A stretch of 64,000 nucleotides of DNA from positions 62,001-126,000 of the forward strand of contig JAKIUF010000006.1 in assembly GCA_021647705.1 (NCBI GenBank). The letters are read 5' to 3'. Shown here piece after piece: positions 1 to 64,000 of this stretch (position 1 is the first letter of the stretch; every line of letters begins with the position of its first letter). Both the position numbers and the translations under genes were made by a program. The notes beneath the pieces were generated by a model. It saw nothing but the letters and a program-made list of their open reading frames with translations, did not search any database and was not told the DNA's origin. This DNA is from Gammaproteobacteria bacterium (GTDB taxonomy: Bacteria > Pseudomonadota > Gammaproteobacteria > SZUA-152).

Positions 1-2518
1 AAGTATAAGCAATCTCTGAGAGCGTCGGCATATCCGAAGAATCATCTGATATGCCCGCCTTAAGGTAAGCGGATAAATTGACAACCATCTCACTCAAACG
101 CGCTTTGTTTTTTGCCGAAAGAGGAACAATAGCCAGAGTCGAATTCTGGCAGACAGAGTTCGATTCATAACTGACATTATTACGGCTGCTGTGCCCGGCT
201 TTGTATTCCTCCAGAACCATGTGTGCATTTGCCCCACTGAATCCAAAAGAACTGACCGCCGCTACACGCTTTCCACATTCGGGCTCTGCCCAATGTTCAT
301 AATTTGTGCTGACAAAAAAGGGAGATCGTTCAAGATCAATAATAGTATTTGCTTCTTTAAAGTGCGCAGTTGGAACATACTTATTGTGTTTCAGGCACAA
401 TAATGTTTTTATCAGGCCGGCTACTCCCGCAGTATAACTGCCATGGCCAATATTCGATTTTACCGACCCCATTGCACAATACTGATTTTTCCTGGCGGTG
501 TGCTGGAAGGCGTTTGTCAATGCCTGAAATTCAATCGGATCACCCAGGGGGGTTGCTGTTCCATGGGCTTCAACATATGTAATGTCAGCGGGATTGATTT
601 TATATTTCTGATAGATACTACTTAACAGACTTTCCTGTGATTTGGCACTCGGGGCAGTAATACCATTTGTTTTCCCATCCTGATTTATGCCTGAACCTTT
701 AATAACACCAATAATGTTATCCTTGTCCTGCTCTGCCTGCGCCAGAGGCTTTAACATGACAATACCGCAACCTTCAGAAAAAACGGTACCATTTGCCGAT
801 TTATCAAATGTAAAACATCGGCCATCCATGGATTGCATGCGTACCCTTGAAGTCAGAATATGTGCAATCGGTGTCGAGAAAATACTGATACCACCTGCAA
901 TTGCCAAATCACTCTCACCATTACGAATACTCATGCATGCAAGATGTACCGCTGTCAATGATGATGAACAGGCTGTATCGACTGAAAGAGACGGACCTTT
1001 TAAATTGAGAAGATAGGCTATTCGTGCAGCCAGTATCGCACTCGAAGTCCCCATGAAGGTTTGGCCATTGGTATCTTCGTGGCTTAATGCGAGCAACCGG
1101 TCATAATCCCCAGTGGTGCAACCAACAAAAACACCGCATTTTTTCGTATTCAACGCAGAGGGAGAATACCCGGCACTCTCAATAGTTCGCCAGGCCTGCT
1201 CAAGAAAAATACGTTGTTGCGGGTCCATTAACTCAGCTTCCGATGGAGATATATTAAAAAACAATGGATCAAATTTATCCACATCATCAATAAACCCACC
1301 CCATTTTGAGTATGAGGTATGCGGATTATCCGGGTCCGGGTTATACCAACGGTCAAATTCCTGCCACCGTCCTTCAGGTACTTCGGTTATGCAGTCGCTA
1401 CCATTTTTTAATACATCCCAGAATTCTTCAATATTTTGACTCATGGGAAAACGACAGGACATCCCGATAACGGCAATATCCGCATCAGAGTCACCTTCAG
1501 TGATGACTCTAGATGATGTAGTGACTGCTGACTTTCGACTTGCAAGCGGTCTTTCGTTTAACGCCTGATAACTGTCGGGTTTAACCCGCTGCAACCGCAA
1601 CGTCTCAATACTCAAAACAACATTGTCATTTTCATTGAGTATTTCCAGATACAGTTCTATCCAGTTTTCATCGAAACCCTTGACCTCGGCCAGTGAGGTA
1701 AAATACTTTCCGGTTGTTTTCCCAAAAACAGACAGTCCACTAATTTTATAAGGCAGAAAAAGGTCATTGCCAACATCATGAATACTGCTTAATTGATAGG
1801 GTCCGTAACTCATTGCATTTGCCAATGCTGCGCTGACGACAGATGGATGTAATAAAAACCGATTATCCTCTATATCGACTTCTATTTTTCCTATTGATTG
1901 TTTTTTCCCAAAAGCAAGACTTTTCAGAGAACGATAAAATTCGCCAAGGAAAATATGGGCATCTTTTGAATAAAATTGATCAATGGAAAATTCCACTGCT
2001 TTTTTTATCGCCACGTCAGTTGAATACTTTGCAGCAGCATTATCCTGTTTCCTTACAGGATGCAGAGAACCTCTGATATGAATTTTGTCGCTACCACCTC
2101 CAGATTCCGTGTCTACTTTAGACCGCACGGTAAACCGAAGACCATCACCCTCCTTCTGAAAAACAATTGTAAGATCATTCGTCGAGGCGTCATTACCCAT
2201 CAAGGGATTCACAATGACAATATTGTCAAATACTATTGCATCAATATTAAAATATGTCCGGCATGCCACAACAAGCATTTCCAGATAGGCATCAGTAGGA
2301 AAAACAAACTGGCCAAACACCCTGTGATGGCTTAAGCAAATATTATTCTCTGTGCTTATTTTATATTTTATGAAAACTTCACCATTGCGCTCAAAATCCC
2401 TCGTATATCTATCACTGTAGAAATATAAATCCCTACAAGATGAAGGTGCCACAGTCGAAAACTCAACAACCTGTCGTTTTCTGGATAAGCGTCTGTATTT
2501 TTTCTTGTTCTTGCACAT
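1..2518 (-). CDS. trans-AT type I polyketide synthase, N-terminal part (DH-KS), runs off left edge
   Basis: The minus strand reads open from an ATG at 2518 to the window edge, about 839 codons; the start is preceded in frame by TGA. Residues about 40-330 form a dehydratase double hotdog with the catalytic H-x3-G-x4-P pattern (HRVFGQFVFP). The second DH motif reads HPSVVSAAL, with Ser where the catalytic Asp of HPxLLD is expected, so activity is doubtful. From about residue 345 a ketosynthase follows, with VDTACSSS (active Cys near 514), EAHGTATPLGD and SNIGHGSY, so the Cys-His-His triad is complete. After the KS the protein enters the VPLSAK linker typical of trans-AT PKSs and no AT is seen. 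It lies 79 bp after the previous PKS gene on the same strand, so it is probably the next module set of the same assembly line. Opening with a DH means the first module is split across two proteins. Confidence 0.93.
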   Translation of the reverse strand, partial: MCKNKKKYRRLSRKRQVVEFSTVAPSSCRDLYFYSDRYTRDFERNGEVFIKYKISTENNICLSHHRVFGQFVFPTDAYLEMLVVACRTYFNIDAIVFDNIVIVNPLMGNDASTNDLTIVFQKEGDGLRFTVRSKVDTESGGGSDKIHIRGSLHPVRKQDNAAAKYSTDVAIKKAVEFSIDQFYSKDAHIFLGEFYRSLKSLAFGKKQSIGKIEVDIEDNRFLLHPSVVSAALANAMSYGPYQLSSIHDVGNDLFLPYKISGLSVFGKTTGKYFTSLAEVKGFDENWIELYLEILNENDNVVLSIETLRLQRVKPDSYQALNERPLASRKSAVTTSSRVITEGDSDADIAVIGMSCRFPMSQNIEEFWDVLKNGSDCITEVPEGRWQEFDRWYNPDPDNPHTSYSKWGGFIDDVDKFDPLFFNISPSEAELMDPQQRIFLEQAWRTIESAGYSPSALNTKKCGVFVGCTTGDYDRLLALSHEDTNGQTFMGTSSAILAARIAYLLNLKGPSLSVDTACSSSLTAVHLACMSIRNGESDLAIAGGISIFSTPIAHILTSRVRMQSMDGRCFTFDKSANGTVFSEGCGIVMLKPLAQAEQDKDNIIGVIKGSGINQDGKTNGITAPSAKSQESLLSSIYQKYKINPADITYVEAHGTATPLGDPIEFQALTNAFQHTARKNQYCAMGSVKSNIGHGSYTAGVAGLIKTLLCLKHNKYVPTAHFKEANTIIDLERSPFFVSTNYEHWAEPECGKRVAAVSSFGFSGANAHMVLEEYKAGHSSRNNVSYESNSVCQNSTLAIVPLSAKNKARLSEMVVNLSAYLKAGISDDSSDMPTLSEIAYT

Positions 2519-2597
2519 TTTAGATATTCACTGATTCTCTTTCCATGATAACGCCCTGTAGCGGGTCACTTCCTGATTATTACAACCCTTCATCAAA

Positions 2598-5500
2598 TTA
2601 ATCAGCCATTTCGACGCCTTGAATTTTTTCTTCTTCCCTGTTTCTTATTATTTTTTCAAGGTAGCGGGAAAATTCATGAAGGTTTGTGTAGTCATATACC
2701 GCCGTTGCCATAATCGAAGTCTCAAATTGATCATTAATCGCCTTCACCCATTCAACACCGACAATGGAATCCAGCCCCATATCAATGAATGCTGACTCAG
2801 TGTTGACATCTGATTCATCCATATATAATGCTTTAGCTAGACTTGTTACCAGCATTTTTTGCAAATCATCCACTTGCAGAATCGTTTTTCTTTTTGGATC
2901 TGGCGTACTTTCTGTTATTGGAAAAGGTATATTTTTTATGCTTATTTTTTTATTTCGTCCCTGCCTGACTTCTCGTGGCGTATCACTATTTGTATCTTCC
3001 TGAGCCTCAGGTTCAACGACTTTATTTTCCAGATAGTGTGAAAAATCCCTTATTGTGGGATAGTCATAAACGATGGTGGCATTGATTCCCAGCGAAAACT
3101 TTCTGTTAAGTTCATTGACCCATTCAACGCCGACAATGGAATCCAATCCCATTTCAGTGAATTGCCGGTCAATATCCACATCACTTAACTCCATATACAA
3201 GGCGTTAGCGAGGCTCTCGCTTAACACCTGTACAAAATCAGGGTCTGTTGCAGATTGATGCGCTGATGTATTGCTGGCATCAATAAGTGGAACTTTATAC
3301 CTTTCAGCATGAATTTTATTTTCTGTATTTAAAGAAATACCTTCCGGCTCTGCCTGATAAACAGACTGTAAGCTTGACAAGCTAATAGCAGTGGGTTTCT
3401 CGGGAATATTCGGGGGGGTTTCAGTGAAACTGCTCACTGAGGGTAAAATATCCATGCGTTTTTCTGCTTTCTTTGCCTCAAAACTCAAACCCACCGCCCG
3501 AGCACACACACAGCCATGACCATCGATAAAATCAACATCCAGCTTAACGACACCTTTATCACTCACAGGAAGCACAGAATGATGAACATTTCTGATCCAG
3601 GCAAACATGTTTGCTGAAAATGCCTGATATATTTCCATTTTCTTAAGCATTACAGGAAGAGGTGATTGTATCGATGACAGATTATCCAATAACACACTGT
3701 TAATCGATGACCCTGATTTATCCCTGGTTATACCACTGATTGCACTCAATACTAGACTTAAGGCATTGGGATGAAGTGTAAAAATATTATTTTGATCTTC
3801 CGTGATAGGATTTTTCAGTAAAGCACCTGATTCAAATGTTACAAGTGCATCACTGTCTCCAATATCAATGGCTTTAACAGTTCCTTTGTATTGGAATTCC
3901 TGCATTGATTCAAAAATACTGTCACATTCATTTGAAAGCAGATTTTTACTGCGCATTTTCCCGGCCAAAGAAATCACATCCTGTTTTTCATCATTTTCTT
4001 TATGAGTGATACAGGCGCATCCTCTGGCATGTAGAACTGTCTGCTCTTCCTGGTCTTTTTCATTGGAGAAGATATCAAAATGGATGTTCTCAATATTACT
4101 TTCATGATCATCATCCAACGTCAACGTAATATGTAATTTTTTATCCTGGCCTCTGGCAGAAAAGTGTTCCAGCCATTCAATCTCCGACAAATCAATAGTT
4201 TTCCGGTGATTGCCCTTTATGCCACTGGCCTGGAAAATGGCTGCACGCACCATTTCAAGGTATGCCATGCTTGACAATATTTTCTTACCCGTCAAAGGGA
4301 AATCTTCAAAATACGACTCTTCCCCAGTAAAGCCCGCGCTATATCTTTGCATGTACAGATCTGAGGTATTTTCATGAAGCAGCGGATGAATCTGTGCCAT
4401 TTGACGGGATGCAGGCACATTGGTGACACATTCAACTTCCGCTTCAGCAAGCCAGTATCTGTCCTTGTGAAAAGGATACGTCGGTAAACTGATTTTTACT
4501 GGTTTGCGTGAAGGATATAACCGGCTCCAGTCAATCTCGATTCCATTTATCCATAACGTTGCAACTTTCAATCCATCACCTGAGGAAATCCAGTTATCAA
4601 AGACTGTGTTGAGTTCATTATCCAGGGAAAATACGTTGAATACCTTTCGGCCAGAACCAATATTTCCACTGATCATTTTTGAGGAGGAAATATTCTCCAT
4701 GGAAGTGCTCTCCATGCTGATATAGGTTTTTAATTGCGCCCTCAGATCAGCCAGATCACCTACCAGAAAGACAACCCGTTCATCCATTGCCTCCCGCCCC
4801 GTTTGCAAAGTAAACGCAATATCCTCCAGGCGAATGCTGCCGTTCCTGAAACTGTCACCTGTATTCAGAATATCAACCTCATTGGTCTCGATGTATTTCA
4901 GCAGGTTACTGGCACATACTCTCAGGCGATCTGTCGTTTTTGCCGACAGAGGGATGATAATATCCTTGCCCGAAGACAGGCGGGAAACCGTTGACTCATG
5001 GCCTGTATCCTGCCCGTTATTATTATCACTACTCCATGTAACAGGATTATCCAGATGGTGATACTCCTCAACAATCGCGTGGGCATTACTACCCCCGGCA
5101 CCAAAAGAGCTGATCATCGCCCGCAGCGGTGTTGATTTTTCCTGCCTGCCATCATCCTTGTTTGCCGACGACGTGACTGTTTTTGGCATCCAGGCTTTCA
5201 GTTCCTTTTGCACCACAAAAGGCGTGGATGGAAAATCAATATTGGGGTTCTCTTCATCGGAATGCAGCGATGGTACTAACGTCTTGTGCTTCATTTGAAG
5301 CAATAACTTTGTCAATCCTGCAATACCGGCTGCTGCTTCCAGGTGACCAATATTCGACTTGACCGAACCAATGGCACAGAATTCTTTTTTATCCGTATAA
5401 CTGGAAAACGCTTTTTGCAATCCCGAGATTTCAATAGGATCACCCAGAGATGTTCCTGTCCCATGGGCTTCAACATACGAAATATCTTCCGGAGAAATTC

Positions 5501-8500
5501 CGCTTTTATCCAGTGATGACAATATCAACTCTGCTTGTTTGCGCGGATTTGGCACCGTGTAGCCATTGGTTTTCCCGCCATGATTAATCGATGTGCCTTT
5601 GATCACACCATACACATGGTCACCGTCCCGTATCGCATCTTTTAAACGTTTAATATATACCGCCCCAACCCCTTCTCCTGGAACGTAGCCATCACCACCA
5701 CTACCAAAACTCCGGCATTTCCCGTCACTGGCGAGAAAATTATTATTGCTTAACCATAAATATTTGCTTGAAGAAAGCGATATATTAACTCCGCCCACGA
5801 TAGCACTGTGACTTTCCTTTCTCTTCAAGCTTTCACAAGCTAGGTGAAGTGCCGTTAAAGATGCTGAACAGGCAGTATCCACCGCCATACTTGGCCCACA
5901 CCAGTCAAAGAAAAAAGAAACCCGGTTTGCAATGCTGTAGAGTAGTCCGTGTGGCCTTTGCAAATTACCTTTAAATGTTTGTTCAACTCCCAACGTGATA
6001 TAAGGCTGCCAGAGCGCACCGACAAAAACACCCACCGTCTCACCTTTCAGGTTTTTAGGGATGTAGCCTGCATCTTCAATACTCTCCCAGGCAACTTCGA
6101 GAAACATACGTTCCTGAGGATCAATGATCGCGGCTTCTCTCGGTGAAATATTAAAAAACAGCGGGTCGAATTTATCGATATCATCAAGAAATCCGCCCCA
6201 TTCTTCGGGCAACAAATCCTGCTCCGGAAACAGTTTCTGTAATGTTTTTCGATCAAAACGGGACTCCGGCATTTTACTGATACTGTCCCTGCCGGATTTT
6301 AAATTCTCCCAAAACTCGGAAAGATTCCCTGCCTCGGGATATCTCCCGCTCATACCAACAATCGCAATCGGTTCCTCACCCACGTCCGTGGATTCAGCAG
6401 GTGCAACATCATCAGCACTGCTGGTGCTGACAAAGATATCATTATCGATTCTTTCATCTTCCTGAAAATTGTCATTCACATTGGCAGTTGCTACTGTTTT
6501 TTCATCTGAATGATCTGTATTGGTCTTCTCTCCCAGTATTCTTTGCAGGGTATTTTTATGATGATCCAGAAAATATTCGGCCAACTCCTGGATATTTTTG
6601 TACTCAAAAAACAATGTCTTGGACAAATTTCCAAACAGCTCATCGAGACGACGATTAAGATCAACAATCATCACAGAATTTATGCCATATGATTCCAATT
6701 GCACATCGGCTTCAATATCAGCAGGCGGCATTCCGATGGCATCCGACAGCGTCTCCTTTAATAGCTCGCTCACCTGCTCCACGGTTATACCTGACGATTC
6801 AGTGACCCGATATTTTTTATTTTCCGTTTTCGGTTCCTGTTCTTCTGCCTGTTCGATTGAATGCGTTAAGTTGCGTAGTGACAAGCCTTTTATTTCAACA
6901 ACAACATTGCCTTCTGTTGTAATAACCCTGGCATTATATTTCCGGATTTCATTATTGGTTTTCGTTGAGTCTATGATTTCTGTGTACACATAACATTCTT
7001 CCGGTATTTTTTTGTGTACAATAATTTCATCAACAGCAATGGGTATAAATCTACTGCTGCTCATCCCGCCCGGTTTATTATTGAGCAATGCGGTTTGTAA
7101 AACCCCGGTGAGCATACTTGGATGAAGCACATAGTCTTCGTAGGTATTTTCGATGAACTTTGGCAATTTCAAGTGTGACAGTGCTTCTTTATCATTCAGG
7201 TCAATCTGAAGCATTGGTTGAAAGCTCGGGCCTACATGTAAACCTTCAGCATGGATAAATTGATAAATTTCCTCCGGCTTTCTGTTCACCGTACATCGGG
7301 ACTTAATGTCATCCATATTGATGAATGTCAACGATGCCTGTTCAATCTCTTCTATCCGTTTTGTATGCACCTGACCAAGAGCATGAAGGACTTTCCCGCT
7401 GCCTTCAGAATGCGTAATTTCATATTCATAAAAATCATCTTTTTTGAATAATCGCAAATCTGCCCGAATCGGATTACCGGATGTTGAGAGCTGTTTTGCC
7501 CAGTAATTATTTGACAGTTTAAATACATTTTTTCCCTGTGTGACCAGGCTGCCCGCTTGTAAAGCCATTTCTATATAACAAGCGCCAGGAACATTATACA
7601 AACCCTCCACAACATGATCTTTCATGAAAAATTCTTCATCCGACAGGGTTTTCTGGAAAAACAGACTTTGGCTGTCAGAAAAGTCAATATCAATCAGGGC
7701 ACGCTCTGGCATAAATACGGATTGATCCTGGGAATGAACAGAATGTTCAGTCAGCAGTCCCTCATAATTTTTCCACAGGTGTTCTGATATCCGGGAAACC
7801 GTATTACAATCAAAAAACAGTGTCGGATCGACATCCAGTGAGAATGTTTCATTAATGTCTGTTGTGATTTTTGATATTCCCACGGAATCAATGCCGTAGT
7901 TTGTCAAATTCTCTGCATCGTCAATATCTCTTGCAGCGGTTCCGGCACTTGAAATTATTCTGCGGATTTTGTCTTTTATGGAGATTTCATTGATGACATT
8001 ATCCTCATCAGGATAATGTTCACCGGACAATACATTCAGATGTTTTTCAATCTTATCTTGCTCCCCTTCAATCGCAATTAGTTGATCTGGAAGTGATGAG
8101 GGTTTCTGGCTTAGAATTTTATCGAAAATGGAGACTCCTCTCTCACTTTCCAGTGCTTTCATTCCAAATACATCCCATAAATGCTCTTCTTCCTCCTTGA
8201 TCACCCCGATTCCACCGTTTTTCCACAGCGGCCAGTTTATTGCAATGGTTTTTCCTGTTCGTTCGTCCTTCTCTAGTAAGTGATTCCTGTACGATGCAAA
8301 CTCATCCAGGAAGCTGTTTGCTGCGGCATAATCACACTGCCCCTGATTGGGCATAATGGAAGCAATTGATGAAAACAAAACGAAAAAGTCCAGCTGATCT
8401 TTACTGGTTGCCTTGTCCAGGTTAACTGTGCCCATTATTTTTGGCGCAATAACATTATCAAAGGATTCCCCGGTTTTATGGATGATGTAAGAGTCTTCAA

Positions 8501-11500
8501 TCAGACCGGCACAATTAAGCACACCATTCAAGCGAACACCTTCAGCACGGATTTCCTGGCAAACATTAATCAACGCGGTTTCATTGCTGATATCTGCAGA
8601 ATAATATTTCCCGTCGCCACCGAGCTGGCGGAGCTGCTCAAGTTTTGTTTCAATAGTATCGTTTATTTTTGAACGCCCGATCAGGATCAATCGTGCGCCA
8701 TAATTTTTGGCAAGATGCCGGGCAAAGATATACCCCAACCCTCCTGCACCACCAGCGACCAAATACGTTCCATTTTGTTTAATCAGGGAGTTATCCAGCG
8801 TTGTCGCAAAGTGATCATATTTCACCATCAAACGGACTTTCCGCTGTCCATCAACATACCGTACTTCGGTAAGTGGTGCATTTCGGTAAAAGCCCAACTC
8901 CTGAGACACCACGCCAGCGATTTTTTCCGGACTATGCTCACTCAGTCCCACAGAGGTAATATTGATATTCGGATTTTCAAATGTCAGGGTTCTTGAAAAA
9001 CCACCTACTGACGCATGTAGACATGTTTCTACAGAATGTCGAACAGGGTATAAATATAATATGCGCACACGATGCGATAACTTGGCCAGTATCAGAGACT
9101 GCGTTAATGCCAGCAATAGTTTTACGCCAAAATCAATATTTTTCGCTATTGACGAGGCGCTTTTATAATTAACTTTATAATTCCATTTGTAGATTATTGC
9201 TTCCGCTTTTATTCCCTGTTTTTGAAAGTCATCCCATAACGATTTAAACGAATCACTTTTTTTATGATTAATCGTATAAGTGTTTTTTCCAGTTTTTTTA
9301 AATTTATTTCCTGTCTTTACCAGAATTACACGTTGGTATTTTCCTGTTTTACGCAAAAATGTCGATAACGATGGGTTCGTATCAAAAATAATAATCGAGG
9401 AGGTGTTTTCATTGTGCATTCCGTATTTTCTCGGAATCCATCGCGGTGTATAATACAATATATTGTTTTCCATGATATTTTTTTCATTGCTTGTAGATGT
9501 TTTATCTTGTGAAGTTGTATTACATGATACAGCCAATGGCGAATACTCACGTTTAACAAATTCTAAAAACTCAACAATGATATTTCCTTGTCGGTCACAC
9601 AAATACATATTAAAGGATGCCTGAGCATCATCTGCGGGTTTATCATTTATGGCTGAATATACATAACATTGCTCCGGAATATTTCCGTGTATTTTGATTG
9701 TTTTAAGATGAAAGGGGACTTTTTGCGCTTGCTTTTTTTCTGCGTTTAATACTTGCAGAGCAACAACGGACTGAAAAACCCCATCGAGCATGGATGGCTC
9801 CAGTATACTGCCAGCTAAAACTGTGATATCCGGAGATTGCCTTAATTCACACAGAATTTCCGTTTTATTGTAGTAACAGGATTTTATGCTTTGAAAGGTA
9901 TTGCCATAGGCCAATCCATTTTGTATGAACTGCTGATACAATGCCCGATGTTCCAATGTTAACCGGCATCGTGCCCTGATTTTTCCGATATCAAGTCGGC
10001 GCAGTGGTTTTTCCTGATGACCGGTAATAATGATACCCGTACAATAAACTGCATCATCTTTTACCAGTGAGAGGTTATGGCTTTTATCAGAATGTCCTCG
10101 GGTATATTTCACATTAAGGTGGAGATCCTTCTCTACCTTAATTGCTTTCGCCCAATAAATGTCCTTTAACACCCGGACAGGTTCCCGGCTTATTTTTTCT
10201 CCTGCCATTTGAAAAACATCCAGACATTTGACTCCGGGAACAATATTCATCCCTTTGACAATATGATCACGTATAAAATAATCGGATTTTGAAAATGTCT
10301 GGGAAATAAGAGAATTTCTCCCTTTTTCATTTAATAACAGTTCTTTGTTTTCTTCCGGTCGAGGAAACCAGCAATGTCGTTTTTGAAACGGGTATGCCGG
10401 TAACTGAATCCTGTTTCCCTTCTGGTATTGAACAAAGTCTTTCCAGTCAACAGCACCGCCCTTCGCCCAATATTCAGCCACCTCATCAATGTTATGACTG
10501 TCAAAAACCGGTGAAGAGGATTGAGATTTTTTGTCCTCAGCTGCATCACCGATAAACACCTGATTATTCTGTTTATTTTCGGTGAAATTTCGCAAAAGCC
10601 CCAGCAACTGCAGATAATCACCTGCCAAAAATGCAACCCGTTTTTCCAGCGCTTCACGGCCATTTTGCAGGGTAAAACATACGTCTGAAATAGAACAAGA
10701 CTCCTCTTTCCGGTTCAGATACTCGTAGAGTGATACAACATATTCATTTAACTGTTCACTTGTTTTCGCAGAAAGCGGGACTATATATTTTTCATCTGTT
10801 TTTGACTGTTTTCCTTTAGGCAGCGATTTATTTTTTCTATCAAAGAGAGGTGGCTCCTCTACTATTACATGCGCGTTGACACCCCCCATTCCAAAAGAGC
10901 TGATGCCTGCCCGCAACGGATACTCAACCCCCTCCAGACTGATGTTATTCCATTCCTGATGCTCATCGACAATATAAAAGGGACTACCATCCAATTTGAT
11001 GTAAGGGTTTAATGCCTCAAAATGCAGTAATGATGGTATCCGTTTATATTTAAAACCCAGCAACACCTTAATAAGTCCCGCGGCACCCGCCGCACTTTCA
11101 AGATGACCGACATTCGTCTTGGTTGAGGTCAAACCACAAAATGGCGATTCATCGCCCTTTAAATACGGCTGGTAAGCCTGTTTCAGTGCATTAATTTCAA
11201 TGGGATCTCCGAGCGGAGTACCCGTGCCATGCGTTTCAATATAGCTAATGGTTTTTGGATCAACATCCGCAGCGGTAATGGCAGCACTGATGGTCGAAGC
11301 CTGCGCAGACACTTTGGGTGCCGTTAAAAAATTGGATCGCCCACCGTGTTTTACTGCGGAACCCTTGATGACTCCCAGGATATTATCTTTATCTGATACT
11401 GCCTGATCCAGAGACTTTATGAAGACGACACCAACACCCTCGCCTCTCACGTATCCATTGGCTTTGGCATCAAATGACCGGCACTGACCATCCTCTGACA

Positions 11501-12203
11501 ACATTCCGGACTTGCTGTGCGAGATATACATTGTTGGACTGAGAATCGTATTGACTCCGCCAACAACAGCGGCTTCACAAAATCCGTTGTTAATATCATT
11601 AACGGCATTATCCAAAGCCACCAGAAAGCTGGAGCATGCCGTGTCAACCACTTCACTTTTTCCTTGGAAATCCAGCAACCAGGATACGCGATTGGCCAGA
11701 ATCGAATGCACGGTACCTGTTGATAAAAAAGAAATAATCGGTACTTTCTGCTCTCTCATCAGTTCCGCATAATCATTTTTCGATACACCCGCATATACCC
11801 CAATATCCCTTCCTGCTAGGCTTGCCGGGTTATACCCTGCATCTTCAATAGCATGCCATGTGGACTCCAGAAATATTCTATGTTGCGGGTCCATGTAACC
11901 TGCTTCACGGGGGGATATTTTGAAAAAAAGCGGATCAAACCCGGCCACATCTTCAATGAAGCCCCCATATTTTATGTTTGTTTTACTTTCATCACTGGCA
12001 GGGTCGCCATAATAGTCCTGCCAATTCCACCGGTCCTTTGGTATTTCACCCACACAATTTTTTCTGGAAATCAGGTTATCCCAATATTCCTCATAATTTT
12101 TTGCACCTGGAAATCGGCAAGCCATTCCAATGATTGCAATATCGTCAGTTTTTCTGCTATTTTTTGTTTTCATAATTGATTTTTCAATGGGTACTTTGTT
12201 CAT
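2598..12203 (-). CDS. trans-AT type I polyketide synthase, 3201 aa: KS-DH-KR-ACP-DH-ACP-KS-DH*-ACP-ACP
   Basis: Domains in order: KS1 about 20-455 (Cys190 in VDTACSSF, THGTGT, NVGHLES); post-KS linker ending LPAYPFQKRHCW near 601; DH1 with His647 and Asp807 motifs; KR about 915-1310 (GGAGGLG near 1151, Ser1279, Tyr1293); ACP1 Ser1440; DH2 with His1530 but Thr in place of the second-motif Asp; ACP2 with GINS (Ser1843); KS2 about 1945-2390 (Cys2112); DH3 about 2600-2910, lacking both catalytic motifs; ACP3 Ser3022 and ACP4 Ser3146. No AT domain occurs, so malonyl units must come from a separate acyltransferase. ACP3 and ACP4 share GLDSIVGVEW, with Trp at Ser+6, a mark of ACPs used in HMG-synthase-type beta-branching in trans-AT systems. 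The reading frame overlaps the upstream ligase gene by 20 bp; a second ATG at 12173 (MKTKNS) is an alternative start. Module skipping or iteration cannot be judged here. Confidence 0.96.
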   Translation of the reverse strand: MNKVPIEKSIMKTKNSRKTDDIAIIGMACRFPGAKNYEEYWDNLISRKNCVGEIPKDRWNWQDYYGDPASDESKTNIKYGGFIEDVAGFDPLFFKISPREAGYMDPQHRIFLESTWHAIEDAGYNPASLAGRDIGVYAGVSKNDYAELMREQKVPIISFLSTGTVHSILANRVSWLLDFQGKSEVVDTACSSFLVALDNAVNDINNGFCEAAVVGGVNTILSPTMYISHSKSGMLSEDGQCRSFDAKANGYVRGEGVGVVFIKSLDQAVSDKDNILGVIKGSAVKHGGRSNFLTAPKVSAQASTISAAITAADVDPKTISYIETHGTGTPLGDPIEINALKQAYQPYLKGDESPFCGLTSTKTNVGHLESAAGAAGLIKVLLGFKYKRIPSLLHFEALNPYIKLDGSPFYIVDEHQEWNNISLEGVEYPLRAGISSFGMGGVNAHVIVEEPPLFDRKNKSLPKGKQSKTDEKYIVPLSAKTSEQLNEYVVSLYEYLNRKEESCSISDVCFTLQNGREALEKRVAFLAGDYLQLLGLLRNFTENKQNNQVFIGDAAEDKKSQSSSPVFDSHNIDEVAEYWAKGGAVDWKDFVQYQKGNRIQLPAYPFQKRHCWFPRPEENKELLLNEKGRNSLISQTFSKSDYFIRDHIVKGMNIVPGVKCLDVFQMAGEKISREPVRVLKDIYWAKAIKVEKDLHLNVKYTRGHSDKSHNLSLVKDDAVYCTGIIITGHQEKPLRRLDIGKIRARCRLTLEHRALYQQFIQNGLAYGNTFQSIKSCYYNKTEILCELRQSPDITVLAGSILEPSMLDGVFQSVVALQVLNAEKKQAQKVPFHLKTIKIHGNIPEQCYVYSAINDKPADDAQASFNMYLCDRQGNIIVEFLEFVKREYSPLAVSCNTTSQDKTSTSNEKNIMENNILYYTPRWIPRKYGMHNENTSSIIIFDTNPSLSTFLRKTGKYQRVILVKTGNKFKKTGKNTYTINHKKSDSFKSLWDDFQKQGIKAEAIIYKWNYKVNYKSASSIAKNIDFGVKLLLALTQSLILAKLSHRVRILYLYPVRHSVETCLHASVGGFSRTLTFENPNINITSVGLSEHSPEKIAGVVSQELGFYRNAPLTEVRYVDGQRKVRLMVKYDHFATTLDNSLIKQNGTYLVAGGAGGLGYIFARHLAKNYGARLILIGRSKINDTIETKLEQLRQLGGDGKYYSADISNETALINVCQEIRAEGVRLNGVLNCAGLIEDSYIIHKTGESFDNVIAPKIMGTVNLDKATSKDQLDFFVLFSSIASIMPNQGQCDYAAANSFLDEFASYRNHLLEKDERTGKTIAINWPLWKNGGIGVIKEEEEHLWDVFGMKALESERGVSIFDKILSQKPSSLPDQLIAIEGEQDKIEKHLNVLSGEHYPDEDNVINEISIKDKIRRIISSAGTAARDIDDAENLTNYGIDSVGISKITTDINETFSLDVDPTLFFDCNTVSRISEHLWKNYEGLLTEHSVHSQDQSVFMPERALIDIDFSDSQSLFFQKTLSDEEFFMKDHVVEGLYNVPGACYIEMALQAGSLVTQGKNVFKLSNNYWAKQLSTSGNPIRADLRLFKKDDFYEYEITHSEGSGKVLHALGQVHTKRIEEIEQASLTFINMDDIKSRCTVNRKPEEIYQFIHAEGLHVGPSFQPMLQIDLNDKEALSHLKLPKFIENTYEDYVLHPSMLTGVLQTALLNNKPGGMSSSRFIPIAVDEIIVHKKIPEECYVYTEIIDSTKTNNEIRKYNARVITTEGNVVVEIKGLSLRNLTHSIEQAEEQEPKTENKKYRVTESSGITVEQVSELLKETLSDAIGMPPADIEADVQLESYGINSVMIVDLNRRLDELFGNLSKTLFFEYKNIQELAEYFLDHHKNTLQRILGEKTNTDHSDEKTVATANVNDNFQEDERIDNDIFVSTSSADDVAPAESTDVGEEPIAIVGMSGRYPEAGNLSEFWENLKSGRDSISKMPESRFDRKTLQKLFPEQDLLPEEWGGFLDDIDKFDPLFFNISPREAAIIDPQERMFLEVAWESIEDAGYIPKNLKGETVGVFVGALWQPYITLGVEQTFKGNLQRPHGLLYSIANRVSFFFDWCGPSMAVDTACSASLTALHLACESLKRKESHSAIVGGVNISLSSSKYLWLSNNNFLASDGKCRSFGSGGDGYVPGEGVGAVYIKRLKDAIRDGDHVYGVIKGTSINHGGKTNGYTVPNPRKQAELILSSLDKSGISPEDISYVEAHGTGTSLGDPIEISGLQKAFSSYTDKKEFCAIGSVKSNIGHLEAAAGIAGLTKLLLQMKHKTLVPSLHSDEENPNIDFPSTPFVVQKELKAWMPKTVTSSANKDDGRQEKSTPLRAMISSFGAGGSNAHAIVEEYHHLDNPVTWSSDNNNGQDTGHESTVSRLSSGKDIIIPLSAKTTDRLRVCASNLLKYIETNEVDILNTGDSFRNGSIRLEDIAFTLQTGREAMDERVVFLVGDLADLRAQLKTYISMESTSMENISSSKMISGNIGSGRKVFNVFSLDNELNTVFDNWISSGDGLKVATLWINGIEIDWSRLYPSRKPVKISLPTYPFHKDRYWLAEAEVECVTNVPASRQMAQIHPLLHENTSDLYMQRYSAGFTGEESYFEDFPLTGKKILSSMAYLEMVRAAIFQASGIKGNHRKTIDLSEIEWLEHFSARGQDKKLHITLTLDDDHESNIENIHFDIFSNEKDQEEQTVLHARGCACITHKENDEKQDVISLAGKMRSKNLLSNECDSIFESMQEFQYKGTVKAIDIGDSDALVTFESGALLKNPITEDQNNIFTLHPNALSLVLSAISGITRDKSGSSINSVLLDNLSSIQSPLPVMLKKMEIYQAFSANMFAWIRNVHHSVLPVSDKGVVKLDVDFIDGHGCVCARAVGLSFEAKKAEKRMDILPSVSSFTETPPNIPEKPTAISLSSLQSVYQAEPEGISLNTENKIHAERYKVPLIDASNTSAHQSATDPDFVQVLSESLANALYMELSDVDIDRQFTEMGLDSIVGVEWVNELNRKFSLGINATIVYDYPTIRDFSHYLENKVVEPEAQEDTNSDTPREVRQGRNKKISIKNIPFPITESTPDPKRKTILQVDDLQKMLVTSLAKALYMDESDVNTESAFIDMGLDSIVGVEWVKAINDQFETSIMATAVYDYTNLHEFSRYLEKIIRNREEEKIQGVEMAD

Positions 12204-13629
12204 TGACAGGTTGATTCTGAAGAATATTCACAGGTGAATGGCCTACTTGTCCGTCATTTTTGAGTCTGCCGACAACATGCAATTCGCCTTTTTTAATAAA
12301 CCCCAGGTCACCGGTTCGCAGATACGGTCCATCACCAGACCCTTCAAGATAAATGTTAAACATTTCTTCTTTTTCCTCAGGTTTATCCCAATAAGCAATC
12401 GCATTGCAGATACTGCTAACCAAAATTTCCCCCAGCTCCAGGTCATCACTTTTTATTCGCGTTCCCGGGACAACAATCACTACCTGCGCACCGGGAACTG
12501 CTGAACCACAACTGATAATTTTAATATTTTCGTGACCACTCTGGTTTTTACCTACCATACTTTCTGATAAATATTGCAGAGACTTACGAGGAATAATTGT
12601 GAAATTATTTTCTTTATTTTTACCTGATGTTACACAGCTCGATTCCGCTAACCCATAAATTGAAGTCAAAGCCTTTTTCTGTAAACCGCAGCCTCTGAAT
12701 TTTTTAAAGAAACCATCCATCGTTTCTTTTTTTACAGGTTCGCCACTGTTATACGCCGTATTCCATATGGATAAATTAAAATTCTGTTGAGAAGAAAGCT
12801 CTTGCTCAACACACATACTATAGGCAAAATCAGGAGCACCACTGAATGTGGCTTCGTATTTAGTAATCGCATGTAACCAACCATGAGGATTCTTATAGAA
12901 ATCAAATGGGGAATATATATATCCTTTATAGCCACAATAAAGTGGCTGGAGAATACCTAAAACTAGACCTAGATAATGATAATGAGGTAACCAGCTAACT
13001 GACCGGCTCGATGTTGTCAATCTATATTCACTTTTAATGGATTCATGTGTGTTTTTCATATTGTCATGACTGATCATGACAAATTTAGGGATTCTGTTTT
13101 TATCTGATGTACGTTGTAAATAAGCAACGCTGGTATTTTCGATTAAAGGCATGGACCAATAACCTGCGGAATCTCCCGTTATTTCTTCTACCGATAGAAA
13201 AACTTTTTCGGATAAAGTTTTGGATTTGAAAAAATATTGAACGACTTCATCTAAAATTGACGTGCTTGTAAGCACAACATCGACATTTGTTTTTTCAATA
13301 ACATCTTTTATATTAAATACTCGATCATCACTGTGATGAGAATTTCTCGATGGCGGTGCTGTCACTACCGGAATAGCACCGCTATACATCACTCCCATAA
13401 AGGCATAAATAAACTCCAGCCCCTGTGGAAAAAGTAACAAAACCCTGTCCAATGGAGAAATTATTTGCTGAAGCCTTCCCGCAATTGCTGCCGCCCGGAT
13501 ATGTAATTGTTGATTGGATAACTGGCATACAACATTACACTGATCGTCTAAATAAGAAAATGCAATATCTTCCGGGTTGTGCTCAGCCCTCATAACCAGC
13601 GTTTCAATCAGGTTAGCCGGTTGTTTCAT
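12184..13629 (-). CDS. Fatty acyl-AMP ligase-like adenylation protein, C-terminally truncated
   Basis: FAAL relatives activate fatty acids as acyl-AMP and pass them to an ACP, often loading the first module of a PKS. The family is recognised by WLPHYHYLGLVLGILQPLYCG, by SGAPDFAYSMC and by YLRTGDLGFI near the C-terminus. Two oddities: the phosphate-binding loop (normally YTSGSTGxPKGV) reads RTSDKNRIPKFV, having lost the Gly/Thr-rich turn, and the protein stops about 20 residues after the GRLK hinge, so the small C-terminal subdomain is missing. At about 481 residues it is some 100 shorter than usual FAALs. The ATG at 13629 is chosen because AGGA lies 7-10 bases upstream; an upstream TTG at 13665 is possible but has no such site. 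It is first in the PKS operon and overlaps the next gene by 20 bp. It may be a non-adenylating relic, or a protein that works only with a partner. Confidence 0.85.
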   Translation of the reverse strand: MKQPANLIETLVMRAEHNPEDIAFSYLDDQCNVVCQLSNQQLHIRAAAIAGRLQQIISPLDRVLLLFPQGLEFIYAFMGVMYSGAIPVVTAPPSRNSHHSDDRVFNIKDVIEKTNVDVVLTSTSILDEVVQYFFKSKTLSEKVFLSVEEITGDSAGYWSMPLIENTSVAYLQRTSDKNRIPKFVMISHDNMKNTHESIKSEYRLTTSSRSVSWLPHYHYLGLVLGILQPLYCGYKGYIYSPFDFYKNPHGWLHAITKYEATFSGAPDFAYSMCVEQELSSQQNFNLSIWNTAYNSGEPVKKETMDGFFKKFRGCGLQKKALTSIYGLAESSCVTSGKNKENNFTIIPRKSLQYLSESMVGKNQSGHENIKIISCGSAVPGAQVVIVVPGTRIKSDDLELGEILVSSICNAIAYWDKPEEKEEMFNIYLEGSGDGPYLRTGDLGFIKKGELHVVGRLKNDGQVGHSPVNILQNQPVNEQSTH

Positions 13630-14847
13630 TATGTTTTCCTGCTCAACTCTATTTGCAGAAAACAATATTTTAGAATCATATTTTTCTCCATAAAAATATC
13701 CTCTGACTGCTACTGAAACTACATAATATGCTCCATACCTAATTCAATGCTATCGATAAAAACCCCCAAATATAAAAGAAGTCACATCGGCATGATTCCT
13801 GTTAACGTCGTAAAACAAAAAGACGTTCCATTCCAACAAAAAAATATCGAAGATAAAAACACTTGGATGCCAGTGCTACTATAAAACATCTTTCAATCAA
13901 TATTATTTTTCTATACGAACCCTAAAAAGGGTCTGACACAAAACCATCTGGAATTAATAGAACTTTTTTGAAAGACTCCCAAAATCTCGCCCGAATATTT
14001 GAGGGTTTTACTGCGTTATTTATTCTTTGACAATAAATTCAGGTCTGCATTTACAGCGCTTTTATTGGCTATAACTATCACATAGCCTAGTATTTTTTTG
14101 CGGGGAGGCTATCATCATTTCTTTAACATATTCCCCTGTTTAAACATATTAATAAGCATTAATGTGAGAATATACAACATCCATCTTCTAATACTATTTA
14201 GTGCAATTATGTCAAAGTGATTTAAAATCCCACTATGAAACATCGCGATGATCTATTGTTAGATCACACGTTACTGGCGACGTCCCTTTTACCCCTTCTT
14301 TATCGCATATTATCTATAATTCAAAAATACGCAATCCATGTCATTTGTCCATTCTTGCTCTTTTTCTCCAAAAGTCATCACATTACCTACAAACGTCAAT
14401 GCCCGGCACTATTTTACAATGGCAATTAAAAATCCCCGGCCTAGCAATCTCTTTGAATGATTTTAATTTCGAACACCATTATTCATATAACAACTTATGA
14501 AGAGGCAACCTTCGCGCCGTCTCTTCCCATAATAATTTTTACCGCGGATTTTCTTCCCGGTTTTTTTGAAGTGCGGTACGGTAGTATTGATTGACCCGAA
14601 AAATCAGGAAATCTACCTATACCAGAAAAAGAAAAGTTGTTAGGTTTGCCTGAGCGAACCAAAACGATGCCCGATATCGGGCCTGAAATGGACTACGGAA
14701 AAACAATGAAAACGCAGAAAATGCCAAGATATATCTCTTACCCATGATTTTTCAGAAATTTGTTTCCCGGGATTTTTCCAAAAACAAGGTAATCAATACG
14801 TTAGCGATTTTATTGTTGACGAGTTACCGCTACCTGCCGACAAACGT
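13630..14847. other. AT-rich intergenic region upstream of the PKS operon
   Basis: About 1.2 kb with no convincing gene on either strand. It separates the PKS operon promoter side (near 13640-13950) from the 3' end of the histidine phosphatase gene. Base composition is clearly more AT-rich than the flanking housekeeping genes. A 64-codon frame at 14235-14429 has no recognisable family and no good ribosome binding site. A short plus-strand stretch ending at 14643 reads CGTVVLIDPKNQEIYLYQ, reminiscent of Uma2-type proteins, but is too short to call. The regulatory sites of the PKS operon must lie here or inside the ligase leader; no clear sigma-70 promoter was found. Confidence 0.6.
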
Positions 14848-15450
14848 CTAAACATTTTTTCGATTGAGAAAAACGAGATGAAAACGACCTGATTCGTAAC
14901 GAATTCTGCTCAGGCCTGCATTAATCATCTGAATACGGTAAACCGCCACCGCTGGAATATCTAGTACATGCGCCATAATTGCCCTGATTACGCCAGCATG
15001 TGCCACCACCAACACATGCTGACCGACAAAATCAGTCACAATAGTTTCCAGCGCACCGGATATACGTGTAAAAAACACATCCAACGGCTCTGCCCCCGGT
15101 GGACGGTTGCTCACCGGGTCCGCATAAAAAGCTTGGTGGCGGGATAAATCACGGGCTTGTATTTCGGTATGGGTAAAGCCTTCCCAGTCGCCAAACCCCA
15201 CCTCTTTTAAACGGTCATCAACCTGCACTGGAATATGATGCTGTTGATTCAGCTCACGCGCAAAAGCATGACAACGAATCAGTGGTGACGATACAACTTG
15301 TGTCCATGGACAGCTATTCTCCACAGCCGAACGCATTTGCCCCCACCCCTTTTTACTCAATGGGTCATCAATGGAATGCCCTCGAAAACGTTGGCCACCT
15401 TCTGGCTCGCCGTGGCGGATAAAATCAATTATTGTTTCCATACGTGTCAT
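14848..15450 (-). CDS. Histidine phosphatase family protein (phosphoglycerate mutase/CobC-like)
   Basis: A phosphatase of the RHG superfamily, whose members form a phospho-histidine intermediate. The signature IRHGEPEGG is at the N-terminus with the nucleophilic His. KEVGFGDWEG and the late VVAHAGVIRAI (second catalytic His) match the alpha-ribazole phosphatase (CobC)/phosphoglycerate-mutase-like branch. The full length is about 200 residues, normal for the family. The open frame begins at a GTG (15468), but the ATG codons at 15450 or 15441, just before the first beta strand, are more likely starts. No cobalamin genes lie nearby, so a role in cobalamin synthesis is not supported by context; the substrate is unknown. 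Confidence 0.85.
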   Translation of the reverse strand: MTRMETIIDFIRHGEPEGGQRFRGHSIDDPLSKKGWGQMRSAVENSCPWTQVVSSPLIRCHAFARELNQQHHIPVQVDDRLKEVGFGDWEGFTHTEIQARDLSRHQAFYADPVSNRPPGAEPLDVFFTRISGALETIVTDFVGQHVLVVAHAGVIRAIMAHVLDIPAVAVYRIQMINAGLSRIRYESGRFHLVFLNRKNV

Positions 15451-15709
15451 TTTGTCAGGGCAACACACTCAATACAATAAAACTGCGGCCTTTTTTCCTC
15501 CCGGCACTTTTACATACACCTGATTATTGTGCGTTATTTAATTTCATCTGAGAACACCTGTTTTTGGTGCTAACGAACACTCGTTTTTCGGTCAGCAGTA
15601 ATCATCAACTCCACTTCATATGATCTATCCTGCCGGGTGCCTCTGATATAAAATACGCGGAATATTATCGGACTGCCGCGTCCCGCGCAGTGACCTTCAG
15701 GAGCAAACC

Positions 15710-16543
15710 ATGACTCAAAAAACTCACGACGATATTCGCCAGCATGTGCGTGACAGCTATACAGAAGTGGCCGAAGCCAGCAACAACAGCAACGGCTGCG
15801 GCGTAGAAAGTAGCTGTTGTGGCGTGTCAGATGACGAAGCCATCAATACCATCATTTCCTCTCGCCTGGGCTATTCGACAGATGAACGCGATAGTGTGCC
15901 CGAAGGTGCCGATATGGGTCTGGGTTGCGGCAACCCACGTGCCATTGCCAGTCTCAAACCCGGTGAAGTCGTGGTGGACCTCGGCAGTGGCGGCGGTTTC
16001 GATGCCTTTCTCGCTGCTCAGGAAGTGGGGGAAAACGGCCACGTCATTGGTATTGATATGACACCCACCATGCTCAGCAAAGCGCGCGCTAATGCTGAAA
16101 AGGGCAAATATACACAAGTCGAATTTCGCCTCGGTGAAATCGAGCATCTGCCCATCGCCGACAACACCGTTGACGTGATTATTTCCAACTGTGTCATCAA
16201 CCTTTCTCCCAATAAACTACAGGTCTTTCGTGATGCCCTGCGCATCCTCAAACCCGGTGGTCGTCTGGCCATTTCCGATATAGTCGCCAGCGCCGAGATG
16301 CCGGAAAACATGAAAAATGACCCCATGCTGCATGCCGGTTGCATGGCGGGTGCCGAACTGGTCGATGATTTAAAAACGATGATGGATGAAGCAGGTTTTG
16401 AGAATATTCGCATCGCACCAAAAGATGAGTCCAAAGATTTTATCAAAGACTGGGCACCGGGACGCGGCGTCGAGGACTATGTATTGTCTGCCACCATTGA
16501 GGCCGTTAAACCAGGCGGCGACTGCTGCGGAGGTTGCTGCTGA
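15710..16543 (+). CDS. arsM: Arsenite S-adenosylmethionine methyltransferase ArsM
   Basis: The enzyme methylates As(III) in the cytoplasm with S-adenosylmethionine, giving methylated and partly volatile arsenicals. The 277-residue protein has the SAM motif [11 protein letters not shown] (about 88-98) and the three conserved arsenic-binding cysteines at Cys73 (LGCGNP), Cys161 (SNCVINL) and Cys211 (HAGCMAG). The N-terminal SSCCG pair and the C-terminal CCGGCC tail are common extra thiol groups. CAGGAG lies 6-11 bases before the ATG. The gene stands alone, with no arsR, arsC or arsB next to it, and no operator is evident upstream. Confidence 0.95.
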
Positions 16544-16700
16544 CACTGTCATTAATTTGAATGTGAATTCATGAATCAATGACTGAGGGTTTTTACATGA
16601 CACTACAACGCGCATTCTGACTGAAATCAGAAGCTCTCGGACAATCGCTCCAGCCTATTGGGAGGTTATCTCGTCGTGGTACAAACCAGTGGTGCGTTAT

Positions 16701-16785
16701 AAACGCAAAGGACGCAAAAATATAAAGGACACAACGTTTTTAATGTTTTTCTCTGTGTCCTTTACGCCTCTATGACCTCTGCGTC
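16701..16785. repeat. Degenerate copy of the CAGAG-type palindromic repeat
   Basis: Left arm AACGCAAAGGACGCAAAAAT and right arm around CTCTGTGTCC, CTCTATGACC and TCTGCGT form an imperfect long inverted repeat around a central TTTTTAATGTTTTTCTC. The right arm matches the better-preserved copies at 30444, 33257 and 39359. This is the most decayed of the four copies. It lies in the gap between arsM and the spondin genes and contains no gene. Confidence 0.75.
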
Positions 16786-16850
16786 AAATACCCGGTGATT
16801 CTTAAAACAAATATTTTTAGCGCTTCATTCACATTAAACGCCAGACAATA

Positions 16851-16894
16851 AACGGGGCCTCGTCACGGATAGCGGCAAGACCCCGTTCGTTTTT
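16851..16894 (+). terminator. Possible rho-independent terminator
   Basis: AACGGGG and CCCCGTT (plus an adjacent CT/AG pair) form a stem around a loop of about 20 bases, followed by CGTTTTTC. It is 300 bp downstream of arsM, so it could end a long arsM transcript or one reading out of the preceding repeat. The large loop makes it moderate at best. The rest of the arsM to spondin gap (16544-17103) shows only this and the palindromic repeat. Confidence 0.4.
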
Positions 16895-17103
16895 CAACCT
16901 TTCAAATTACCCATACATTTCAATGTGCCTGTCATAAAACATGCTCCGATCCCCCTGCTGAATATCTGAATCTAAAAAAGTGAACAATTCGTGACTGATT
17001 CGTGATGTTTGAATCAGTTGCGCGATGGACACTGACCGAGTTCGCACCTGCTCACATGAGCAAGTGCGTAACTACAAAAACTCAATCAGCTCGGAGGTTT
17101 AAG

Positions 17104-17859
17104 ATGACCGGAAACACACGCTCTACAGCCCGCAATGGCTTTCGCAAACATTCATTGGCACTGGCACTGGCCGGTCTCACCACGGCTTTTGCTGCCAGCG
17201 CCACCCAGGCCGCAACCTGGGATGTCACCATCACCAATCTCACCAATGGCAATCATTTCACGCCACTGCTGGTCACAGCCCACGACCATGACACACACTT
17301 GTTCCAGGTGGGTATGCCCGCTGCATTACCCATCGAACACATGGCGGAATGTGGTCACCTCGACCCGTTGCTGGCAACACCTGAGGTCGGTGCTATTGAT
17401 GCAGATACCATCGCCAATCCAGCCACAGGCCTGCTGGCTCCCGGTGCCAGCACCACAGCAATGCTGGTCACCACAGAAACCCATCTCAGTGTTGTCGCCA
17501 TGGTATTACCCACCAACGACGCCTTCCTGGGACTGGAATCCCAGCACATCCCCAACGAAGCCGGTACCTACACCTATTATGTCAATGCCTACGATGCCGG
17601 AACTGAAGCCAACGATGAAGTGTTAATGACAGCAGGCGCTTGCTCATATACAGATAGCGGTATGATGCCGGGTGCGCCCGGAATGGACGCGGGCACAAAT
17701 GGAACCGGTGTGGCAACAGCAGACAGCAATGCCATGATCCACGTACATCGCGGCGTGTTGGGTGACCAGGATACCGCGGGTGGCAACAGCGATCTGGACA
17801 GCACCATCCATCGTTGGCAAAACCCGGTGGCTAAAATCACTGTCACTGTCACACCGTAA
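17104..17859 (+). CDS. Secreted spondin-domain protein
   Basis: A predicted exported protein with a spondin_N-type beta domain. The open frame starts at 17002, but the ATG at 17104 is preferred because CGGAGG lies 6-11 bases upstream and it places a clear signal peptide (hydrophobic LALALAGLTTAFA, cleavage near ATQA) at the N-terminus. The mature part begins with WDVTITNLTNGNHFTPLLV, which resembles the first strands of spondin-type domains, and contains acidic and His-rich patches (HDHDTH) plus YDAGTEAND. Bacterial members are usually extracellular; their ligands are not known. A second protein of the same type follows after 11 bp, so the two are almost certainly co-transcribed. Confidence 0.8.
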   Translation: MTGNTRSTARNGFRKHSLALALAGLTTAFAASATQAATWDVTITNLTNGNHFTPLLVTAHDHDTHLFQVGMPAALPIEHMAECGHLDPLLATPEVGAIDADTIANPATGLLAPGASTTAMLVTTETHLSVVAMVLPTNDAFLGLESQHIPNEAGTYTYYVNAYDAGTEANDEVLMTAGACSYTDSGMMPGAPGMDAGTNGTGVATADSNAMIHVHRGVLGDQDTAGGNSDLDSTIHRWQNPVAKITVTVTP

Positions 17860-17870
17860 GGGGGGATGTT

Positions 17871-18611
17871 ATGCGATTCTTTCAACAAAAACAGCATCCA
17901 CACTTGTCATCATATCTGGCCATCACTGTTATCTCCGCAATTCTGCTAACGCTCAGTGCCTGTGGAGATAGTGACAATAATGATAATACCAGTAATAACG
18001 ATGCCACTTACGACATTACGGTGTACAACCTTACCAATGGCCAACCCTTTACGCCTTTAGGCATTGTAGTACACGACTCTGCCTACATGCCGTGGCAGCT
18101 GGGTGAAACGGTTACCATGGGCCTGGAAACACTTGCTGAGTCAGGTGATCCGTCAGCCTTTCTTACCGAAGCAAATGCCGATAGTGCAGTAGTAATGAGC
18201 ACCAGCTCCAGCAACGGGCCGTTCGGCCCAGGCAACTCGGAAACGGTATCTATCACGGTTGATCACGCTGCAAGTTTGCAACTCACTGTGGCCAGCATGT
18301 TAGCCAATACCAATGATGCCTTCACCGGCATACGCAATTGGAATATTGGAGAACTGGCGGTAGGTGACAGCGTTTCAACCATGGCGCGTGTATATGATGC
18401 CGGAACTGAAGCCAATAACGAAACCGCAGGCAGTATGCCGGGACCGGCAGCCATGGGTGAAGGATTTAATGTTGTCCGGGACGACCTGGACCGGCTGGCT
18501 GTTCACAGCGGTGTAGTAACAGCCGACGATGGCTTGCTGACATCAGCGCTTAATGAATCACATCGCTGGCTAGGCCAGGCAGCAAAAGTGATGGTTACGC
18601 GGACACAGTAA
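17871..18611 (+). CDS. Spondin-domain lipoprotein
   Basis: A 246-residue protein with a lipoprotein signal (hydrophobic segment ending LTLSAC), so it is expected to be lipidated on Cys31 and anchored in a membrane. The mature region begins YDITVYNLTNGQPFTPLGI and shares NDAF and YDAGTEANNE with the preceding protein, showing that the two are paralogues from a tandem duplication followed by a change of anchor. It lies 11 bp downstream of its partner with GGGGGG as the likely ribosome binding site. A plausible arrangement is one surface-anchored and one released form of the same binding domain; this is inference. A strong hairpin follows. Confidence 0.82.
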   Translation: MRFFQQKQHPHLSSYLAITVISAILLTLSACGDSDNNDNTSNNDATYDITVYNLTNGQPFTPLGIVVHDSAYMPWQLGETVTMGLETLAESGDPSAFLTEANADSAVVMSTSSSNGPFGPGNSETVSITVDHAASLQLTVASMLANTNDAFTGIRNWNIGELAVGDSVSTMARVYDAGTEANNETAGSMPGPAAMGEGFNVVRDDLDRLAVHSGVVTADDGLLTSALNESHRWLGQAAKVMVTRTQ

Positions 18612-18627
18612 CGGGCTATTATCACCG

Positions 18628-18671
18628 GGTTCGGCCTCTTTATCCCCATCCAAGAAGCCGAGCCTGTTTTT
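18628..18671. terminator. Rho-independent terminator between convergent genes
   Basis: GGTTCGGC and GCCGAGCC pair over 8 bp (with one G-U pair in RNA), extended by TCTT/AAGA on the loop side, followed by TGTTTTTA. It lies 17 bp after the spondin lipoprotein stop and 4 bp before the stop codon of the convergent histidine kinase gene, so it can serve the plus strand and perhaps both. Confidence 0.75.
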
Positions 18672-18674
18672 AAA

Positions 18675-20768
18675 TTATGGTTTAACGAATGTATTCGGAT
18701 TATTCGGTACGACCACCGCAGGTAAACTGATCACAAAGGTCGAACCCTTGCCTTCTTCACTTTTGACATCGATATCGCCGCCCATAGCACGGCATAAAGT
18801 TCGACTGATTGTCAATCCCAGGCCGGTACCTTCATTTTCTACCAGTGTGTTGTTATGTGCCTGTTGAAAAGCCTGAAACAAAACAGATGTTTGTGCCTCA
18901 TTCATACCAATACCGGAATCACTAACACTAAAAAATAAAGCGGCCTCATCCGAGGCATTCGTACGCCGTACATTGAGCTCAATATCACCATTGTGGGTAA
19001 ACTTGGCCGCATTACTTAACAAATTGAGAATTAACTGCCGCACCCACACACTGTCCGCTACCATTTCCCCAAGGTCACCCTCACAATTTACCCGTAGCGT
19101 ATTATTATTTTTTTTCATCAACATACCAACAGTGGATGACACATCACCCACTAACAAAGCCACATTAAATGATTCCAGCTTCATTTCCATTTTTCCGGCT
19201 TCAATTTTCGATAAATCCAGTACGTTGTTAATTAACCTCAATAGATGATGTCCAGACAAATAGATTTTATTAAGATCAACAGCCAGCTCACCTGCACCTA
19301 ACACCTTGGCATCATCACGCAACAATTCACTGTAACCAATAATCGCATTCAGGGGTGTGCGTAATTCATGACTCATATTGGCAAGAAATGTACTCTTGGC
19401 GCGGTTTGCCTGTTCGGCCTGTTCACGCATGATTTGCAAGTCAGTCGTACGCACACGGACCAACTCTTCCAGATGATGACGGTGTGCATGCAACTCTGCT
19501 TCAGCTGCTTTCTTTTCAGTGATGTCACGAAAGAAAATAGATAAACCATCAGGGTGTGGATAGACTTGTGTTTCCACCCACACATTCAATGGTGAATAAT
19601 GAACCTCAAATGCGGCACTTGAACCCTTATCAACAGCCAATTGAAAAGGCTCATAAAACACTGTAGAAAACGCTGGCAACTCATCCCACAAAATCTGCCC
19701 TAACACATCTTTTCGTAATATTTGAAATAACTGTTCTGCCTGCCGGTTACAATAAGTGATGACATAGTTTTCATCCAATGCCAAATAAGCATCATTGGTA
19801 GACTCCAGCAAATGAATAACTCTCTGATTGGCTTTTTGCAAAGCAACCACGGCCATCTTTCGCTCAGTCACATCACGCAAAAATACTTTTATCATCGGCA
19901 CACCATCGGGCATAATCAGGTTGGCATGCACATCAATAAACAAAGTTTCACCACCATTTTTTTGAACAGTTGCTTCAAAAAATGTTGCGCCAGAGTTTTT
20001 TATATCCCGCAAGGCCTGTAAATGATGAACATCTCCGGAAAAATACTGCGCCAGATTATTATTCAATAATTTTCCTGCATCTACACCAAATAATTTTTCT
20101 GCGGTTATATTGGCCTCACACACCAACAGGTTTTCATCCAGCACCACAATAGGGCTGTCGGTCATTTCATTTAATATGCGAAAGCGTTCCTGTCTCTGCA
20201 ATTCGCTATCCATATCGACGACTGCTCTGGACTTATTTTTTGACAATGTATTTATGCTATCAGCCACACCATCGATCTGCACTTCAGTCAGAAGCTGTCC
20301 CAGCATTTTTGTTACCTGATCTGCCGCTGAAATTTCATCCTCAGAAAACATCTTTTCTGATCTGGCACGGCCAATCACTACTGCACCAAGTATCTCTCTC
20401 TGTCGGTAAACAGGCACCACCAACATATGATGTATACCAAATAACTCTGTAAAAACAGCTTCATCTTCACGAGTGTTCGCCAACAACGTAAATGTTGAAA
20501 CATCACCAGACTCAAGCACCTGGGAAACAATGGAAGCATTAGAAAGACTAACAAGCTGTCGGCTGTTTTTTATTGCGGTGGTTGCTGAATGCGCCACCAC
20601 AGACAGGCGGCTGGTTTGTGTATCACAAATCAACACCAGTTGAGTACCGGATGGTAATCGTTGTTTTAAACCGGGAAAATTGGCACGCGCACACCATTCG
20701 ATTGATTCCACCGACTGGGGTGCATTGGGAAAAATCTGCGTTACGTCTGATTGTCTGACACTGGACAT
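18675..20768 (-). CDS. Sensor histidine kinase with GAF and two PAS domains
   Basis: A soluble 697-residue sensor kinase with no membrane segments. Order: GAF-like domain about 20-160, PAS about 190-310 ending in FLRDVTERK, second PAS about 315-435 ending in FFRDITEKK, a short coiled coil, HisKA with the phospho-acceptor His in SHELRTPLNAI, and the HATPase domain with LILNLLSNAAKFT (N box), SDSGIGMN (G1) and GTGLGLTISRTL (G2). The two PAS plus GAF domains suggest a cytoplasmic ligand, redox or light input. No receiver or output domain is attached. The nearest regulator is the single-receiver protein at 21768, on the opposite strand with TrmO in between, so pairing is only possible, not shown. 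Confidence 0.93.
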   Translation of the reverse strand: MSSVRQSDVTQIFPNAPQSVESIEWCARANFPGLKQRLPSGTQLVLICDTQTSRLSVVAHSATTAIKNSRQLVSLSNASIVSQVLESGDVSTFTLLANTREDEAVFTELFGIHHMLVVPVYRQREILGAVVIGRARSEKMFSEDEISAADQVTKMLGQLLTEVQIDGVADSINTLSKNKSRAVVDMDSELQRQERFRILNEMTDSPIVVLDENLLVCEANITAEKLFGVDAGKLLNNNLAQYFSGDVHHLQALRDIKNSGATFFEATVQKNGGETLFIDVHANLIMPDGVPMIKVFLRDVTERKMAVVALQKANQRVIHLLESTNDAYLALDENYVITYCNRQAEQLFQILRKDVLGQILWDELPAFSTVFYEPFQLAVDKGSSAAFEVHYSPLNVWVETQVYPHPDGLSIFFRDITEKKAAEAELHAHRHHLEELVRVRTTDLQIMREQAEQANRAKSTFLANMSHELRTPLNAIIGYSELLRDDAKVLGAGELAVDLNKIYLSGHHLLRLINNVLDLSKIEAGKMEMKLESFNVALLVGDVSSTVGMLMKKNNNTLRVNCEGDLGEMVADSVWVRQLILNLLSNAAKFTHNGDIELNVRRTNASDEAALFFSVSDSGIGMNEAQTSVLFQAFQQAHNNTLVENEGTGLGLTISRTLCRAMGGDIDVKSEEGKGSTFVISLPAVVVPNNPNTFVKP

Positions 20769-20975
20769 AGTACAAGTGGATATTTACTGCATACTGACGC
20801 AAATATTTCGACCTCTGTTCACTGAAAATACAAAAAAACAATCGGCAAAATCCTACTCCATGCCAACACCTTCCTGATCTTGATAATCCCGTTCCTTAAT
20901 ATGGGAAAGGCTTTTTCATTTATCAGACATCAGGCACTATCGGCCAGTAAAATTGAAGCTTGAACATTGTCTTTA

Positions 20976-21704
20976 TCAGGCTTTATCCTCCATTTTTTTT
21001 GGTAACAATGCCGTCACCTCAATCTGATTACCACGAACAGTCCATTTCACATCAATATCATAAAGACACATACCAAATGATTGTTTATCTTCACGCCCAA
21101 TGCGATATGCGGGACGTGGGTCTGCTTGCAGAACCTGCTCAATCAACTGGCGCAGGCTTGGGTATTGCGCGCGCTCCCATGTTGCACACTGCGTTGCGGC
21201 CAACTCGCTAAATACCACCGTCATCCCGCTTTCCGGAGATTGAGCCGCAAAACCGCCCAGCGCATCAGGTAAAGCATCGGCATACGGTAAATAAGGTTTA
21301 ATATCCAACACGGGAGTGCCATCCAGGAAATCCCCCCCCTGTAATTTCAATTGACAATGACCATTGCGGCACTGAATGTCTTCCAGTACAACTGCCGACA
21401 TACCAATCGGATTGGGACGGAATGGTGAGCGCGATGCAAACACACCAATGCGCTGATTCCCCCCCAAGCGTGGTGGGCGCACAGTGGGCTTCCATTCATC
21501 ACGCAATGCTTGATGAAAAACAAAAACCACCCAGATATGGGAAAACCCCTGTAATTCTGTCAGTGCTTCTGGACAATCATAGGGGGCATATAACTCCAGC
21601 GTAGCGGATGCTGCTGTTACCAGTCCGGGTTGCCGCGGAATCCCGAATTTTTCGCGATAACAGGAGTGAATAATGCCAATGGGCTGAAAATCGTAGCTAC
21701 ACAT
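20976..21704 (-). CDS. trmO: tRNA (N6-threonylcarbamoyladenosine37-N6)-methyltransferase TrmO
   Basis: TrmO methylates the N6 of threonylcarbamoyladenosine at position 37 of some threonine tRNAs, using SAM. The 242-residue protein shows the family features: an N-terminal FQPIGIIHS strand, GFSHIWVVFVFH, GGNQRIGVFASRSPFRPNPIGMS (read here as adjoining short motifs) and DIKPYLPYAD. The second half, with RLIEQVLQADPRPAY, corresponds to the usual C-terminal subdomain. Length is normal for the enterobacterial YaeB type. It is a single gene with its own promoter region opposite the receiver gene. Confidence 0.93.
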   Translation of the reverse strand: MCSYDFQPIGIIHSCYREKFGIPRQPGLVTAASATLELYAPYDCPEALTELQGFSHIWVVFVFHQALRDEWKPTVRPPRLGGNQRIGVFASRSPFRPNPIGMSAVVLEDIQCRNGHCQLKLQGGDFLDGTPVLDIKPYLPYADALPDALGGFAAQSPESGMTVVFSELAATQCATWERAQYPSLRQLIEQVLQADPRPAYRIGREDKQSFGMCLYDIDVKWTVRGNQIEVTALLPKKMEDKA

Positions 21705-21767
21705 AATATTTGATGTTAATTGTCGCTAACCTTATGATGGCCACCAACTCTCTGGGACACGCACCGC

Positions 21768-22235
21768 ATGAAACCATTCAGTTTAAAAAATTTCTTCACT
21801 AGCAGTACCAAAATCGTTAAAGAACGTCGGCATAATCCACGGCCTGCAAGTGACTATGATTTTACAATACTCATTGTGGACGACTCGCGCACGGCGGTTG
21901 CCACGTTCACCAAAATGCTCACGCAAGCCGGTTTTAAAACTATCTCGGCCTCTGACGGACTGGAAGGCGTCGCCGCAGCCAAGGAGCATTTGCCTGATCT
22001 TATTTTGATGGATGTTGTTATGCCCGGCCTGAATGGTTTTCAAGCCACACGCCAAATACGCAAAAATGACACCACCTCACATATTCCCATTATTATCGTC
22101 AGCGGTGAACAACAGGCCACTGAACAATTCTGGGGAAAGCGTGTTGGTGCCAATGCCTTCCTGACAAAACCCGTTGATCGTGGACAACTGTTCGAGGGAA
22201 TATTTGAAATGATGGATAAAAAAACCGAAGGCTAA
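21768..22235 (+). CDS. Single-domain response regulator (CheY/PilG-type receiver)
   Basis: A 155-residue protein with an N-terminal extension of about 30 residues and one receiver domain. The acidic pocket is in ILIVDDSRT, the phospho-acceptor Asp in LILMDVVMPG, and the conserved Lys in FLTKPV. There is no output domain, so it probably acts by protein contact, as PilG/PilH- or CheY-like regulators do. The residues SRTAVATFTKMLTQAGF resemble twitching-motility receivers, but no pil or che genes are near. It could receive phosphate from the kinase at 18675-20768. Confidence 0.88.
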   Translation: MKPFSLKNFFTSSTKIVKERRHNPRPASDYDFTILIVDDSRTAVATFTKMLTQAGFKTISASDGLEGVAAAKEHLPDLILMDVVMPGLNGFQATRQIRKNDTTSHIPIIIVSGEQQATEQFWGKRVGANAFLTKPVDRGQLFEGIFEMMDKKTEG

Positions 22236-22268
22236 TAACTCGTTTTTAACGGGCTTCCCCGGCACTGG

Positions 22269-22913
22269 TCAATATTGATACGTCAGTGTCAAAAAATGAA
22301 AATTGATGCCTTTGTTTGGCACACGAACAGAACCATTGGAATAATGCTGGAATTTATAAGCAAACCCCCATTGGTTTCGTTTGCCTATATTTGCACCAAT
22401 GCCCAACATATCTGCAAACTGAAAGTTTGAACCAAATTCATGCTCTTGAAAACGGCTGACGGTAAACAAAGAAATACCGACACCCACATCGACATATGGC
22501 TGAACATAGCCCTCTTTTCCCGTAAAACGAAACATTGGTGTAAAACCAACCGTCATATTCACACCTGTCTGACTGGAGTCTCTGGTGCTCTGCCATCTGG
22601 AAAAATCCAACTGCCAATAAGAACTCACTTTCCAGCCGAATACGTCCAAAAGATCATCATTCCAATCCCACTGTGCACCCGCGCGCACCACAGAAACATG
22701 GTCACCACCACCAATTTCCATCGTCATGCCCCTGGCTTTAAGTGGATTAGTAGCAACAATCAGCGCAGCGGTTGTGGCCACCGACATTTTCCACACAAGA
22801 GACTCCAACGGTTGACCGGCATGCACCTGTGTTGAACAAAAAGAAAAAAGAAAAAGTGTCATCAATGAGGCTTTCAATGAACCTTTCAATGATGAAAAGG
22901 AAAAAATACGCAT
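22269..22913 (-). CDS. pagL: Outer-membrane lipid A 3-O-deacylase PagL-like
   Basis: PagL removes the 3-O acyl chain of lipid A in the outer membrane. The 214-residue protein starts with a signal peptide ending near VHA, then alternating beta strands typical of an 8-stranded barrel. The family signature is near the C-terminus: FAYKFQHYSNGSV with catalytic His and Ser, followed by PNKGINFHFLTL, and the protein ends in an aromatic residue as outer-membrane proteins do (YQY). It is convergent with the receiver gene, 33 bp apart. LPS remodelling is its likely role. Confidence 0.85.
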   Translation of the reverse strand: MRIFSFSSLKGSLKASLMTLFLFSFCSTQVHAGQPLESLVWKMSVATTAALIVATNPLKARGMTMEIGGGDHVSVVRAGAQWDWNDDLLDVFGWKVSSYWQLDFSRWQSTRDSSQTGVNMTVGFTPMFRFTGKEGYVQPYVDVGVGISLFTVSRFQEHEFGSNFQFADMLGIGANIGKRNQWGFAYKFQHYSNGSVRVPNKGINFHFLTLTYQY

Positions 22914-23028
22914 GTACTTGCATTACCGTGTAAGTTTATGGAGGCTGCGCAGTATATCGGAGGGTATTTATCCGGTCCAGAAACCTACGCTATCCAATAA
23001 ATAACATCTGCTAACAAGCGAAAAACAT

Positions 23029-24363
23029 ATGCAAATTATCACAGATTTTTTAAACATCAGCAGCGGTATCATCTGGGGACCCATTATGCTGGTGTTATTA
23101 TTGGGCACAGGTGTGTATCTCACCCTTGGCCTCAGAGCCATGCCCTGGCGGCAATTGATAACAAGCTTTCAATTATTATGGCGCAGCCGTCACTCAAAAG
23201 ATAAAGGCGACATTACCCCTTTTCAGGCATTAATGACGGCACTGGCCGCCACCATCGGTACCGGCAATATCGCTGGTGTCGCCACCGCCATTTTTCTCGG
23301 CGGCCCCGGCGCAGTGTTCTGGATGTGGATTACCGCACTCGTCGGCATGGCCACCAAATACAGTGAGACCGTACTGGCGGTAAAATATCGCGAGGTGGAC
23401 GAACGCGGTCGCTACGTGGGCGGCCCCATGTATTACATCAAAAACGGGCTGGGTGATAACTGGAAATGGCTGGGTATCGCCTTCGCTCTGTTTGGCATGA
23501 TCGCCGCCTTTGGCATCGGCAATATGGTGCAGGCCAACTCCGTCGCCGATGCCATGCACACGGCCTTCGCTGTCCCGGACTGGATTTCGGGTGGCATCAT
23601 GATGGTTTTAACCGCTATTGTTGTCCTCGGCGGCATCAAACGCATCGCCGTGGTAGCCGGTAAACTGGTGCCATTTATGGCGCTGGCCTATATCGCAGGT
23701 GCGTTGTGGATCATCCTCGCACATCTTGCCGATGTACCGGCAGCACTGGCCGGTATTGTGAGTGATGCCTTCACCGGTACCGCAGCCACTGGTGGTTTTG
23801 CCGGTGCCGCCGTATGGGCAGCCATTCGCTTCGGCGTGGCTCGGGGTATTTTTTCCAACGAAGCCGGTCTTGGCAGCGCACCGATTGCCCATGCCGCTGC
23901 ACGTACCAACAACCCGGTACAACAAGGCATGATCGGTATGCTCGGCACCTTCATCGATACCATTATCATCTGTACCATGACGGCATTGGTGATTATTCTC
24001 ACCGGTGCCTGGACCAGTGGAGAAACCGGCGCAGCGCTTTCCATGCAGGCCTTTGCCACCGGTCTGCCCGGTTTTGGCAGTATTATTGTCAGCATCGGGC
24101 TGGCCATTTTTGCCTTCACCACGGTACTGGGCTGGAGTTATTACGGTGAGCGTTGTGCCGAATTCCTTTTCGGCATTCGCGTCATCCTGCCTTATCGGCT
24201 GCTGTGGCTGGTGGCCATTATGATAGGTGCGCTGGGCAAACTGGACGTTATTTGGCTACTGGCCGATGTGTTTAACGGCCTCATGGCCATCCCCAACCTG
24301 ATCGCCCTGGTGGCGCTGAGCCCTGTGGTCTTCCGACTGACCCAGGCCCATTTCAAAAAATAA
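23029..24363 (+). CDS. Sodium:alanine/glycine symporter (AgcS family)
   Basis: An inner-membrane amino-acid:sodium symporter of 444 residues with about 10-11 hydrophobic segments. Family signatures are visible: GNIAGVATAIFLGGPGAVFWMW in the first third (key residues G-N-I-A-G and the GGPGA turn), PMYYIKNGLG, and NEAGLGSAPIAHAAA in the centre. Substrates in this family are alanine or glycine; the exact one cannot be read from sequence. The gene is monocistronic: the upstream gene is divergent and the downstream gene is convergent. Confidence 0.92.
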   Translation: MQIITDFLNISSGIIWGPIMLVLLLGTGVYLTLGLRAMPWRQLITSFQLLWRSRHSKDKGDITPFQALMTALAATIGTGNIAGVATAIFLGGPGAVFWMWITALVGMATKYSETVLAVKYREVDERGRYVGGPMYYIKNGLGDNWKWLGIAFALFGMIAAFGIGNMVQANSVADAMHTAFAVPDWISGGIMMVLTAIVVLGGIKRIAVVAGKLVPFMALAYIAGALWIILAHLADVPAALAGIVSDAFTGTAATGGFAGAAVWAAIRFGVARGIFSNEAGLGSAPIAHAAARTNNPVQQGMIGMLGTFIDTIIICTMTALVIILTGAWTSGETGAALSMQAFATGLPGFGSIIVSIGLAIFAFTTVLGWSYYGERCAEFLFGIRVILPYRLLWLVAIMIGALGKLDVIWLLADVFNGLMAIPNLIALVALSPVVFRLTQAHFKK

Positions 24364-24378
24364 TGGGGTATTTTCCTG

Positions 24379-24903
24379 TTATCGGGCGTAAAAAACCTTG
24401 ATCAGCGTCTCCGCCCCTGGCAACAACTGACCCAACAATTTTTTATCGCTATCCCGGTAATAATTTTCCATTTTATGAATGCCCACATGCGGCTCTTCGG
24501 GTTTAAAAAAATTGAGGTTGCCGTGTTGTGCAAAATAATAGGCCGACATCAGTTCAGCATTCTTCCAGGTAGATAGCTGCTTTTTATAAAAGGTGATAAC
24601 CGTTTCGTAATCATCCGTAGTTATCAATTCAATAATCGGCAAGCCTTCGTATTTTGGTGGCTGCTCTTGCACCGCAAAAGTACGAATAATAACGGCACCG
24701 GGATAAGCAGGAATACCTACCCGTGCCGCTTCGGGAATTACCGAATCACGGGCACTTTGTGCCTGATAATTATCCGCTATATCAGTGGGAATCTGGGGGC
24801 GTGGGGCGAAAGGTTCCGCCATCACATTCATCGATACACTGCCTAAAAAAAGAAAAAGGCCACCGACACTCACGGCAGCCTTGCTGACAACATTCAATTT
24901 CAT
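24379..24903 (-). CDS. Exported protein of unknown function
   Basis: The frame opens at 24981, but the ATG at 24903 (MKLNVVSKAAV) is preferred because it begins a normal signal peptide (AVSVGGLFLFLGSVSMNVMAEP) and has GAGA just upstream. The mature part of about 145 residues includes IPAYPGAVIIRTFAV and a segment TTDDYETVITFYKKQLSTWK, of a kind seen in small periplasmic proteins that bind or cap other proteins; no family is named with confidence. The trimmed start also removes overlap with the upstream gene at 24969-25292. Confidence 0.7.
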   Translation of the reverse strand: MKLNVVSKAAVSVGGLFLFLGSVSMNVMAEPFAPRPQIPTDIADNYQAQSARDSVIPEAARVGIPAYPGAVIIRTFAVQEQPPKYEGLPIIELITTDDYETVITFYKKQLSTWKNAELMSAYYFAQHGNLNFFKPEEPHVGIHKMENYYRDSDKKLLGQLLPGAETLIKVFYAR

Positions 24904-24968
24904 AATTTTCTCTGTCTGGAATTTGTGTTTAATGCTTGTATTCAAAAAGCGGCGTACATAACAAACTA

Positions 24969-25292
24969 TTACGGCAGCCACAAACCGACATATTCATTGA
25001 CATCGGCTTCCGCTAATCGTCCACCCACATACAGTTTTTCCACCTCGTCACGAGCAATGTTTTTTTCCACACCATCCGGGTATTCGTATCGCCATTCCTT
25101 ATTGATCACCAACTCAAACATGGTCACCATAATGTCATCAAAACGTATCGCATGCTCATCAGCCAGACGTTTAAACTCGGCAATACGCAAGCCTCGCCCC
25201 AGCTTTTCGGCTTCTTCCTTTGCCAACGCGGCCAAGGCGATATCCCACTTTGGCACTTCTTCGTCAAACCCTTTTAATGCGTCAATCACCAT
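24969..25292 (-). CDS. Conserved-looking hypothetical protein, 107 aa
   Basis: A compact, charged, helical protein without signal or membrane segments. It begins MVIDALKGFDEEVPKW and has a region FDDIMVTMFELVINKEWRY. Codon use and amino-acid composition are normal for a real gene, and it lies on the same strand as its neighbours, 66 bp before the exported protein. I do not recognise the family. Confidence 0.6.
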   Translation of the reverse strand: MVIDALKGFDEEVPKWDIALAALAKEEAEKLGRGLRIAEFKRLADEHAIRFDDIMVTMFELVINKEWRYEYPDGVEKNIARDEVEKLYVGGRLAEADVNEYVGLWLP

Positions 25293-25450
25293 GTCTGCCT
25301 CTCAGTATCATTCCAGGGGGCCATATAATTTTCCCTGCCCCTCTCATTTTCCCTGATCCACTCCCCAGTTAACGGGTAATAAAAAGTGTAACCACAAGCG
25401 AGCACACCTTCAAGCTGAAACCGTTTTTGCACAGCACCAAAGTTACTTGT

Positions 25451-26017
25451 TTACGCCGAAAAGCTCACTCCGGTGCCACCCATACCACAATAACCATCAG
25501 GGTTTTTCGCCAAATACTGCTGATGATAATCTTCAGCAAAATAAAATGGTGGTGCAGTGATGATTTCAGTGGTGATCAACGAATAACCAGCCACCGTTAA
25601 TTGGCTTTGATAACGTGCCTGTGTTTCTTCTGCCAGCTGCCGCTGTGTTTCATCGTACACATAAATACCTGAGCGATATTGTGTGCCGCGATCATTGCCC
25701 TGGCACATGCCCTGCGTAGGGTCATGCCCCTCCCAGAACAGTGTCAATAATGTGGTAAAAGGCACTATTTCCGGGTCAAACACTACGCGCACAACTTCAT
25801 TGTGGCCCGTCTGACCACTACACACCTCTTCATACGTAGGATTACGTGTAGCACCGGCAGCATAGCCTGCTGCCGTGGAATACACACCGGGCAACTGCCA
25901 GAACATTTTTTCCACTCCCCAAAAACAGCCCATGCCAAACATTGCCAATTGCAGGCCTTGTGGAAACGGGCCCTGTAATGAATTATTGGTGACAAAATGC
26001 ATATTCATCATAGACAT
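25451..26017 (-). CDS. msrA: Peptide-methionine (S)-S-oxide reductase MsrA
   Basis: MsrA repairs methionine S-sulfoxide in proteins with electrons from thioredoxin. The motif [12 protein letters not shown] carries the catalytic Cys31; downstream are [21 protein letters not shown], with its substrate-binding residues, and [11 protein letters not shown]-terminal Cys in GYCGMGG acts as resolving cysteine in this class. The 188-residue length fits the family. It is a stand-alone gene without msrB. Confidence 0.95.
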
Positions 26018-26052
26018 GGGAAAACCTTTGTTTGCAACTTGATAATCACCCT

Positions 26053-28257
26053 TTATCGATCCAGAAGCTGACGCACACCATTGCGTAAGTGAGTCAACAC
26101 TTCAGCTTTACCTGTCAAACCAAACCGACGAGCCACATTTGCCCACGACTGTTTTTGCAGCACCTTGGTAAACAATACTCGATGTTCAATATTCGAAAAT
26201 GAACCTGTGGGTTTCTTTCCCGTCGCGATCAACAAACGCCAAACAGGTGCCAACACATCCTCGTAAGTACGCTCGCCTTTAGAAAAACCAAGCAACATGT
26301 CCAGATCGTGCTGATCAGCCAACGCCATTTCAGCAACATCGGTGCCCTGCAATAAAACAGCCGATACTGCCACATCCAGCATCTGTAGCGGATCAGCCAA
26401 CCACTGTGGCAGGTCACGCTTAAAACGGACACGGGCCGCAGCATAAACCTTTTCACCCGCAGCAGAAAGCGCCATCAGAACCATCACGGAATATTCGCCA
26501 CTGGCATGGCCACGCCGAAACCCTATGCGTACCGGCAATATATTTTCATATGCCCAAAAATACAGCAATGATTCCGTAGCACCAAAACTGGCCCCGAATA
26601 AATCAGCACCCTGTTTTTTTGCATCATCTCTGATGTATCTCAATAATTGTCGGCCCAGACCTTTCTGTTGCAATACCGGATGCACAGCAATACGCATTAC
26701 CCGCGCACAATGTAAACCCGCAGCATCCTTCAAGCCTGCATGCACCATTAAGGACTGTGGCATTAAATGGCCGCGCGGCCGACGCTGACCTGCAAAAACA
26801 GCCTCGGCAATCTGTGCATCAAAACCGCCTTCAGTCGCCACCAGCGCCGTCGCCACCACTTGCCCCTGATAGCGACTGACGTACACGGATAAACCCGGAC
26901 CATCCAGCAGGTTGCGCAGATCATTGGGGCGGGTACGATAATGTGCCACCACCAACAGACCAAACACCTGTGCTAACAGAATCTCGTTATTCACCAATGC
27001 ATCCCGGCTTATTTTTTCCATCACCACATTGTCCACTGTCGCTGTGCCAACCTGATCATCATTGGCACTTGTGGCATCCAGCAACAACATCTTGAATACC
27101 AGCTTTTCCAGCGGATCATTTTCAGCCCACCGAACAGGTGTATGTAATGTTATTTGATTCCAGCCCGGCGTCTGCTCATCGAGAGTTTGCCTGAACCGCA
27201 CAGCAAAACCCCGACCGGTTCCCTCATAACCATGAGTAGTGGTTGAAAAAACCAGTCGTGAATAACGGGTTAACAGTTGTTGCAGAAGTGTGACCGGAAT
27301 AGCTGCCGCCTCATCCACCAACACCAGGTCCGCTGACACAGCTGACAAACACAGCACATCCGGTGCAATAAACTGGATACTGGCGTCACCCCATTGCACA
27401 CAACCTTCGCGCACACGGGCCTCGGGCAGAATTTTTTGCGCCTGTTGAAACAATGGCTGTACAGCAGAAAGTCGCGGTGCGGTAACCACAATGTGTATCG
27501 TTTGTGTTTGCAACAGCCGTGCCGCCGCAATGCCCAGCGCTACCGTTTTACCCCGCCCCCGGTCTGCCACTAATACCAGTGGTCGCCGCCGATGGCCATA
27601 CAATACATGTTCAATGGCAGCAACCGCAGCACGTTGATCGTCTGTACGAAAAATATCATCCGGTATATCCACAAAATTTTGCGCTTTGGCAAACGCATGC
27701 ACGACAGGTAACATGGCATCCTGCTCAATCACCGTCACGGCTTCAAGCGATGCACTAATCACACCGGCAATACGCCGCAAAAACCGACCACTGATATCTT
27801 CCGTGTTATACGGCCAGATTGCGATGCGCTCTGCCGCAGGATCATTACTATTTTCCCACTGCGCCAGCGGTGGACATAACAATACTAATAAGCCACCACC
27901 GCAAACCACCCCACTCACCGCACCGAAAGCATCAGGGTCAAAACCTGAATGGGCATCAAAGACAATCGCATCACGCTCCTGACCAAGGAGTTTTTTTGCT
28001 GTGCTGATCGACACTACATCGGCATTTTTCTGTTGCTCCGATGATACCCAGGTTACACGCGGTAACTTTGACAAAACCACAAGTCGCATACCCGTATCCC
28101 GGCACCAGGTAGCATTCCCTGCCAATACAATCATATGGCGATGCCGCACCTGCTGCGCCCGAGGGAGCAGTTTATCCATCAAGGCCAATAGCTCGGAATC
28201 ATGAAAAGAAGTGGTTTTAATCGATGTCATGCCAGAATCATAACATTCTGTCGGCAT
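26053..28257 (-). CDS. tmcA: tRNA(Met) cytidine acetyltransferase TmcA
   Basis: TmcA makes N4-acetylcytidine at the wobble base of elongator tRNA-Met using acetyl-CoA and ATP. The protein has an N-terminal Rossmann-like domain, a helicase-like ATPase with Walker A ADRGRGKT (about 231-238) and Walker [12 protein letters not shown], then a GNAT domain with [20 protein letters not shown] and [13 protein letters not shown], and a C-terminal RNA-binding tail. Its 734 residues are slightly longer than the E. coli enzyme (about 670). The start at 28257 is uncertain; the ATG at 28230 (MTSIKTTS) is equally possible, and neither has a good ribosome site. Confidence 0.93.
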
Positions 28258-28305
28258 GAGAATTAAAATGATGGCAAAGAAAAAACACCATACTCTTCAA
28301 TGGCT

Positions 28306-28560
28306 TTATCGCGCTGGTGGAGGTTCAACATCACCGATGCGTCTTGGAATAAGGTGGAAATGCACATGTTCTATTTTCTGGCCCGCTGCCCCTCCCGAGT
28401 TTGAACCAAAGTTGAACCCTTTCACTGATTCATCTTCTTTTATAAATTTCTTCCGGCATATCATTGCCAATTCGAAAATACTCACCAGCTCCTCCGCCGG
28501 AAGTACAAAAATATTCTTGTAATGTTTTTTGCTTAAAATCAGTGTATGCAATAAGGTCAT
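28306..28560 (-). pseudogene. HIT-family protein missing its N-terminal part, broken at a palindromic repeat
   Basis: The 84 residues match the C-terminal two thirds of HIT-domain nucleotide hydrolases: SLLHTLI-like start (LLHTLILSKKHYKNIF), FNFGSNSGGAAGQ, and the catalytic HVHFHLIPR. The first 30-40 residues of the domain, with the base-binding strand, are absent. The lost part lies exactly where the 143-bp palindromic element (28560-28702) begins: the apparent ATG overlaps the last base of the element. The simplest reading is that the element replaced the 5' end of the gene. A short protein from this ATG could still be made and keeps the histidine triad, but would lack part of the fold. Confidence 0.7.
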
Positions 28561-28702
28561 GGTGGAACCGCTGCGCTTGTTCCACCCTACAGTTTTTTCT
28601 GTGCTGAATAGAGCGACACAAAAAACCTATGCCAAAAAACCTCGTCTGCTCTAACTCCACACCCCACCCAGATAGGGTGGAACAAGCGCAGCGGTTCCAC
28701 CA
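28560..28702. repeat. Palindromic element with 30-bp perfect terminal inverted repeats (TAGGGTGG family)
   Basis: The bases 28560-28589 are the exact reverse complement of 28673-28702. Each arm is itself a hairpin, GGTGGAAC and GTTCCACC around a 10-base loop. The 83-base centre has no gene. The element fills the space between the stop codon of the CDGSH-GltB gene (28712) and the truncated HIT gene. Its TAGGGTGG/CCACCCTA termini are shared with the 74-bp element at 39564-39637. It looks like a REP/BIME- or MITE-type element. Confidence 0.85.
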
Positions 28703-28711
28703 GATTGCTCC

Positions 28712-30253
28712 TTAACGGTCCGGATCAAAACCACCATACACCACTCCCGTCAATGCGGCCATATCCCGATTCCAGGTCGTTAAATCTTCGTGATTAAATT
28801 TCTGCAAATGATCGTGGCCACAGGCACGGGCCATAACCTGCATTAGGCTAGTGGAGGATTCAAGAAAACGGGCCAGCTGGTTAGCAGATTTTTCCACGTT
28901 CAACCTGGCACGTAATTCCGGTTTTTGTGTGGCGATGCCTGCCGGACAATTATTGGTATTGCACATGCGCGCAGCAATACAGCCGATGGATTGCATAGCT
29001 GAGTTAGAAACAGCAACACCATCAGCACCCAGGCACAAAGCCTTGATAAAGTCTGCGGGTGTGCGCAGGCCACCAGTGATGATTAATGTAATATCCTTTT
29101 GTTTTCGTTTGCCCAGTTTTTTATCAAGGTAATGTCTTGCTCGGGCCAGGGCGGGAATGGTGGGTACTGAAATATGATCACGGAAAATCAGCGGTGCAGC
29201 ACCGGTACCACCACCACGACCATCGAGAATGATATAATCAACACCAGCCTCGATAGCAAATGCGATATCTTTTTCAATGTGATTGGCGGACAACTTCATG
29301 CCAATGGGTACACCACCACTCAGTTCACGTACGCGATCAGAAAAATGCTTAAAGTCTGCCGGGGTATTCAATTCGGCAAAAGTGGGAGGTGAAATAGCAT
29401 CCTGACCTTTTTCCAAGCCGCGCACCTGAGCGATTTTTTCCGTGACTTTATTACCCGGCAGGTGACCACCGGTACCGGTTTTGGCACCCTGCCCACCCTT
29501 GAAATGAAATGCCTGTATGCCTGCCAGCAATGATTCATCATAACCAAATTGTGCCGAAGCCAGTTCATAAAAATAACGGGAATTAGCTTCCCGCTCTTCC
29601 GGCAGCATACCGCCTTCACCAGAGCAAATGCCCGTTCCTGCCAGTTCGGCACCACGTGCCAGAGCCACTTTAGCCTCTTCGGAAAGCGCACCGAAACTCA
29701 TATCAGAAACAAACAGCGGAATTTTCAGTATCAGTGGTTTTTTGGCCTTCGGACCAATCACCAGTTCGCTACCCACGGCAACGTCTTCCATCAACGGCTT
29801 GCGTGCAAACTGTGCCGCGAGAATTTGAATGTCATCCCACTGTGGCAGCATATGACGAGGTACACCCATGGAGGTCATTTCACCGTGGTGGCCGGTTTTT
29901 GTAAGGCCATCACGCGCCAGTGCATGGATACTTTCCAGAGTGGATTCTTCCGGGGTGTTTTTTGCTGACAGGGTATCGGTTGCGGCGGCAGCGTAGTTGA
30001 CCTTTTCATCTTCATCAAGCCGTGCGTGGGCACCGTCACAAAATGGCGGTGTGCTGGTGCGCTTGCACTGGCACAAATAAGCCTCTTGCGCTTCGCCAAC
30101 ACTAAAGGTCATGGGTGTAAATTCAGTGCCTCGATGGGAGCCATCACAAAAGGGTTGATTGCGGGACTGGCCGCAGGAGCACCAATAATATTCCTCTCCC
30201 GCTTCCAGGTTTACGGCAATGGGTTTGGTGTCAGCAATTTTTGCTTTGCTCAT
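28712..30253 (-). CDS. Fusion of two CDGSH iron-sulfur domains with a glutamate-synthase-like FMN domain
   Basis: A 513-residue protein. Residues about 20-85 hold two CDGSH [2Fe-2S] sites: CSCGQSRNQPFCDGSH and CQCKRTSTPPFCDGAH, each with three Cys and one His ligand. The rest is a glutamate synthase large-subunit FMN-barrel domain: PLFVSDMSFGALS, GGQGAKTGTGGHLPG, LDGRGGGTGAAP, and CNTNNCPAGIATQ for an iron-sulfur site. The glutaminase domain of true GltB is missing, so it cannot use glutamine; it is probably an FMN-dependent oxidoreductase of the GltB-related group with the CDGSH part feeding electrons. AAGGAG precedes the ATG. Its physiological reaction is not known. Confidence 0.9.
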   Translation of the reverse strand: MSKAKIADTKPIAVNLEAGEEYYWCSCGQSRNQPFCDGSHRGTEFTPMTFSVGEAQEAYLCQCKRTSTPPFCDGAHARLDEDEKVNYAAAATDTLSAKNTPEESTLESIHALARDGLTKTGHHGEMTSMGVPRHMLPQWDDIQILAAQFARKPLMEDVAVGSELVIGPKAKKPLILKIPLFVSDMSFGALSEEAKVALARGAELAGTGICSGEGGMLPEEREANSRYFYELASAQFGYDESLLAGIQAFHFKGGQGAKTGTGGHLPGNKVTEKIAQVRGLEKGQDAISPPTFAELNTPADFKHFSDRVRELSGGVPIGMKLSANHIEKDIAFAIEAGVDYIILDGRGGGTGAAPLIFRDHISVPTIPALARARHYLDKKLGKRKQKDITLIITGGLRTPADFIKALCLGADGVAVSNSAMQSIGCIAARMCNTNNCPAGIATQKPELRARLNVEKSANQLARFLESSTSLMQVMARACGHDHLQKFNHEDLTTWNRDMAALTGVVYGGFDPDR

Positions 30254-30305
30254 CAGAAACTCCTTTGTATTTTTATCGTTATTCTGTGTTTAGGAGGTGC
30301 GATAA

Positions 30306-30679
30306 ATAACTTGAACATCTTGCTTGTCTATCCTTCCGTCTTTCACGTTGCACAAAGGATTACCACTGCCATTAAGTTTATGCATACTTGGTCAAAAACC
30401 GGGGCTGCCTAAAGCCTGTTGCTTTGTTAAATCCAGCACTTGTAAACACAGAGGTCGCAGAGACACAGAGGCGCAGAGGCGCAGAGTTTTTAGTGTTTGT
30501 CTCTGTGTCTTTGCATCTCTGTGTCCTCTGCGTGATAAACACTGTGTTTTTTGTTTCCACATTCTACGGTACACACTGAACTCCAAAAGCTCACTGCCAA
30601 CCTGCGTTATACCATTATTTGTTAACTTAGTGACACTGGGATACACCCCTTTATTCGACCTGAATACGAAACAATATCC
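30306..30679. repeat. Composite dispersed repeat, full-length copy
   Basis: This gap holds a mosaic found again elsewhere. Its left block (30306-30342) matches 63091-63127 at 34 of 37 bases, and its right block (30661-30679, TGAATACGAAACAATATCC) matches 63182-63200 with one change. Inside, CCACTGCCATTAAGTT (30363-30378), TTTTTGTTTCCACATT (near 30547) and TTAACTTAGTGACA (30622-30635) recur in the same order at 33158-33446. The CAGAG palindrome sits in the middle. No gene is supported here. Confidence 0.75.
30444..30542. repeat. CAGAG-type palindromic repeat
   Basis: A near-palindrome of about 99 bp: left arm AACACAGAGGTCGCAGAGAC, centre TTTTTAGTGTTTGTC, right arm CTCTGTGTCC and TCTGCGTG. It can fold as one long hairpin. 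The same unit occurs at 33257-33339 and 39359-39434 and, decayed, at 16701-16785. Confidence 0.85.
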
Positions 30680-30709
30680 TGCGCTGCCTGTCCAACTTAT
30701 TTCATCTCC

Positions 30710-31633
30710 TTAAGAACGCCCATGTGCCAATAAAAAATCGATCTCCGGCCCTTTAGGCACAATGCCACTAGGATTAAGCATTTTATGACTGGCATAATAA
30801 TGATATTTAACATGATCCATGTTCACCGTTTTCGCCACACCAGGTATTTGATACAGCTCCCTTGTGTAGGCCCACAAATTCGGATAATCCACTAGGCGTT
30901 TTTTATTGCATTTGAAATGACCGACATACACCGCATCAAAACGCACCAGAGTGACAAATAATCGCCAATCCGCCTCGGTGATGTTTGCACTCACAAGATA
31001 CCGCTGAGAGGCCAGTCGTATCTCTAGCTCGTCCAGCGTTGTGAATAACTGATCAAATCCCTGCTCGTAAGCCTTTTGCGTGCTGGCAAAACCGGCCCGA
31101 TACACACCGTTATTCACTGTGTGATACACCACTTCGTTAATGGTATCAATTTCTTCACGCAAAGACTGTGGATAAAAATCAATTTCGGCACATACACCAG
31201 CACAATCATTAAATGCAGAATTCAACATGCGTATAATTTCTGAGGATTCGTTATTCACAATAGTATTGCGCTGTTTATCCCATAAAACAGGCACGGTCAC
31301 CAGGCCATCAAAACCCACATCGGCTATTTGATAAATTTCAGCCATTGTTTGGGTGTTATTGACCTGATCTGGAGTCGCCCCAGGGTATTCCCCGAACACC
31401 CAGCTTTGCGCAGGCATCAGCGGATGTACCACAGACACCGAAATGGCATTCTCCAAGCCCTTGAGCACCCGGAAAATCAACGTACGATGCGCCCATGGGC
31501 AGGCATAAGAGACATAAAGATGATAACGCCCTGGCTCGGCAGAAAATCCCCCCTCACCTGTGGGGCCGGGGCTGCCATCCGGCGTTATCCAATTTCTGAA
31601 ACCTGATGTTACCCGGACAAATTCACCTTTCAT
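30710..31633 (-). CDS. Glutathionyl-hydroquinone reductase (YqjG/PcpF type)
   Basis: These xi-class glutathione transferases reduce glutathionyl-hydroquinones to hydroquinones. The 307-residue protein has the active-site Cys in SYACPWAHRTLI, preceded by RYHLYV, and later VPVLWD, NNESSEIIRMLN and ITEADWRLFVTLVRFD, all family features. Length is normal. The start is well supported: AAAGAGGAG lies 7 bases before the ATG. It is transcribed alone, away from the lipase. A role in detoxifying quinones is likely. Confidence 0.93.
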   Translation of the reverse strand: MKGEFVRVTSGFRNWITPDGSPGPTGEGGFSAEPGRYHLYVSYACPWAHRTLIFRVLKGLENAISVSVVHPLMPAQSWVFGEYPGATPDQVNNTQTMAEIYQIADVGFDGLVTVPVLWDKQRNTIVNNESSEIIRMLNSAFNDCAGVCAEIDFYPQSLREEIDTINEVVYHTVNNGVYRAGFASTQKAYEQGFDQLFTTLDELEIRLASQRYLVSANITEADWRLFVTLVRFDAVYVGHFKCNKKRLVDYPNLWAYTRELYQIPGVAKTVNMDHVKYHYYASHKMLNPSGIVPKGPEIDFLLAHGRS

Positions 31634-31865
31634 ATCTTGCTCCTCTTTGTTTAGAGTCAGTATAAACAGACGAGAAAAAGATCAAAGCGCAAAAAATCGA
31701 CCGGCTTGATCGAATTATTTGAAGGGAGAGCTAATCACACAGGCTTCAGGGTTTGCCTATAACTAACGAGCTTAGCCTTGGTGATTTGTAGTATTTGAAA
31801 TTTAGGCGTTGCCATTGCTAACAACAAAGAGCACCTGCAAGGGACGTGAAGGAATACAAAATTGT

Positions 31866-32885
31866 CTATTTTTTGTTACGCATTACCGCATATGCCGCCA
31901 ATTTATTACTGTATGCTTTAATAAAATGGTCTGTGGCTCCTGCCTTACCCCATGTCAGTATCAATCGGTTTAAAAGTTGTATCGCCCGATCTATGATAGT
32001 CGGGTTTTGCAAAAGTCGTAGATCACTGTGGTCGGTATTTTTACTGGCTGTGAGAAACCTCATGTCACCATGATGGCAATAACCCACTGTTTTTTCCAGC
32101 ACCTTAACAATAGCCCCACTCACAAATGGTATATGCGCAACCTCAAATATACTGATCAATAAATGCTGTATATAGGCTGGGGGTACACGAGGAACAAGAT
32201 CCGCAGCATTCACAATACGATAAATAGGTGTTTTGATATCGTCACCAAAGTTTGACGATGCAACTCTCGGACTACCAAAAGTGTAACAGGCTCCCAGACT
32301 GTCGGATGCCAAAAACTTGGTGGCACACAATGCCAATGCCCCTCCCAATGAATGCCCAGTTATATAAAGCGGGTACCCATTATTTTGTAACAGCGCCAGC
32401 TCGGCCTCAATATCGGCTTTAACCTTACCAAAAGCCTGATAAAATCCACTGTGTATCTGATACCCATCAATTTCTGTTGTTGTAGCCTTAAGATCGGCTT
32501 TAATATCTCTTATATCTGCCTCGGTTCCCCTGAATGATAAAACATTCATCTGGTATTTTTCGCTTGTGGCCAGAAAGGCCTGTGTACCATCAACATTGAA
32601 CACAGATGACAATACAAAATCGCTAATAGTCAGATAGCTTTTCAACTCAGCTTCAGCATCACCACTTAACTGCTGCTTGTCACTTAACAACTTCTCCAGC
32701 ATTTTTTTAATGGATTTCGAGTCAGATTTTTCAGTCAACGTCGTCGCAACATCATCAATATTAATACTGCCTTCAAATTTAAAATACGCGAGCCGTGCCA
32801 TTTCAGCCATCAGCCAGGCAGTTCTATCACTATATGCCGCACGACTCACCGGAGGCTTCAGCAGGTTTTTATTATCGAAATACAT
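31866..32885 (-). CDS. Class-3 lipase family protein
   Basis: An alpha/beta hydrolase of the fungal-type lipase (class 3) family, 339 residues. The nucleophile elbow is ITGHSLGGALA, the preceding strand carries FRGTEAD with the oxyanion-hole region, the acid is expected in NAADLVPRVPP, and the base in CHHGDMRFL. There is no signal peptide, so it appears cytoplasmic or exported by another route. It follows a small HTH gene by 31 bp on the same strand and may be controlled by it. Confidence 0.85.
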   Translation of the reverse strand: MYFDNKNLLKPPVSRAAYSDRTAWLMAEMARLAYFKFEGSINIDDVATTLTEKSDSKSIKKMLEKLLSDKQQLSGDAEAELKSYLTISDFVLSSVFNVDGTQAFLATSEKYQMNVLSFRGTEADIRDIKADLKATTTEIDGYQIHSGFYQAFGKVKADIEAELALLQNNGYPLYITGHSLGGALALCATKFLASDSLGACYTFGSPRVASSNFGDDIKTPIYRIVNAADLVPRVPPAYIQHLLISIFEVAHIPFVSGAIVKVLEKTVGYCHHGDMRFLTASKNTDHSDLRLLQNPTIIDRAIQLLNRLILTWGKAGATDHFIKAYSNKLAAYAVMRNKK

Positions 32886-32916
32886 ATCTTCGTTACCTGT
32901 CCTGTATTAAAAGGAG

Positions 32917-33093
32917 TTATTTTTTGATATTACACAACTTCACTGTTTTTCGTTGCAACCGTGACAACTGAATAATCTCCATCAATCGTTGAATATGTGA
33001 TATCCGTGATGGAGGTACAGCAAACAGCTCGGCGACTTTTTTAATGGTATGTTTACCAAACGATGCAATAACCCAGTAGAAAACTCTAATCAT
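32917..33093 (-). CDS. Small helix-turn-helix protein, 58 aa
   Basis: A frame too short for usual gene calling. It runs from an ATG at 33093 to a TAA at 32917-32919 and reads MIRVFYWVIASFGKHT, then KKVAELFAVPPSRISHIQRL, which looks like a helix-turn-helix (VAELFAVPPSRISHIQ). The C-terminus is basic. It is followed after 31 bp by the lipase gene and preceded by a perfect inverted repeat (33114-33134) that would suit an operator. It could be a small regulator or a fragment of a larger DNA-binding protein. Confidence 0.5.
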   Translation of the reverse strand: MIRVFYWVIASFGKHTIKKVAELFAVPPSRISHIQRLMEIIQLSRLQRKTVKLCNIKK

Positions 33094-33113
33094 AGTTAAT
33101 GTACCATGCGATT

Positions 33114-33134
33114 ATAGTGAATTTATTTCACTAT
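33114..33134. promoter_or_regulatory. Perfect inverted repeat upstream of the small HTH gene (possible operator)
   Basis: ATAGTGAA and TTCACTAT flank a 5-base spacer TTTAT. The site lies 20 bp upstream of the ATG of the small HTH protein, the usual place for an autoregulatory operator. There is no T-run that would make it a terminator. Confidence 0.45.
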
Positions 33135-33157
33135 GGCGTCAAGTAATGACCCTTTTT

Positions 33158-33446
33158 CCACTGCCATTAAGTTAAGCACGTTTGTTCAAGTCTGCGGAGC
33201 AATTCGGAATAAAGGAAACCCGGAAACCTGTCGCGTTGTCAAATTTCGTGCTTGTCAACACAGAGTTCACAGAGGAGCAAAGACACAGAGAAAAACACTA
33301 AAAACTCTGCGCCTCTGTGTCTCTGTGACCTCTGTGTAACAGACGCTGTGCTTTTTGTTTCCACATTACTCGCCATGGCACATGGTTGGCTGCACAATGT
33401 GTACTTAATCGACAAAAATAAGCATTCATTTCTTAACTTAATGACA
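33158..33446. repeat. Composite dispersed repeat, second copy, with CAGAG palindrome at 33257-33339
   Basis: Shares with 30363-30635, in the same order and similar spacing, CCACTGCCATTAAGTT, the CAGAG palindrome (here AACACAGAG to CTCTGTGT), TTTTTGTTTCCACATT and TTAACTTAATGACA. The flanking blocks seen at 30306 and 30661 are not found here. The gap from the HTH gene to 33503 therefore holds an operator-like repeat and this element, without a supported gene. Confidence 0.75.
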
Positions 33447-33503
33447 TTGACTCTTTTCCTTGTTTTTCTCAACATCTATTTTGTATGGAAATCAACCACT
33501 TTA

Positions 33504-33827
33504 TCACTCAGCAGACGGAAAACGTGGCGGAGCATCCATAAACCGGGAACTAATCCAAAGCATCAGCAAGAATACCAATGATGCAAGCGCATAAATTAAT
33601 CCCGTGCTTTGCTTAAACAAATTAGAGCAATAGAGGAAAACTCCGTAAACAAGCGGATAAATCAAAGCTCCCCAAAGAAAAAACTTTCCCATTACACGAC
33701 AATACAAAGGAACCTTCAAAGAAGAGGTGCTGGCTAGCCCCATAATACTTGCTATTGCGATAAAAGGATAAATTATTAAAGGGATCGCACCAATCACAAG
33801 CAGGGTGATTCTTAATATTTCAATCAT
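33504..33827 (-). CDS. Hypothetical membrane protein, 107 aa
   Basis: A small protein with three to four hydrophobic segments (LLVIGAIPLIIYPFIAI, FFLWGALIYPLVYGVFLY, LIYALASLVFLLMLW) and a short polar C-terminal tail. It has the composition of a real inner-membrane protein. Its 3' end (33504) lies just beyond the repeat copy. No family is recognised. The 224 bp between it and jetD show nothing else. Confidence 0.55.
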   Translation of the reverse strand: MIEILRITLLVIGAIPLIIYPFIAIASIMGLASTSSLKVPLYCRVMGKFFLWGALIYPLVYGVFLYCSNLFKQSTGLIYALASLVFLLMLWISSRFMDAPPRFPSAE

Positions 33828-34051
33828 TTTATTGCATCAGCCCGGTAGTTGATATGTCATATACTCATGGTTGCTTCAAACATGCACGACTTTGTGCGGC
33901 CATTAAATCTGAAATCTCGAATTCATTCATCATTACGTCATAAATCAGGCGTTGTTCGATACCAAAACCACGTTATGCTCAGGTTTCATTGGCGAAGACC
34001 TCTTATTATCGCTGCATCTCTCACTGCGCACCCAAAAAGCTCTACTCTGGG

Positions 34052-35212
34052 TTAACCCATAATACATTGCCAAACGTATTCCCAGGATAACCGTTCCTGT
34101 TCAAGTCGAATCTGACTTCCCCATTTGTTTTCCAGTAACTTTTTATACATTTCCTTTTCATCACCAGTAAGGCAGTTCGCATCAATGACTTTACTAGGCT
34201 TATTTTCATGGACCCACAGGCTTTTGTGCATTAACAAGGTTTGTTCATCCATGAGAATCGACGTGATGTGCGGCAGGCTGGCTTTCGCTCTGCCAAGAAT
34301 GGCAAAACCATGGGTATCAATATCCCCCCAATAAAAACCCTGACTCTGTTTCACCCAGGGAATTTGCGCCAGCAAGTCCACACTGTAACCGAGCCCCATG
34401 ATCACAACGGATCCCGGAATATCATTAAAAGCCAAGCCTGTTTGAATATTTTCGACAATATAAATTCGTTTGACAGGAAGGTTCAGGTTTTTCAGTTCAT
34501 CAACCGGTGCGGTAATGTCGCCCAGTCCACCACATAGCTTGCGTAAACTGTCGTCCAGTATTCGCATCCTGATGCGTGTGGGTTCACGGCGAATGCCGGT
34601 TATTGCATAAAAGTCACCGGGTTCACTTTCCAGCGCATGCAGGCAGGCCAGTAATTCACTGATGAGTTTTTTATGGTTGCCCAGCCATTTGGTGTCTACG
34701 CCTTTGATTGGCAACTGACGAATATAAAGCTGGCGGTCCGGGTTGGCCTGTAACCAGGACAGGACGGCGGTCAGTTTTTGAATGTCGCTGTCCAGCACGT
34801 CTGCCAGAACCGGAAAATAGCGGGGCAGATGATTTGCGAGCGCGGGCCAACGTTCAACGAACGCACAATAGCGGTTATGCGCGGTCTGCCAGCGCGTTTT
34901 TTCACCAATCCAGCTTGCGGCCTGATCCGGTGTCTGTAAAAGTAGTTTTTCGGGCAGGTCTTGCTGTCCCAGTTTACGCCAGCGGCGCGTGGTCCATACA
35001 AGCTCTCCAATGCCTTGCCAGTTTTGCCAGGCTACGACCCATTTTTTGACGGCGGATAAATCACGTTCGGCTTGTTGTTCACTGGGTATGCCCAACGGAA
35101 TGGATAATGGCCAGTGGCTATTGCCTGCGAGCCAGTCCCGGTGTTGATTTTGGTATTGCCTGCGTATCCGGGTGCTGACACCTTCGACATCAAGCAGGAA
35201 GGTTTTCGCCAT
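34052..35212 (-). CDS. jetD: Wadjet system nuclease subunit JetD
   Basis: JetD is the nuclease of the Wadjet (JetABCD) anti-plasmid system; with the SMC-like JetABC complex it cleaves small circular DNA. The 386-residue protein has an N-terminal DUF3322-type region (about 1-190) and a C-terminal DUF2220/Toprim-like domain, with YWGDIDTHGFAIL as the metal-binding signature. It is last in the operon and its start overlaps the end of jetC by 23 bp, with AAGGCCC just before the ATG. Confidence 0.93.
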   Translation of the reverse strand: MAKTFLLDVEGVSTRIRRQYQNQHRDWLAGNSHWPLSIPLGIPSEQQAERDLSAVKKWVVAWQNWQGIGELVWTTRRWRKLGQQDLPEKLLLQTPDQAASWIGEKTRWQTAHNRYCAFVERWPALANHLPRYFPVLADVLDSDIQKLTAVLSWLQANPDRQLYIRQLPIKGVDTKWLGNHKKLISELLACLHALESEPGDFYAITGIRREPTRIRMRILDDSLRKLCGGLGDITAPVDELKNLNLPVKRIYIVENIQTGLAFNDIPGSVVIMGLGYSVDLLAQIPWVKQSQGFYWGDIDTHGFAILGRAKASLPHITSILMDEQTLLMHKSLWVHENKPSKVIDANCLTGDEKEMYKKLLENKWGSQIRLEQERLSWEYVWQCIMG

Positions 35213-38200
35213 GGGCCTTGTTGTCTCGTGAAGTGCCCGACAGGGTGTCCGGTAAGTCCAGTTTTCGTGCCTGTTGATCGTATTCTATCTGCAATGTTGC
35301 GGATCGTTTACGTTCTGCGATATCCACAAAACAGGCTCCACCGATAAAAGGCTCCAGTGTCATCACGGATTTCAACGGTGTCGCAACAATCATTTGAAAA
35401 CCAAAATTGGTGAAAATTTTCATCGCCAGTTCGGTAAATTCGTTGTCGGCTTTGCCGAAAGCTTCATCCAGTACCACCGGCGCGTACATAGGCAGACCAC
35501 CATCGCTGCCTCCCAATTGATAACGTAATGCCGCTGCCAGACAGGTGGTGGCCAGTTTTTCCCGTTGACCACCGGATTTGCCTGCTCCGGATCGGTACAC
35601 TTCAACTTCATCTCCCTCTGCGTCATATTCGTAGCCCACAAAGTCTACATGCTGACGCACATCCAGCACTTGTTCACGCCAGCGTTGTTGTTCGCTGTCC
35701 TGTCCACTCAGCTGATTCACCAGACTGCGCATCACGGCAAACCGTTCTTCGGCCAATGCGCGGTCAGTACCCCAGGCGTTGTCTAGCACTTGCTGAATCT
35801 GTCGTTGAAAATCCGTTACGCTGTCCAGTTGCCGATCATTAACCACAATTTGCAAATGTGTTCCGGGACTGAAATCTGCGCCGGACAAACTTTCATTCAC
35901 TAATTCCATGCGGTCACGAATATCTTTGCGGGCCTGTCGCAGGTGTGTATTCAATGCAGCCAGATTTTCCGTGCTTTGCTCTTGTAACATTTCAAAAAAA
36001 CGTTGTTCGAAGGCGGGTAATCCATCGTGTTCCAGTCGCTGTAGTTTGGCGAGAAACTCCGGGGCCGAGGCCAGACTGGCATCCATATCCGCGCCATCCT
36101 GGGGCCAAGTATTTTTAAAGCTGGCAAAAACACGTTCAATGTTTTTTTCCAGGGTATTGGTTTCTTCCTGCAAAACCCGTCTTTCTCCATTGAGATTGCG
36201 CTCCACCCGGGTTCGCTGTTGTTCCAGGTTTTTCAACGTCAAGGTTTGTTCCAATGCTGAGAACCGGGCTTCCAGCCCTTCGCTTTGGAAAGGTGTTAAT
36301 GTCAGTGTTTTTATTAATACCTGTAGTTCGTTCAGTTCTTCCTGATGTTGATGAAGTTGTTCCTTGATATTGATCCGTTTGGCCTTGAGAGTGCTCCAGG
36401 CATTGTCTGCCGAGATTATTTTCTGTTTTTGTTTTTCAATTTTCTCACCCAGTTTTTGTAATGTTGAATTGCCTTGGCGCAGTTCTTTCAGTGCTTTTTC
36501 CAGTTCGTGGATGCGCACCAGCAGTGGCGCAACATCCAGTTCCTGCCAGCGCAGGTTGGCCAGTGTGTGACAGGCTTTAAAATGATCGCTGTGTTGTGTT
36601 TCCTCATTTTTAAGCTGCGTTATCTGTTGGTCGAATTGACTGATTTCATCGGCAAGATGCTGAGCGCGGTTTTGGAATAAACCCAGTTTTTCCCGGTTAT
36701 CAAAACCCAACACCCAGTGACGACGGTCATCGATCGCACGACGGTCATCTTTTTCATGGCGGGATTTGCCATGTTTGATTTGCCCTTCACGGGTAATGGC
36801 CCGTTCACTGTCGCGAAAAGCATGCAGGCTTTCGACACAGGCATAATTGAAACGGGCTTTGAGTTCCGCATCCAGCCAGGCACGGCACGCCGTTTCTTTC
36901 AGTTGCAGTTTGTAAATCAGGGAATTGTTGTGGATGGTTGCAGAACGTGTGTGACTTTTTGCAGTGAGGCGATGATAAACAAGACGTTGCTTCAGCCGGG
37001 TATCATTCACATAAGTGGTAACGGCGGCGTAGTGACGTTCATCCACCAGTAACGATAATGCAAAACCATGCAGCACACGTTCAATGGCTCCGCTCCAGAG
37101 CACGTCCTCCTCACGCACTTCAATCAATTCTCCAACAAAAGGCAGGTCTTCATCCAGCAGCCCCAGTGCATCGGTCAGTCGTACACGTAACTCCAGCATG
37201 TAAGCAGGAATATTGGAGGGTTGACGCTGCATGGCGTCGATTTCTTTCCGTACTTCAACAAATTCGGTTTCGGTGTCTTTTTTCTGTTGCAGAAGCTGGA
37301 ATTGACGATCACGCAGTGCTTCGCTTTTTTTCTGCCAGCTGTCAACATAGTCTCGTGCGTGTCCTGCCAGTTCGGCATAGGCCTGTGGTGAATCAGGCAA
37401 GACCCAGCCCAGTTGTTCACAAGCATGTTGTGCCTGAATGCGTTTCGCCAGTCGTTCATCACGCTGTTGTTCACTCTGGCGTTTTTCCTGTTCGATTTGT
37501 TCGATGCGCCCGCCGCCCTGCTCCCGGCGATCCCTTTCCAGATTCGCCAGCTGCGTCTTGAGGTTTTCCAGATTTTCGCCTTGACGTTGTTCCTGTCCTT
37601 CAAGGCTCTGGTCTTCTGTGCGTAATCGGGAGAGTTCCTCCTCCAGCAATACGGCCTTGCGTTCATCCCGGTAAGCATCCACACCGACAATCAATTCATC
37701 GAGCTGATTGCTTTCCTGTAATACTTCCGTTAATCGCTGATGTTTTTCGCGCGCGGGTTGCAGGGTTTCGACTTGCTCGCGCGCAATCACCACAGATTGA
37801 TGAGCAGCATCCAGTTCATCAAATTCCTCGACCAGACGTTCGGCAACCGCAAAGGTCTCCGGTTTGTCTAACATGAATTCACGCAGAAAGTGATTCAAGT
37901 CACCCAGGTTTTTTGCGGACTGGGTTTTGTGCAACAGCTTCAGGGCCATTTCGCTGTCAATGCCCAGCAGGCGACGAAAGCGTTCACTGTAGGGTCTGAA
38001 TTTATCGTTATGGTAAACGTCGTCCAGTTGCTGTTTCAGTTTGCGGATATCGAGTTTGAAATCTGCCAGTTCCTGCATAACATCAAAAGGCCGTTCCGCC
38101 AGCATGTAATGGCGTTTGACATCGGCGCTGCGGGTTGTGGTACCACGTAACCAGTACAACTGAATCAGGCTCACCACCTGCCCTGCCTGATTGGCATACT

Positions 38201-38570
38201 CTACCATCAGTGCCGACCAGGTGCTGTCGGCCCGCAGGAACTGGGTGGCAATCTGGCCGGAATCCACATCCTTCTGGTCCGCCCAGGCACCGCGAATATA
38301 GGAGACCAGGTTACGGTCATAACGGCCACGGTCTCCCTCCCTCGCGGCGGCATTGAAACCTAACCAGGGTGGTGGCACCAGCAAGGCGGAGAGTGCATCC
38401 AGCAATGTGGACTTGCCCGACCCTGAACGTCCGACAATCAGAAAACCGTCTGCGGCAACGGGGATATCATGCAACCCGGAAAAAGTGCCCCAGTTAAAAA
38501 CCTGCAACCGGCGCATGCGATATTGCTCGGTCAACAACATATCCAGCGTAAGTTCTTCGACATTATTCAT
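35190..38570 (-). CDS. jetC: Wadjet SMC-like ATPase JetC
   Basis: JetC is the SMC-family motor of Wadjet. Walker A VGRSGSGKSTLLDAL lies near residue 45-60, a very long coiled coil fills the middle (roughly 250-1000), and the C-terminal head has the ABC signature GKSGGQREKLA followed by Walker B VVLDEAFGKAD and an IVATP switch. The frame opens at 38597, but the ATG at 38570 (MNNVEELTLD) is preferred because it overlaps the jetB stop by 8 bp. Length, about 1126 residues, is normal for type I JetC. Confidence 0.95.
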   Translation of the reverse strand: MNNVEELTLDMLLTEQYRMRRLQVFNWGTFSGLHDIPVAADGFLIVGRSGSGKSTLLDALSALLVPPPWLGFNAAAREGDRGRYDRNLVSYIRGAWADQKDVDSGQIATQFLRADSTWSALMVEYANQAGQVVSLIQLYWLRGTTTRSADVKRHYMLAERPFDVMQELADFKLDIRKLKQQLDDVYHNDKFRPYSERFRRLLGIDSEMALKLLHKTQSAKNLGDLNHFLREFMLDKPETFAVAERLVEEFDELDAAHQSVVIAREQVETLQPAREKHQRLTEVLQESNQLDELIVGVDAYRDERKAVLLEEELSRLRTEDQSLEGQEQRQGENLENLKTQLANLERDRREQGGGRIEQIEQEKRQSEQQRDERLAKRIQAQHACEQLGWVLPDSPQAYAELAGHARDYVDSWQKKSEALRDRQFQLLQQKKDTETEFVEVRKEIDAMQRQPSNIPAYMLELRVRLTDALGLLDEDLPFVGELIEVREEDVLWSGAIERVLHGFALSLLVDERHYAAVTTYVNDTRLKQRLVYHRLTAKSHTRSATIHNNSLIYKLQLKETACRAWLDAELKARFNYACVESLHAFRDSERAITREGQIKHGKSRHEKDDRRAIDDRRHWVLGFDNREKLGLFQNRAQHLADEISQFDQQITQLKNEETQHSDHFKACHTLANLRWQELDVAPLLVRIHELEKALKELRQGNSTLQKLGEKIEKQKQKIISADNAWSTLKAKRINIKEQLHQHQEELNELQVLIKTLTLTPFQSEGLEARFSALEQTLTLKNLEQQRTRVERNLNGERRVLQEETNTLEKNIERVFASFKNTWPQDGADMDASLASAPEFLAKLQRLEHDGLPAFEQRFFEMLQEQSTENLAALNTHLRQARKDIRDRMELVNESLSGADFSPGTHLQIVVNDRQLDSVTDFQRQIQQVLDNAWGTDRALAEERFAVMRSLVNQLSGQDSEQQRWREQVLDVRQHVDFVGYEYDAEGDEVEVYRSGAGKSGGQREKLATTCLAAALRYQLGGSDGGLPMYAPVVLDEAFGKADNEFTELAMKIFTNFGFQMIVATPLKSVMTLEPFIGGACFVDIAERKRSATLQIEYDQQARKLDLPDTLSGTSRDNKAHGENLPA

Positions 38571-39255
38571 TGTCGTGGCCTTCGTCCAATGGAACATCCT
38601 CTGCTAATAGAGACTGGTATTGCCGGAGCAGCGAACCAATTTGCTCGGCACTGAATAACAGCTTCAGTGTCGGTGCCACTTCATAACGCTCATCGCTGTC
38701 TCTTATCCGGCTGAGAATGCTGTTCTTTTTGGCTTTCTCAATGGCGGCATTAACCCGTTTGTCGAACCCGGCCCGGTCCGTGTTGATGCTTTGCTCGTAA
38801 AGCCCCAGTTGCTCACGCATATCCGTCGCAGACACTACTGCACGTAATCCTTGTGTTTCTGCTTCGGTCAATTGCTGACGGAGGTAAAGCATTAACACCG
38901 AATCAATAAAAGTCAGATTGGTACGACGCAATAGTGTGGGTGTTTCCAGATCTCCCGTGTCTGCCTGACGGGTAAAAGCCACTTGCATATCACGATCCAA
39001 CACCAGCTCCAGAAACAACTCGGCGAGGCGTGAACGAATAAGTGCTTCATGACGCGACAGTACCGGCCACAGTTTTGTATGTCGCTTCGCATCCAGCGAA
39101 GGGCCGGATAATAGTTGTACCAGCACACGTCGTGCATCCATGGGCAGCTGACCCAAATCCCCCGGAAACAATTCCGTGGAGACGTGCTCTTTTTCGTCTG
39201 CCTCATCTGGCAGCCGTTCAAGTAAGTCAGGTTCTTTTTCAGAATGTTCCATCAT
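38563..39255 (-). CDS. jetB: Wadjet subunit JetB (kleisin-associated, DUF4194)
   Basis: JetB is the MukE-like accessory subunit of Wadjet. The 230-residue acidic protein has FPGDLGQLPMDARRVLVQLL near the N-terminus (the key residues are in LPxDARRVLVQLL) and the winged-helix-rich region ILSRIRDSDERYEVAPTL near the end. It sits in the expected place before jetC. Upstream, however, 383 bp of repeats separate it from jetA, whereas these genes usually touch. It may therefore need its own promoter. Confidence 0.9.
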   Translation of the reverse strand: MMEHSEKEPDLLERLPDEADEKEHVSTELFPGDLGQLPMDARRVLVQLLSGPSLDAKRHTKLWPVLSRHEALIRSRLAELFLELVLDRDMQVAFTRQADTGDLETPTLLRRTNLTFIDSVLMLYLRQQLTEAETQGLRAVVSATDMREQLGLYEQSINTDRAGFDKRVNAAIEKAKKNSILSRIRDSDERYEVAPTLKLLFSAEQIGSLLRQYQSLLAEDVPLDEGHDNE

Positions 39256-39358
39256 GCGGTTCTGTTTATAACGTAGAATATGCGCTCGTTAACTTTACAC
39301 TTTAATGTGAATCAAGTGCTGAAAACACGCTATTTTTTAAAAAAATCACTGGGTATTT

Positions 39359-39434
39359 AACACAGAGATCGCAGAGGCACAGAGTTTTTAATGTTTTTCT
39401 CTGCGACCTCTGCGTCTCTGTGACCTCTGCGTTT
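39359..39434. repeat. CAGAG-type palindromic repeat between jetB and jetA
   Basis: AACACAGAGATCGCAGAGGC, centre GTTTTTAATGTTTTTC, and right arm CTCTGCGACC, CTGTGACC and TCTGCGTTT form a long near-perfect hairpin. It belongs to the same family as 30444-30542. Confidence 0.85.
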
Positions 39435-39514
39435 ATAACACGGCACTTGTCAGCACCACTACAACATAACCTGCCAATACACTGGAACGCTCATCCAAGA
39501 GTTTAAATCTCTGG

Positions 39515-39539
39515 ATTCCGGCTAAAAACATGCCGGAAT
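39515..39539. repeat. Short REP-like hairpin
   Basis: ATTCCGGC and GCCGGAAT around TAAAAACAT form a perfect 8-bp stem, with the flanking CTGG and GACG typical of REP-like sequences in gammaproteobacteria. It is one of three unrelated palindromes in the jetA-jetB gap. Confidence 0.75.
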
Positions 39540-39563
39540 GACGGTATTTTCAGATCGTAGACC

Positions 39564-39637
39564 GTAGGGTGGGCACGTCGTTTGTGCCCACGCGGTGATT
39601 CCACATCCGCGTGGGCAAAAAAACATGCCCACCCTAC
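39564..39637. repeat. 74-bp palindromic element with GTAGGGTGGGCA termini
   Basis: Twelve-base perfect terminal inverted repeats (GTAGGGTGGGCA) enclose a second, inner palindrome (CCCACGCGG and CCGCGTGGG). The element ends one base before the jetA stop codon (39639). Its termini resemble those of the larger element at 28560-28702. Confidence 0.85.
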
Positions 39638-39638
39638 T

Positions 39639-41120
39639 TTATATGCCATCATGACTGATATTAAATGACTCTTTGACAAAATAAATACGGGGAATACGGG
39701 CACTGCGTGGCGTACCATCCGCGCCTTCCCAATCAACGGTCTCGGTACTGTCCCCAGTACTATCCACCCGCACACCATGGCGCACGCCGATGGCAAGATA
39801 ACCCACCACACTGCCCAGACCCTGTTCCGCCGGATAATGCTCCATCACCTCGGCAACCGAGATCTGGCTCCGTTTTTCCAACAACTGCGTAATATGTCCC
39901 TGCAAACGGCAAAAATCAATTTCCGACTGGGCCACCAGTTCACTTACTGCCTCCAGCGATATCTCTGCGGTTTCCGCCAAAGGAATACCCCCTTCAATCA
40001 TATCCAGACTGGGGTCATGCAAAACCTGTCGTGACAATGAATCGATTTTGCTGCTGGTCAGATAAAGGGTATGGCCAATATTTTCATTCGCCCGGATTTG
40101 ATCCTTAGCCGCCAAAGCGGCACGCTGCGCCGTTTTGATCAACCGGCTCAAACGACGCTGCTGCTGATAGTCACGGCTTTGCACAAACTGTTTCAAGCCA
40201 CGCGCAAAGTTTTGCAACACTTCATGCACCTCCGCCCCCTGCTCCAGTAACAACCGGGTGAGCTGTAACAAAAAGCGTTTTTCCTGCCGTTCCAGCTGAT
40301 GCGCGAAATCCCGCGAGAGCACTTGCTCCAGTGCCACATCAAAGCCTGCACTTTGTTCCGGGTCCGTCAGCAAACGCCAAAAAGCCTTGAACGTACGCCC
40401 GGCATCACTATCGGCAATCACATCAACACCGGCGAACAATGCCTCCAGTACCTCACCACGACCACCGTCACTCTCCATCACACTTTCGCGTAATTGCCGG
40501 TTCAGTTTTTGAAACTCGTCACGCACCTGACGGAAATCACTGGCCAGCTCATCCGCCAGCGCAATAATCTCACGGGAACGTTCCAGCGCACGTTCGTCAT
40601 CAAGGGTTTCCAGCTTGCCGGCATTAATGGCATCGATTTGTGCGTCAATACGCTGTCGTTCCTTCATCAGCGTCTGAATGCGGGTTTCCGGATTGCTCTC
40701 CGTCTGTTCCGCCAGCAAAACCAGTTGTTGAATCACCATGGCCAAACGGGTTTCAGTGGCAACGGTATGTTTTTCTGTCAGGCCATCGATAAAACGAATG
40801 GCCTGCACAGCGGCGGCACTCAGCTCGTACTCCTCTTCACTGGCGGTTTGCTGAAACGTGCGTTCCAAAAACCCTGCGGCCAGCCACTGCGTCAGATAGA
40901 CCTGCGCCGTCTGCGGCAAATCGCAGCCCCGGGTACGCAATATGTCCAGATCACGGCCAATGCGATCATGCAGGATGGAACTGGCCACCCGCCGCTCCTT
41001 GTCCAGCAAATGTGTCTGCAATAACGCCAAAATTGCAGGCGCATTATCCGCCGCCAGCAGACGCCAGATTGACTCCTTACGCAAACGTGAATTAATCGCG
41101 ACACGCTGGGCGGCCTTCAT
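39639..41120 (-). CDS. jetA: Wadjet kleisin subunit JetA (DUF3375)
   Basis: JetA is the MukF-like kleisin of the Wadjet complex. The 493-residue protein starts with a DUF3375 domain (LRKESIWRLLAADNAPAILALL), has a long helical middle and ends with a winged-helix part (VAEVMEHYPAEQGLGSVVGYL). It is the first gene of the operon. The stop codon abuts the 74-bp palindromic element, so the last few residues (SFNISHDGI) may have been affected by its arrival. Confidence 0.92.
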   Translation of the reverse strand: MKAAQRVAINSRLRKESIWRLLAADNAPAILALLQTHLLDKERRVASSILHDRIGRDLDILRTRGCDLPQTAQVYLTQWLAAGFLERTFQQTASEEEYELSAAAVQAIRFIDGLTEKHTVATETRLAMVIQQLVLLAEQTESNPETRIQTLMKERQRIDAQIDAINAGKLETLDDERALERSREIIALADELASDFRQVRDEFQKLNRQLRESVMESDGGRGEVLEALFAGVDVIADSDAGRTFKAFWRLLTDPEQSAGFDVALEQVLSRDFAHQLERQEKRFLLQLTRLLLEQGAEVHEVLQNFARGLKQFVQSRDYQQQRRLSRLIKTAQRAALAAKDQIRANENIGHTLYLTSSKIDSLSRQVLHDPSLDMIEGGIPLAETAEISLEAVSELVAQSEIDFCRLQGHITQLLEKRSQISVAEVMEHYPAEQGLGSVVGYLAIGVRHGVRVDSTGDSTETVDWEGADGTPRSARIPRIYFVKESFNISHDGI

Positions 41121-41259
41121 GTTTGATTACCTGGTTTTTGTTTGGTTTTTTTATGGGAAATGGCATATTAGCATAGGAATTCATGTGTCTTTCCAACACA
41201 TTCAGAATCAGAAAATAATCACATGCACATTTAAGTACCTGTTTGTTTCGCGAAATAAG

Positions 41260-41460
41260 TTACCTCGGGGCAACCCTTCGAAATGACTGTCTGATGTAAT
41301 TAGGCATGCCTTGCTCTGTCAACGCAACGGCTTCCAATGCCTGAACTTCGCCCCTTTCCCATTTTGCCCATTTGTAGAACTCGAACTGGAGAGACGTTGG
41401 AACCACCACCGTCTCAACGTCATCCAGCCAGGGCTGAAATTGTTCAGCCAGACAACCCAT
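41260..41460 (-). pseudogene. Truncated PIN-domain toxin (VapC) remnant
   Basis: The 66 residues include DVETVVVPTSLQFEFYKWAK and ALEAVALTEQG, which match the second and third helices of VapC-type PIN ribonucleases. The first strand with the catalytic Asp (normally VDSSGWLEY) is absent, apparently through a deletion that joins an ATG directly to the helix before DVET, and the C-terminal half with the other catalytic acids is missing. It starts inside the stop codon of vapB (TAATG). It cannot be an active nuclease. Confidence 0.75.
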
Positions 41461-41669
41461 TACACGCGATCCTTGCGATCACGATATCCCGCAGGATCAG
41501 CCTCATTGAACAGACCGCGTGCTTTTGTCTGTGAACGTCTCGGAATAAGCTCGATGATATCGCCCTTGGTAATGAGGGTAAACTTCTGCCCCGCTTGTAA
41601 ACCGAGCTTCTCACGGATAGCTTTGGGAATAGCCAATTGGTACTTACTGGACAGGGTTGCTGAGACCAT
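41460..41669 (-). CDS. vapB: AbrB-type antitoxin (VapB/MazE-like)
   Basis: Sixty-nine residues from the ATG at 41669, chosen because AAGGTG lies 6-11 bases upstream. MVSATLSSKYQLAIPKAIRE is the AbrB swapped-hairpin DNA-binding motif, followed by LGLQAGQKFTL. The C-terminal part, which would wrap the toxin, is basic. Its toxin partner is destroyed, so it survives alone and may still repress its own promoter, which faces the divergent STAND gene 75 bp away. Confidence 0.88.
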   Translation of the reverse strand: MVSATLSSKYQLAIPKAIREKLGLQAGQKFTLITKGDIIELIPRRSQTKARGLFNEADPAGYRDRKDRV

Positions 41670-41743
41670 ATTTTCACCTTTCAAATAAGACTGTGTTCTT
41701 CGCAACCATAGCATGCTGAAAAACAAGCGTTATACAATGGGCT

Positions 41744-44700
41744 ATGGATTTACCAGACGACAACCCAAGCACCATTCAACGCAGCTTTAGAGAACTCTCG
41801 GACAAAGAAGCCTGTGACGTTGAACAAATCTCCATCCTGGCCCACATGGGGTGGTCGGGGATATTCGGATGGGACAAACTGCTAAAGTCCCAGCGTATTT
41901 TGATCGTTTCTGAAGCCGGTACCGGTAAAACCTACGAATGCCGAGCCAAACAAGCCGCGCTATCAAAAGCAGGCAAAGCCGCATTCTATTTCGATCTGGC
42001 ACAGCTTTCCAACAACAACCTTCGCGACCTCCTGTCTCTCGAAGAGGAAAAGCGCTTCGATGCCTGGCTCGCAGCACAATCTGATATCGCCACAATATTT
42101 CTCGATTCCATCGATGAGTTGAAGCTGACTCTAGGGTCGTTTGAAGGAGCGCTAAAGCGCCTCAACAAGGCGATGGCGGGGCAACTCGGCCGTGCCAGAA
42201 TCGTGATTACAACTCGACCCATTCCCATCGATGATCGTCTGATCCGGCAACACTTGCCGATTCCCGGAAAGAGTGAACCGGTTGCCAGCGGTGAAGAAAC
42301 CTTCGCCAACATCGCAATGAATAAACAGCACAATAACGAAAAGGACAAGCAAGCGGGTGATAATCCTCCGGCTTGGCTGAATGTCACACTAATGCCTCTC
42401 TCGGATGATCAGATCCGGGAAATGGCAGGCCTCCAGGGAGTGACTGATGCAGACGCGCTGCTCGAAGATATCCGCAAACGCAATGCGGAAGATTTTGTCA
42501 GGCGACCACAAGACCTGGTCGAATTATGCTCCGATTGGCAAGACCATCGTCGCATCCGCACCCATCGCGAGCAAATTGCGCATAATATCGCAACCAAGCT
42601 AAAACCGCGCACGGATCGAAGCGAAAAGGTGCAACTCACGAAGGATAAAACGCTTGAAGGTGCTAGCCGCCTTGCACTCGCTATGCTGCTCACTCGCAAA
42701 CTCACCCTTCGGCACAGCGCTGAAGCCGATAAGAGCGGCGAACCGAAAACCGCTTTGAATCCGGCAGCAATCTTGCCCGATTGGTCTGCCAATGAGCATG
42801 AAACCCTTTTGGAGAGAGCGCTATTTGGCTTTGCCAGTTATGGCCGTGTACGGTTCCACCATCGATCAGTCGTCGAATACCTTGCGGCCCATCGCCTGGA
42901 AAGCATGCTGAGCTGCGACATGTCAATGAAGGCGATCAAACGTTTGCTGTTCGCCGAAACCCCGCAGGGTATTAAGGTCATAAAGCCGTCAATGCGACCT
43001 GTTGCAGCTTGGCTTGCTCTCTCCCAGCCAAGTATATTTAGTGAAATACGTGATCGCGAGCCCAACGTCTTGCTCAACTATGCGGACCCGGAATCACTAA
43101 CGCCGCAACAGCGTATTGATACCTTACGCACCTACGCCAGGCAATACGGCCAAGGCAACTGGTGCGGTTTGCATGTACCACGTGTGCAAGTTTACCGCTT
43201 CGCCTCGAATGAACTTGCCTCTGAAGTTTTGCACCTGTGGGAATCCGGGATTGAAAACCCGGAAGTAAGAACTCTGCTTTTAGAGCTTATTGCAGCAGTT
43301 CCCATGCGTGAGGGTGCCAACATCGCCTATTCGGTCGTCATGCAAGATGATGCTGATAGTGCCGAGCGCGTTGAAGCACTCGGTGCGTTGATCAAACTCA
43401 ACGACTCTCGACTTGAGGCGGTAACCCTCTCCATGGAGACCGATCCAGATATCTGGCCTGATAAGCCCCTTAAGAACTCGATACTGGAGCTCTTTCCGGC
43501 ACATATTCCAGTCGAGCGTTTGTGCAAAATTCTGTCACGCATCACAGAGTCCCCGCACAGCACTGATAACCTGAACTGGCTTTGGCCGCACTTGATTGCC
43601 AAAGCCAATATGGCATCTGGCTATCTTGAGGCGTTGCGTGCCGGATTGACTGACCTCGTAGCCGAGGGCATCGAATGGCATAAAGAAAAATGGCCTCATA
43701 GTCTTGTAACCCCAAGGCAATATCTCGTTGCCCCGCTCGCCGCCGTCTGTCTTCGTCAGTTAGCTGAAGGCAACACATCGCCTGCAGTTGTCAACTCAAG
43801 TGTTATAGCCCTCCGGTCCACACATGACGAGTACAGTCACAACGAGTCCGTCACTGATTTGCGAAAAGCGCTTGCGCAGTCACCAGCATCGCTGAGGAAG
43901 GCGATATTCTGGGCTGATGACGCTTTCGTTCAGAGTTATCACTCTCAGAAAAACCCGTGGCGCCGCCTCTACGAGGTCAATCATTACGGTGCGATCAGCT
44001 TGAGTGCTTGTCAAGACAAAAACTGGATTCTGGCGAACCTCTCTGACTCAAAGTGGCCTCTCCCTGAACGCGCCATGATGCTTGAAGCAGCGATGCATAA
44101 TGTTTGGGACGGCCAAGGCGATAAACTCGACTATGTTCTGACTCTGAAAGACCGGGTTGTCGATTGCCCTGCACTTACGGCACGTATCAACGACTATATC
44201 AAGCCCGTCCCTGCCAACAACGAATTTGCCGGTATGAAAGCAAAACATCAAAAGCGCCAGAAACAGGCTAAACACCGCCAGACCAAAGATCATGAGAGCT
44301 GGATGTTATTCTGGCGAGAAGTGGCCAATAATCCGCAAACGGCTTTCAGTCCCGGGCAAGCAGAAAATACCGTATGGAACTTGTGGCAAGCAATGAGCCG
44401 CTCTGGTGAAGAAAGCCGCTCATCAGGATGGAATCGACATTTCATCGAACAATATTTCAACAAGGAGATTGCTGACCAGTTACGCTTGACAATGATAAAT
44501 ATTTGGCGAAACGACCGGCCTACGCTACGTAGCGAGCGTCCAGAGAACGAGAGAGGAACATTTCAAGTCAAATGGCAGTTAGGTCTCGCAGCCATAGCGG
44601 CAGAGGCAGAAGACAAGAATTGGGCGCGCAATCTATCCTCTGAGGAAGCAAAATTGGCGCTCCGTTGCGCGCCAATTGAACTAAATGGCTTTCCTTCATG

Positions 44701-46144
44701 GCTTGAGAGTCTTGCTAGTGCTCATCCTGCTGCTATTAAAGCAGTATTAGGCTCGGAATTGATAACTGAATTAAACGAGATCGCAACAACCCAGTACCAC
44801 CTCGTTGTCTTACAAAACATTAGTCATGCTGCCCCGTTAGTAGCAGCCTTGTTTGTTCCACACCTCCGTACCTGGTTCGATGAAAACACTCAACGCATTA
44901 GAGAGGATGAAGATAGCGCCCGGGTAACTGATCGTCTCCGGCAAGTTATCGACATCTTGTTGAGGCATGGTGACATGCATGTGTGTGAGCATGTTTGCAC
45001 AGTTGCAGCACAGCAACTCGCTGACGGTCATGATCAGGACTTCGCGTACATATGGCTTTCTACCTTGATGCAACTAAATCCCACCGCAGGAACCGGGCAG
45101 CTCGAACAAATGCTGAGTGAAGTTAAACCTGGAGGTCGGGGGCTAGGGGTTAACTGGATTAGCCTTCTGTTCGGTGACCGTCATAGCAAGACATTGATCA
45201 ACCTCCGTTCGCCCGAATTTACTCCTGCCTTGCTACTACGTCTCGTGCGGCTCGCTTATCGCCATGTACAACCCCTGGAAGACATTAGACATGAGAGCGC
45301 CTACACTCCCGGTCTCCGCGATCATGCCCAAAATGGCCGTGATGCTTTGTTGAATGCCCTACTGAACACTAAGGGTCCGGAGGGCTGGGAGGCAAAACTT
45401 GAATTGGCTAACGATCCACTATTGGCGCATTTTCGTGATCGGGCCTTGTTGATTGCCCGTGAGAAGGCTGCGGAGGAATTAGATGGAATAGCCCTCTCCG
45501 AGTCCGAGGTAATAGCACTTAACCACAACAGGGAAGTGCCTCCCACCACTCGTGATGAATTGTTCACGCTCATGGTAGATCGTCTTGACGATTTCAAAGA
45601 TCTGTTACTCCGCGATGATTCACCACGCGCTGCATGGGCTGGCATTTCAGATGAGAAAGTGATGCGCCGTGAAATCGCGCGTGAGCTGCGCAATACCGCC
45701 AACCACGCTTACACTGTTGATCAGGAGAGCGTGACAGCTGACGAGAAGGAAACCGACATCAGATTGCGCTCCTCCACTTCAGATCATCAAGCCGTGATCG
45801 AACTTAAGTTAGGCGACAAACGTACAGGCCGTGACCTGCGCGACACGATTAAAGAGCAGTTGGTAACCAAATACATGGCACCGGATGCGTGCCGCTCTGG
45901 ATGCCTGCTGATCACCATCGCCAAGAATCGAACCTGGCAGCATCCAGATTCCAAAAAATTCCTTGATGTTGCCGGGCTGGAATCAATGCTTCAAAAAGAA
46001 GCATCAAAAATCGTTACCGAGATGGGACTAACCCTGCGGCTTACTGCACAAGTGCTTGATCTACGGCCACGTCTTCCGACCGAAAAGGAGTCTGTAACGA
46101 CACAAAAACGTAAATCCGTTTCGAACCCACAACAGAACAATTAG
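41744..46144 (+). CDS. STAND/NACHT-like NTPase with C-terminal PD-(D/E)XK-like nuclease domain
   Basis: A 1466-residue protein. The N-terminal P-loop module has Walker A VSEAGTGKTY (Lys62), Walker B TIFLDSIDEL (Asp121, with Asp124 and Glu125) and ARIVITTRP (Arg158, sensor-like), followed by a helical segment with FVRRPQDLVEL, as in STAND/NACHT NTPases. Residues about 400-1290 are all-helical with a HEAT/TPR-like look, suited to ligand sensing. Near the C-terminus TDIRL (Asp1338), AVIELK (Glu1353, Lys1355) and EQLVTKYM (Gln1372) give a PD-(D/E)XK nuclease core. No signal or membrane segment exists. It lies between Wadjet, an eroded vapBC and a decayed zeta module. Defence is inferred from this architecture and setting. 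TATACAAT lies just before the ATG, so the message may have a very short leader. The specific family is not recognised. Confidence 0.85.
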   Translation: MDLPDDNPSTIQRSFRELSDKEACDVEQISILAHMGWSGIFGWDKLLKSQRILIVSEAGTGKTYECRAKQAALSKAGKAAFYFDLAQLSNNNLRDLLSLEEEKRFDAWLAAQSDIATIFLDSIDELKLTLGSFEGALKRLNKAMAGQLGRARIVITTRPIPIDDRLIRQHLPIPGKSEPVASGEETFANIAMNKQHNNEKDKQAGDNPPAWLNVTLMPLSDDQIREMAGLQGVTDADALLEDIRKRNAEDFVRRPQDLVELCSDWQDHRRIRTHREQIAHNIATKLKPRTDRSEKVQLTKDKTLEGASRLALAMLLTRKLTLRHSAEADKSGEPKTALNPAAILPDWSANEHETLLERALFGFASYGRVRFHHRSVVEYLAAHRLESMLSCDMSMKAIKRLLFAETPQGIKVIKPSMRPVAAWLALSQPSIFSEIRDREPNVLLNYADPESLTPQQRIDTLRTYARQYGQGNWCGLHVPRVQVYRFASNELASEVLHLWESGIENPEVRTLLLELIAAVPMREGANIAYSVVMQDDADSAERVEALGALIKLNDSRLEAVTLSMETDPDIWPDKPLKNSILELFPAHIPVERLCKILSRITESPHSTDNLNWLWPHLIAKANMASGYLEALRAGLTDLVAEGIEWHKEKWPHSLVTPRQYLVAPLAAVCLRQLAEGNTSPAVVNSSVIALRSTHDEYSHNESVTDLRKALAQSPASLRKAIFWADDAFVQSYHSQKNPWRRLYEVNHYGAISLSACQDKNWILANLSDSKWPLPERAMMLEAAMHNVWDGQGDKLDYVLTLKDRVVDCPALTARINDYIKPVPANNEFAGMKAKHQKRQKQAKHRQTKDHESWMLFWREVANNPQTAFSPGQAENTVWNLWQAMSRSGEESRSSGWNRHFIEQYFNKEIADQLRLTMINIWRNDRPTLRSERPENERGTFQVKWQLGLAAIAAEAEDKNWARNLSSEEAKLALRCAPIELNGFPSWLESLASAHPAAIKAVLGSELITELNEIATTQYHLVVLQNISHAAPLVAALFVPHLRTWFDENTQRIREDEDSARVTDRLRQVIDILLRHGDMHVCEHVCTVAAQQLADGHDQDFAYIWLSTLMQLNPTAGTGQLEQMLSEVKPGGRGLGVNWISLLFGDRHSKTLINLRSPEFTPALLLRLVRLAYRHVQPLEDIRHESAYTPGLRDHAQNGRDALLNALLNTKGPEGWEAKLELANDPLLAHFRDRALLIAREKAAEELDGIALSESEVIALNHNREVPPTTRDELFTLMVDRLDDFKDLLLRDDSPRAAWAGISDEKVMRREIARELRNTANHAYTVDQESVTADEKETDIRLRSSTSDHQAVIELKLGDKRTGRDLRDTIKEQLVTKYMAPDACRSGCLLITIAKNRTWQHPDSKKFLDVAGLESMLQKEASKIVTEMGLTLRLTAQVLDLRPRLPTEKESVTTQKRKSVSNPQQNN

Positions 46145-46154
46145 CAGCGACACA

Positions 46155-46349
46155 TTATTGCGCAATAACATCTTCGCCACGTTTTACAATGTTGCCAAAA
46201 GCAATAATTACTGACCAAATTGAAACACTGTTGCCCTGGAATATAAAAAATGGGATTAGTTGAACGTTAAAGCTAAAAAAAACTGCTAATTTCTGTAACG
46301 CTTTGATTTTATCAAAACGTCGTCCTTCCAAAGGAACTACATTCTTCAT
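46155..46349 (-). CDS. Small hypothetical protein, 64 aa
   Basis: The frame reads MKNVVPLEGRRFDKIKALQK and ends with a hydrophobic stretch (FFSFNVQLIPFFIFQG and VSIWSVIIAFG). It starts 11 bp after the end of the zeta-type kinase pseudogene and 3'-overlaps nothing. It might be a membrane-anchored companion, but no family is recognised and the ribosome site is weak. Confidence 0.3.
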   Translation of the reverse strand: MKNVVPLEGRRFDKIKALQKLAVFFSFNVQLIPFFIFQGNSVSIWSVIIAFGNIVKRGEDVIAQ

Positions 46350-46359
46350 ATTTAAAGCT

Positions 46360-46947
46360 TCACCAGTAGTTAACTAAAATCACCTTTGCCCAATCGGGTA
46401 ACGGTTGTTGTTGTATTTGCAGTTCATCATGATCAATGAATGCAATAGAAGTGAAAGGTTCAGCATGTGACGAATTATCATAAATCTGTACAACATCAAC
46501 TAATGCCAATACATCATTCACATACCGTATGGCTCCTGGCATCTGTGAAATAATTTTCTCACTTGGCACCGTATGCCCACCTTCTGCTACTCGTTGAGAA
46601 GCGCGCGCCTAGTTTAATTGATCATTTTGCAAATGAATATAAACAAAAATAATCTCATAGCCTGCTGACTTTGCAGCTGCTAAAAAATCAATTTTCGAAG
46701 GATGAGAAAAAACGGTCTCAAAACAAAAGCTAGTGCCTGTACGCAGCAAATCCAGACACAGTTTTCCAGCTAGTTTGGCCACTTTATAACTCACCACCTT
46801 CGGTTGTTCAGCGTTCAGTTCTTTTGCCAGAATATCGGCATTAACAAAAGGTAAGCCGGTTGACGCTAAAAACAGCCGATAAAAAGTGGACTTGCCTGCA
46901 CCATTCCCCCCCCCAGCCAATAACCAAAGTTGCTTATCGGCACTCAT
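46360..46947 (-). pseudogene. Zeta-toxin-like P-loop kinase interrupted by an in-frame amber codon
   Basis: The first part has Walker A AGGGNGAGKSTFY, then NADILAKELNAEQP and FCFETVFSHPSKIDFL, all as in zeta/PezT-type kinases. A TAG at 46609-46611 stops translation after LQNDQLN. The same frame continues without any shift through ARASQRVAEGGHTVPSEKI to a natural end (AKVILVNYW), giving about 195 residues in total. In intact relatives the stop position is usually a Leu, so a single TTG to TAG change would explain it. It overlaps the antitoxin-like fragment by ATGA. The product is probably inactive unless the amber codon is read through. Confidence 0.82.
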
Positions 46948-47060
46948 TCGACAACAAACACACCATTTTCAAAACGACCCGTTTGACGCTGCCCATCAGA
47001 CATGACCCTGTCCAATAAACCCGGTACCGTTAAGCTGGGTAGGCGGTATTTGGATACGTA
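46944..47060 (-). pseudogene. Remnant of the zeta-module partner (antitoxin C-terminal fragment)
   Basis: An open frame without a proper start reads YRLPSLTVPGLLDRVMSD and ends GRFENGVFVVE, overlapping the kinase start as ATGA. Small proteins of this type often precede zeta-like kinases. In frame upstream, a TAA within an AT-rich palindrome (47061-47082) cuts off the N-terminus. If anything is made, translation would start at the ATG at 47003 and give only 19 residues. Confidence 0.55.
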
Positions 47061-47082
47061 TTAGAAAAAATATTTTTTCTAA
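47061..47082. repeat. Perfect 22-bp AT-rich palindrome
   Basis: TTAGAAAAAAT and ATTTTTTCTAA are exact reverse complements with no spacer. It marks the point where the antitoxin fragment loses its reading frame. It could be a junction left by a mobile element, or a bidirectional terminator for the two flanking genes. Confidence 0.6.
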
Positions 47083-47231
47083 TTTTACCGTACTAGCTTT
47101 ATGGTAAAAACATGTCTTCGGGCTTGCTCTGCGATATTCAGTACGCAAAGCTGAAACAAGAAATTCTCTCCCCTTGTATGATTCTTTAAGTGTTTCAACC
47201 AAGGCGACAATTTATCCTGACACAGAATATT

Positions 47232-48815
47232 TTATCGCGGAATCACTTGTAATATCTGACCGGTATTTCTTAATAACTCACTCGGACGACAAGAAAGCAA
47301 CCCGGAGGCTACCCCTATCCCTGAAGAAGTTGCGCCTGACACGCCATGCGCCACGGTACTTGCGCCGCAGAGAAAAAGGTTTTTGATTTCTGATCGATTT
47401 TTAAAACTAAAAGGACCGAATTGACGCCAGGTTTTTTCTGTTCCATAGCAGCTTCCATTAGTAGATTTCACATAATGATCATTCGTTAACGGCGTACTCA
47501 ATTCACAATAAACCAGATGGTCAGAGATGCCTGGAATAATATGCTCAATGGTTTTAAGCATCGATGCTGTCAGTTTTCGCTTGAGAGCATGATAATCATC
47601 AGGCCGATTATTATAAGTGGTGTGTTGCCATTGTCTAAAAACTTCATACGAAATAAAACTGACGGCCTCAATAGTGTGATGACCATTTCTGAAACTATTC
47701 GGGTCTTTCATGCTGCTTATGCCGACAAACACACCGGGGCATTCATCAGCATCAACTACGCTAGGGCTTTGGGCGCGTTGATAATACACTTCAGGATCAT
47801 GAAAAGGTGTATACCAATAATTTCCGGAATCAAAATTCATACTGGCAAGATCAAGGTCGGTCGCAATATAAAGCACCAGCGCAGCCGTTGTATAAGTAAA
47901 CTGGTCCAGTTGTTTCAGGAGTTTTTTGCTAAGAAACTCCCGACCTATCAATTGCTCATAAGTTATTTTTGGAGAAGCATTGGAAATAATTTTTTTAGCT
48001 CTGAGTTCCTCACCATTACCCAGTCGGACACCGATAGCATATCGTCCTTTTTTATTTTTTTCGGTAATAATTTTTTCCACTGGGGTAGATAATAGTATTT
48101 CTCCCCTGTTCTTTCTTAACGCACGCACAAAGGCTTTGGGAATAGCACGTCCACCACCTTCAGGATAATAACCGCCCTCAAGATAGTGCCCCGTTACCGC
48201 AGCATGCAATGCAAATGGTGTTCTTGATGGTGGCAGACCATGGTCACCACACTGAACAGAGAGAAAGGTTTTTAACAAAGGGTCAGAAATCCTATCATCC
48301 AGTGTTTTCTTTAAAGAGAACAAACCATACCGTCCCATTTCTCGCGTTCTGAAAGGAACGGTTAAAAGCTCCAGGAGGCCTCTGGTTTCAGGAACAATAG
48401 ATAACTGGCCACAAATTTTATCCACCAGAGAAAAATAATTTTCAATCCCTTTGGCATCAGCAGGAAAACGCTGTTTGAAGCGTTCAATAGTGGCCTGTTT
48501 ACCACTGGGGATATCCATAAACTCCTGTCCAACCTGAATATGTTCATAACCATCAGGATTCATTTCAAAAAAAACAAGGTCATCAGCAACACCAAGCCCT
48601 TCGTAAATTTCGCGCATTGATCCACCATCACCAAGTTGACCAACATAATGAACACCGGGACTAAAGCGGTAACCCTTTTTTCTAAAGCTGTGACAAAGAC
48701 CGCCCGGTACATTGTGCTGTTCAATAACGATGACACTTTCGCCTGCCTGAGCTAGGGGGAGAGCCGCAGCTAAACCACCTGCACCTGAACCAATAACAAT
48801 GACATCCGCGTCCAA
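47232..48815 (-). CDS. CrtI/retinol-saturase-like FAD-dependent oxidoreductase
   Basis: A 527-residue flavoprotein of the phytoene desaturase/carotenoid isomerase superfamily. The N-terminal dinucleotide-binding fold is DVIVIGSGAGGLAAALPLA with the ribose-binding Glu in IEQHNVPGGLCHSF, and the C-terminal FAD part is LFLCGASTVAHGVSGATSSG. The middle resembles carotenoid isomerases and retinol saturases rather than a classical CrtI. It is on the same strand as the minus arm of the pigment cluster, 352 bp downstream of ApeP, so it could act on the polyene; no carotenoid genes are near. Confidence 0.85.
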   Translation of the reverse strand: MDADVIVIGSGAGGLAAALPLAQAGESVIVIEQHNVPGGLCHSFRKKGYRFSPGVHYVGQLGDGGSMREIYEGLGVADDLVFFEMNPDGYEHIQVGQEFMDIPSGKQATIERFKQRFPADAKGIENYFSLVDKICGQLSIVPETRGLLELLTVPFRTREMGRYGLFSLKKTLDDRISDPLLKTFLSVQCGDHGLPPSRTPFALHAAVTGHYLEGGYYPEGGGRAIPKAFVRALRKNRGEILLSTPVEKIITEKNKKGRYAIGVRLGNGEELRAKKIISNASPKITYEQLIGREFLSKKLLKQLDQFTYTTAALVLYIATDLDLASMNFDSGNYWYTPFHDPEVYYQRAQSPSVVDADECPGVFVGISSMKDPNSFRNGHHTIEAVSFISYEVFRQWQHTTYNNRPDDYHALKRKLTASMLKTIEHIIPGISDHLVYCELSTPLTNDHYVKSTNGSCYGTEKTWRQFGPFSFKNRSEIKNLFLCGASTVAHGVSGATSSGIGVASGLLSCRPSELLRNTGQILQVIPR

Positions 48816-49167
48816 TTTTTACCCCTGGTATGATTTGTCGGAAAAACACAATAGCGTGTGCATCCAACATCGTTGATAACCCATAACGTACATTTTTAAA
48901 TTTTATGTTTTCATTTTTGCATAGTACAGTAACGTTTTTTCATTAATTAACTTATTTAGTTTTTATCATTATTAAAACAAGCATGCGATGAAAGAGTTTA
49001 ACCAAAAACATATAAATTACACCACCAGACCGGTGAAAAATGAAAAAATTCAGCAACTAACCCAATGTTTAACGCTATTTTTCTAGTAGTAATTCTTACC
49101 GAATATTTGTATGAATGTTTTTGAACGCACATACAAAATTGAGTTAACAGGAAGCAAATTAAATAAC
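48816..49167. other. AT-rich intergenic region
   Basis: About 350 bp rich in A and T, with only a 32-codon frame (48988-49086) of no recognisable family. It separates the CrtI-like gene from the pigment cluster and could hold its promoter (reading leftward). No clear hairpin was seen. Confidence 0.5.
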
Positions 49168-49599
49168 TCAAGGCGGCTGAATTAATGCAACCCGCCCCGT
49201 CATCAGTTCATCTCCTCTGGCACATGCCCGGATATTATATATTGCCCCGTTGCTGTCATTAAAAATACATTCGGCCTGAATGTGTAACTCGGGCACACTG
49301 ATGTCGATAAACCGGGAAAACACATGCAATTTCTTTATCGCCCCAAGATAGGCAGGGCGGGCTGCACCGAGGCCACTTTGTTGTAAGGCTGCGTGAACGG
49401 CTGCCGCCTGCGCCCCATATTCCACCAACACCACCGTATCCATCACTCCATCTTCAATCAGCGGATTATCCATTCGGCGATGACTGGCGGTAACGGCGTT
49501 CAGACGGTGTTCATCCCAGTCTGTTATCTGATCGAGCAAACACATGGCTTCGCCATGAGGGATAAGTTGAACGATTTTATGGCGCGGGATTGCAGTCAT
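49168..49599 (-). CDS. apeP: 3-hydroxyacyl-ACP dehydratase, ApeP-like
   Basis: A single-hotdog protein of 143 residues, last gene of the minus arm. LIPHGEAMCLLDQI carries the catalytic-type His, and VVLVEYGAQAAAVHAAL forms the hotdog helix with its acidic residue. In the characterised aryl-polyene system ApeP works together with ApeI to dehydrate the 3-hydroxyacyl intermediates of the growing polyene. It starts 65 bp after the CLF gene. Confidence 0.82.
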   Translation of the reverse strand: MTAIPRHKIVQLIPHGEAMCLLDQITDWDEHRLNAVTASHRRMDNPLIEDGVMDTVVLVEYGAQAAAVHAALQQSGLGAARPAYLGAIKKLHVFSRFIDISVPELHIQAECIFNDSNGAIYNIRACARGDELMTGRVALIQPP

Positions 49600-49663
49600 G
49601 GAATAGTGGTAATGACAATAAAAAAATCAGTTGGCTGAAAATTATTTTATCTATTTTTGCTGC

Positions 49664-50461
49664 TTAATAGGGTGTTAGATTGACCATCAACATTCCATCA
49701 CTAGGCAAAGGAAGGTGTAGCTGGCAGTCTTTTTTCCGGGCCAGCGCCTCCAGCAATGGCAAACTACGTGCTGCAGGATTGCCAAGGCGTACGGCGTCCA
49801 AAGCGATATTTTCCATTGGTGTTTCATTTTTTTCTTCCGCACCGAGACCGACAGTCAAACAAGCGAGGCTGGTATCGTCAGGTGCTGCGGTTAACACCAG
49901 AGCCACAGCAAATGGATCCTGGATAAAGCACTTGGCAAACAAAGGCGGTGGAGGCGGCGTGTCATAAACTGCCAATAAGGCTGATACTCCGTCCAATGCC
50001 ACCTGAGTGGCGGCTTCCAGTAGTCCTGCGCTGAAGCTACCGTCATAACCAGCCAGACTGGTAGAAGGTGCGCGAGAGCCAGTGGCGATACTCCAGTAGC
50101 CGGCAGCAGCATTGTGGACCGAGTTGTGAAACTGGGTGGGTGATACGGCCCGCTCGGGCTGCCGCAGCATCCGGCATATCTGATCGACAATGGGAGTATC
50201 TCCTCCGGAGGAGGCAAAAATACCCGCCAAAGTGCTGGGGTCAAGATTGCTGCTGTCGATGGCATCTTCACAGGCACGAAAAGCCAACCGCACCACTTCG
50301 GTGGCCCGACGACGTTCATTCGGCGGCAACAGTTTTGGCTTGTAACGATCAAGCGGTCGGGAAAGGCAGGGCTGTTCACCCCTCAATACCTGGCGTCCTT
50401 TAACCCAGTTTTCCAGACCCGGTGCTGCCAAGCCAACGGCATTCACATAAACTTTGATCAT
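49664..50461 (-). CDS. apeC: Ketosynthase-like chain-length factor, ApeC-like
   Basis: About 265 residues with a ketoacyl-synthase N-terminal fold (VYVNAVGLAAPGLENW, ASSGGDTP, QFHNSVHNAAAGYWSIAT) but no active-site Cys, so it is a partner rather than a catalyst. In aryl-polyene systems ApeC pairs with the ketosynthase ApeO. The ATG at 50461 overlaps the ApeO stop as ATGA, which fits tight translational coupling of a heterodimer. Confidence 0.85.
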   Translation of the reverse strand: MIKVYVNAVGLAAPGLENWVKGRQVLRGEQPCLSRPLDRYKPKLLPPNERRRATEVVRLAFRACEDAIDSSNLDPSTLAGIFASSGGDTPIVDQICRMLRQPERAVSPTQFHNSVHNAAAGYWSIATGSRAPSTSLAGYDGSFSAGLLEAATQVALDGVSALLAVYDTPPPPPLFAKCFIQDPFAVALVLTAAPDDTSLACLTVGLGAEEKNETPMENIALDAVRLGNPAARSLPLLEALARKKDCQLHLPLPSDGMLMVNLTPY

Positions 50462-51645
50462 GCTGAACACCCCACCACCAGACTACAATTGCTGCCACCG
50501 AAACCGAAAGAATTGTTCAGCACAGCCCGCAGTGGTTGATATCTGTTCTCCAGCAATACCTCAATTTTCAGATTCGGATCCAGTGTCTCGCTATTTAATG
50601 TCCGGGGCATAAAACCATGCTCCATGCATAACAAGGCCAGCGATGTTTCAACAATGCCAGCAGCTCCCAAAGTATGCCCTGTCCAACCCTTGGTGGAACT
50701 ACACGGGGTTTTGCGGCCAAACAAGCTGGCCACGGCTCTGGATTCGGCAATGTCGTTGGCCTGGGTGCCAGTGCCATGAAGGTTGATATAATCAATGTCC
50801 CTGACTGCCAGCCCGGCGCTGGCCAAAGCGGCTTTCATTGCCGCCAATGCACCTTCACCCTGCGGGTGTGGCGACGACATATGGTAAGCATCGCTACTTT
50901 CTCCATACCCCAGCAAGGCGACTCCCCCACGATTCTCTCCAGGCTGGAGCAAAGCAAACCCGCCCGCCTCACCAATAGAGATTCCGCTACGGGCCATATC
51001 AAAGGGGCGGCATTTTTCTGTAGCCACAAGCTGTAAGGCATTGAAGCCATACAAAGTGGTCAAACAGAGGGAGTCAACACCACCCACCACGGCGGCATCA
51101 CAAAGCCCGCTCTGTATGGCTCGACTGGCAGAGGCAAACACTTTGGCACTGGAGGAACAGGCAGTAGAAACTGTGACGCTGAACCCTTCGATACCCAGGT
51201 AATGACGCACAAAATCAGTGACAGCATAGGTATTGTGAGTAGTGGATTCATGATACCACTGCGGCAACGGCTCTTTTTCCGGGTCGATACTGAGATAGGC
51301 CTGCTCGGTTTGATGGATACCCGAAGTACTGGTGCCCATAAAAAGACCGATGCGTTTGGCACCGTAGCGACTCGTGGCATCACGCACGACATCGATAAAC
51401 CCGTCCTGTTCCAACGCCAGTTGAGCTAGGCGGTTGTTGCGACAGTCGTAGCTCGCCCATTGACCTTCCAGACGGAAATCATCAAGGGACGCTACTTTGC
51501 CCACCCAGGCATCTAGGTCATCAATTTGAAAAAAATCACAAGCTGTCAGCCCGGAATGCCCCTCCCGTAACGGTTGCCAATGAGCGTCACGACCGGCACC
51601 CAGTGCCGAGGTCAGCGTATAATCAGTGATCTGTAGTGGTTTCAT
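50458..51645 (-). CDS. apeO: Beta-ketoacyl-ACP synthase, ApeO-like
   Basis: A FabB/FabF-type condensing enzyme of about 395 residues. The nucleophile is in VSTACSSSAKVF, the two His in NLHGTGTQAND and KGWTGHTLGAAG, and the end is FGFGGSNCSLV. The frame opens at 51717, but the ATG at 51645 (MKPLQITDYTL) is chosen because the fold starts there; it still overlaps the end of the acyltransferase gene by 23 bp. It should elongate the aryl starter with malonyl-ACP. Confidence 0.92.
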   Translation of the reverse strand: MKPLQITDYTLTSALGAGRDAHWQPLREGHSGLTACDFFQIDDLDAWVGKVASLDDFRLEGQWASYDCRNNRLAQLALEQDGFIDVVRDATSRYGAKRIGLFMGTSTSGIHQTEQAYLSIDPEKEPLPQWYHESTTHNTYAVTDFVRHYLGIEGFSVTVSTACSSSAKVFASASRAIQSGLCDAAVVGGVDSLCLTTLYGFNALQLVATEKCRPFDMARSGISIGEAGGFALLQPGENRGGVALLGYGESSDAYHMSSPHPQGEGALAAMKAALASAGLAVRDIDYINLHGTGTQANDIAESRAVASLFGRKTPCSSTKGWTGHTLGAAGIVETSLALLCMEHGFMPRTLNSETLDPNLKIEVLLENRYQPLRAVLNNSFGFGGSNCSLVVGCSA

Positions 51646-52540
51646 CGAGCCAAAAATCATAAAAATTGAACCAGTTATAGGGAGCCTCACCAATGTGATG
51701 CTCCAAGCGGCGGACATATTCTCCCATAGCCCGAGAAATTTCTGTGTCGCGTTGGTGACGGGGAGCAGAAAACTGTTCCGTCAACAGTTCAAAATTGAGC
51801 TGGTAACGATTCCCCCCTTGATAGAGTCCGAAACAAAGGATGACCGGCGCTTTGAGAATCAACCCCAGCAACCATGGCCCAACAGGGAAATTTGCTTGCC
51901 CTCCAAGAAACTCACAGCGGATCATCCGCTCATCATTCCCGGCCCTGTCAGCCATAATGCCAATCATCTCACCCTTTTTGATTGCCTGATCCAGAGTCAA
52001 GGCCAACGCCGGTGCAGATTGCGCAGGATCGATAATCGCTGCAGCAAGTTCCGGGTCCAAAGCATCAATCAGTTCGGCGGCAAGCGGGCTGTGCTGGCGA
52101 TCAATCAATACACGAATCGGTAAACGCTGTTCTTTTGTCGCTAAAACCCGCATCACATCAAAACTGCCAAGGTGAGAAACCAGGAGAATACAACCCTGCT
52201 TCTGCGTCACATAACGCTGGAATAATTCGGCACCATTGACCTGAATTTGGTATTTATCATGTTGCCCGGAGAGAAAAAACAAACGATCCACAGAAACAAC
52301 CGCAAAGGTATAAAAGTGTTTCCACAAATCCAGCCATCCTGGTTTGCGCCCCAGTGCCCGGGTCAAATACTGGCGTGAAGCCCGGCGAGCCGTGGCGGCG
52401 GTCAACAAGAAATAAAATGCTACTGGATAAAGTAACAGCATCATAAATCGTCGGCCAAGATGCAGAGCCGCCCATACCAGCAATGTCAACATAGTGCGGT
52501 TGCTTCGTTCTTTCTGTTCATGCCACCGGGGGGCCGTCAT
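51623..52540 (-). CDS. LpxL-like lysophospholipid acyltransferase
   Basis: An acyltransferase of the LpxL/HtrB (LPLAT) superfamily with an N-terminal membrane anchor (LLYPVAFYFLLTA) and the conserved LVSHLGSFDVMRVLA, in which His-Xaa3-Asp-like spacing is modified (HLGSFD), and MADRAGNDER. In aryl-polyene clusters it is thought to move the polyene onto a lipid. The ATG at 52540 overlaps the upstream stop as ATGA. In many clusters this domain is fused to a glycosyltransferase; here the two are separate genes, the other being at 58764. Confidence 0.85.
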   Translation of the reverse strand: MTAPRWHEQKERSNRTMLTLLVWAALHLGRRFMMLLLYPVAFYFLLTAATARRASRQYLTRALGRKPGWLDLWKHFYTFAVVSVDRLFFLSGQHDKYQIQVNGAELFQRYVTQKQGCILLVSHLGSFDVMRVLATKEQRLPIRVLIDRQHSPLAAELIDALDPELAAAIIDPAQSAPALALTLDQAIKKGEMIGIMADRAGNDERMIRCEFLGGQANFPVGPWLLGLILKAPVILCFGLYQGGNRYQLNFELLTEQFSAPRHQRDTEISRAMGEYVRRLEHHIGEAPYNWFNFYDFWLDETTTDH

Positions 52541-52869
52541 GGTTGCTGCTCCCGAGGTGCATGTCCAGCCAGTTCCAGTACACCTTTGCAAACGAGGTTA
52601 GGGGGACAATGACAAGCAACATCCAGACGCTGCAACGCCGGATCACTTTTCAATTCCAGGCGACACTGATCACCAGGGTGGAGGCTTTTGAGAAATTTCA
52701 TCGATTTGATAGTGATGATGGCGTGAGTGCAATACTGACGGTGAACCCGGGCAAAAATCCATTGCATTAACAACGCTCCGGGAACAATGGGATCTCCGGG
52801 GAAATGAGCGGGGAAACACGGGTGCTGTTGTGGCACGGTAAAATAGAGTGTGATCACATCGGGCTTCAT
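52537..52869 (-). CDS. FabZ/ApeI-type hotdog dehydratase
   Basis: A 110-residue single-hotdog protein with CFPAHFPGDPIVPGALLMQW, the dehydratase active-site loop, and FLKSLHPGDQ. It follows the AMP-ligase gene, the place of apeI in known clusters, so it is a candidate for the ApeI subunit that pairs with ApeP. A second protein of the same kind is at 58371, and which of the two is the true ApeI cannot be settled here. Confidence 0.8.
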   Translation of the reverse strand: MKPDVITLYFTVPQQHPCFPAHFPGDPIVPGALLMQWIFARVHRQYCTHAIITIKSMKFLKSLHPGDQCRLELKSDPALQRLDVACHCPPNLVCKGVLELAGHAPREQQP

Positions 52870-52875
52870 TTCAGT

Positions 52876-54231
52876 TTATTTCAACAACGCTTGCAATAAC
52901 GAGATAGAAAGCTTGCCCGTGTCATTACGCGGCAAAGCCGCAACCTTTTTAATCGGCCGGGGCAAAAACACCAAATCAACCCTTTGCGCCAGCGCCTCCC
53001 GGAGAGCATGCAGCGAAAGCTGGGAGACAACCAGTGCTACCGGGCGTCGAGGCCATTTATTGTCTCTTCCCTCTCCCTCATCAGCCATAAAAATGACACC
53101 GTCTTCCACTCCTTCAATCGCTAAAAATTTGAGCGTAAGATCCGCGAGGGAAGCTCTTTTGCCACCAACATTAATCATGTCCACCGAACGCCCCAGAAGA
53201 TGAAACCGGTGTTGATCAATAAGTTCCAAACGATCTTCCACTCGTGCGGCATCAGCAAGATGTGGACCCTGAACATGTACCAAATCTTCGGTTGATGTTT
53301 TGTTCATCATCAGAGTCATGCCGTCCAACAAGGTCCAGTTATCATCACTGATGGTTCGCCGGGTCGCCATGCTGCCCGCTTCCGTACAACCGTATATTTC
53401 TTCCACCGGTGCCTGAAACAGGTTTTCAGCCTCCGCTGCCTTGAGTTTGTCCAGTGGTGCTGTTGCCGATATCACTTTACTCACCACCGGCATTTTTGTA
53501 CGAGTGGCGACCATCGCACGCAAATGCACCGGCGTTGTCACCAACAACCGCGAATCCGACAAAGAAGCAAGTGTAAATGCAATATCATCAGCATAGAACG
53601 GGTGACGGGAATCCATAACACAGCCGCCATGCAAGGCCATCATGAGCGTCATTTCCAGTCCATACATATGTTGGGAAGGTACGGTAGCAACAATGGTCGG
53701 CCGTTCCTCCGGTGCCACGAACCGGGCTGCCAACATTCTGGTGGTACCGACCAGGGTTCGCCACAGCTTTCGGTTGGGCGACGGCTTGCCGGTCGTACCG
53801 GAAGTAAAAGCGATTGCAGCCAACTGGTTGCCTTTCAGCCATGGCAATTCCGGCTCCTGCCCGTTATTCAACAACGCAATGTTCACTGTTGCCGCACGAA
53901 GATCCAGTGTCACGATCTCCGCCAGTTCCTCATCGTCGTCGATCACCGCACAACAATCCGGATAATCCGCGACAACGTCGGCTATGGTCTGTGATTGACG
54001 GCCGGATGGTAACAGGTTAACGCTTCCCTTCACCAGAGCGGCACAAAATACCAACGCAAAATGATAGCGGTCCCGGCACAAATTGATCAGGTAAGGGGTA
54101 TTCGGCAACTGCCGGGACAAGGCCACGACCCGGGCAATAAAATGCTGCTGACTGACCTGTTGGCCACCGCTGAACATGATGGGTGCCGCTGGCCGAAATA
54201 CATGAATCAAAGGAATGTCGTCGTTCTGCAT
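52876..54231 (-). CDS. apeH: AMP-dependent acyl-ACP ligase, ApeH-like
   Basis: A 451-residue member of the ANL superfamily. The phosphate loop is AIAFTSGTTGKPSP and YGCTEAGS is the A5-like motif; HLLGRSVDMINVGGKRA and the C-terminal NDTGKLS (with its catalytic Lys) complete it, so unlike the ligase at 12184 it is intact. In aryl-polyene synthesis this enzyme is expected to load the aromatic starter (4- or 3-hydroxybenzoate-derived) onto an ACP. It lies 6 bp from the hotdog gene. Confidence 0.88.
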   Translation of the reverse strand: MQNDDIPLIHVFRPAAPIMFSGGQQVSQQHFIARVVALSRQLPNTPYLINLCRDRYHFALVFCAALVKGSVNLLPSGRQSQTIADVVADYPDCCAVIDDDEELAEIVTLDLRAATVNIALLNNGQEPELPWLKGNQLAAIAFTSGTTGKPSPNRKLWRTLVGTTRMLAARFVAPEERPTIVATVPSQHMYGLEMTLMMALHGGCVMDSRHPFYADDIAFTLASLSDSRLLVTTPVHLRAMVATRTKMPVVSKVISATAPLDKLKAAEAENLFQAPVEEIYGCTEAGSMATRRTISDDNWTLLDGMTLMMNKTSTEDLVHVQGPHLADAARVEDRLELIDQHRFHLLGRSVDMINVGGKRASLADLTLKFLAIEGVEDGVIFMADEGEGRDNKWPRRPVALVVSQLSLHALREALAQRVDLVFLPRPIKKVAALPRNDTGKLSISLLQALLK

Positions 54232-54234
54232 AAG

Positions 54235-54843
54235 TCAGCGTTGTCGAATATCAGCACTAACCACTATCCTGAGATAGTCTACAAACCCGGGCTGATCGTA
54301 ATGATGAAAGCGCCACTTACGATAGACATATTCAATCACAAATAATAAAGCAGCCAATATATAATTGATAAAATTGGTGAACAGAGACCACAACGTGATC
54401 GAGCCCAACCACGGCAACAAAGCAGACCACAAAGCCATGGCCGCAAAAAAAATCGCCCACATCAACGTCACACTTCGGGTATAACGGCACATATATGCGG
54501 GCAAGGAACCATGCACCTGTTCAGCAATAGCAGTCACCAGTGGTTTTCCTCCCGGTAACAGACCACGAAAAAAAACACCCCATAACAGCAAAGGAATCAC
54601 TACCGGAGGCACATATAACAGATAGAGGGTAACCCCCTGGTTATTAATCGCGAAAAGCAGCACTAGAATCAGTAAAAATAAACCCTGAGTGAAACGATTG
54701 CCTTGCCGTAAACTTGGCAACAATAGCCCCAGAGCCAGCACCAGCAAGGCCAAAATCTGCACCATCGGCAGATCCAACCATACCGCTAAATGAACCAACA
54801 GAGGGTAACTCAGGGTCAGTGCCACCGGCATAGCCGAACTCAC
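54235..54843 (-). CDS. apeG: Aryl-polyene cluster membrane protein (ApeG/COG4648 type)
   Basis: A 202-residue integral membrane protein with about five hydrophobic segments (LLVHLAVWL, ILALLVLALGLLL, FLLILVLLFAI, LYVPPVVIPLLLWGVFF, LMWAIFFAAMALWSALL) and a basic C-terminus YVYRKWRFHHYDQPGFVDYL. The gene position between ACP and ligase and the C-terminal segment fit COG4648 proteins found in such clusters. Its biochemical role is not established. The start may be the GTG at 54843 or the ATG at 54831. Confidence 0.78.
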   Translation of the reverse strand: MSSAMPVALTLSYPLLVHLAVWLDLPMVQILALLVLALGLLLPSLRQGNRFTQGLFLLILVLLFAINNQGVTLYLLYVPPVVIPLLLWGVFFRGLLPGGKPLVTAIAEQVHGSLPAYMCRYTRSVTLMWAIFFAAMALWSALLPWLGSITLWSLFTNFINYILAALLFVIEYVYRKWRFHHYDQPGFVDYLRIVVSADIRQR

Positions 54844-54854
54844 AGACTCAGGAA

Positions 54855-55124
54855 TCAGCTATGAATGTGTGTAGTCAATGCACGCAGACTGGAAAATATC
54901 TGCTGGTTATTCTCATCATCCGCTTTTAACTGAACACCGTATTGACGAAAGACCGCAAGAGAAATTTCCAGTGCATCGATAGAATCAAGACCGAGGCTAT
55001 CAGGTGCATCGAACCCAAACAAAGGGGCCTCTGGGGAAATATCATCAGCACTGATATCCTCCAGATCCAGCGTGTTAACCAGCATTTCTGCCAGCTCTTT
55101 TTCTTGTTGTGATTGCACGCCCAT
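54855..55124 (-). CDS. apeF: Acyl carrier protein, ApeF-like
   Basis: An 89-residue ACP with the phosphopantetheine site LGLDSIDALEIS. The start is the ATG at 55124, with AGGTGG about 10 bases upstream; a GTG at 55136 is the longer alternative. It is one of two ACPs in the cluster; the other is at 58111. Confidence 0.9.
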   Translation of the reverse strand: MGVQSQQEKELAEMLVNTLDLEDISADDISPEAPLFGFDAPDSLGLDSIDALEISLAVFRQYGVQLKADDENNQQIFSSLRALTTHIHS

Positions 55125-55209
55125 GATAACTACCACCTGAAAACTGTTTTTTTGTACATGTCACCTAATATCCTGCGAGTACTCACACTCACCCAGCACG
55201 ACCCAAGTG

Positions 55210-55974
55210 TCAGCCATTCGTTTTAATTTCACTGCCACTGTATTCACTGAACATTCCCATCACCACATGACGCCGGGGCAGCTGTAAACCAACCTCTTCC
55301 ATTGTCGCCAGGATAATTGACGGGGAAACACATTGCTCAATGGTATCCCAATAATAACGCATCAGTTCCTGAGCCTCACTGCTACGACGAAACAAACGGG
55401 TCAAGGTAGGCACCACACCTTTCATGTAAAACTTGAGCCCCCCCTTGAAGAAAGCATTCTCCGGCCGGGTAATTTCCAGCAACAGGATTTTCCCTCCCGG
55501 TTTCAATACCCGACGATACTCGGAAAACAAAGCATGCAAATCCGCTACATGACGAAGGGCAAAGCCCATGGTCACACGATCAAAAGTATCATCAGGGAAC
55601 GGCAACCTCTCCCCCAGACCCTGGGCAATATTGGACACTCCCCGGGTTTTCGCTTCGCCAAGCATACCGGCGCTGGGATCTAAAGCAACCACCAAACCTT
55701 TATCCTGAACGATGCCCTGGGCCAGATGGGCCACTACGCCAGTACCAGAACCAACATCCAGCACCCACATACCCGGTTCCAGACCGGATCGTTCCAAAGC
55801 CTGACGTCGATACAATTCCCCGGAGCCGAAGCTCATAATGCTGTTAATCCAGTCGTAATGCGCCGCCGACGAATCAAACATTCCGTCGACTCGTCCACGG
55901 CGTTCACTTTCGTCCCCATAATACTCCGGAAGGACCGGATGAGGAGCCACTTGTTCTTTGTTTTGGGTTTTCAT
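55210..55974 (-). CDS. apeB: UbiE-like SAM-dependent methyltransferase (cluster methylase)
   Basis: A 254-residue class I methyltransferase, first gene of the minus arm. SAM motif I is VLDVGSGTGVVAH, motif II VVALDPSAGML, and LRHVADLHALF and VLKPGGKILLLEITRP follow. In aryl-polyene clusters the methylase acts on the ring or its hydroxyl. The gene starts opposite the chorismatase, so both arms share one regulatory region. Confidence 0.85.
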   Translation of the reverse strand: MKTQNKEQVAPHPVLPEYYGDESERRGRVDGMFDSSAAHYDWINSIMSFGSGELYRRQALERSGLEPGMWVLDVGSGTGVVAHLAQGIVQDKGLVVALDPSAGMLGEAKTRGVSNIAQGLGERLPFPDDTFDRVTMGFALRHVADLHALFSEYRRVLKPGGKILLLEITRPENAFFKGGLKFYMKGVVPTLTRLFRRSSEAQELMRYYWDTIEQCVSPSIILATMEEVGLQLPRRHVVMGMFSEYSGSEIKTNG

Positions 55975-56141
55975 GACCGAATTTCCACCACTTGACTACC
56001 AACAGCAGGACACTTTACTGTCTGGGAGTATATTTGTATAGGCGCTATACTCTTGTTCCGCAAAACAGCAATCTGTACGGACAACATTCTAACAATTACC
56101 TGTTTATAATAAAACCAACCAAACAAATTTCAGGGATTTTC
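55975..56141. promoter_or_regulatory. Divergent regulatory region between the two arms of the pigment cluster
   Basis: About 167 bp separates the methyltransferase start (55974) from the preferred chorismatase start (GTG at 56142). It is AT-rich at its right end and is the only place from which both arms can be started. Individual promoter boxes could not be assigned with confidence. Confidence 0.5.
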
Positions 56142-57152
56142 GTGGTGCAGCCAAACCAATCGCTCCAAATATCACCCATAATATCTTGTCGTTATTCAAG
56201 CCAGACTCCAGACGCACTTCTGAAAAGTGATGACGTACTGACAGTCATCAGTTTCGGCCAAGGCTGTGCGCCCACAAAAAAATCTCGCCATTTCAATACC
56301 GGTTTGCCTGTCCTCGGCAAGCCCCTCTGCGAGGTCTGGCACAGTCAGACTACAGTGGAACACGGTATCGAGGACCATTGTTACTGGTCAAGCAATGAGG
56401 AGCTGATGTGTCTCGGTCTATGGGTCAACGAACGTCATTATTCTGACCTCAAAACGGCAGTTTTCGCATCCTATACCACTTTGCTACAAAAACTTCGGGA
56501 TCGAAACTACCCTCATCTGCTCCGGGCCTGGAACTATCTTCCCCGGATTAATCACGGTGATAACGATAACGAACGGTACAAACAGTTTTGTCTCGGTCGC
56601 CACGAGGCATTCAGCCACTGTCAGCAACATCATTATCCGGCTGCCACTGCCATCGGACATGGCAGCGGCGATATCGTGATTTACCTGATGGCATCGCGCC
56701 AAACAGTTCCTCAACATTTCGAAAACCCTGATCAGTTAAGCGCTTTTTGCTACCCCAGAGAATACGGCCCCAAAAGTCCTTCTTTTGCCCGGGCCTCGGT
56801 GTTACAAAATCAAAATGGAAAACAACTCTACCTGTCAGGGACAGCCAGTATTCATGGCCACCAGTCCTTGCATCCGAATAACTTTAACGGCCAGATGGAT
56901 GTGACTTGCGGAAATATCAACACACTGCTGCAACACGTTGCCAGCCAACTTCGAGTGGAAACAACACCCACCCTAGAATTGATAAAAGTTTATGTCCGCA
57001 ACCGCCAGGATCTGAACAAGGCTGAAGCGGCCATTGAACAACATTTTGGCCCGGAAGTACCCGCACTGTTTCTTCAGGGTGATATTTGTCGTCAGGAGCT
57101 GTTAGTCGAAATTGACGGCATGTGCCAATTCGATCACGGCACCGGGCAATGA
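56142..57152 (+). CDS. Chorismatase (Hyg5/XanB2-type), source of hydroxybenzoate starter
   Basis: Chorismatases split chorismate to pyruvate plus an aromatic or dienoic acid; XanB2 supplies 3- and 4-hydroxybenzoate for xanthomonadin. Family motifs: RAWNYLPRINHGD, FCLGRHEAF, PAATAIGHGSGD, YGPKSPSFARA, LYLSGTASIHGH and the C-terminal CRQELLVEIDG. In that last motif Cys and Glu are seven apart, the spacing I recall for the hydroxybenzoate-forming Hyg5 active site. The frame opens at 55992, but the GTG at 56142 is preferred: CAGGGA lies just upstream and homology begins soon after. Its end overlaps the next gene by ATGA. Confidence 0.88.
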   Translation: MVQPNQSLQISPIISCRYSSQTPDALLKSDDVLTVISFGQGCAPTKKSRHFNTGLPVLGKPLCEVWHSQTTVEHGIEDHCYWSSNEELMCLGLWVNERHYSDLKTAVFASYTTLLQKLRDRNYPHLLRAWNYLPRINHGDNDNERYKQFCLGRHEAFSHCQQHHYPAATAIGHGSGDIVIYLMASRQTVPQHFENPDQLSAFCYPREYGPKSPSFARASVLQNQNGKQLYLSGTASIHGHQSLHPNNFNGQMDVTCGNINTLLQHVASQLRVETTPTLELIKVYVRNRQDLNKAEAAIEQHFGPEVPALFLQGDICRQELLVEIDGMCQFDHGTGQ

Positions 57153-57955
57153 AAGATATCAGTGATCATAGCGACAGAACGCTGCTCAACACCATCAACT
57201 ACATCTGGCGGTTATTGGTTACTGGTTTCAGTTTCATGCTTTTCGGCATTGGCGGTGCAATATTGTCCATCGTGCTATATACAATCTCTCACCTGATTCC
57301 CATGAGTAACGGCCGAAAGCTGTCTTTTATCCGCAGCACAATTTCACGAACGCTCGGCATTTACCTCCTCTTTCTCCGTCTCTGTGGCTTGCTCAGTTAT
57401 GAGATTCATGGCCGCGAGCACCTCAGACCCAATGGCCAATTAATCATCGCCAACCATCCTTCCCTGCTGGACGTCGCATTTGTGATCTCTCTCATCAGAC
57501 GGACAGATTGTGTGATCAAATCAAGTCTTCAGCGTACGCCCCTCACCCGAGGCCCCGTCAACACAGCCAAATATATCAGTAACGATTCAAAACAATTAAT
57601 CCAGAATTGCGTGGATTCACTACAACAAGGAAATTCCCTGGTCATATTTCCCGAGGGAACCCGTACCCGGCCAGGGGAAGCCTTAAAATTCCAGCGCGGT
57701 GTCGCCAATGTGGCCCTGATGGCGGAAAAAAATATCACCCCCATCACCATACGCTGTGAACCGGCAGCCTTGCTCAAACATCAAAAGTGGTACCAGATTC
57801 CCAAACTGCCGCCTCACTACACAATTCATGTTCTGCCCGACATCGCCATCGAACCTTATCTGGCCATGGAGGCGATGCAAAGCCAAAAAGCACGACGACT
57901 CAACCGGGACCTGATCGATTTTTTTACCGTCCGCATTAACAACCCAGGGCACTGA
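57149..57955 (+). CDS. apeD: 1-acylglycerol-3-phosphate acyltransferase-like protein (ApeD-like)
   Basis: A PlsC-type acyltransferase of about 268 residues. After one hydrophobic anchor (LLVTGFSFMLFGIGGAIL) it has IIANHPSLLDVAF (a variant HX4D box with Asn-His) and FPEGTRTRPGE. It starts at the ATG overlapping the chorismatase stop. In aryl-polyene clusters this enzyme type is thought to help attach the polyene to a glycerolipid. Confidence 0.85.
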   Translation: MKDISDHSDRTLLNTINYIWRLLVTGFSFMLFGIGGAILSIVLYTISHLIPMSNGRKLSFIRSTISRTLGIYLLFLRLCGLLSYEIHGREHLRPNGQLIIANHPSLLDVAFVISLIRRTDCVIKSSLQRTPLTRGPVNTAKYISNDSKQLIQNCVDSLQQGNSLVIFPEGTRTRPGEALKFQRGVANVALMAEKNITPITIRCEPAALLKHQKWYQIPKLPPHYTIHVLPDIAIEPYLAMEAMQSQKARRLNRDLIDFFTVRINNPGH

Positions 57956-58110
57956 AACACAACGATGAACCGATAAATTTCCTGCCACGATGCAATGAAA
58001 ACCCGTGTATTATTTGCTAGAATACCCGACCAGCACGCTGCCAAGACTGTTTTGATAATGTACTGGCCACTGTGAACAACAGTTAACTATAATAAAAAAC
58101 CGGTTTTGTT

Positions 58111-58374
58111 ATGCATACGAAAGAATCAATATACGAATATTTGAAGGGCGTCATGTCGGAGCTGTTTGAAGTCGAGGTCGATACGATTCGTCCTGATTCC
58201 AGGCTCTACGAAGAACTGGATATTGACAGTATCGATGCCGTGGACATGATCATAAAACTGAAAGACCTGACAGGGAAAAAGTTGCGGCCCGAAGACTTCA
58301 AAAATGTGCGCACGGTGCAAGATGTGGTGGATGCCGTCTATGTGCTGATCAACAATGATACCCCCATGCAGTGA
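58111..58374 (+). CDS. apeE: Acyl carrier protein, ApeE-like
   Basis: An 87-residue ACP with ELDIDSIDAVDMI as phosphopantetheine site. A gap of 155 bp before it is the longest in the plus arm; TATAAT about 20 bp upstream may mark an internal promoter. It ends overlapping the next gene as GTGA. Confidence 0.9.
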   Translation: MHTKESIYEYLKGVMSELFEVEVDTIRPDSRLYEELDIDSIDAVDMIIKLKDLTGKKLRPEDFKNVRTVQDVVDAVYVLINNDTPMQ

Positions 58375-58757
58375 TCTCCACGCCGCCTGACAGCCCACAT
58401 CCCGAGAACAAAACTGACCCTGTCATATTACAACAACATATTGATGCTGTTGAAACCCGGTTCTTACTCTATATCCCCAATGATCTGGTGTATTTCGAAG
58501 ATCATTTTCCCAGCCACCCTATGCTTCCAGGAGTGGTTCAGATCCAATGGGTAACAGACTTGGCGAAACAACTACCGCTACCCGATACATTTCTGGAAAA
58601 TTTTTCGACAATAACAAAACTGAAATTCATGCGTCTGATTGCACCAGAAGTCCAACTCACCCTGCAACTGATAATATCGCCATCAGGCAAATCACTGAGC
58701 TTTCGCTATTTCGATGATGCGGGCGATTACTCTTCCGGCCATCTGGGCTTCAGGTAG
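58371..58757 (+). CDS. Second FabZ/ApeI-type hotdog dehydratase
   Basis: A 128-residue single-hotdog protein with VYFEDHFPSHPMLPGVVQIQ, the dehydratase loop with its His, and TKLKFMRLIAP. It begins at a GTG overlapping the stop of the ACP gene. It resembles ApeI proteins, as does the protein at 52537; the cluster thus has three hotdog dehydratase-like genes in all, besides the thioesterase. Confidence 0.8.
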   Translation: MISTPPDSPHPENKTDPVILQQHIDAVETRFLLYIPNDLVYFEDHFPSHPMLPGVVQIQWVTDLAKQLPLPDTFLENFSTITKLKFMRLIAPEVQLTLQLIISPSGKSLSFRYFDDAGDYSSGHLGFR

Positions 58758-58763
58758 TCCACC

Positions 58764-59522
58764 ATGTTCAACCCTTGCATCATCATTCCGACATACAACC
58801 ATCACCGCTATATTCACACAGTGATTGATGGGCTAGGGCAGGATATTCCCTGCCTGATTATCGACGACGGCAGCATTTCACCCTGCCGTGAAATTCTTCA
58901 GGATCTCGCCCGTGAACGGCCCTGGGTAGAACTTGTTCGATTGCAACAGAATCAGGGGAAAGGAATCGCCGTCACCACCGGACTGAAGCATGCCTACCAA
59001 CAGGGGTTCAGTCACGCCCTGCAAATCGATGCCGATGGCCAACACGATACCAATGATCTCCCTCGCTTTCTTTCCCTGGCAAAAAAACACCCCCTGGCCA
59101 TCATCGCAGGGGTGAGGCGCTATGAAGAAATGCCGCCCAAACGACGTTATGGCCGGATGATTACCGATTTCTGGGTATGGATAAATACCCTTTCCTTCAC
59201 CATTAAAGACTCCATGTGTGGTTACCGTCTTTACCCATTAGCAGAAACCATGCCTCTGATATCGGATACCGCAGTGGGCCAGCGGATGGATTTTGATACC
59301 GATATTCTGGTACGGCTCTACTGGCGTGGAATTGCGGTCGAACAACTGGAAACCCGAATACACTATCACCATGATGGCGTCTCTCATTTTGACATGCTGC
59401 GGGACAATCTAAGAATTTCGAAAATGCACACCCGCCTTTTCTTCGGCATGCTGGTCAGGCTGCCTGTCCTCATGGCACGCACCTGGAAACATCAAGACAA
59501 ACATGCTCAACACAAAAACTGA
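58764..59522 (+). CDS. Family 2 glycosyltransferase
   Basis: A GT-A fold glycosyltransferase of 252 residues: CIIIPTYNHHRYI, IIDDGS, QNQGKGIAVTTGL, then QIDADGQHD with the metal-binding DxD and MCGYRLYPL. It is the glycosyltransferase half of what is often a glycosyltransferase-acyltransferase fusion (ApeJ) in these clusters. It probably decorates the lipid head or the aryl group. Confidence 0.88.
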   Translation: MFNPCIIIPTYNHHRYIHTVIDGLGQDIPCLIIDDGSISPCREILQDLARERPWVELVRLQQNQGKGIAVTTGLKHAYQQGFSHALQIDADGQHDTNDLPRFLSLAKKHPLAIIAGVRRYEEMPPKRRYGRMITDFWVWINTLSFTIKDSMCGYRLYPLAETMPLISDTAVGQRMDFDTDILVRLYWRGIAVEQLETRIHYHHDGVSHFDMLRDNLRISKMHTRLFFGMLVRLPVLMARTWKHQDKHAQHKN

Positions 59523-59943
59523 AATCACAATCCCCTTCCATGACGTCGACTCCATGAAAGTCGTCTGGCATGGCTGCTATGTAAAATATTTCGAAATCGC
59601 CCGATGTCAATTGCTTGAAATTTTCGATTACAGTTACCAGAAAATGTTTGAATCCGGCTACGCTTGGCCGGTGGTCGATATGCGAATCAAATACGTTAAA
59701 CCGCTGCATTTTGACCAAAAAATCGTGGTGGAAACTCAATTAATAGAATGGGAATACCGGCTAAAAATCAAATATCGAATTTGTGATGCCGATAGCGGAG
59801 TAACCCTGACCAAGGGTTATACCATCCAAGTGGCTGTGGATATGGAGACTCAGGAAATGTGCCTGGAATCGCCTCTGGTTTTCACAACAAAGCTTTTCAA
59901 AACAGAGGCATTCAAAACAAAGTCAGGCAAAACCGAAACATGA
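59503..59943 (+). CDS. apeK: Acyl-CoA/ACP thioesterase, ApeK-like (4HBT hotdog)
   Basis: A YbgC-type hotdog thioesterase. DVDSMKVVWHGCYVKYFE includes the catalytic Asp and the conserved His/Tyr surroundings, followed by KYVKPLHFDQKIVVET. It overlaps the glycosyltransferase by 20 bp. In the known system ApeK hydrolyses or edits ACP-bound intermediates. The 3' part (about 25 residues of Lys/Thr-rich repeats) extends beyond the normal fold. Confidence 0.85.
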   Translation: MLNTKTEITIPFHDVDSMKVVWHGCYVKYFEIARCQLLEIFDYSYQKMFESGYAWPVVDMRIKYVKPLHFDQKIVVETQLIEWEYRLKIKYRICDADSGVTLTKGYTIQVAVDMETQEMCLESPLVFTTKLFKTEAFKTKSGKTET

Positions 59944-60644
59944 ATCGCCTGATATTAGCTCTTATCATCACTCTGATGACACTCCCTCAACCGGTTTATG
60001 CCGGTGACGCCACCGAGACAAGCAACCTGCTATCTCAACAAATGCGTCAGCACCAAGTCGTAAAAGGCCACTTTGAACAATCGCGCACGTTGACCGGTAT
60101 TCCCCGCCCCATTCATTCCAGCGGCCGCTTTATCTATTGGCGAAACCACGGCCTGTACTGGAAAACCGAAAAACCCATCTCTCAAGCCTCGACGTTTACC
60201 CCCGATGCCATCATTCACTGGCAGTCCGGCACTGACTTACAACAAGCCAAACGTCAGGTAAACAAAAGCACATCACCGGTTCAAAAACAGATCAGCCGCA
60301 TTTTACTGGCCGTTTTCGGCGGCGACATTCAATCATTGGAAAAACTGTTCAACACCCACTGGCATTCCGGCTCGACACCCGACGAAAAACAATGGACCGT
60401 AGACCTGACGCCTTCAGTGACCGCCATCAAACAAGTCGTTGCGAAAATCACCCTCAGCGGTGGAGATTACGTTAACGCTCTCAATCTCGATGCCAGCAAC
60501 GGTGACACCACCCGGATTCACTTTTCCAACATCCGTGCATTCGCCTATCCCGCAGCAGAGGATTGCCAGTATTTCAATCAGGATTCCGCATCATGTCCTG
60601 GCGACAAAACCGACACTCTTTCATCCAGCCGAAGAGAACCATGA
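59940..60644 (+). CDS. apeL: LolA-like periplasmic carrier, ApeL-like
   Basis: The ATG at 59940 overlaps the thioesterase stop and begins a signal peptide (LILALIITLMTLPQPVYA). The mature part has VKGHFEQSRTLTGI and SSGRFIYWRNHGLYWKTEKP, as in outer-membrane lipoprotein carrier (LolA) proteins. Such proteins in aryl-polyene clusters are expected to carry the lipid-linked pigment across the periplasm. Length, about 234 residues, is normal. Confidence 0.85.
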   Translation: MNRLILALIITLMTLPQPVYAGDATETSNLLSQQMRQHQVVKGHFEQSRTLTGIPRPIHSSGRFIYWRNHGLYWKTEKPISQASTFTPDAIIHWQSGTDLQQAKRQVNKSTSPVQKQISRILLAVFGGDIQSLEKLFNTHWHSGSTPDEKQWTVDLTPSVTAIKQVVAKITLSGGDYVNALNLDASNGDTTRIHFSNIRAFAYPAAEDCQYFNQDSASCPGDKTDTLSSSRREP

Positions 60645-63076
60645 AACCTGACAAGCGATCAGGAATGCAGTCAGAAATGCAGGACAGCCACACATTTACC
60701 TCGATTTACAGAGGGTTGGCAGCGGCATTTGTGATCCTTTGCCTGACCAGTATCTTTTTACTGAATAACACATTTAAAACCGGACTGGTCATTGATACTG
60801 ATCTCCGCGCCCTGTTGCCAAAAACTGACAACAATGCTCTCTCCCGCTACGCCGAATCCCGGTTACTCAATCGACTGGGGAACACGGTTATCCTGTTGAT
60901 CGGAGCAACGACACCGGAAGCAGCAATAAAAGCGGCCGACTTCGGCAGTACCTGGCTGCATAACCACACAACGTTGCGCGTGAATGCGGATTCCTCCCCG
61001 GGGCTCGACCCGGAAAACCTGATCCTGCAAATGAAAGATCACCGCTTCCATTTGCTCACACCAAAACAACGACAACTGCTCGAAAACGATGCCACAGAGG
61101 ATTTGCTCAACATGGGCTGGGCTTCAGTTCTGGGGCCCCAAAGCTGGGCCCGGATCACCTCCATACAAGAAGACCCCCTTGCATTGTTTGACGATTTTGT
61201 CGCATGGGCCAGTCAGACCGGCAGCACGTCCACCGTCACCCGGCATGGGGAAAATATACTGTTCAGCACACCTCAAAGACCCGGGTGGTTTTTCTCCCCT
61301 CTTTATATAAACACCGGCGAAGAAACATTTCAGCTCGATGCCCAAGCCAATACTGTCGCCACCCTGGCCCAGCTACAGACAGCGCTGAAGCAACATTTAC
61401 CCGAAATACAAACGTTAAAATCCGGTGTCATTTTTCATGCCGCTGAAGCCGCCAAACGCGCCCGGGGAGAGGTCACATTAATCGGTCTGGGGTCACTGCT
61501 CGGCATCATTGCATTATTCATTGCCGCCTTCCGCTCACTGACCCCGCTGGTCATCAGTTTAGCCTCTGTTTTTTTCGGCTGCGTCATTGCCTTTTCCATC
61601 GTTCACCACCTCTACTCCGGGCTGCACATCATCACTCTGGTTTTTGGTGCTGCCCTGATTGGTGTCTCCGTCGATTACTCGCTGCATTATTTCACCCGAC
61701 TGTTCTCCACCCGCACCACCGGTCATCGCTTTACCTGTTTGCGATCCATTTTCCCGGCCATCAGCCTCGGGTTGATCACCAGCATCATTGGCTACGGCAG
61801 TTTAAGCCAGGCACCATTGACCAGCCTCAACCAGATCGCCCTCTTTTCTGTCACCGGCCTCATCAGTGCTTGGCTGTTCGTGGTTGTTATCTACCCCTGG
61901 GCCAGAATACGTGACCCCAAACCGATGCCGGCTTACCTGACCCGCTGGGCACTGTTCCCCCTGAATTGCTGGCAAAACCTGAAACGGCGACATCTGCCCC
62001 CGGCCACCTTCCTCGCAGGTCTGGCGATTCTGAGTGCCCTGGGTGCCTGGCTGACCATCACCACTAGCGATGATGTCCGTATCCTTCACTCACCCTCAAC
62101 GGTCTTGCTGGAAGAAGAAAAAAAACTGAAAACAATCATCAACAGCTATGCGGGCAATCAGTTTTTCATCGTCACCGGTTTAAGCGGACAACAAGTATTG
62201 CAAAATGAAGAAGCGTTCCGCCCACAACTTGAAAAACTGGTTGAGTCCGGAGCCATCACCGGCTACCAGTCCATCACTCGCTTCCTCCCATCCATCGCTC
62301 GCCAGCAAGAAGATTACCGCCTGCAAAAACACACACTCTACGATAATAGTGATAGTGGCGAACCTGGCCCGATACCCCGCTTCATGAAAAAACTGGGGTT
62401 TGATGCCGCAGCGACAGAGCAACTGTCACACCGCTTTGCCGCCCGTAAAAATGACTACCTGACCCCGAAAAACTGGCCGGGATTACAGGCATCAGGACTT
62501 GACCTGCTCTGGCTTGGTCAGATCGATAAACAATATGCGACCCTGATCCTGTTACAAGGGATCAAAGATACCGCCGCCCTGACAACAGCGGCAACCGACG
62601 TCGATGACATTGTATTCATCGACAAGGTAAACGAGTTAAGCCACATTCTGGAACAGCAACGACACTCGGCAACCGCCATGCTCGCCCTGGCGTATGGCGC
62701 AATCGTCATCCTGTTGCTCCTGCGTTATCGGCGAATCGATGCAATGCTCCTGGCGCTGGTTCCTCTGGTCTCAACGTTACTCACCATCACCCTGCTCTCC
62801 GGTATCGGCATGTCCATCAGCCTGTTTCATCTGTTTGCCATGTTCCTGATACTCGGGCTGGGTATGGATTACAGCATCTTCATTTATGAATCATCAGCGG
62901 CAGAAACCGCCAGCCACACCGCAATACTGTTCTCTGCTATCACCAGCTGTCTGTCATTCGGCCTGCTGGCACTGAGCAGCACACCCATGGTGCAATTTTT
63001 CGGTGCCACGGTATTAATCGGCAGCATTTTTAATCTGGCCCTCGCCCCCGCTGTTGCGCGCCTGTCGCCAAAATAG
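60641..63076 (+). CDS. apeM: RND/MMPL-family exporter, ApeM-like
   Basis: An inner-membrane exporter of about 811 residues, starting at the ATG overlapping the previous stop. It has the RND/MMPL layout: one N-terminal helix (FVILCLTSIFLL), a large periplasmic loop, five helices including GAALIGVSVDYSLHYFTRL, a second loop and five more helices with LGLGMDYSIFIYES. The two YS-type DY motifs lie at equivalent places. It should flip or export the aryl-polyene lipid; no DUF3261 lipoprotein gene was seen with it. Confidence 0.9.
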   Translation: MKPDKRSGMQSEMQDSHTFTSIYRGLAAAFVILCLTSIFLLNNTFKTGLVIDTDLRALLPKTDNNALSRYAESRLLNRLGNTVILLIGATTPEAAIKAADFGSTWLHNHTTLRVNADSSPGLDPENLILQMKDHRFHLLTPKQRQLLENDATEDLLNMGWASVLGPQSWARITSIQEDPLALFDDFVAWASQTGSTSTVTRHGENILFSTPQRPGWFFSPLYINTGEETFQLDAQANTVATLAQLQTALKQHLPEIQTLKSGVIFHAAEAAKRARGEVTLIGLGSLLGIIALFIAAFRSLTPLVISLASVFFGCVIAFSIVHHLYSGLHIITLVFGAALIGVSVDYSLHYFTRLFSTRTTGHRFTCLRSIFPAISLGLITSIIGYGSLSQAPLTSLNQIALFSVTGLISAWLFVVVIYPWARIRDPKPMPAYLTRWALFPLNCWQNLKRRHLPPATFLAGLAILSALGAWLTITTSDDVRILHSPSTVLLEEEKKLKTIINSYAGNQFFIVTGLSGQQVLQNEEAFRPQLEKLVESGAITGYQSITRFLPSIARQQEDYRLQKHTLYDNSDSGEPGPIPRFMKKLGFDAAATEQLSHRFAARKNDYLTPKNWPGLQASGLDLLWLGQIDKQYATLILLQGIKDTAALTTAATDVDDIVFIDKVNELSHILEQQRHSATAMLALAYGAIVILLLLRYRRIDAMLLALVPLVSTLLTITLLSGIGMSISLFHLFAMFLILGLGMDYSIFIYESSAAETASHTAILFSAITSCLSFGLLALSSTPMVQFFGATVLIGSIFNLALAPAVARLSPK

Positions 63077-63090
63077 CATTGCAAAAAGAA

Positions 63091-63200
63091 ATAACCTGAA
63101 CATTTTGCTGGTCTATCCTTCCGTCTTCAGCGTTGAGGAAGAAGGTTACATACAACGATGTATGCACCTATTTCTGCGCCTTGAATACGAAACGATATCC
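63091..63200. repeat. Short copy of the composite dispersed repeat
   Basis: The left block (63091-63127) and right block (63181-63200) are those that flank the long copy at 30306-30679, but here only about 54 bases separate them instead of about 319, and the CAGAG palindrome is absent. The copy starts 14 bp after the exporter gene and ends near the broken end of the integrase pseudogene. Confidence 0.75.
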
Positions 63201-63228
63201 GGTGCAATCTGTATGAATTATTCAATTT

Positions 63229-63619
63229 TCATTCCTTAGTTGGAAGCCGGAGCCTTCCTCTGGCAAGGGTTGTGTGACTCCGAAGCAAGGTATGAGCAAA
63301 AAATCGCCAAAGTACTCAATCCACTTTATCGAGACATGGCGCATTGATCATAATAAACAGTTTCTGTATAGCATCGATAGCTTGAATGAATTGCCCGTTT
63401 TTTAGCCTGATATTCCTGCCCTAATTTTCCAGGAACCGGGGACTGGGCAAGGTGTATTAATGGTAACTTTTGATCAGGGTAAGCTTGGGTATAACGCTCT
63501 GTCCGTTTTACGTACCAACGACAAATATCTCCCTTAACAGCTTGTTTTTGAAGGAATTCAATATATTGACCCTGGAGTCTGGAGGCAGTATTGTCTGTTT
63601 TTGATTTGTTATTATTCAA
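63229..63619 (-). pseudogene. Decayed integron-type tyrosine recombinase (integrase N-terminal part)
   Basis: From the ATG at 63619 the frame reads through QYIEFLQKQAVKGDICRW and RTERYTQAYPDQKLP, which resembles the SAM-like N-terminal domain of integron integrases. Near 63385 the match moves to another frame (NGQFIQAIDAIQKLFIMINA), showing a frameshift, then meets a TGA where Trp is expected in the family (after LDKVD) and goes on in that frame as VLWRFFAHTLLRSHTTLAR. The catalytic core with Arg/Tyr is missing. It ends beside the repeat copy at 63091-63200. Confidence 0.72.
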
Positions 63620-63868
63620 ATGTTTGCGTCATTGCATGTATGTGAATTTCATTTCATAACATGCTGTTTTTTATATAAAACAGGGTGTTCGTAATTATGG
63701 TGCTATACAGATTCTGCATATTGGACTGTTAGCGCTTAAAGGCAAGTGGCGCATAATATAAGATATTTGGTTCTAATTTTTGTATTAGTCCAAGCTGTGT
63801 ACCCCAATTTTAGCTAGGGGAATAATAAAGTTATAGAAATTTAGTCCATCAAGAAAGAGAGTTTAAAA

Positions 63869-64000
63869 ATGCCTTATATAAAGCTCGGAAATAGTTCGTA
63901 TTGTGATTTTTTACGGTTATTTGTTTTAGCCCTTTGTATTTTTATATACGGATGTGAAAATCATAGAATTACACTTGGTCCCGGTATTTCGTCTGCCTAT
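63869..64000 (+). CDS. Lipoprotein, N-terminal part only
   Basis: An ATG at 63869 with AAGAGAG about 10 bases upstream opens a frame that runs off the right edge. It reads MPYIKLGNSSYCDFL, then a hydrophobic stretch ending IYGC, a lipoprotein signal with lipidated Cys29. The mature start is ENHRITLGPG. Function is unknown. The 250 bp before it are AT-rich and show no gene. Confidence 0.65.
   Translation, partial: MPYIKLGNSSYCDFLRLFVLALCIFIYGCENHRITLGPGISSAY

Follow-up and report, generated by a model that had tools for sequence, protein, structure and literature searches.

The 64,000 nucleotide stretch of DNA analyzed here (the window) contains a long open reading frame next to a Wadjet operon. 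A sequence-only reading proposed that its product is a new defense protein with a STAND-like P-loop NTPase at the N-terminal end and, unlike Avs, a nuclease effector at the C-terminal end. The locus thus raises two questions: whether the protein is new, and whether its effector is indeed at the far end of the chain. Features of the locus are listed in Table 1.

Table 1. Positions of the hyoA-type gene, its protein motifs and domains, and associated genes (window coordinates except for the last line)
Feature	Position	Strand	Basis and remarks
hyoA-type gene, single-gene NACHT/STAND antiphage protein, 1466 aa	41744–46144	+	intact ORF; NCBIfam NF058534
Walker A, residues 57–63, EAGTGKT (Lys62)	41912–41932	+	G61 and K62 invariant in 71 homologs
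Walker B/NACHT acidic motif, residues 119–126, FLDSIDEL	42098–42121	+	D121, D124, E125 invariant
Sensor arginine, Arg158	42215–42217	+	invariant in 71 homologs
Winged-helix motif, residues 371–382, FHHRSVVEYLAA	42854–42889	+	NACHT-like; F371 invariant, H372 and E378 in 70 of 71
Helical-repeat region, residues ~391–1290, candidate sensor	42914–45613	+	helices in model; lowest conservation
Predicted PD-(D/E)XK nuclease domain, residues 1304–1440	45653–46063	+	seven invariant residues; model
Complete type I Wadjet operon, separate system	34052–41120	-	PADLOC JetA1/B1/C1; Pfam DUF3322, JetD_C
jetA	39639–41120	-	Wadjet operon
jetB	38563–39255	-	Wadjet operon
jetC	35190–38597	-	Wadjet operon
jetD	34052–35212	-	Wadjet operon
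Divergent MazE/AbrB-fold antitoxin gene	41460–41714	-	Pfam PF04014, 35.4 bits, cut-off 24.7
Truncated, decayed zeta-toxin-like gene, downstream of hyoA-type gene	46609–46947	-	Pfam PF06414, 29.8 bits, profile positions 19–130 of 199
EruA, second NACHT antiphage protein, same genome	L105:6095–10135 (= G000:C78)	-	NF058535, 1434 bits

Family identity

The translated sequence matches the NCBIfam model NF058534 at 1557.5 bits (cut-off 1200), and the match covers model positions 1–1430 of 1430. NF058534 is an equivalog model in NCBIfam release 20.0 (June 2026) and is named "NACHT domain-containing antiphage protein HyoA". Judged by this curated cut-off, the protein is a HyoA and a good further sequence of a named antiphage family. 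The next-best NCBIfam model is that of EruA (NF058535).

The protein is not recognized by Pfam, which gives only AAA, below cut-off, and PADLOC-DB 2023 has no useful match to it, so it could look new. The proposal of a new defense protein fails, however, because NCBI already curates the family as antiphage. Neither the whole protein nor the profiles of its two domains had a significant sequence match in the PDB. A search of a limited literature collection found no antiphage publication on HyoA or EruA; the "EruA" matched there is an unrelated E. coli regulator. DefensePredictor mentions NACHT and PD-(D/E)XK systems, without HyoA in the main text (PMC13092281).

Domain organization

The N-terminal part displays the sequence features of NACHT/STAND proteins, i.e. 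a Walker A with GKT, a Walker B with D-S-I-D-E, a sensor arginine and a winged helix. The Walker B motif is read as FLDSIDEL in the family and as IFLDSIDEL in the window protein. Conservation was assessed in 71 full-length homologs that are 25–74% identical. In this alignment the winged-helix motif, F-H-H-R-S-x-x-E-Y-x-A-A, is nearly invariant, and K62, D121, D124, E125 and R158 are found in 71 of 71 sequences, as are E1304, E1328, D1338, E1353, K1355, Q1372 and Y1377 at the C-terminal end. The key residues picked out by the sequence-only reading (K62, D121, R158, D1338, E1353, K1355 and Q1372) are all among them.

The AlphaFold model of residues 1–700 has a mean pLDDT of 89.4. A Foldseek search with it gives eight matches at E ≤ 0.001, all of which are NLRP2, NLRC4/NAIP or Avs4, with E-values of 1e-8 to 5e-6 against NLRP2, Avs4 and NLRC4. 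The top rows of the VIA comparison are NLRC4, NLRP3 and NOD2, at Z 10–11 over residues 1–510. Motifs and predicted fold together identify this as a NACHT module, in agreement with the proposed STAND-like NTPase. The NTPase starts at about residue 43; the protein has no N-terminal effector, as the stretch ahead of the NTPase is too short for an effector domain.

The winged helix is followed by the proposed long helical-repeat region. Helices are seen in the model from about residue 391 to residue 700, and to that extent the proposal stands. The region continues to about residue 1290; the AlphaFold models covered residues 1–700 and 1180–1466. The repeats are the most variable part of the protein, and family conservation is lowest at residues 550–850 and 1000–1150. 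Low conservation here is as would be expected of a sensor in an arms race.

The model of residues 1180–1466 has a mean pLDDT of 90.1 and displays an αβββαβ core. This consists of helix A (1304–1317), strand 1 (1323–1327), strand 2 (1339–1343, beside D1338), strand 3 (1349–1356, with E1353 and K1355), helix B (1362–1377, with Q1372) and strand 4 (1383–1392). E1304, E1328, D1338, E1353, K1355 and Q1372 are at the canonical PD-(D/E)XK places. The VIA top rows are nearly all PD-(D/E)XK nucleases: Can2 (Z 7.8), McrC (7.4), OkrAI (7.4), PaqCI (7.0), BamHI (6.8) and FokI (6.7), with Cdn1, Nt.BspD6I, Shedu, HamA, EcoRV, NucC and LmuA further down a list that spans Z 5.4–7.8. Foldseek gives McrC only, weakly (E = 7e-3). 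Because every VIA Z is below 8 and this is the best Foldseek E-value, the assignment needs joint evidence; the topology, the arrangement of residues and the fact that nearly all top matches are of one fold, taken together, make a restriction-endonuclease-like fold well supported. A C-terminal region without such a fold had been named beforehand as evidence against the proposed nuclease, and the predicted fold is of the restriction type. The predicted effector is thus C-terminal, as had been claimed.

The domain might instead mainly bind or sense nucleic acid, e.g. phage DNA ends, or cut RNA, and so not be a DNA-cutting effector. Among the closest VIA matches are Can2/Card1-type nucleases, whose substrates include RNA in addition to DNA, and other STAND proteins have their sensor in the place of this domain. 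However, the complete E/D/ExK/Q set is invariant in the 71 sequences. The domain is also among the most conserved parts of the family, and between close homologs it evolves slowest (dN 0.087, compared to 0.21 for residues 801–1170), which is unlike an arms-race sensor. A role as sensor or RNA nuclease is thus improbable, though it is the strongest of the alternatives to a DNA-cutting effector.

Distribution and genomic neighborhood

An alignment-based scan of GTDB genomes detected 314 relatives, whereas a single-sequence scan of genome contigs found none. The 80 relatives kept are from Proteobacteria, Verrucomicrobia, Desulfobacterota, Myxococcota, Planctomycetes and Campylobacterota, and the effector-last layout is constant across HyoA relatives. 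The HyoA cut-off is passed in six of 369 sampled genomes of the window's class, the window's own genome included. Homologs are present in 64 plasmid records by tblastn, twenty of them nearly full length, and three viral contigs carry a relative; E. coli genomes searched at the DNA level gave no match. The patchy spread within the class is typical of defense genes and fits a mobile one.

The hyoA-type gene was described as adjoining Wadjet, and a complete type I jetABCD is indeed beside it. It was also described as divergent from an antitoxin gene, which proves to be of the MazE/AbrB-fold type. The two decayed toxin-antitoxin modules proposed for the same region are borne out in part: the antitoxin gene is found, as is a zeta-toxin gene in truncated form, but the presumed toxin remnant at 41260–41460 has no Pfam match. 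This short minus-strand open reading frame is behind the MazE-type antitoxin gene and by eye resembles a PIN/VapC toxin fragment. The zeta-toxin-like gene is cut off after its P-loop half, and an antitoxin partner was not identified. Further along, at 47232–54231 on the minus strand, genes resembling a CrtI/carotenoid-isomerase-like oxidoreductase, a FabZ-like dehydratase and ketosynthases are clustered, perhaps representing an aryl-polyene-type pathway.

A PADLOC scan of 293 genes close to homologs (threshold 1e-10) shows matches to IetAS, DRT reverse transcriptases, DISARM, BREX, Dpd, Septu, PARIS and MADS. In two scans of these genes 173 and 384 models matched, against 80 for 150 control genes; these are counts of models, not of genes, and the control is not clean, as its genes are partly from the same defense-rich genome. 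Plasmid homologs are near genes for TIR, SIR2 plus ATPase, HEPN and DUF262 proteins. Homologs mainly in non-defense contexts would have spoken against the proposal, and those analyzed are near defense genes. The defense role, which the sequence-only reading had inferred, is well supported as far as it is testable, by the passing of the HyoA antiphage model and by these neighborhoods.

Among 388 neighbors of 74 homologs searched for a partner gene, no gene family was seen at three or more of the 74 loci. Because of this the HyoA protein most likely acts alone.

Many STAND proteins are regulators. The locus could accordingly encode a chromosomal STAND regulator, or an anti-plasmid factor given its position beside the anti-plasmid system Wadjet and the homologs on plasmids, in either case with no role against phages. 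This is very unlikely. The family is named antiphage by NCBI curators, its sparse occurrence in the class and its defense neighbors fit a mobile defense gene, and the output domain is a predicted nuclease rather than a DNA-binding regulator domain.

Integrity of the coding sequence

The proposed single protein of 1466 residues corresponds to an uninterrupted frame, from ATG to stop, at precisely the positions expected. The opposite strand of the same segment is full of stops and has no comparable frame, and a search of the window for Rfam RNAs and tRNAs gave no match. A close homolog is present in Pseudomonas izuensis (L026), and the nearest one, from a Lamellibrachia endosymbiont (L022), is 74% identical. 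Compared with the latter, most substitutions are synonymous (dS ~1.2, dN ~0.16), i.e. synonymous changes outweigh non-synonymous ones about sevenfold. With its full-length frame and this ratio, the product is a maintained protein.

Seven of 83 HyoA homologs are split by frameshifts or stops (L077, L082, L085, L088, L094, L097 and L099, the last from Enterobacter sp. EA-1). These represent either decay or assembly errors. That the window gene is itself a decayed, non-functional copy, as the truncated toxin-antitoxin genes next door and the split homologs might suggest, is scarcely credible for a full-length frame that keeps all invariant residues and has a dN well below dS.

Proposed mode of action

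The hyoA-type gene probably encodes a one-gene, NLR-like sensor and executioner that would oligomerize and cut DNA on infection. Directly supported are the family membership, the NACHT module, the nuclease fold, the invariant predicted catalytic residues, and the absence of an N-terminal effector and of a conserved partner; from this anatomy we infer a trigger, oligomerization and activity on DNA, with or without cell death. The order of events is proposed because of homology to NLRs and to bNACHT25/32. In the resting state the protein is probably monomeric, autoinhibited and bound to ADP. A cue derived from or caused by the phage would then be read, probably by the long variable helical-repeat region, and ATP binding at the NACHT module would lead to oligomerization. 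The oligomer would pair the C-terminal PD-(D/E)XK domains, and the paired nucleases may cut phage DNA, host DNA or both, by which infection would be stopped.

For the window, the value of this assignment is modest: it annotates the defense island, gives the protein a family name and lists candidate key residues precisely. As the family itself is already known, the remaining interest is in the reversed layout.

Comparison with known systems

The window protein differs from HyoA by no detected feature; only its source bacterium is different. The same genome also carries EruA, on another contig (1434 bits, cut-off 1000), with a HigA-type antitoxin-like gene about 1 kb from it. EruA also displays an N-terminal NACHT module, and its C-terminal nuclease is homologous to that of HyoA (hhalign E = 1e-6, probability 91%), with the pattern E...D...ExK...QL...Y kept in both. 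The window protein however has only about 23% identity to EruA and scores 132.5 bits against the EruA cut-off of 1000, and membership in that family is rejected. Because the C-terminal ends are homologous, the effector-last order is common to two families.

According to a 2025 paper, every STAND NTPase carries its effector at the N-terminal end and its sensor at the C-terminal end (PMC12169576). An earlier survey notes enzymatic domains also at the C-terminal end of STAND proteins (PMC8195603), and therefore the reversed order in general has precedent. HyoA and EruA may possibly form a distinct, reversed-polarity class of bacterial NLR-like proteins with the NTPase first, sensor repeats next and nuclease last, although this is offered tentatively. 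If so, activation of the effector must pass through the sensor and not out of the N-terminal end as in known NLR-like assemblies. Proteins of this type, which break the effector-first order across many phyla, would permit a test of how an effector is switched behind a sensor.

bNACHT25 and bNACHT32 also combine a NACHT NTPase and a PD-(D/E)XK nuclease within one protein. In these, DNA is degraded on phage sensing and the active site is needed, but the chain begins with the nuclease and has the sensor at its C-terminal end (PMC12169576). With its nuclease last, the window protein is not of the bNACHT25 type. Avs proteins share the STAND NTPase and long helical repeats, and one of them, Avs4, ranks with the best matches by fold; the Avs (AVAST) effector is however N-terminal, and membership is rejected on domain order, no effector domain being found ahead of the STAND module. 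Animal NLRs (NLRC4, NLRP3 and NOD2) share the NACHT module fold over residues 1–510. Unlike these, the window protein displays no detected Death-fold or leucine-rich-repeat domain and has a nuclease of its own.

Follow-up and report, generated by a model that had tools for sequence, protein, structure and literature searches.

Chorismatase genes within pigment clusters have already been published for Xanthomonas, Lysobacter, and Azoarcus (PMC3691225, PMC3949708). The pigment precursor in these relatives is 3-hydroxybenzoate, and the reaction of a given chorismatase is described as not accurately predictable from sequence alignment alone (PMC3949708). Among the enzymes of aryl-polyene (APE) clusters, the structures 6nrp and 7caw are of A. 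baumannii ApeQ, while 4ewg is named as an ApeR homolog (PMC8041823, PMC8358021). The Azoarcus paper describes a chorismatase-bearing cluster of this sort under the term 'xanthomonadin' (PMC3949708).

Here we describe a gammaproteobacterial cluster studied in a window of 64,000 nucleotides (the whole stretch of DNA analysed), which ends at C43:126000 inside a contig of 147,561 bp. Profile searches of the window's open reading frames identify 49168-63076 as an aryl-polyene-type cluster. The locus very probably represents a complete type II polyketide gene set for an outer-membrane yellow pigment of the aryl-polyene/xanthomonadin kind, with the ketoreductase (KR) and ApeR that seemed to be missing located beyond a 3.8-kb insert; gene content, gene order, protein families, key catalytic residues, and the phylogenetic grouping of the KR form the basis of this assignment. 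Judged from its genes, the cluster is a divergent mosaic, with a xanthomonadin-like minus-strand half (KS-CLF, ligase, ACP, and dehydratase) and an APE-like plus-strand half. The minus-strand half contains the following genes:

49168..49599, minus strand: DHa, FabZ-like dehydratase of the xanthomonadin-type half (NCBIfam FabZ 5.9e-6, below cut-off; no Pfam match at 1e-3; tblastn match in 46/80 chorismatase loci)
49664..50470, minus strand: ApeC-like chain-length factor, adjoining ApeO (PF13723 2.1e-27)
50458..51717, minus strand: ApeO-like elongating ketosynthase of xanthomonadin-type lineage (NF006618 528 bits vs cut-off 407; TACSS active-site motif)
51623..52591, minus strand: LpxL-like acyltransferase (PF03279 4.3e-13; 32% to E. 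coli ApeJ 264-549, the C-terminal half)
52537..52869, minus strand: DHb, FabA-like dehydratase (PF07977 2.6e-5)
52876..54231, minus strand: xanthomonadin-type AMP-ligase, predicted to load an aryl acid on ACP (PF00501 2.1e-17)
54235..54843, minus strand: ApeG-like membrane protein (33% over 105 aa to E. coli ApeG; no Pfam match in the profile search)
54855..55136, minus strand: ACP1, ApeE-like (PF00550 5.7e-5; 46% to ApeE; match in 66/80 loci)
55210..55974, minus strand: UbiE-like methyltransferase (PF01209 3e-36; no match at 1e-3 in blastp against E. coli ApeB)

The two profiles and the active-site motif mark ApeO and ApeC as a KS-CLF pair. In the ketosynthase (KS) tree the ApeO-like protein joins the xanthomonadin-type enzymes (fork 93), with E. 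coli ApeO outside, and the AMP-ligase is 40% identical to that of Xanthomonas euroxanthea (locus L090) versus 24% to E. coli ApeH. This half contains no KR, which is supplied by ApeQ of the plus-strand half. A chorismatase stands at the junction of the two halves, and is followed by the plus-strand genes lying within the window:

55992..57152, plus strand: XanB2-like chorismatase (PF21168 3.5e-34; 117.9 bits vs cut-off 27)
57122..57955, plus strand: ApeD-like acyltransferase, opening the APE-type half (PF01553 5.4e-20; 35% to ApeD)
58111..58374, plus strand: ACP2, ApeF-like (PF00550 5.2e-11; 50% to ApeF)
58371..58757, plus strand: ApeI-like dehydratase (PF22818 9.5e-12)
58764..59522, plus strand: ApeJ-like glycosyltransferase domain (PF00535 1.6e-21; 50% to ApeJ 5-249)
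59503..59943, plus strand: ApeK-like thioesterase (PF13279 3.9e-13; 52% to ApeK)
59859..60644, plus strand: ApeL-like LolA (PF03548 5.5e-6; 27% to ApeL)
60563..63076, plus strand: ApeM-like MMPL exporter, the final cluster gene within the window (PF03176 8.9e-6; 27% to ApeM)

That a chorismatase belongs to the cluster, like those of xanthomonadin producers, had been proposed in an earlier note and is borne out by the PF21168 match together with matches to Hyg5/FkbO structures at 2.7e-46 and weaker; against TIGR04444 the protein scores 223.3, under the cut-off of 325. The catalytic Glu (Hyg5 Glu-334) is residue 373 of the 386-aa frame, and the catalytic Glu and Cys are conserved in all 82 of 82 sequences. 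At the compared columns, counted from the Hyg5 alignment, the protein has Ala, Gly, and Cys, the same as in X. euroxanthea L090. Chorismatases of the XanB2 type (CH-III) yield both 3- and 4-hydroxybenzoate. Translation probably begins at a GTG near 56142/56145, since in the relative G017 the corresponding frame is open only from about that point. By analogy with the published relatives, the starter is likely 3-hydroxybenzoate. The previous suggestion that the chorismatase replaces a source of 4-coumarate or of cellular 4-hydroxybenzoate was imprecise, as those relatives use 3-hydroxybenzoate (PMC3949708) and the genome has another source of cellular 4-hydroxybenzoate in a chorismate lyase (PF04345) encoded on contig C82. 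A second role for the chorismatase in feeding ubiquinone, like that of XanB2 in Xanthomonas, is less likely, because this genome encodes a chorismate lyase, as do 22 of the 25 genomes searched when it is counted among them.

Neither a KR nor an ApeR gene lies within the window, and to that extent the earlier note had described the locus correctly; for the cluster and the genome the description fails, as both genes are found at C43:130029-132047, some 4 kb beyond the window end, on this contig and on the strand of the plus-strand half. The window's last part and the region beyond it contain:

63077..64000, no strand assigned: first 0.9 kb of the 3.8-kb insert (whole insert L009:1078 to about 4930)
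C43:128761-129519, plus strand, beyond the window end: ApeN, DUF3261 protein (PF11659)
C43:129533-130009, plus strand, beyond the window end: ApeP dehydratase (PF22817)
C43:130029-130802, plus strand: ApeQ ketoreductase (65% to E. coli ApeQ; TIGR01831 408.0 vs cut-off 338.85)
C43:130803-132047, plus strand: ApeR ketosynthase (60% to E. coli ApeR; passes NF006587)
C43:135381-136715, minus strand, beyond the window end: halogenase

The apparent lack of a KR and a second KS was an artefact, because the window ends before ApeQ and ApeR; its right edge at 63076 is merely the start of the insert, past which the cluster continues. ApeQ, the dedicated KR, has YSAAK and a glycine-rich motif, and its top structure matches are 6nrp/7caw, with 4ewg that of the ApeR KS. 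A quick version of the KR tree, for which the careful search was unfinished and in which a few long branches have an unsure place, puts the KR in a clade of 12 rows (97) that includes E. coli ApeQ, while the 38 xanthomonadin-type rows form a clade of their own (95). Both genes are full-length, and their pigment role is predicted. A KR recruited from FabG or a distant locus, as previously supposed, gives way to an ApeQ in the same gene run; the very pair that had been named beforehand as telling against that supposition, apeQ/apeR elsewhere in the genome, is present on this contig. That the cluster truly lacks KR and ApeR and relies on a housekeeping FabG is thus extremely improbable: the absence of both genes from the window and a FabG homolog beside a KS on contig C11 speak for it, but the latter, which apart from ApeQ is the closest homolog that the genome contains, shares 43% identity with the KR, and a dedicated ApeQ-ApeR pair, ordered as in E. 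coli and G017, leaves FabG unneeded. No ketoreductase-less aryl-polyene pathway is left to explain, and the case illustrates that a window cut or an insert can make clusters appear incomplete.

With these genes the remaining functions are accounted for: ApeI and ApeP both exceed the cut-offs of their dehydratase profiles, the ligase is accompanied by two PF00550 proteins, and LolA, the MMPL exporter, and the DUF3261 protein make up an export set. The cluster is thus complete and of an already known, unexceptional type.

The insert between ApeM and ApeN encodes an IS200-like Y1 transposase (PF01797 2.2e-15), has part-copies elsewhere in the genome, and is absent from G017, L032, L033, and L034. 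G017 has the same cluster at protein identities of 63-89%, and there the ApeN-P-Q-R genes begin within about 40 bp of the exporter; one FAD-enzyme gene follows the exporter in L051, L055, and L103. Polar effects of the insert on ApeN-P-Q-R are possible and could leave the cluster silent in this strain. A split operon with a dead or dying pathway, its last four genes present and untranscribed, would fit an element that these relatives lack, yet we consider it unlikely: ApeN-P-Q-R and all upstream genes are full-length open frames with conserved motifs, and most insert ORFs are on the same strand as the flanking genes, making read-through or an internal promoter possible.

Two neighbouring genes were weighed as members. 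A CrtI-like FAD enzyme (47232-48815) is not supported, as tblastn gave no match to it in any of the 80 named loci or the 11 further relative loci searched. A B12 radical-SAM gene adjoining ApeR is a possible member: its counterpart in G017 has 87% identity and occupies the equivalent position, but the gene occurs in 5 of 57 genomes, just 3 of which carry the chorismatase.

Every reaction of the cluster, like its product, a predicted yellow aryl-polyene pigment, is modelled on published relatives. The chorismatase would convert chorismate to a hydroxybenzoate, most likely 3-hydroxybenzoate, which the xanthomonadin-type AMP-ligase would load onto ACP1. The ApeO-ApeC pair, helped by ApeR, would extend the chain by malonyl units; ApeQ would reduce each keto group, and the double bonds would come from as many as four dehydratases (DHa, DHb, ApeI, and ApeP). 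The head may be decorated by the methyltransferase and possibly by the nearby halogenase, whose presence suggests possible halogenation. The thioesterase, acyltransferases, glycosyltransferase, LolA, MMPL exporter, and DUF3261 protein would then transfer the chain onto a lipid and to the outer membrane.

Since ACP, dehydratase, and acyltransferase functions are doubled between the halves, one could suppose two separate neighbouring pathways, xanthomonadin-type and APE-type, with different products. This is very unlikely, as the minus-strand half is without KR, thioesterase, LolA, and exporter, the plus-strand half is without ApeO, ApeC, and ligase, G017, L033, L034, L051, and L055 have retained the layout, and a single E. 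coli cluster normally has two ACPs and two dehydratases (PMC8253772). A bolder reading, possible if not quite probable, is a chimeric assembly line: the xanthomonadin-type half, which primes and elongates, would have lost its KR and come to rely on ApeQ from an APE-type half joined to it head to head, making a (possibly halogenated) 3-hydroxyaryl polyene with two ACPs and four dehydratases in a layout common to several gammaproteobacteria. The mosaic raises the question of whether an APE ketoreductase works with a xanthomonadin-type KS-CLF.

The divergent layout is seen in 5 of the 80 named loci. No title listed in a literature search concerned this mosaic, which we do not take to mean that it is new to the literature. 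Cellvibrio mixtus J3-8 (L033), Cellvibrio UBA8526 (L034), Stenotrophobium (L051), and Sinimarinibacterium (L055) share the two halves, with the chorismatase where they meet and with ApeQ/ApeR closing the far end, but have no 3.8-kb insert. The plus-strand half corresponds to D-F-I-J-K-L-M-N-P-Q-R of E. coli apeA-apeR with relative order kept (PMC8253772), M-N-P-Q-R included, although ApeO there sits between N and P. Unlike in E. coli, ApeO, ApeC, ligase, and ACP1 lie here in a separate, less similar minus-strand half, a chorismatase is added, ApeJ is split into two genes, and a UbiE-like methyltransferase is present with no ApeB homolog.

Xanthomonadin clusters of Xanthomonas and Lysobacter likewise have a chorismatase (xanB2/ORF5), KS-CLF pair, ACP, ligase, and LpxL-like acyltransferase, and that of Xanthomonas also has a halogenase, as found near this cluster (PMC3691225); their KR, however, adjoins DHa and belongs to another clade, whereas here that half has none and ApeQ is found instead. 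The arcuflavin clusters of Azoarcus BH72 share a chorismatase (ArcB), halogenase (ArcA), KR (ArcH), ligase (ArcT), LolA, and exporter, but are described as two unlinked loci with dialkylresorcinol genes (PMC3949708), in contrast to the single contiguous divergent cluster described here.

The aryl-polyene cluster with its own chorismatase that an earlier note placed at 49168-63076 is confirmed, its chorismatase matching PF21168 (117.9 bits, cut-off 27). The same note held that the cluster lacks the ketoreductase (KR, ApeQ) and the second ketosynthase (KS, ApeR), and that FabG or a distant locus was needed for reduction. This absence is an artefact of the window end. The genome is assembled in 82 contigs (4.44 Mb), and the window covers bases 62001-126000 of a contig of 147,561 bp (C43). 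A KS search of the genome gave a match just past the window, at C43:130809-131543, and the contig read onward carries on the same strand, in this order:

DUF3261 protein (ApeN), past the window on C43, same strand as the plus-strand half of the cluster; PF11659 3.2e-22
ApeP, past the window on C43, same strand as the plus-strand half; PF22817 1.7e-13
Short-chain KR, start at C43:130029, 4,029 bases past the end of the window
KS, past the window on C43

The earlier note had itself named an apeQ/apeR pair elsewhere in the genome, with pigment function, as refuting its claim; such a pair, of probable pigment function, is present on the same contig, and the claimed absence is refuted.

We identify the two genes as ApeQ and ApeR by profile, structural and pairwise matches. 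The KR passes TIGR01831 with 408.0 bits (cut-off 338.85); the name of this family, 3-ketoacyl-ACP reductase FabG2, is also borne by the E. coli aryl-polyene KR. The KS passes NF006587 with 705 (cut-off 470). In a structure-database search the top solved structures for the KR were 6nrp, 7caw, 7czc and 4iiu (about 340-352 bits; next 203), and for the KS 7f27 (535 bits) and 4ewg (528 bits; next 256). Published descriptions identify 7CAW as A. baumannii ApeQ, 6NRP as identical with 7CAW and 4IIU as an E. coli CFT073 protein (PMC8041823), and name 4EWG as an ApeR homolog (PMC8358021). ApeQ is 65% and ApeR 60% identical to their counterparts in the cluster of a faecal E. coli strain. The YxxxK and TGxxxGIG motifs of the KR are intact, and its next best homolog within this genome, on another contig (C11), is 43% identical.

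The cluster seemed finished at 63076 because about 3.8 kb separates the exporter, which ends there, from the DUF3261 gene. This segment (63077-64000, on to position 4930 of L009, this genome's fetched locus) carries an IS200-like (Y1) transposase (PF01797 2.2e-15) together with small ORFs and a DUF4410 protein. Contig C57 holds a part-copy of 1.19 kb (87%) and contig C15 one of 0.39 kb (81%). A genome collection was scanned with eight aligned chorismatases; at least 570 stretches were confirmed and the 80 best retained, with flanks of up to 10 kb, some contigs being short. In G017, a same-family genome with the same cluster, the DUF3261 gene follows about 40 bp after the exporter, and in loci L032, L033 and L034 the alignment gap between the two is 80-114 bp. 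Since the segment is missing at the same place in these four, it is most simply read as an insertion in this lineage. Three other divergent clusters have one FAD-enzyme gene directly after the exporter:

L051:16674-17804, FAD-dependent enzyme, distantly halogenase-like
L055:16814-17944, FAD-dependent enzyme, distantly halogenase-like
L103:15652-16698, FAD-dependent enzyme, distantly halogenase-like

Against the FkbO/Hyg5 subfamily model TIGR04444 the chorismatase scores 223.3, below the cut-off of 325. At the three positions where the Hyg5 type has Gly, Gly and Cys (PMC7170507), the first residue here is Ala, followed by the usual Gly and Cys, and the catalytic Glu is present (columns located by counting along an alignment with Hyg5). 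The Xanthomonas euroxanthea enzyme has the same set; of 82 homologs, 78 have Ala at the first position, and the other positions are invariant. According to PMC3949708, Azoarcus ArcB, the XanB2-type chorismatase of a pigment cluster, makes 3- and 4-hydroxybenzoate, and fluorinated 3-hydroxybenzoate, not its fluorinated 4-isomer, was incorporated into the pigment. In Lysobacter, deletion of the chorismatase homolog lowered pigment by about 90% and deletion of the KR abolished it (PMC3691225). The ligase here is 40% identical to that of the xanthomonadin-type X. euroxanthea locus vs 24% to E. coli ApeH, and a separate chorismate lyase for 4-hydroxybenzoate is encoded in the genome. From these data together we infer 3-hydroxybenzoate as the starter.

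On the opposite strand, 3.3 kb past ApeR, is a probable flavin-dependent halogenase gene (PF04820 4.7e-27); its motif WFWMIP we take to be the halogenase signature WxWxIP. In a set of 57 related genomes, made up of this one, 11 congeners (several incomplete, at 73-86%) and further relatives, five, this one counted, have close halogenase homologs (E 1e-60 or better), and all five are among the eight with a chorismatase (E 1e-3 or better). Without this genome, the halogenase occurs in 4 of 7 chorismatase carriers vs 0 of 49 others, a chance of about 1e-4 by a hand calculation that ignores relatedness. The two genes are neighbours in three genomes (G024, G035, G051) and on different contigs in G018; a homolog search of G017 at E 1e-60 or better found no halogenase despite the same cluster. 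According to PMC3691225, Xanthomonas clusters include a halogenase gene and those of Lysobacter do not. Since the Azoarcus pigment is non-brominated although a halogenase is listed (PMC3949708), the pigment here might, at most, be halogenated.

An ApeR homolog at E 1e-110 or better occurs only in this genome and G017 of the 57, and a homolog search found no chorismatase in the 11 other genus members (several 73-86% complete), a distribution that suggests either acquisition by transfer or scattered loss. Other features of the window and the adjoining contig are:

2598-13665, minus strand, large type I polyketide synthase (PKS; 3201 aa, two KS, four ACP stretches) plus an AMP-binding protein
34052-41120, minus strand, likely Wadjet type I defence operon: JetA (PADLOC 1.2e-188), SbcC-Walker-B protein, JetD_C/DUF3322 protein
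41744-46144, plus strand, 1466-aa protein
46609-46947, minus strand, zeta-toxin-like fragment (112 aa, PF06414 5e-7, part of the profile only)
47232-48815, minus strand, CrtI-like FAD oxidoreductase adjoining the cluster
L009:9823-11334, minus strand, B12-binding radical SAM protein adjoining ApeR

The radical SAM protein is found in 5 of the 57 genomes, and G017 has it at the corresponding position with 87% identity; the CrtI-like gene had no tblastn match in the best 80 of the at least 570 chorismatase loci. The Wadjet scan covered the operon on either side of 38563-39255, a stretch between its genes. The 1466-aa protein matched nothing in Pfam at 1e-6 or PADLOC at 1e-5; a P-loop-like GEAGTGKT near its start, seen by eye, and its place next to the Wadjet genes make it a candidate defence NTPase. 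The PKS stretch has lower GC (about 41-43%), acyltransferase is not among the Pfam matches of the 3201-aa protein, and the stretch looks like a trans-AT PKS cluster.

Judged from gene order and phylogeny, the cluster is a mosaic of two known types. The minus-strand half comprises a dehydratase (DHa), ApeC, ApeO, an LpxL-like protein, a second dehydratase (DHb), the ligase, an ApeG-like protein, a carrier (ACP1) and a methyltransferase; the plus-strand half comprises ApeD, ACP2, ApeI, a glycosyltransferase, a thioesterase, LolA, the exporter, ApeN, ApeP, ApeQ and ApeR. The chorismatase stands at the divergence point. In a 58-row KR tree (quick method, careful search unfinished), the KR falls with E. 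coli ApeQ and the KRs of all divergent-layout loci in a 12-row clade (support 97), and the xanthomonadin-type KRs stand apart in a clade of 38 rows (support 95). The elongating KS groups the opposite way, with xanthomonadin-type KSs (fork 93) and with E. coli ApeO outside on a long branch (22-row tree).

Among the best 80 of the at least 570 loci, 62 have at least one aryl-polyene core gene (ApeO, ApeC, ligase, MMPL or LolA) and 50 a KR match within the fetched flanks, although in four of these (L052, L070, L074, L076) the only match is weak, about 31% identical, and probably a different reductase. Five of the 80 share the divergent layout, single genes missing in some (L033 from Cellvibrio mixtus J3-8, L034 from Cellvibrio UBA8526, L051 from Stenotrophobium, L055 from Sinimarinibacterium, and L103), as does G017; L032 has the plus half only, its contig ending upstream. 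The cluster is thus of a known type whose mosaic layout recurs in named genomes. In a narrow sense the reported lack of a KR was real, since the xanthomonadin-type half is without the KR that normally adjoins DHa, but the other half supplies one: whereas Lysobacteraceae-type loci form a single run with the KR beside DHa, here there are two divergent halves, with the KR in the plus-strand half.
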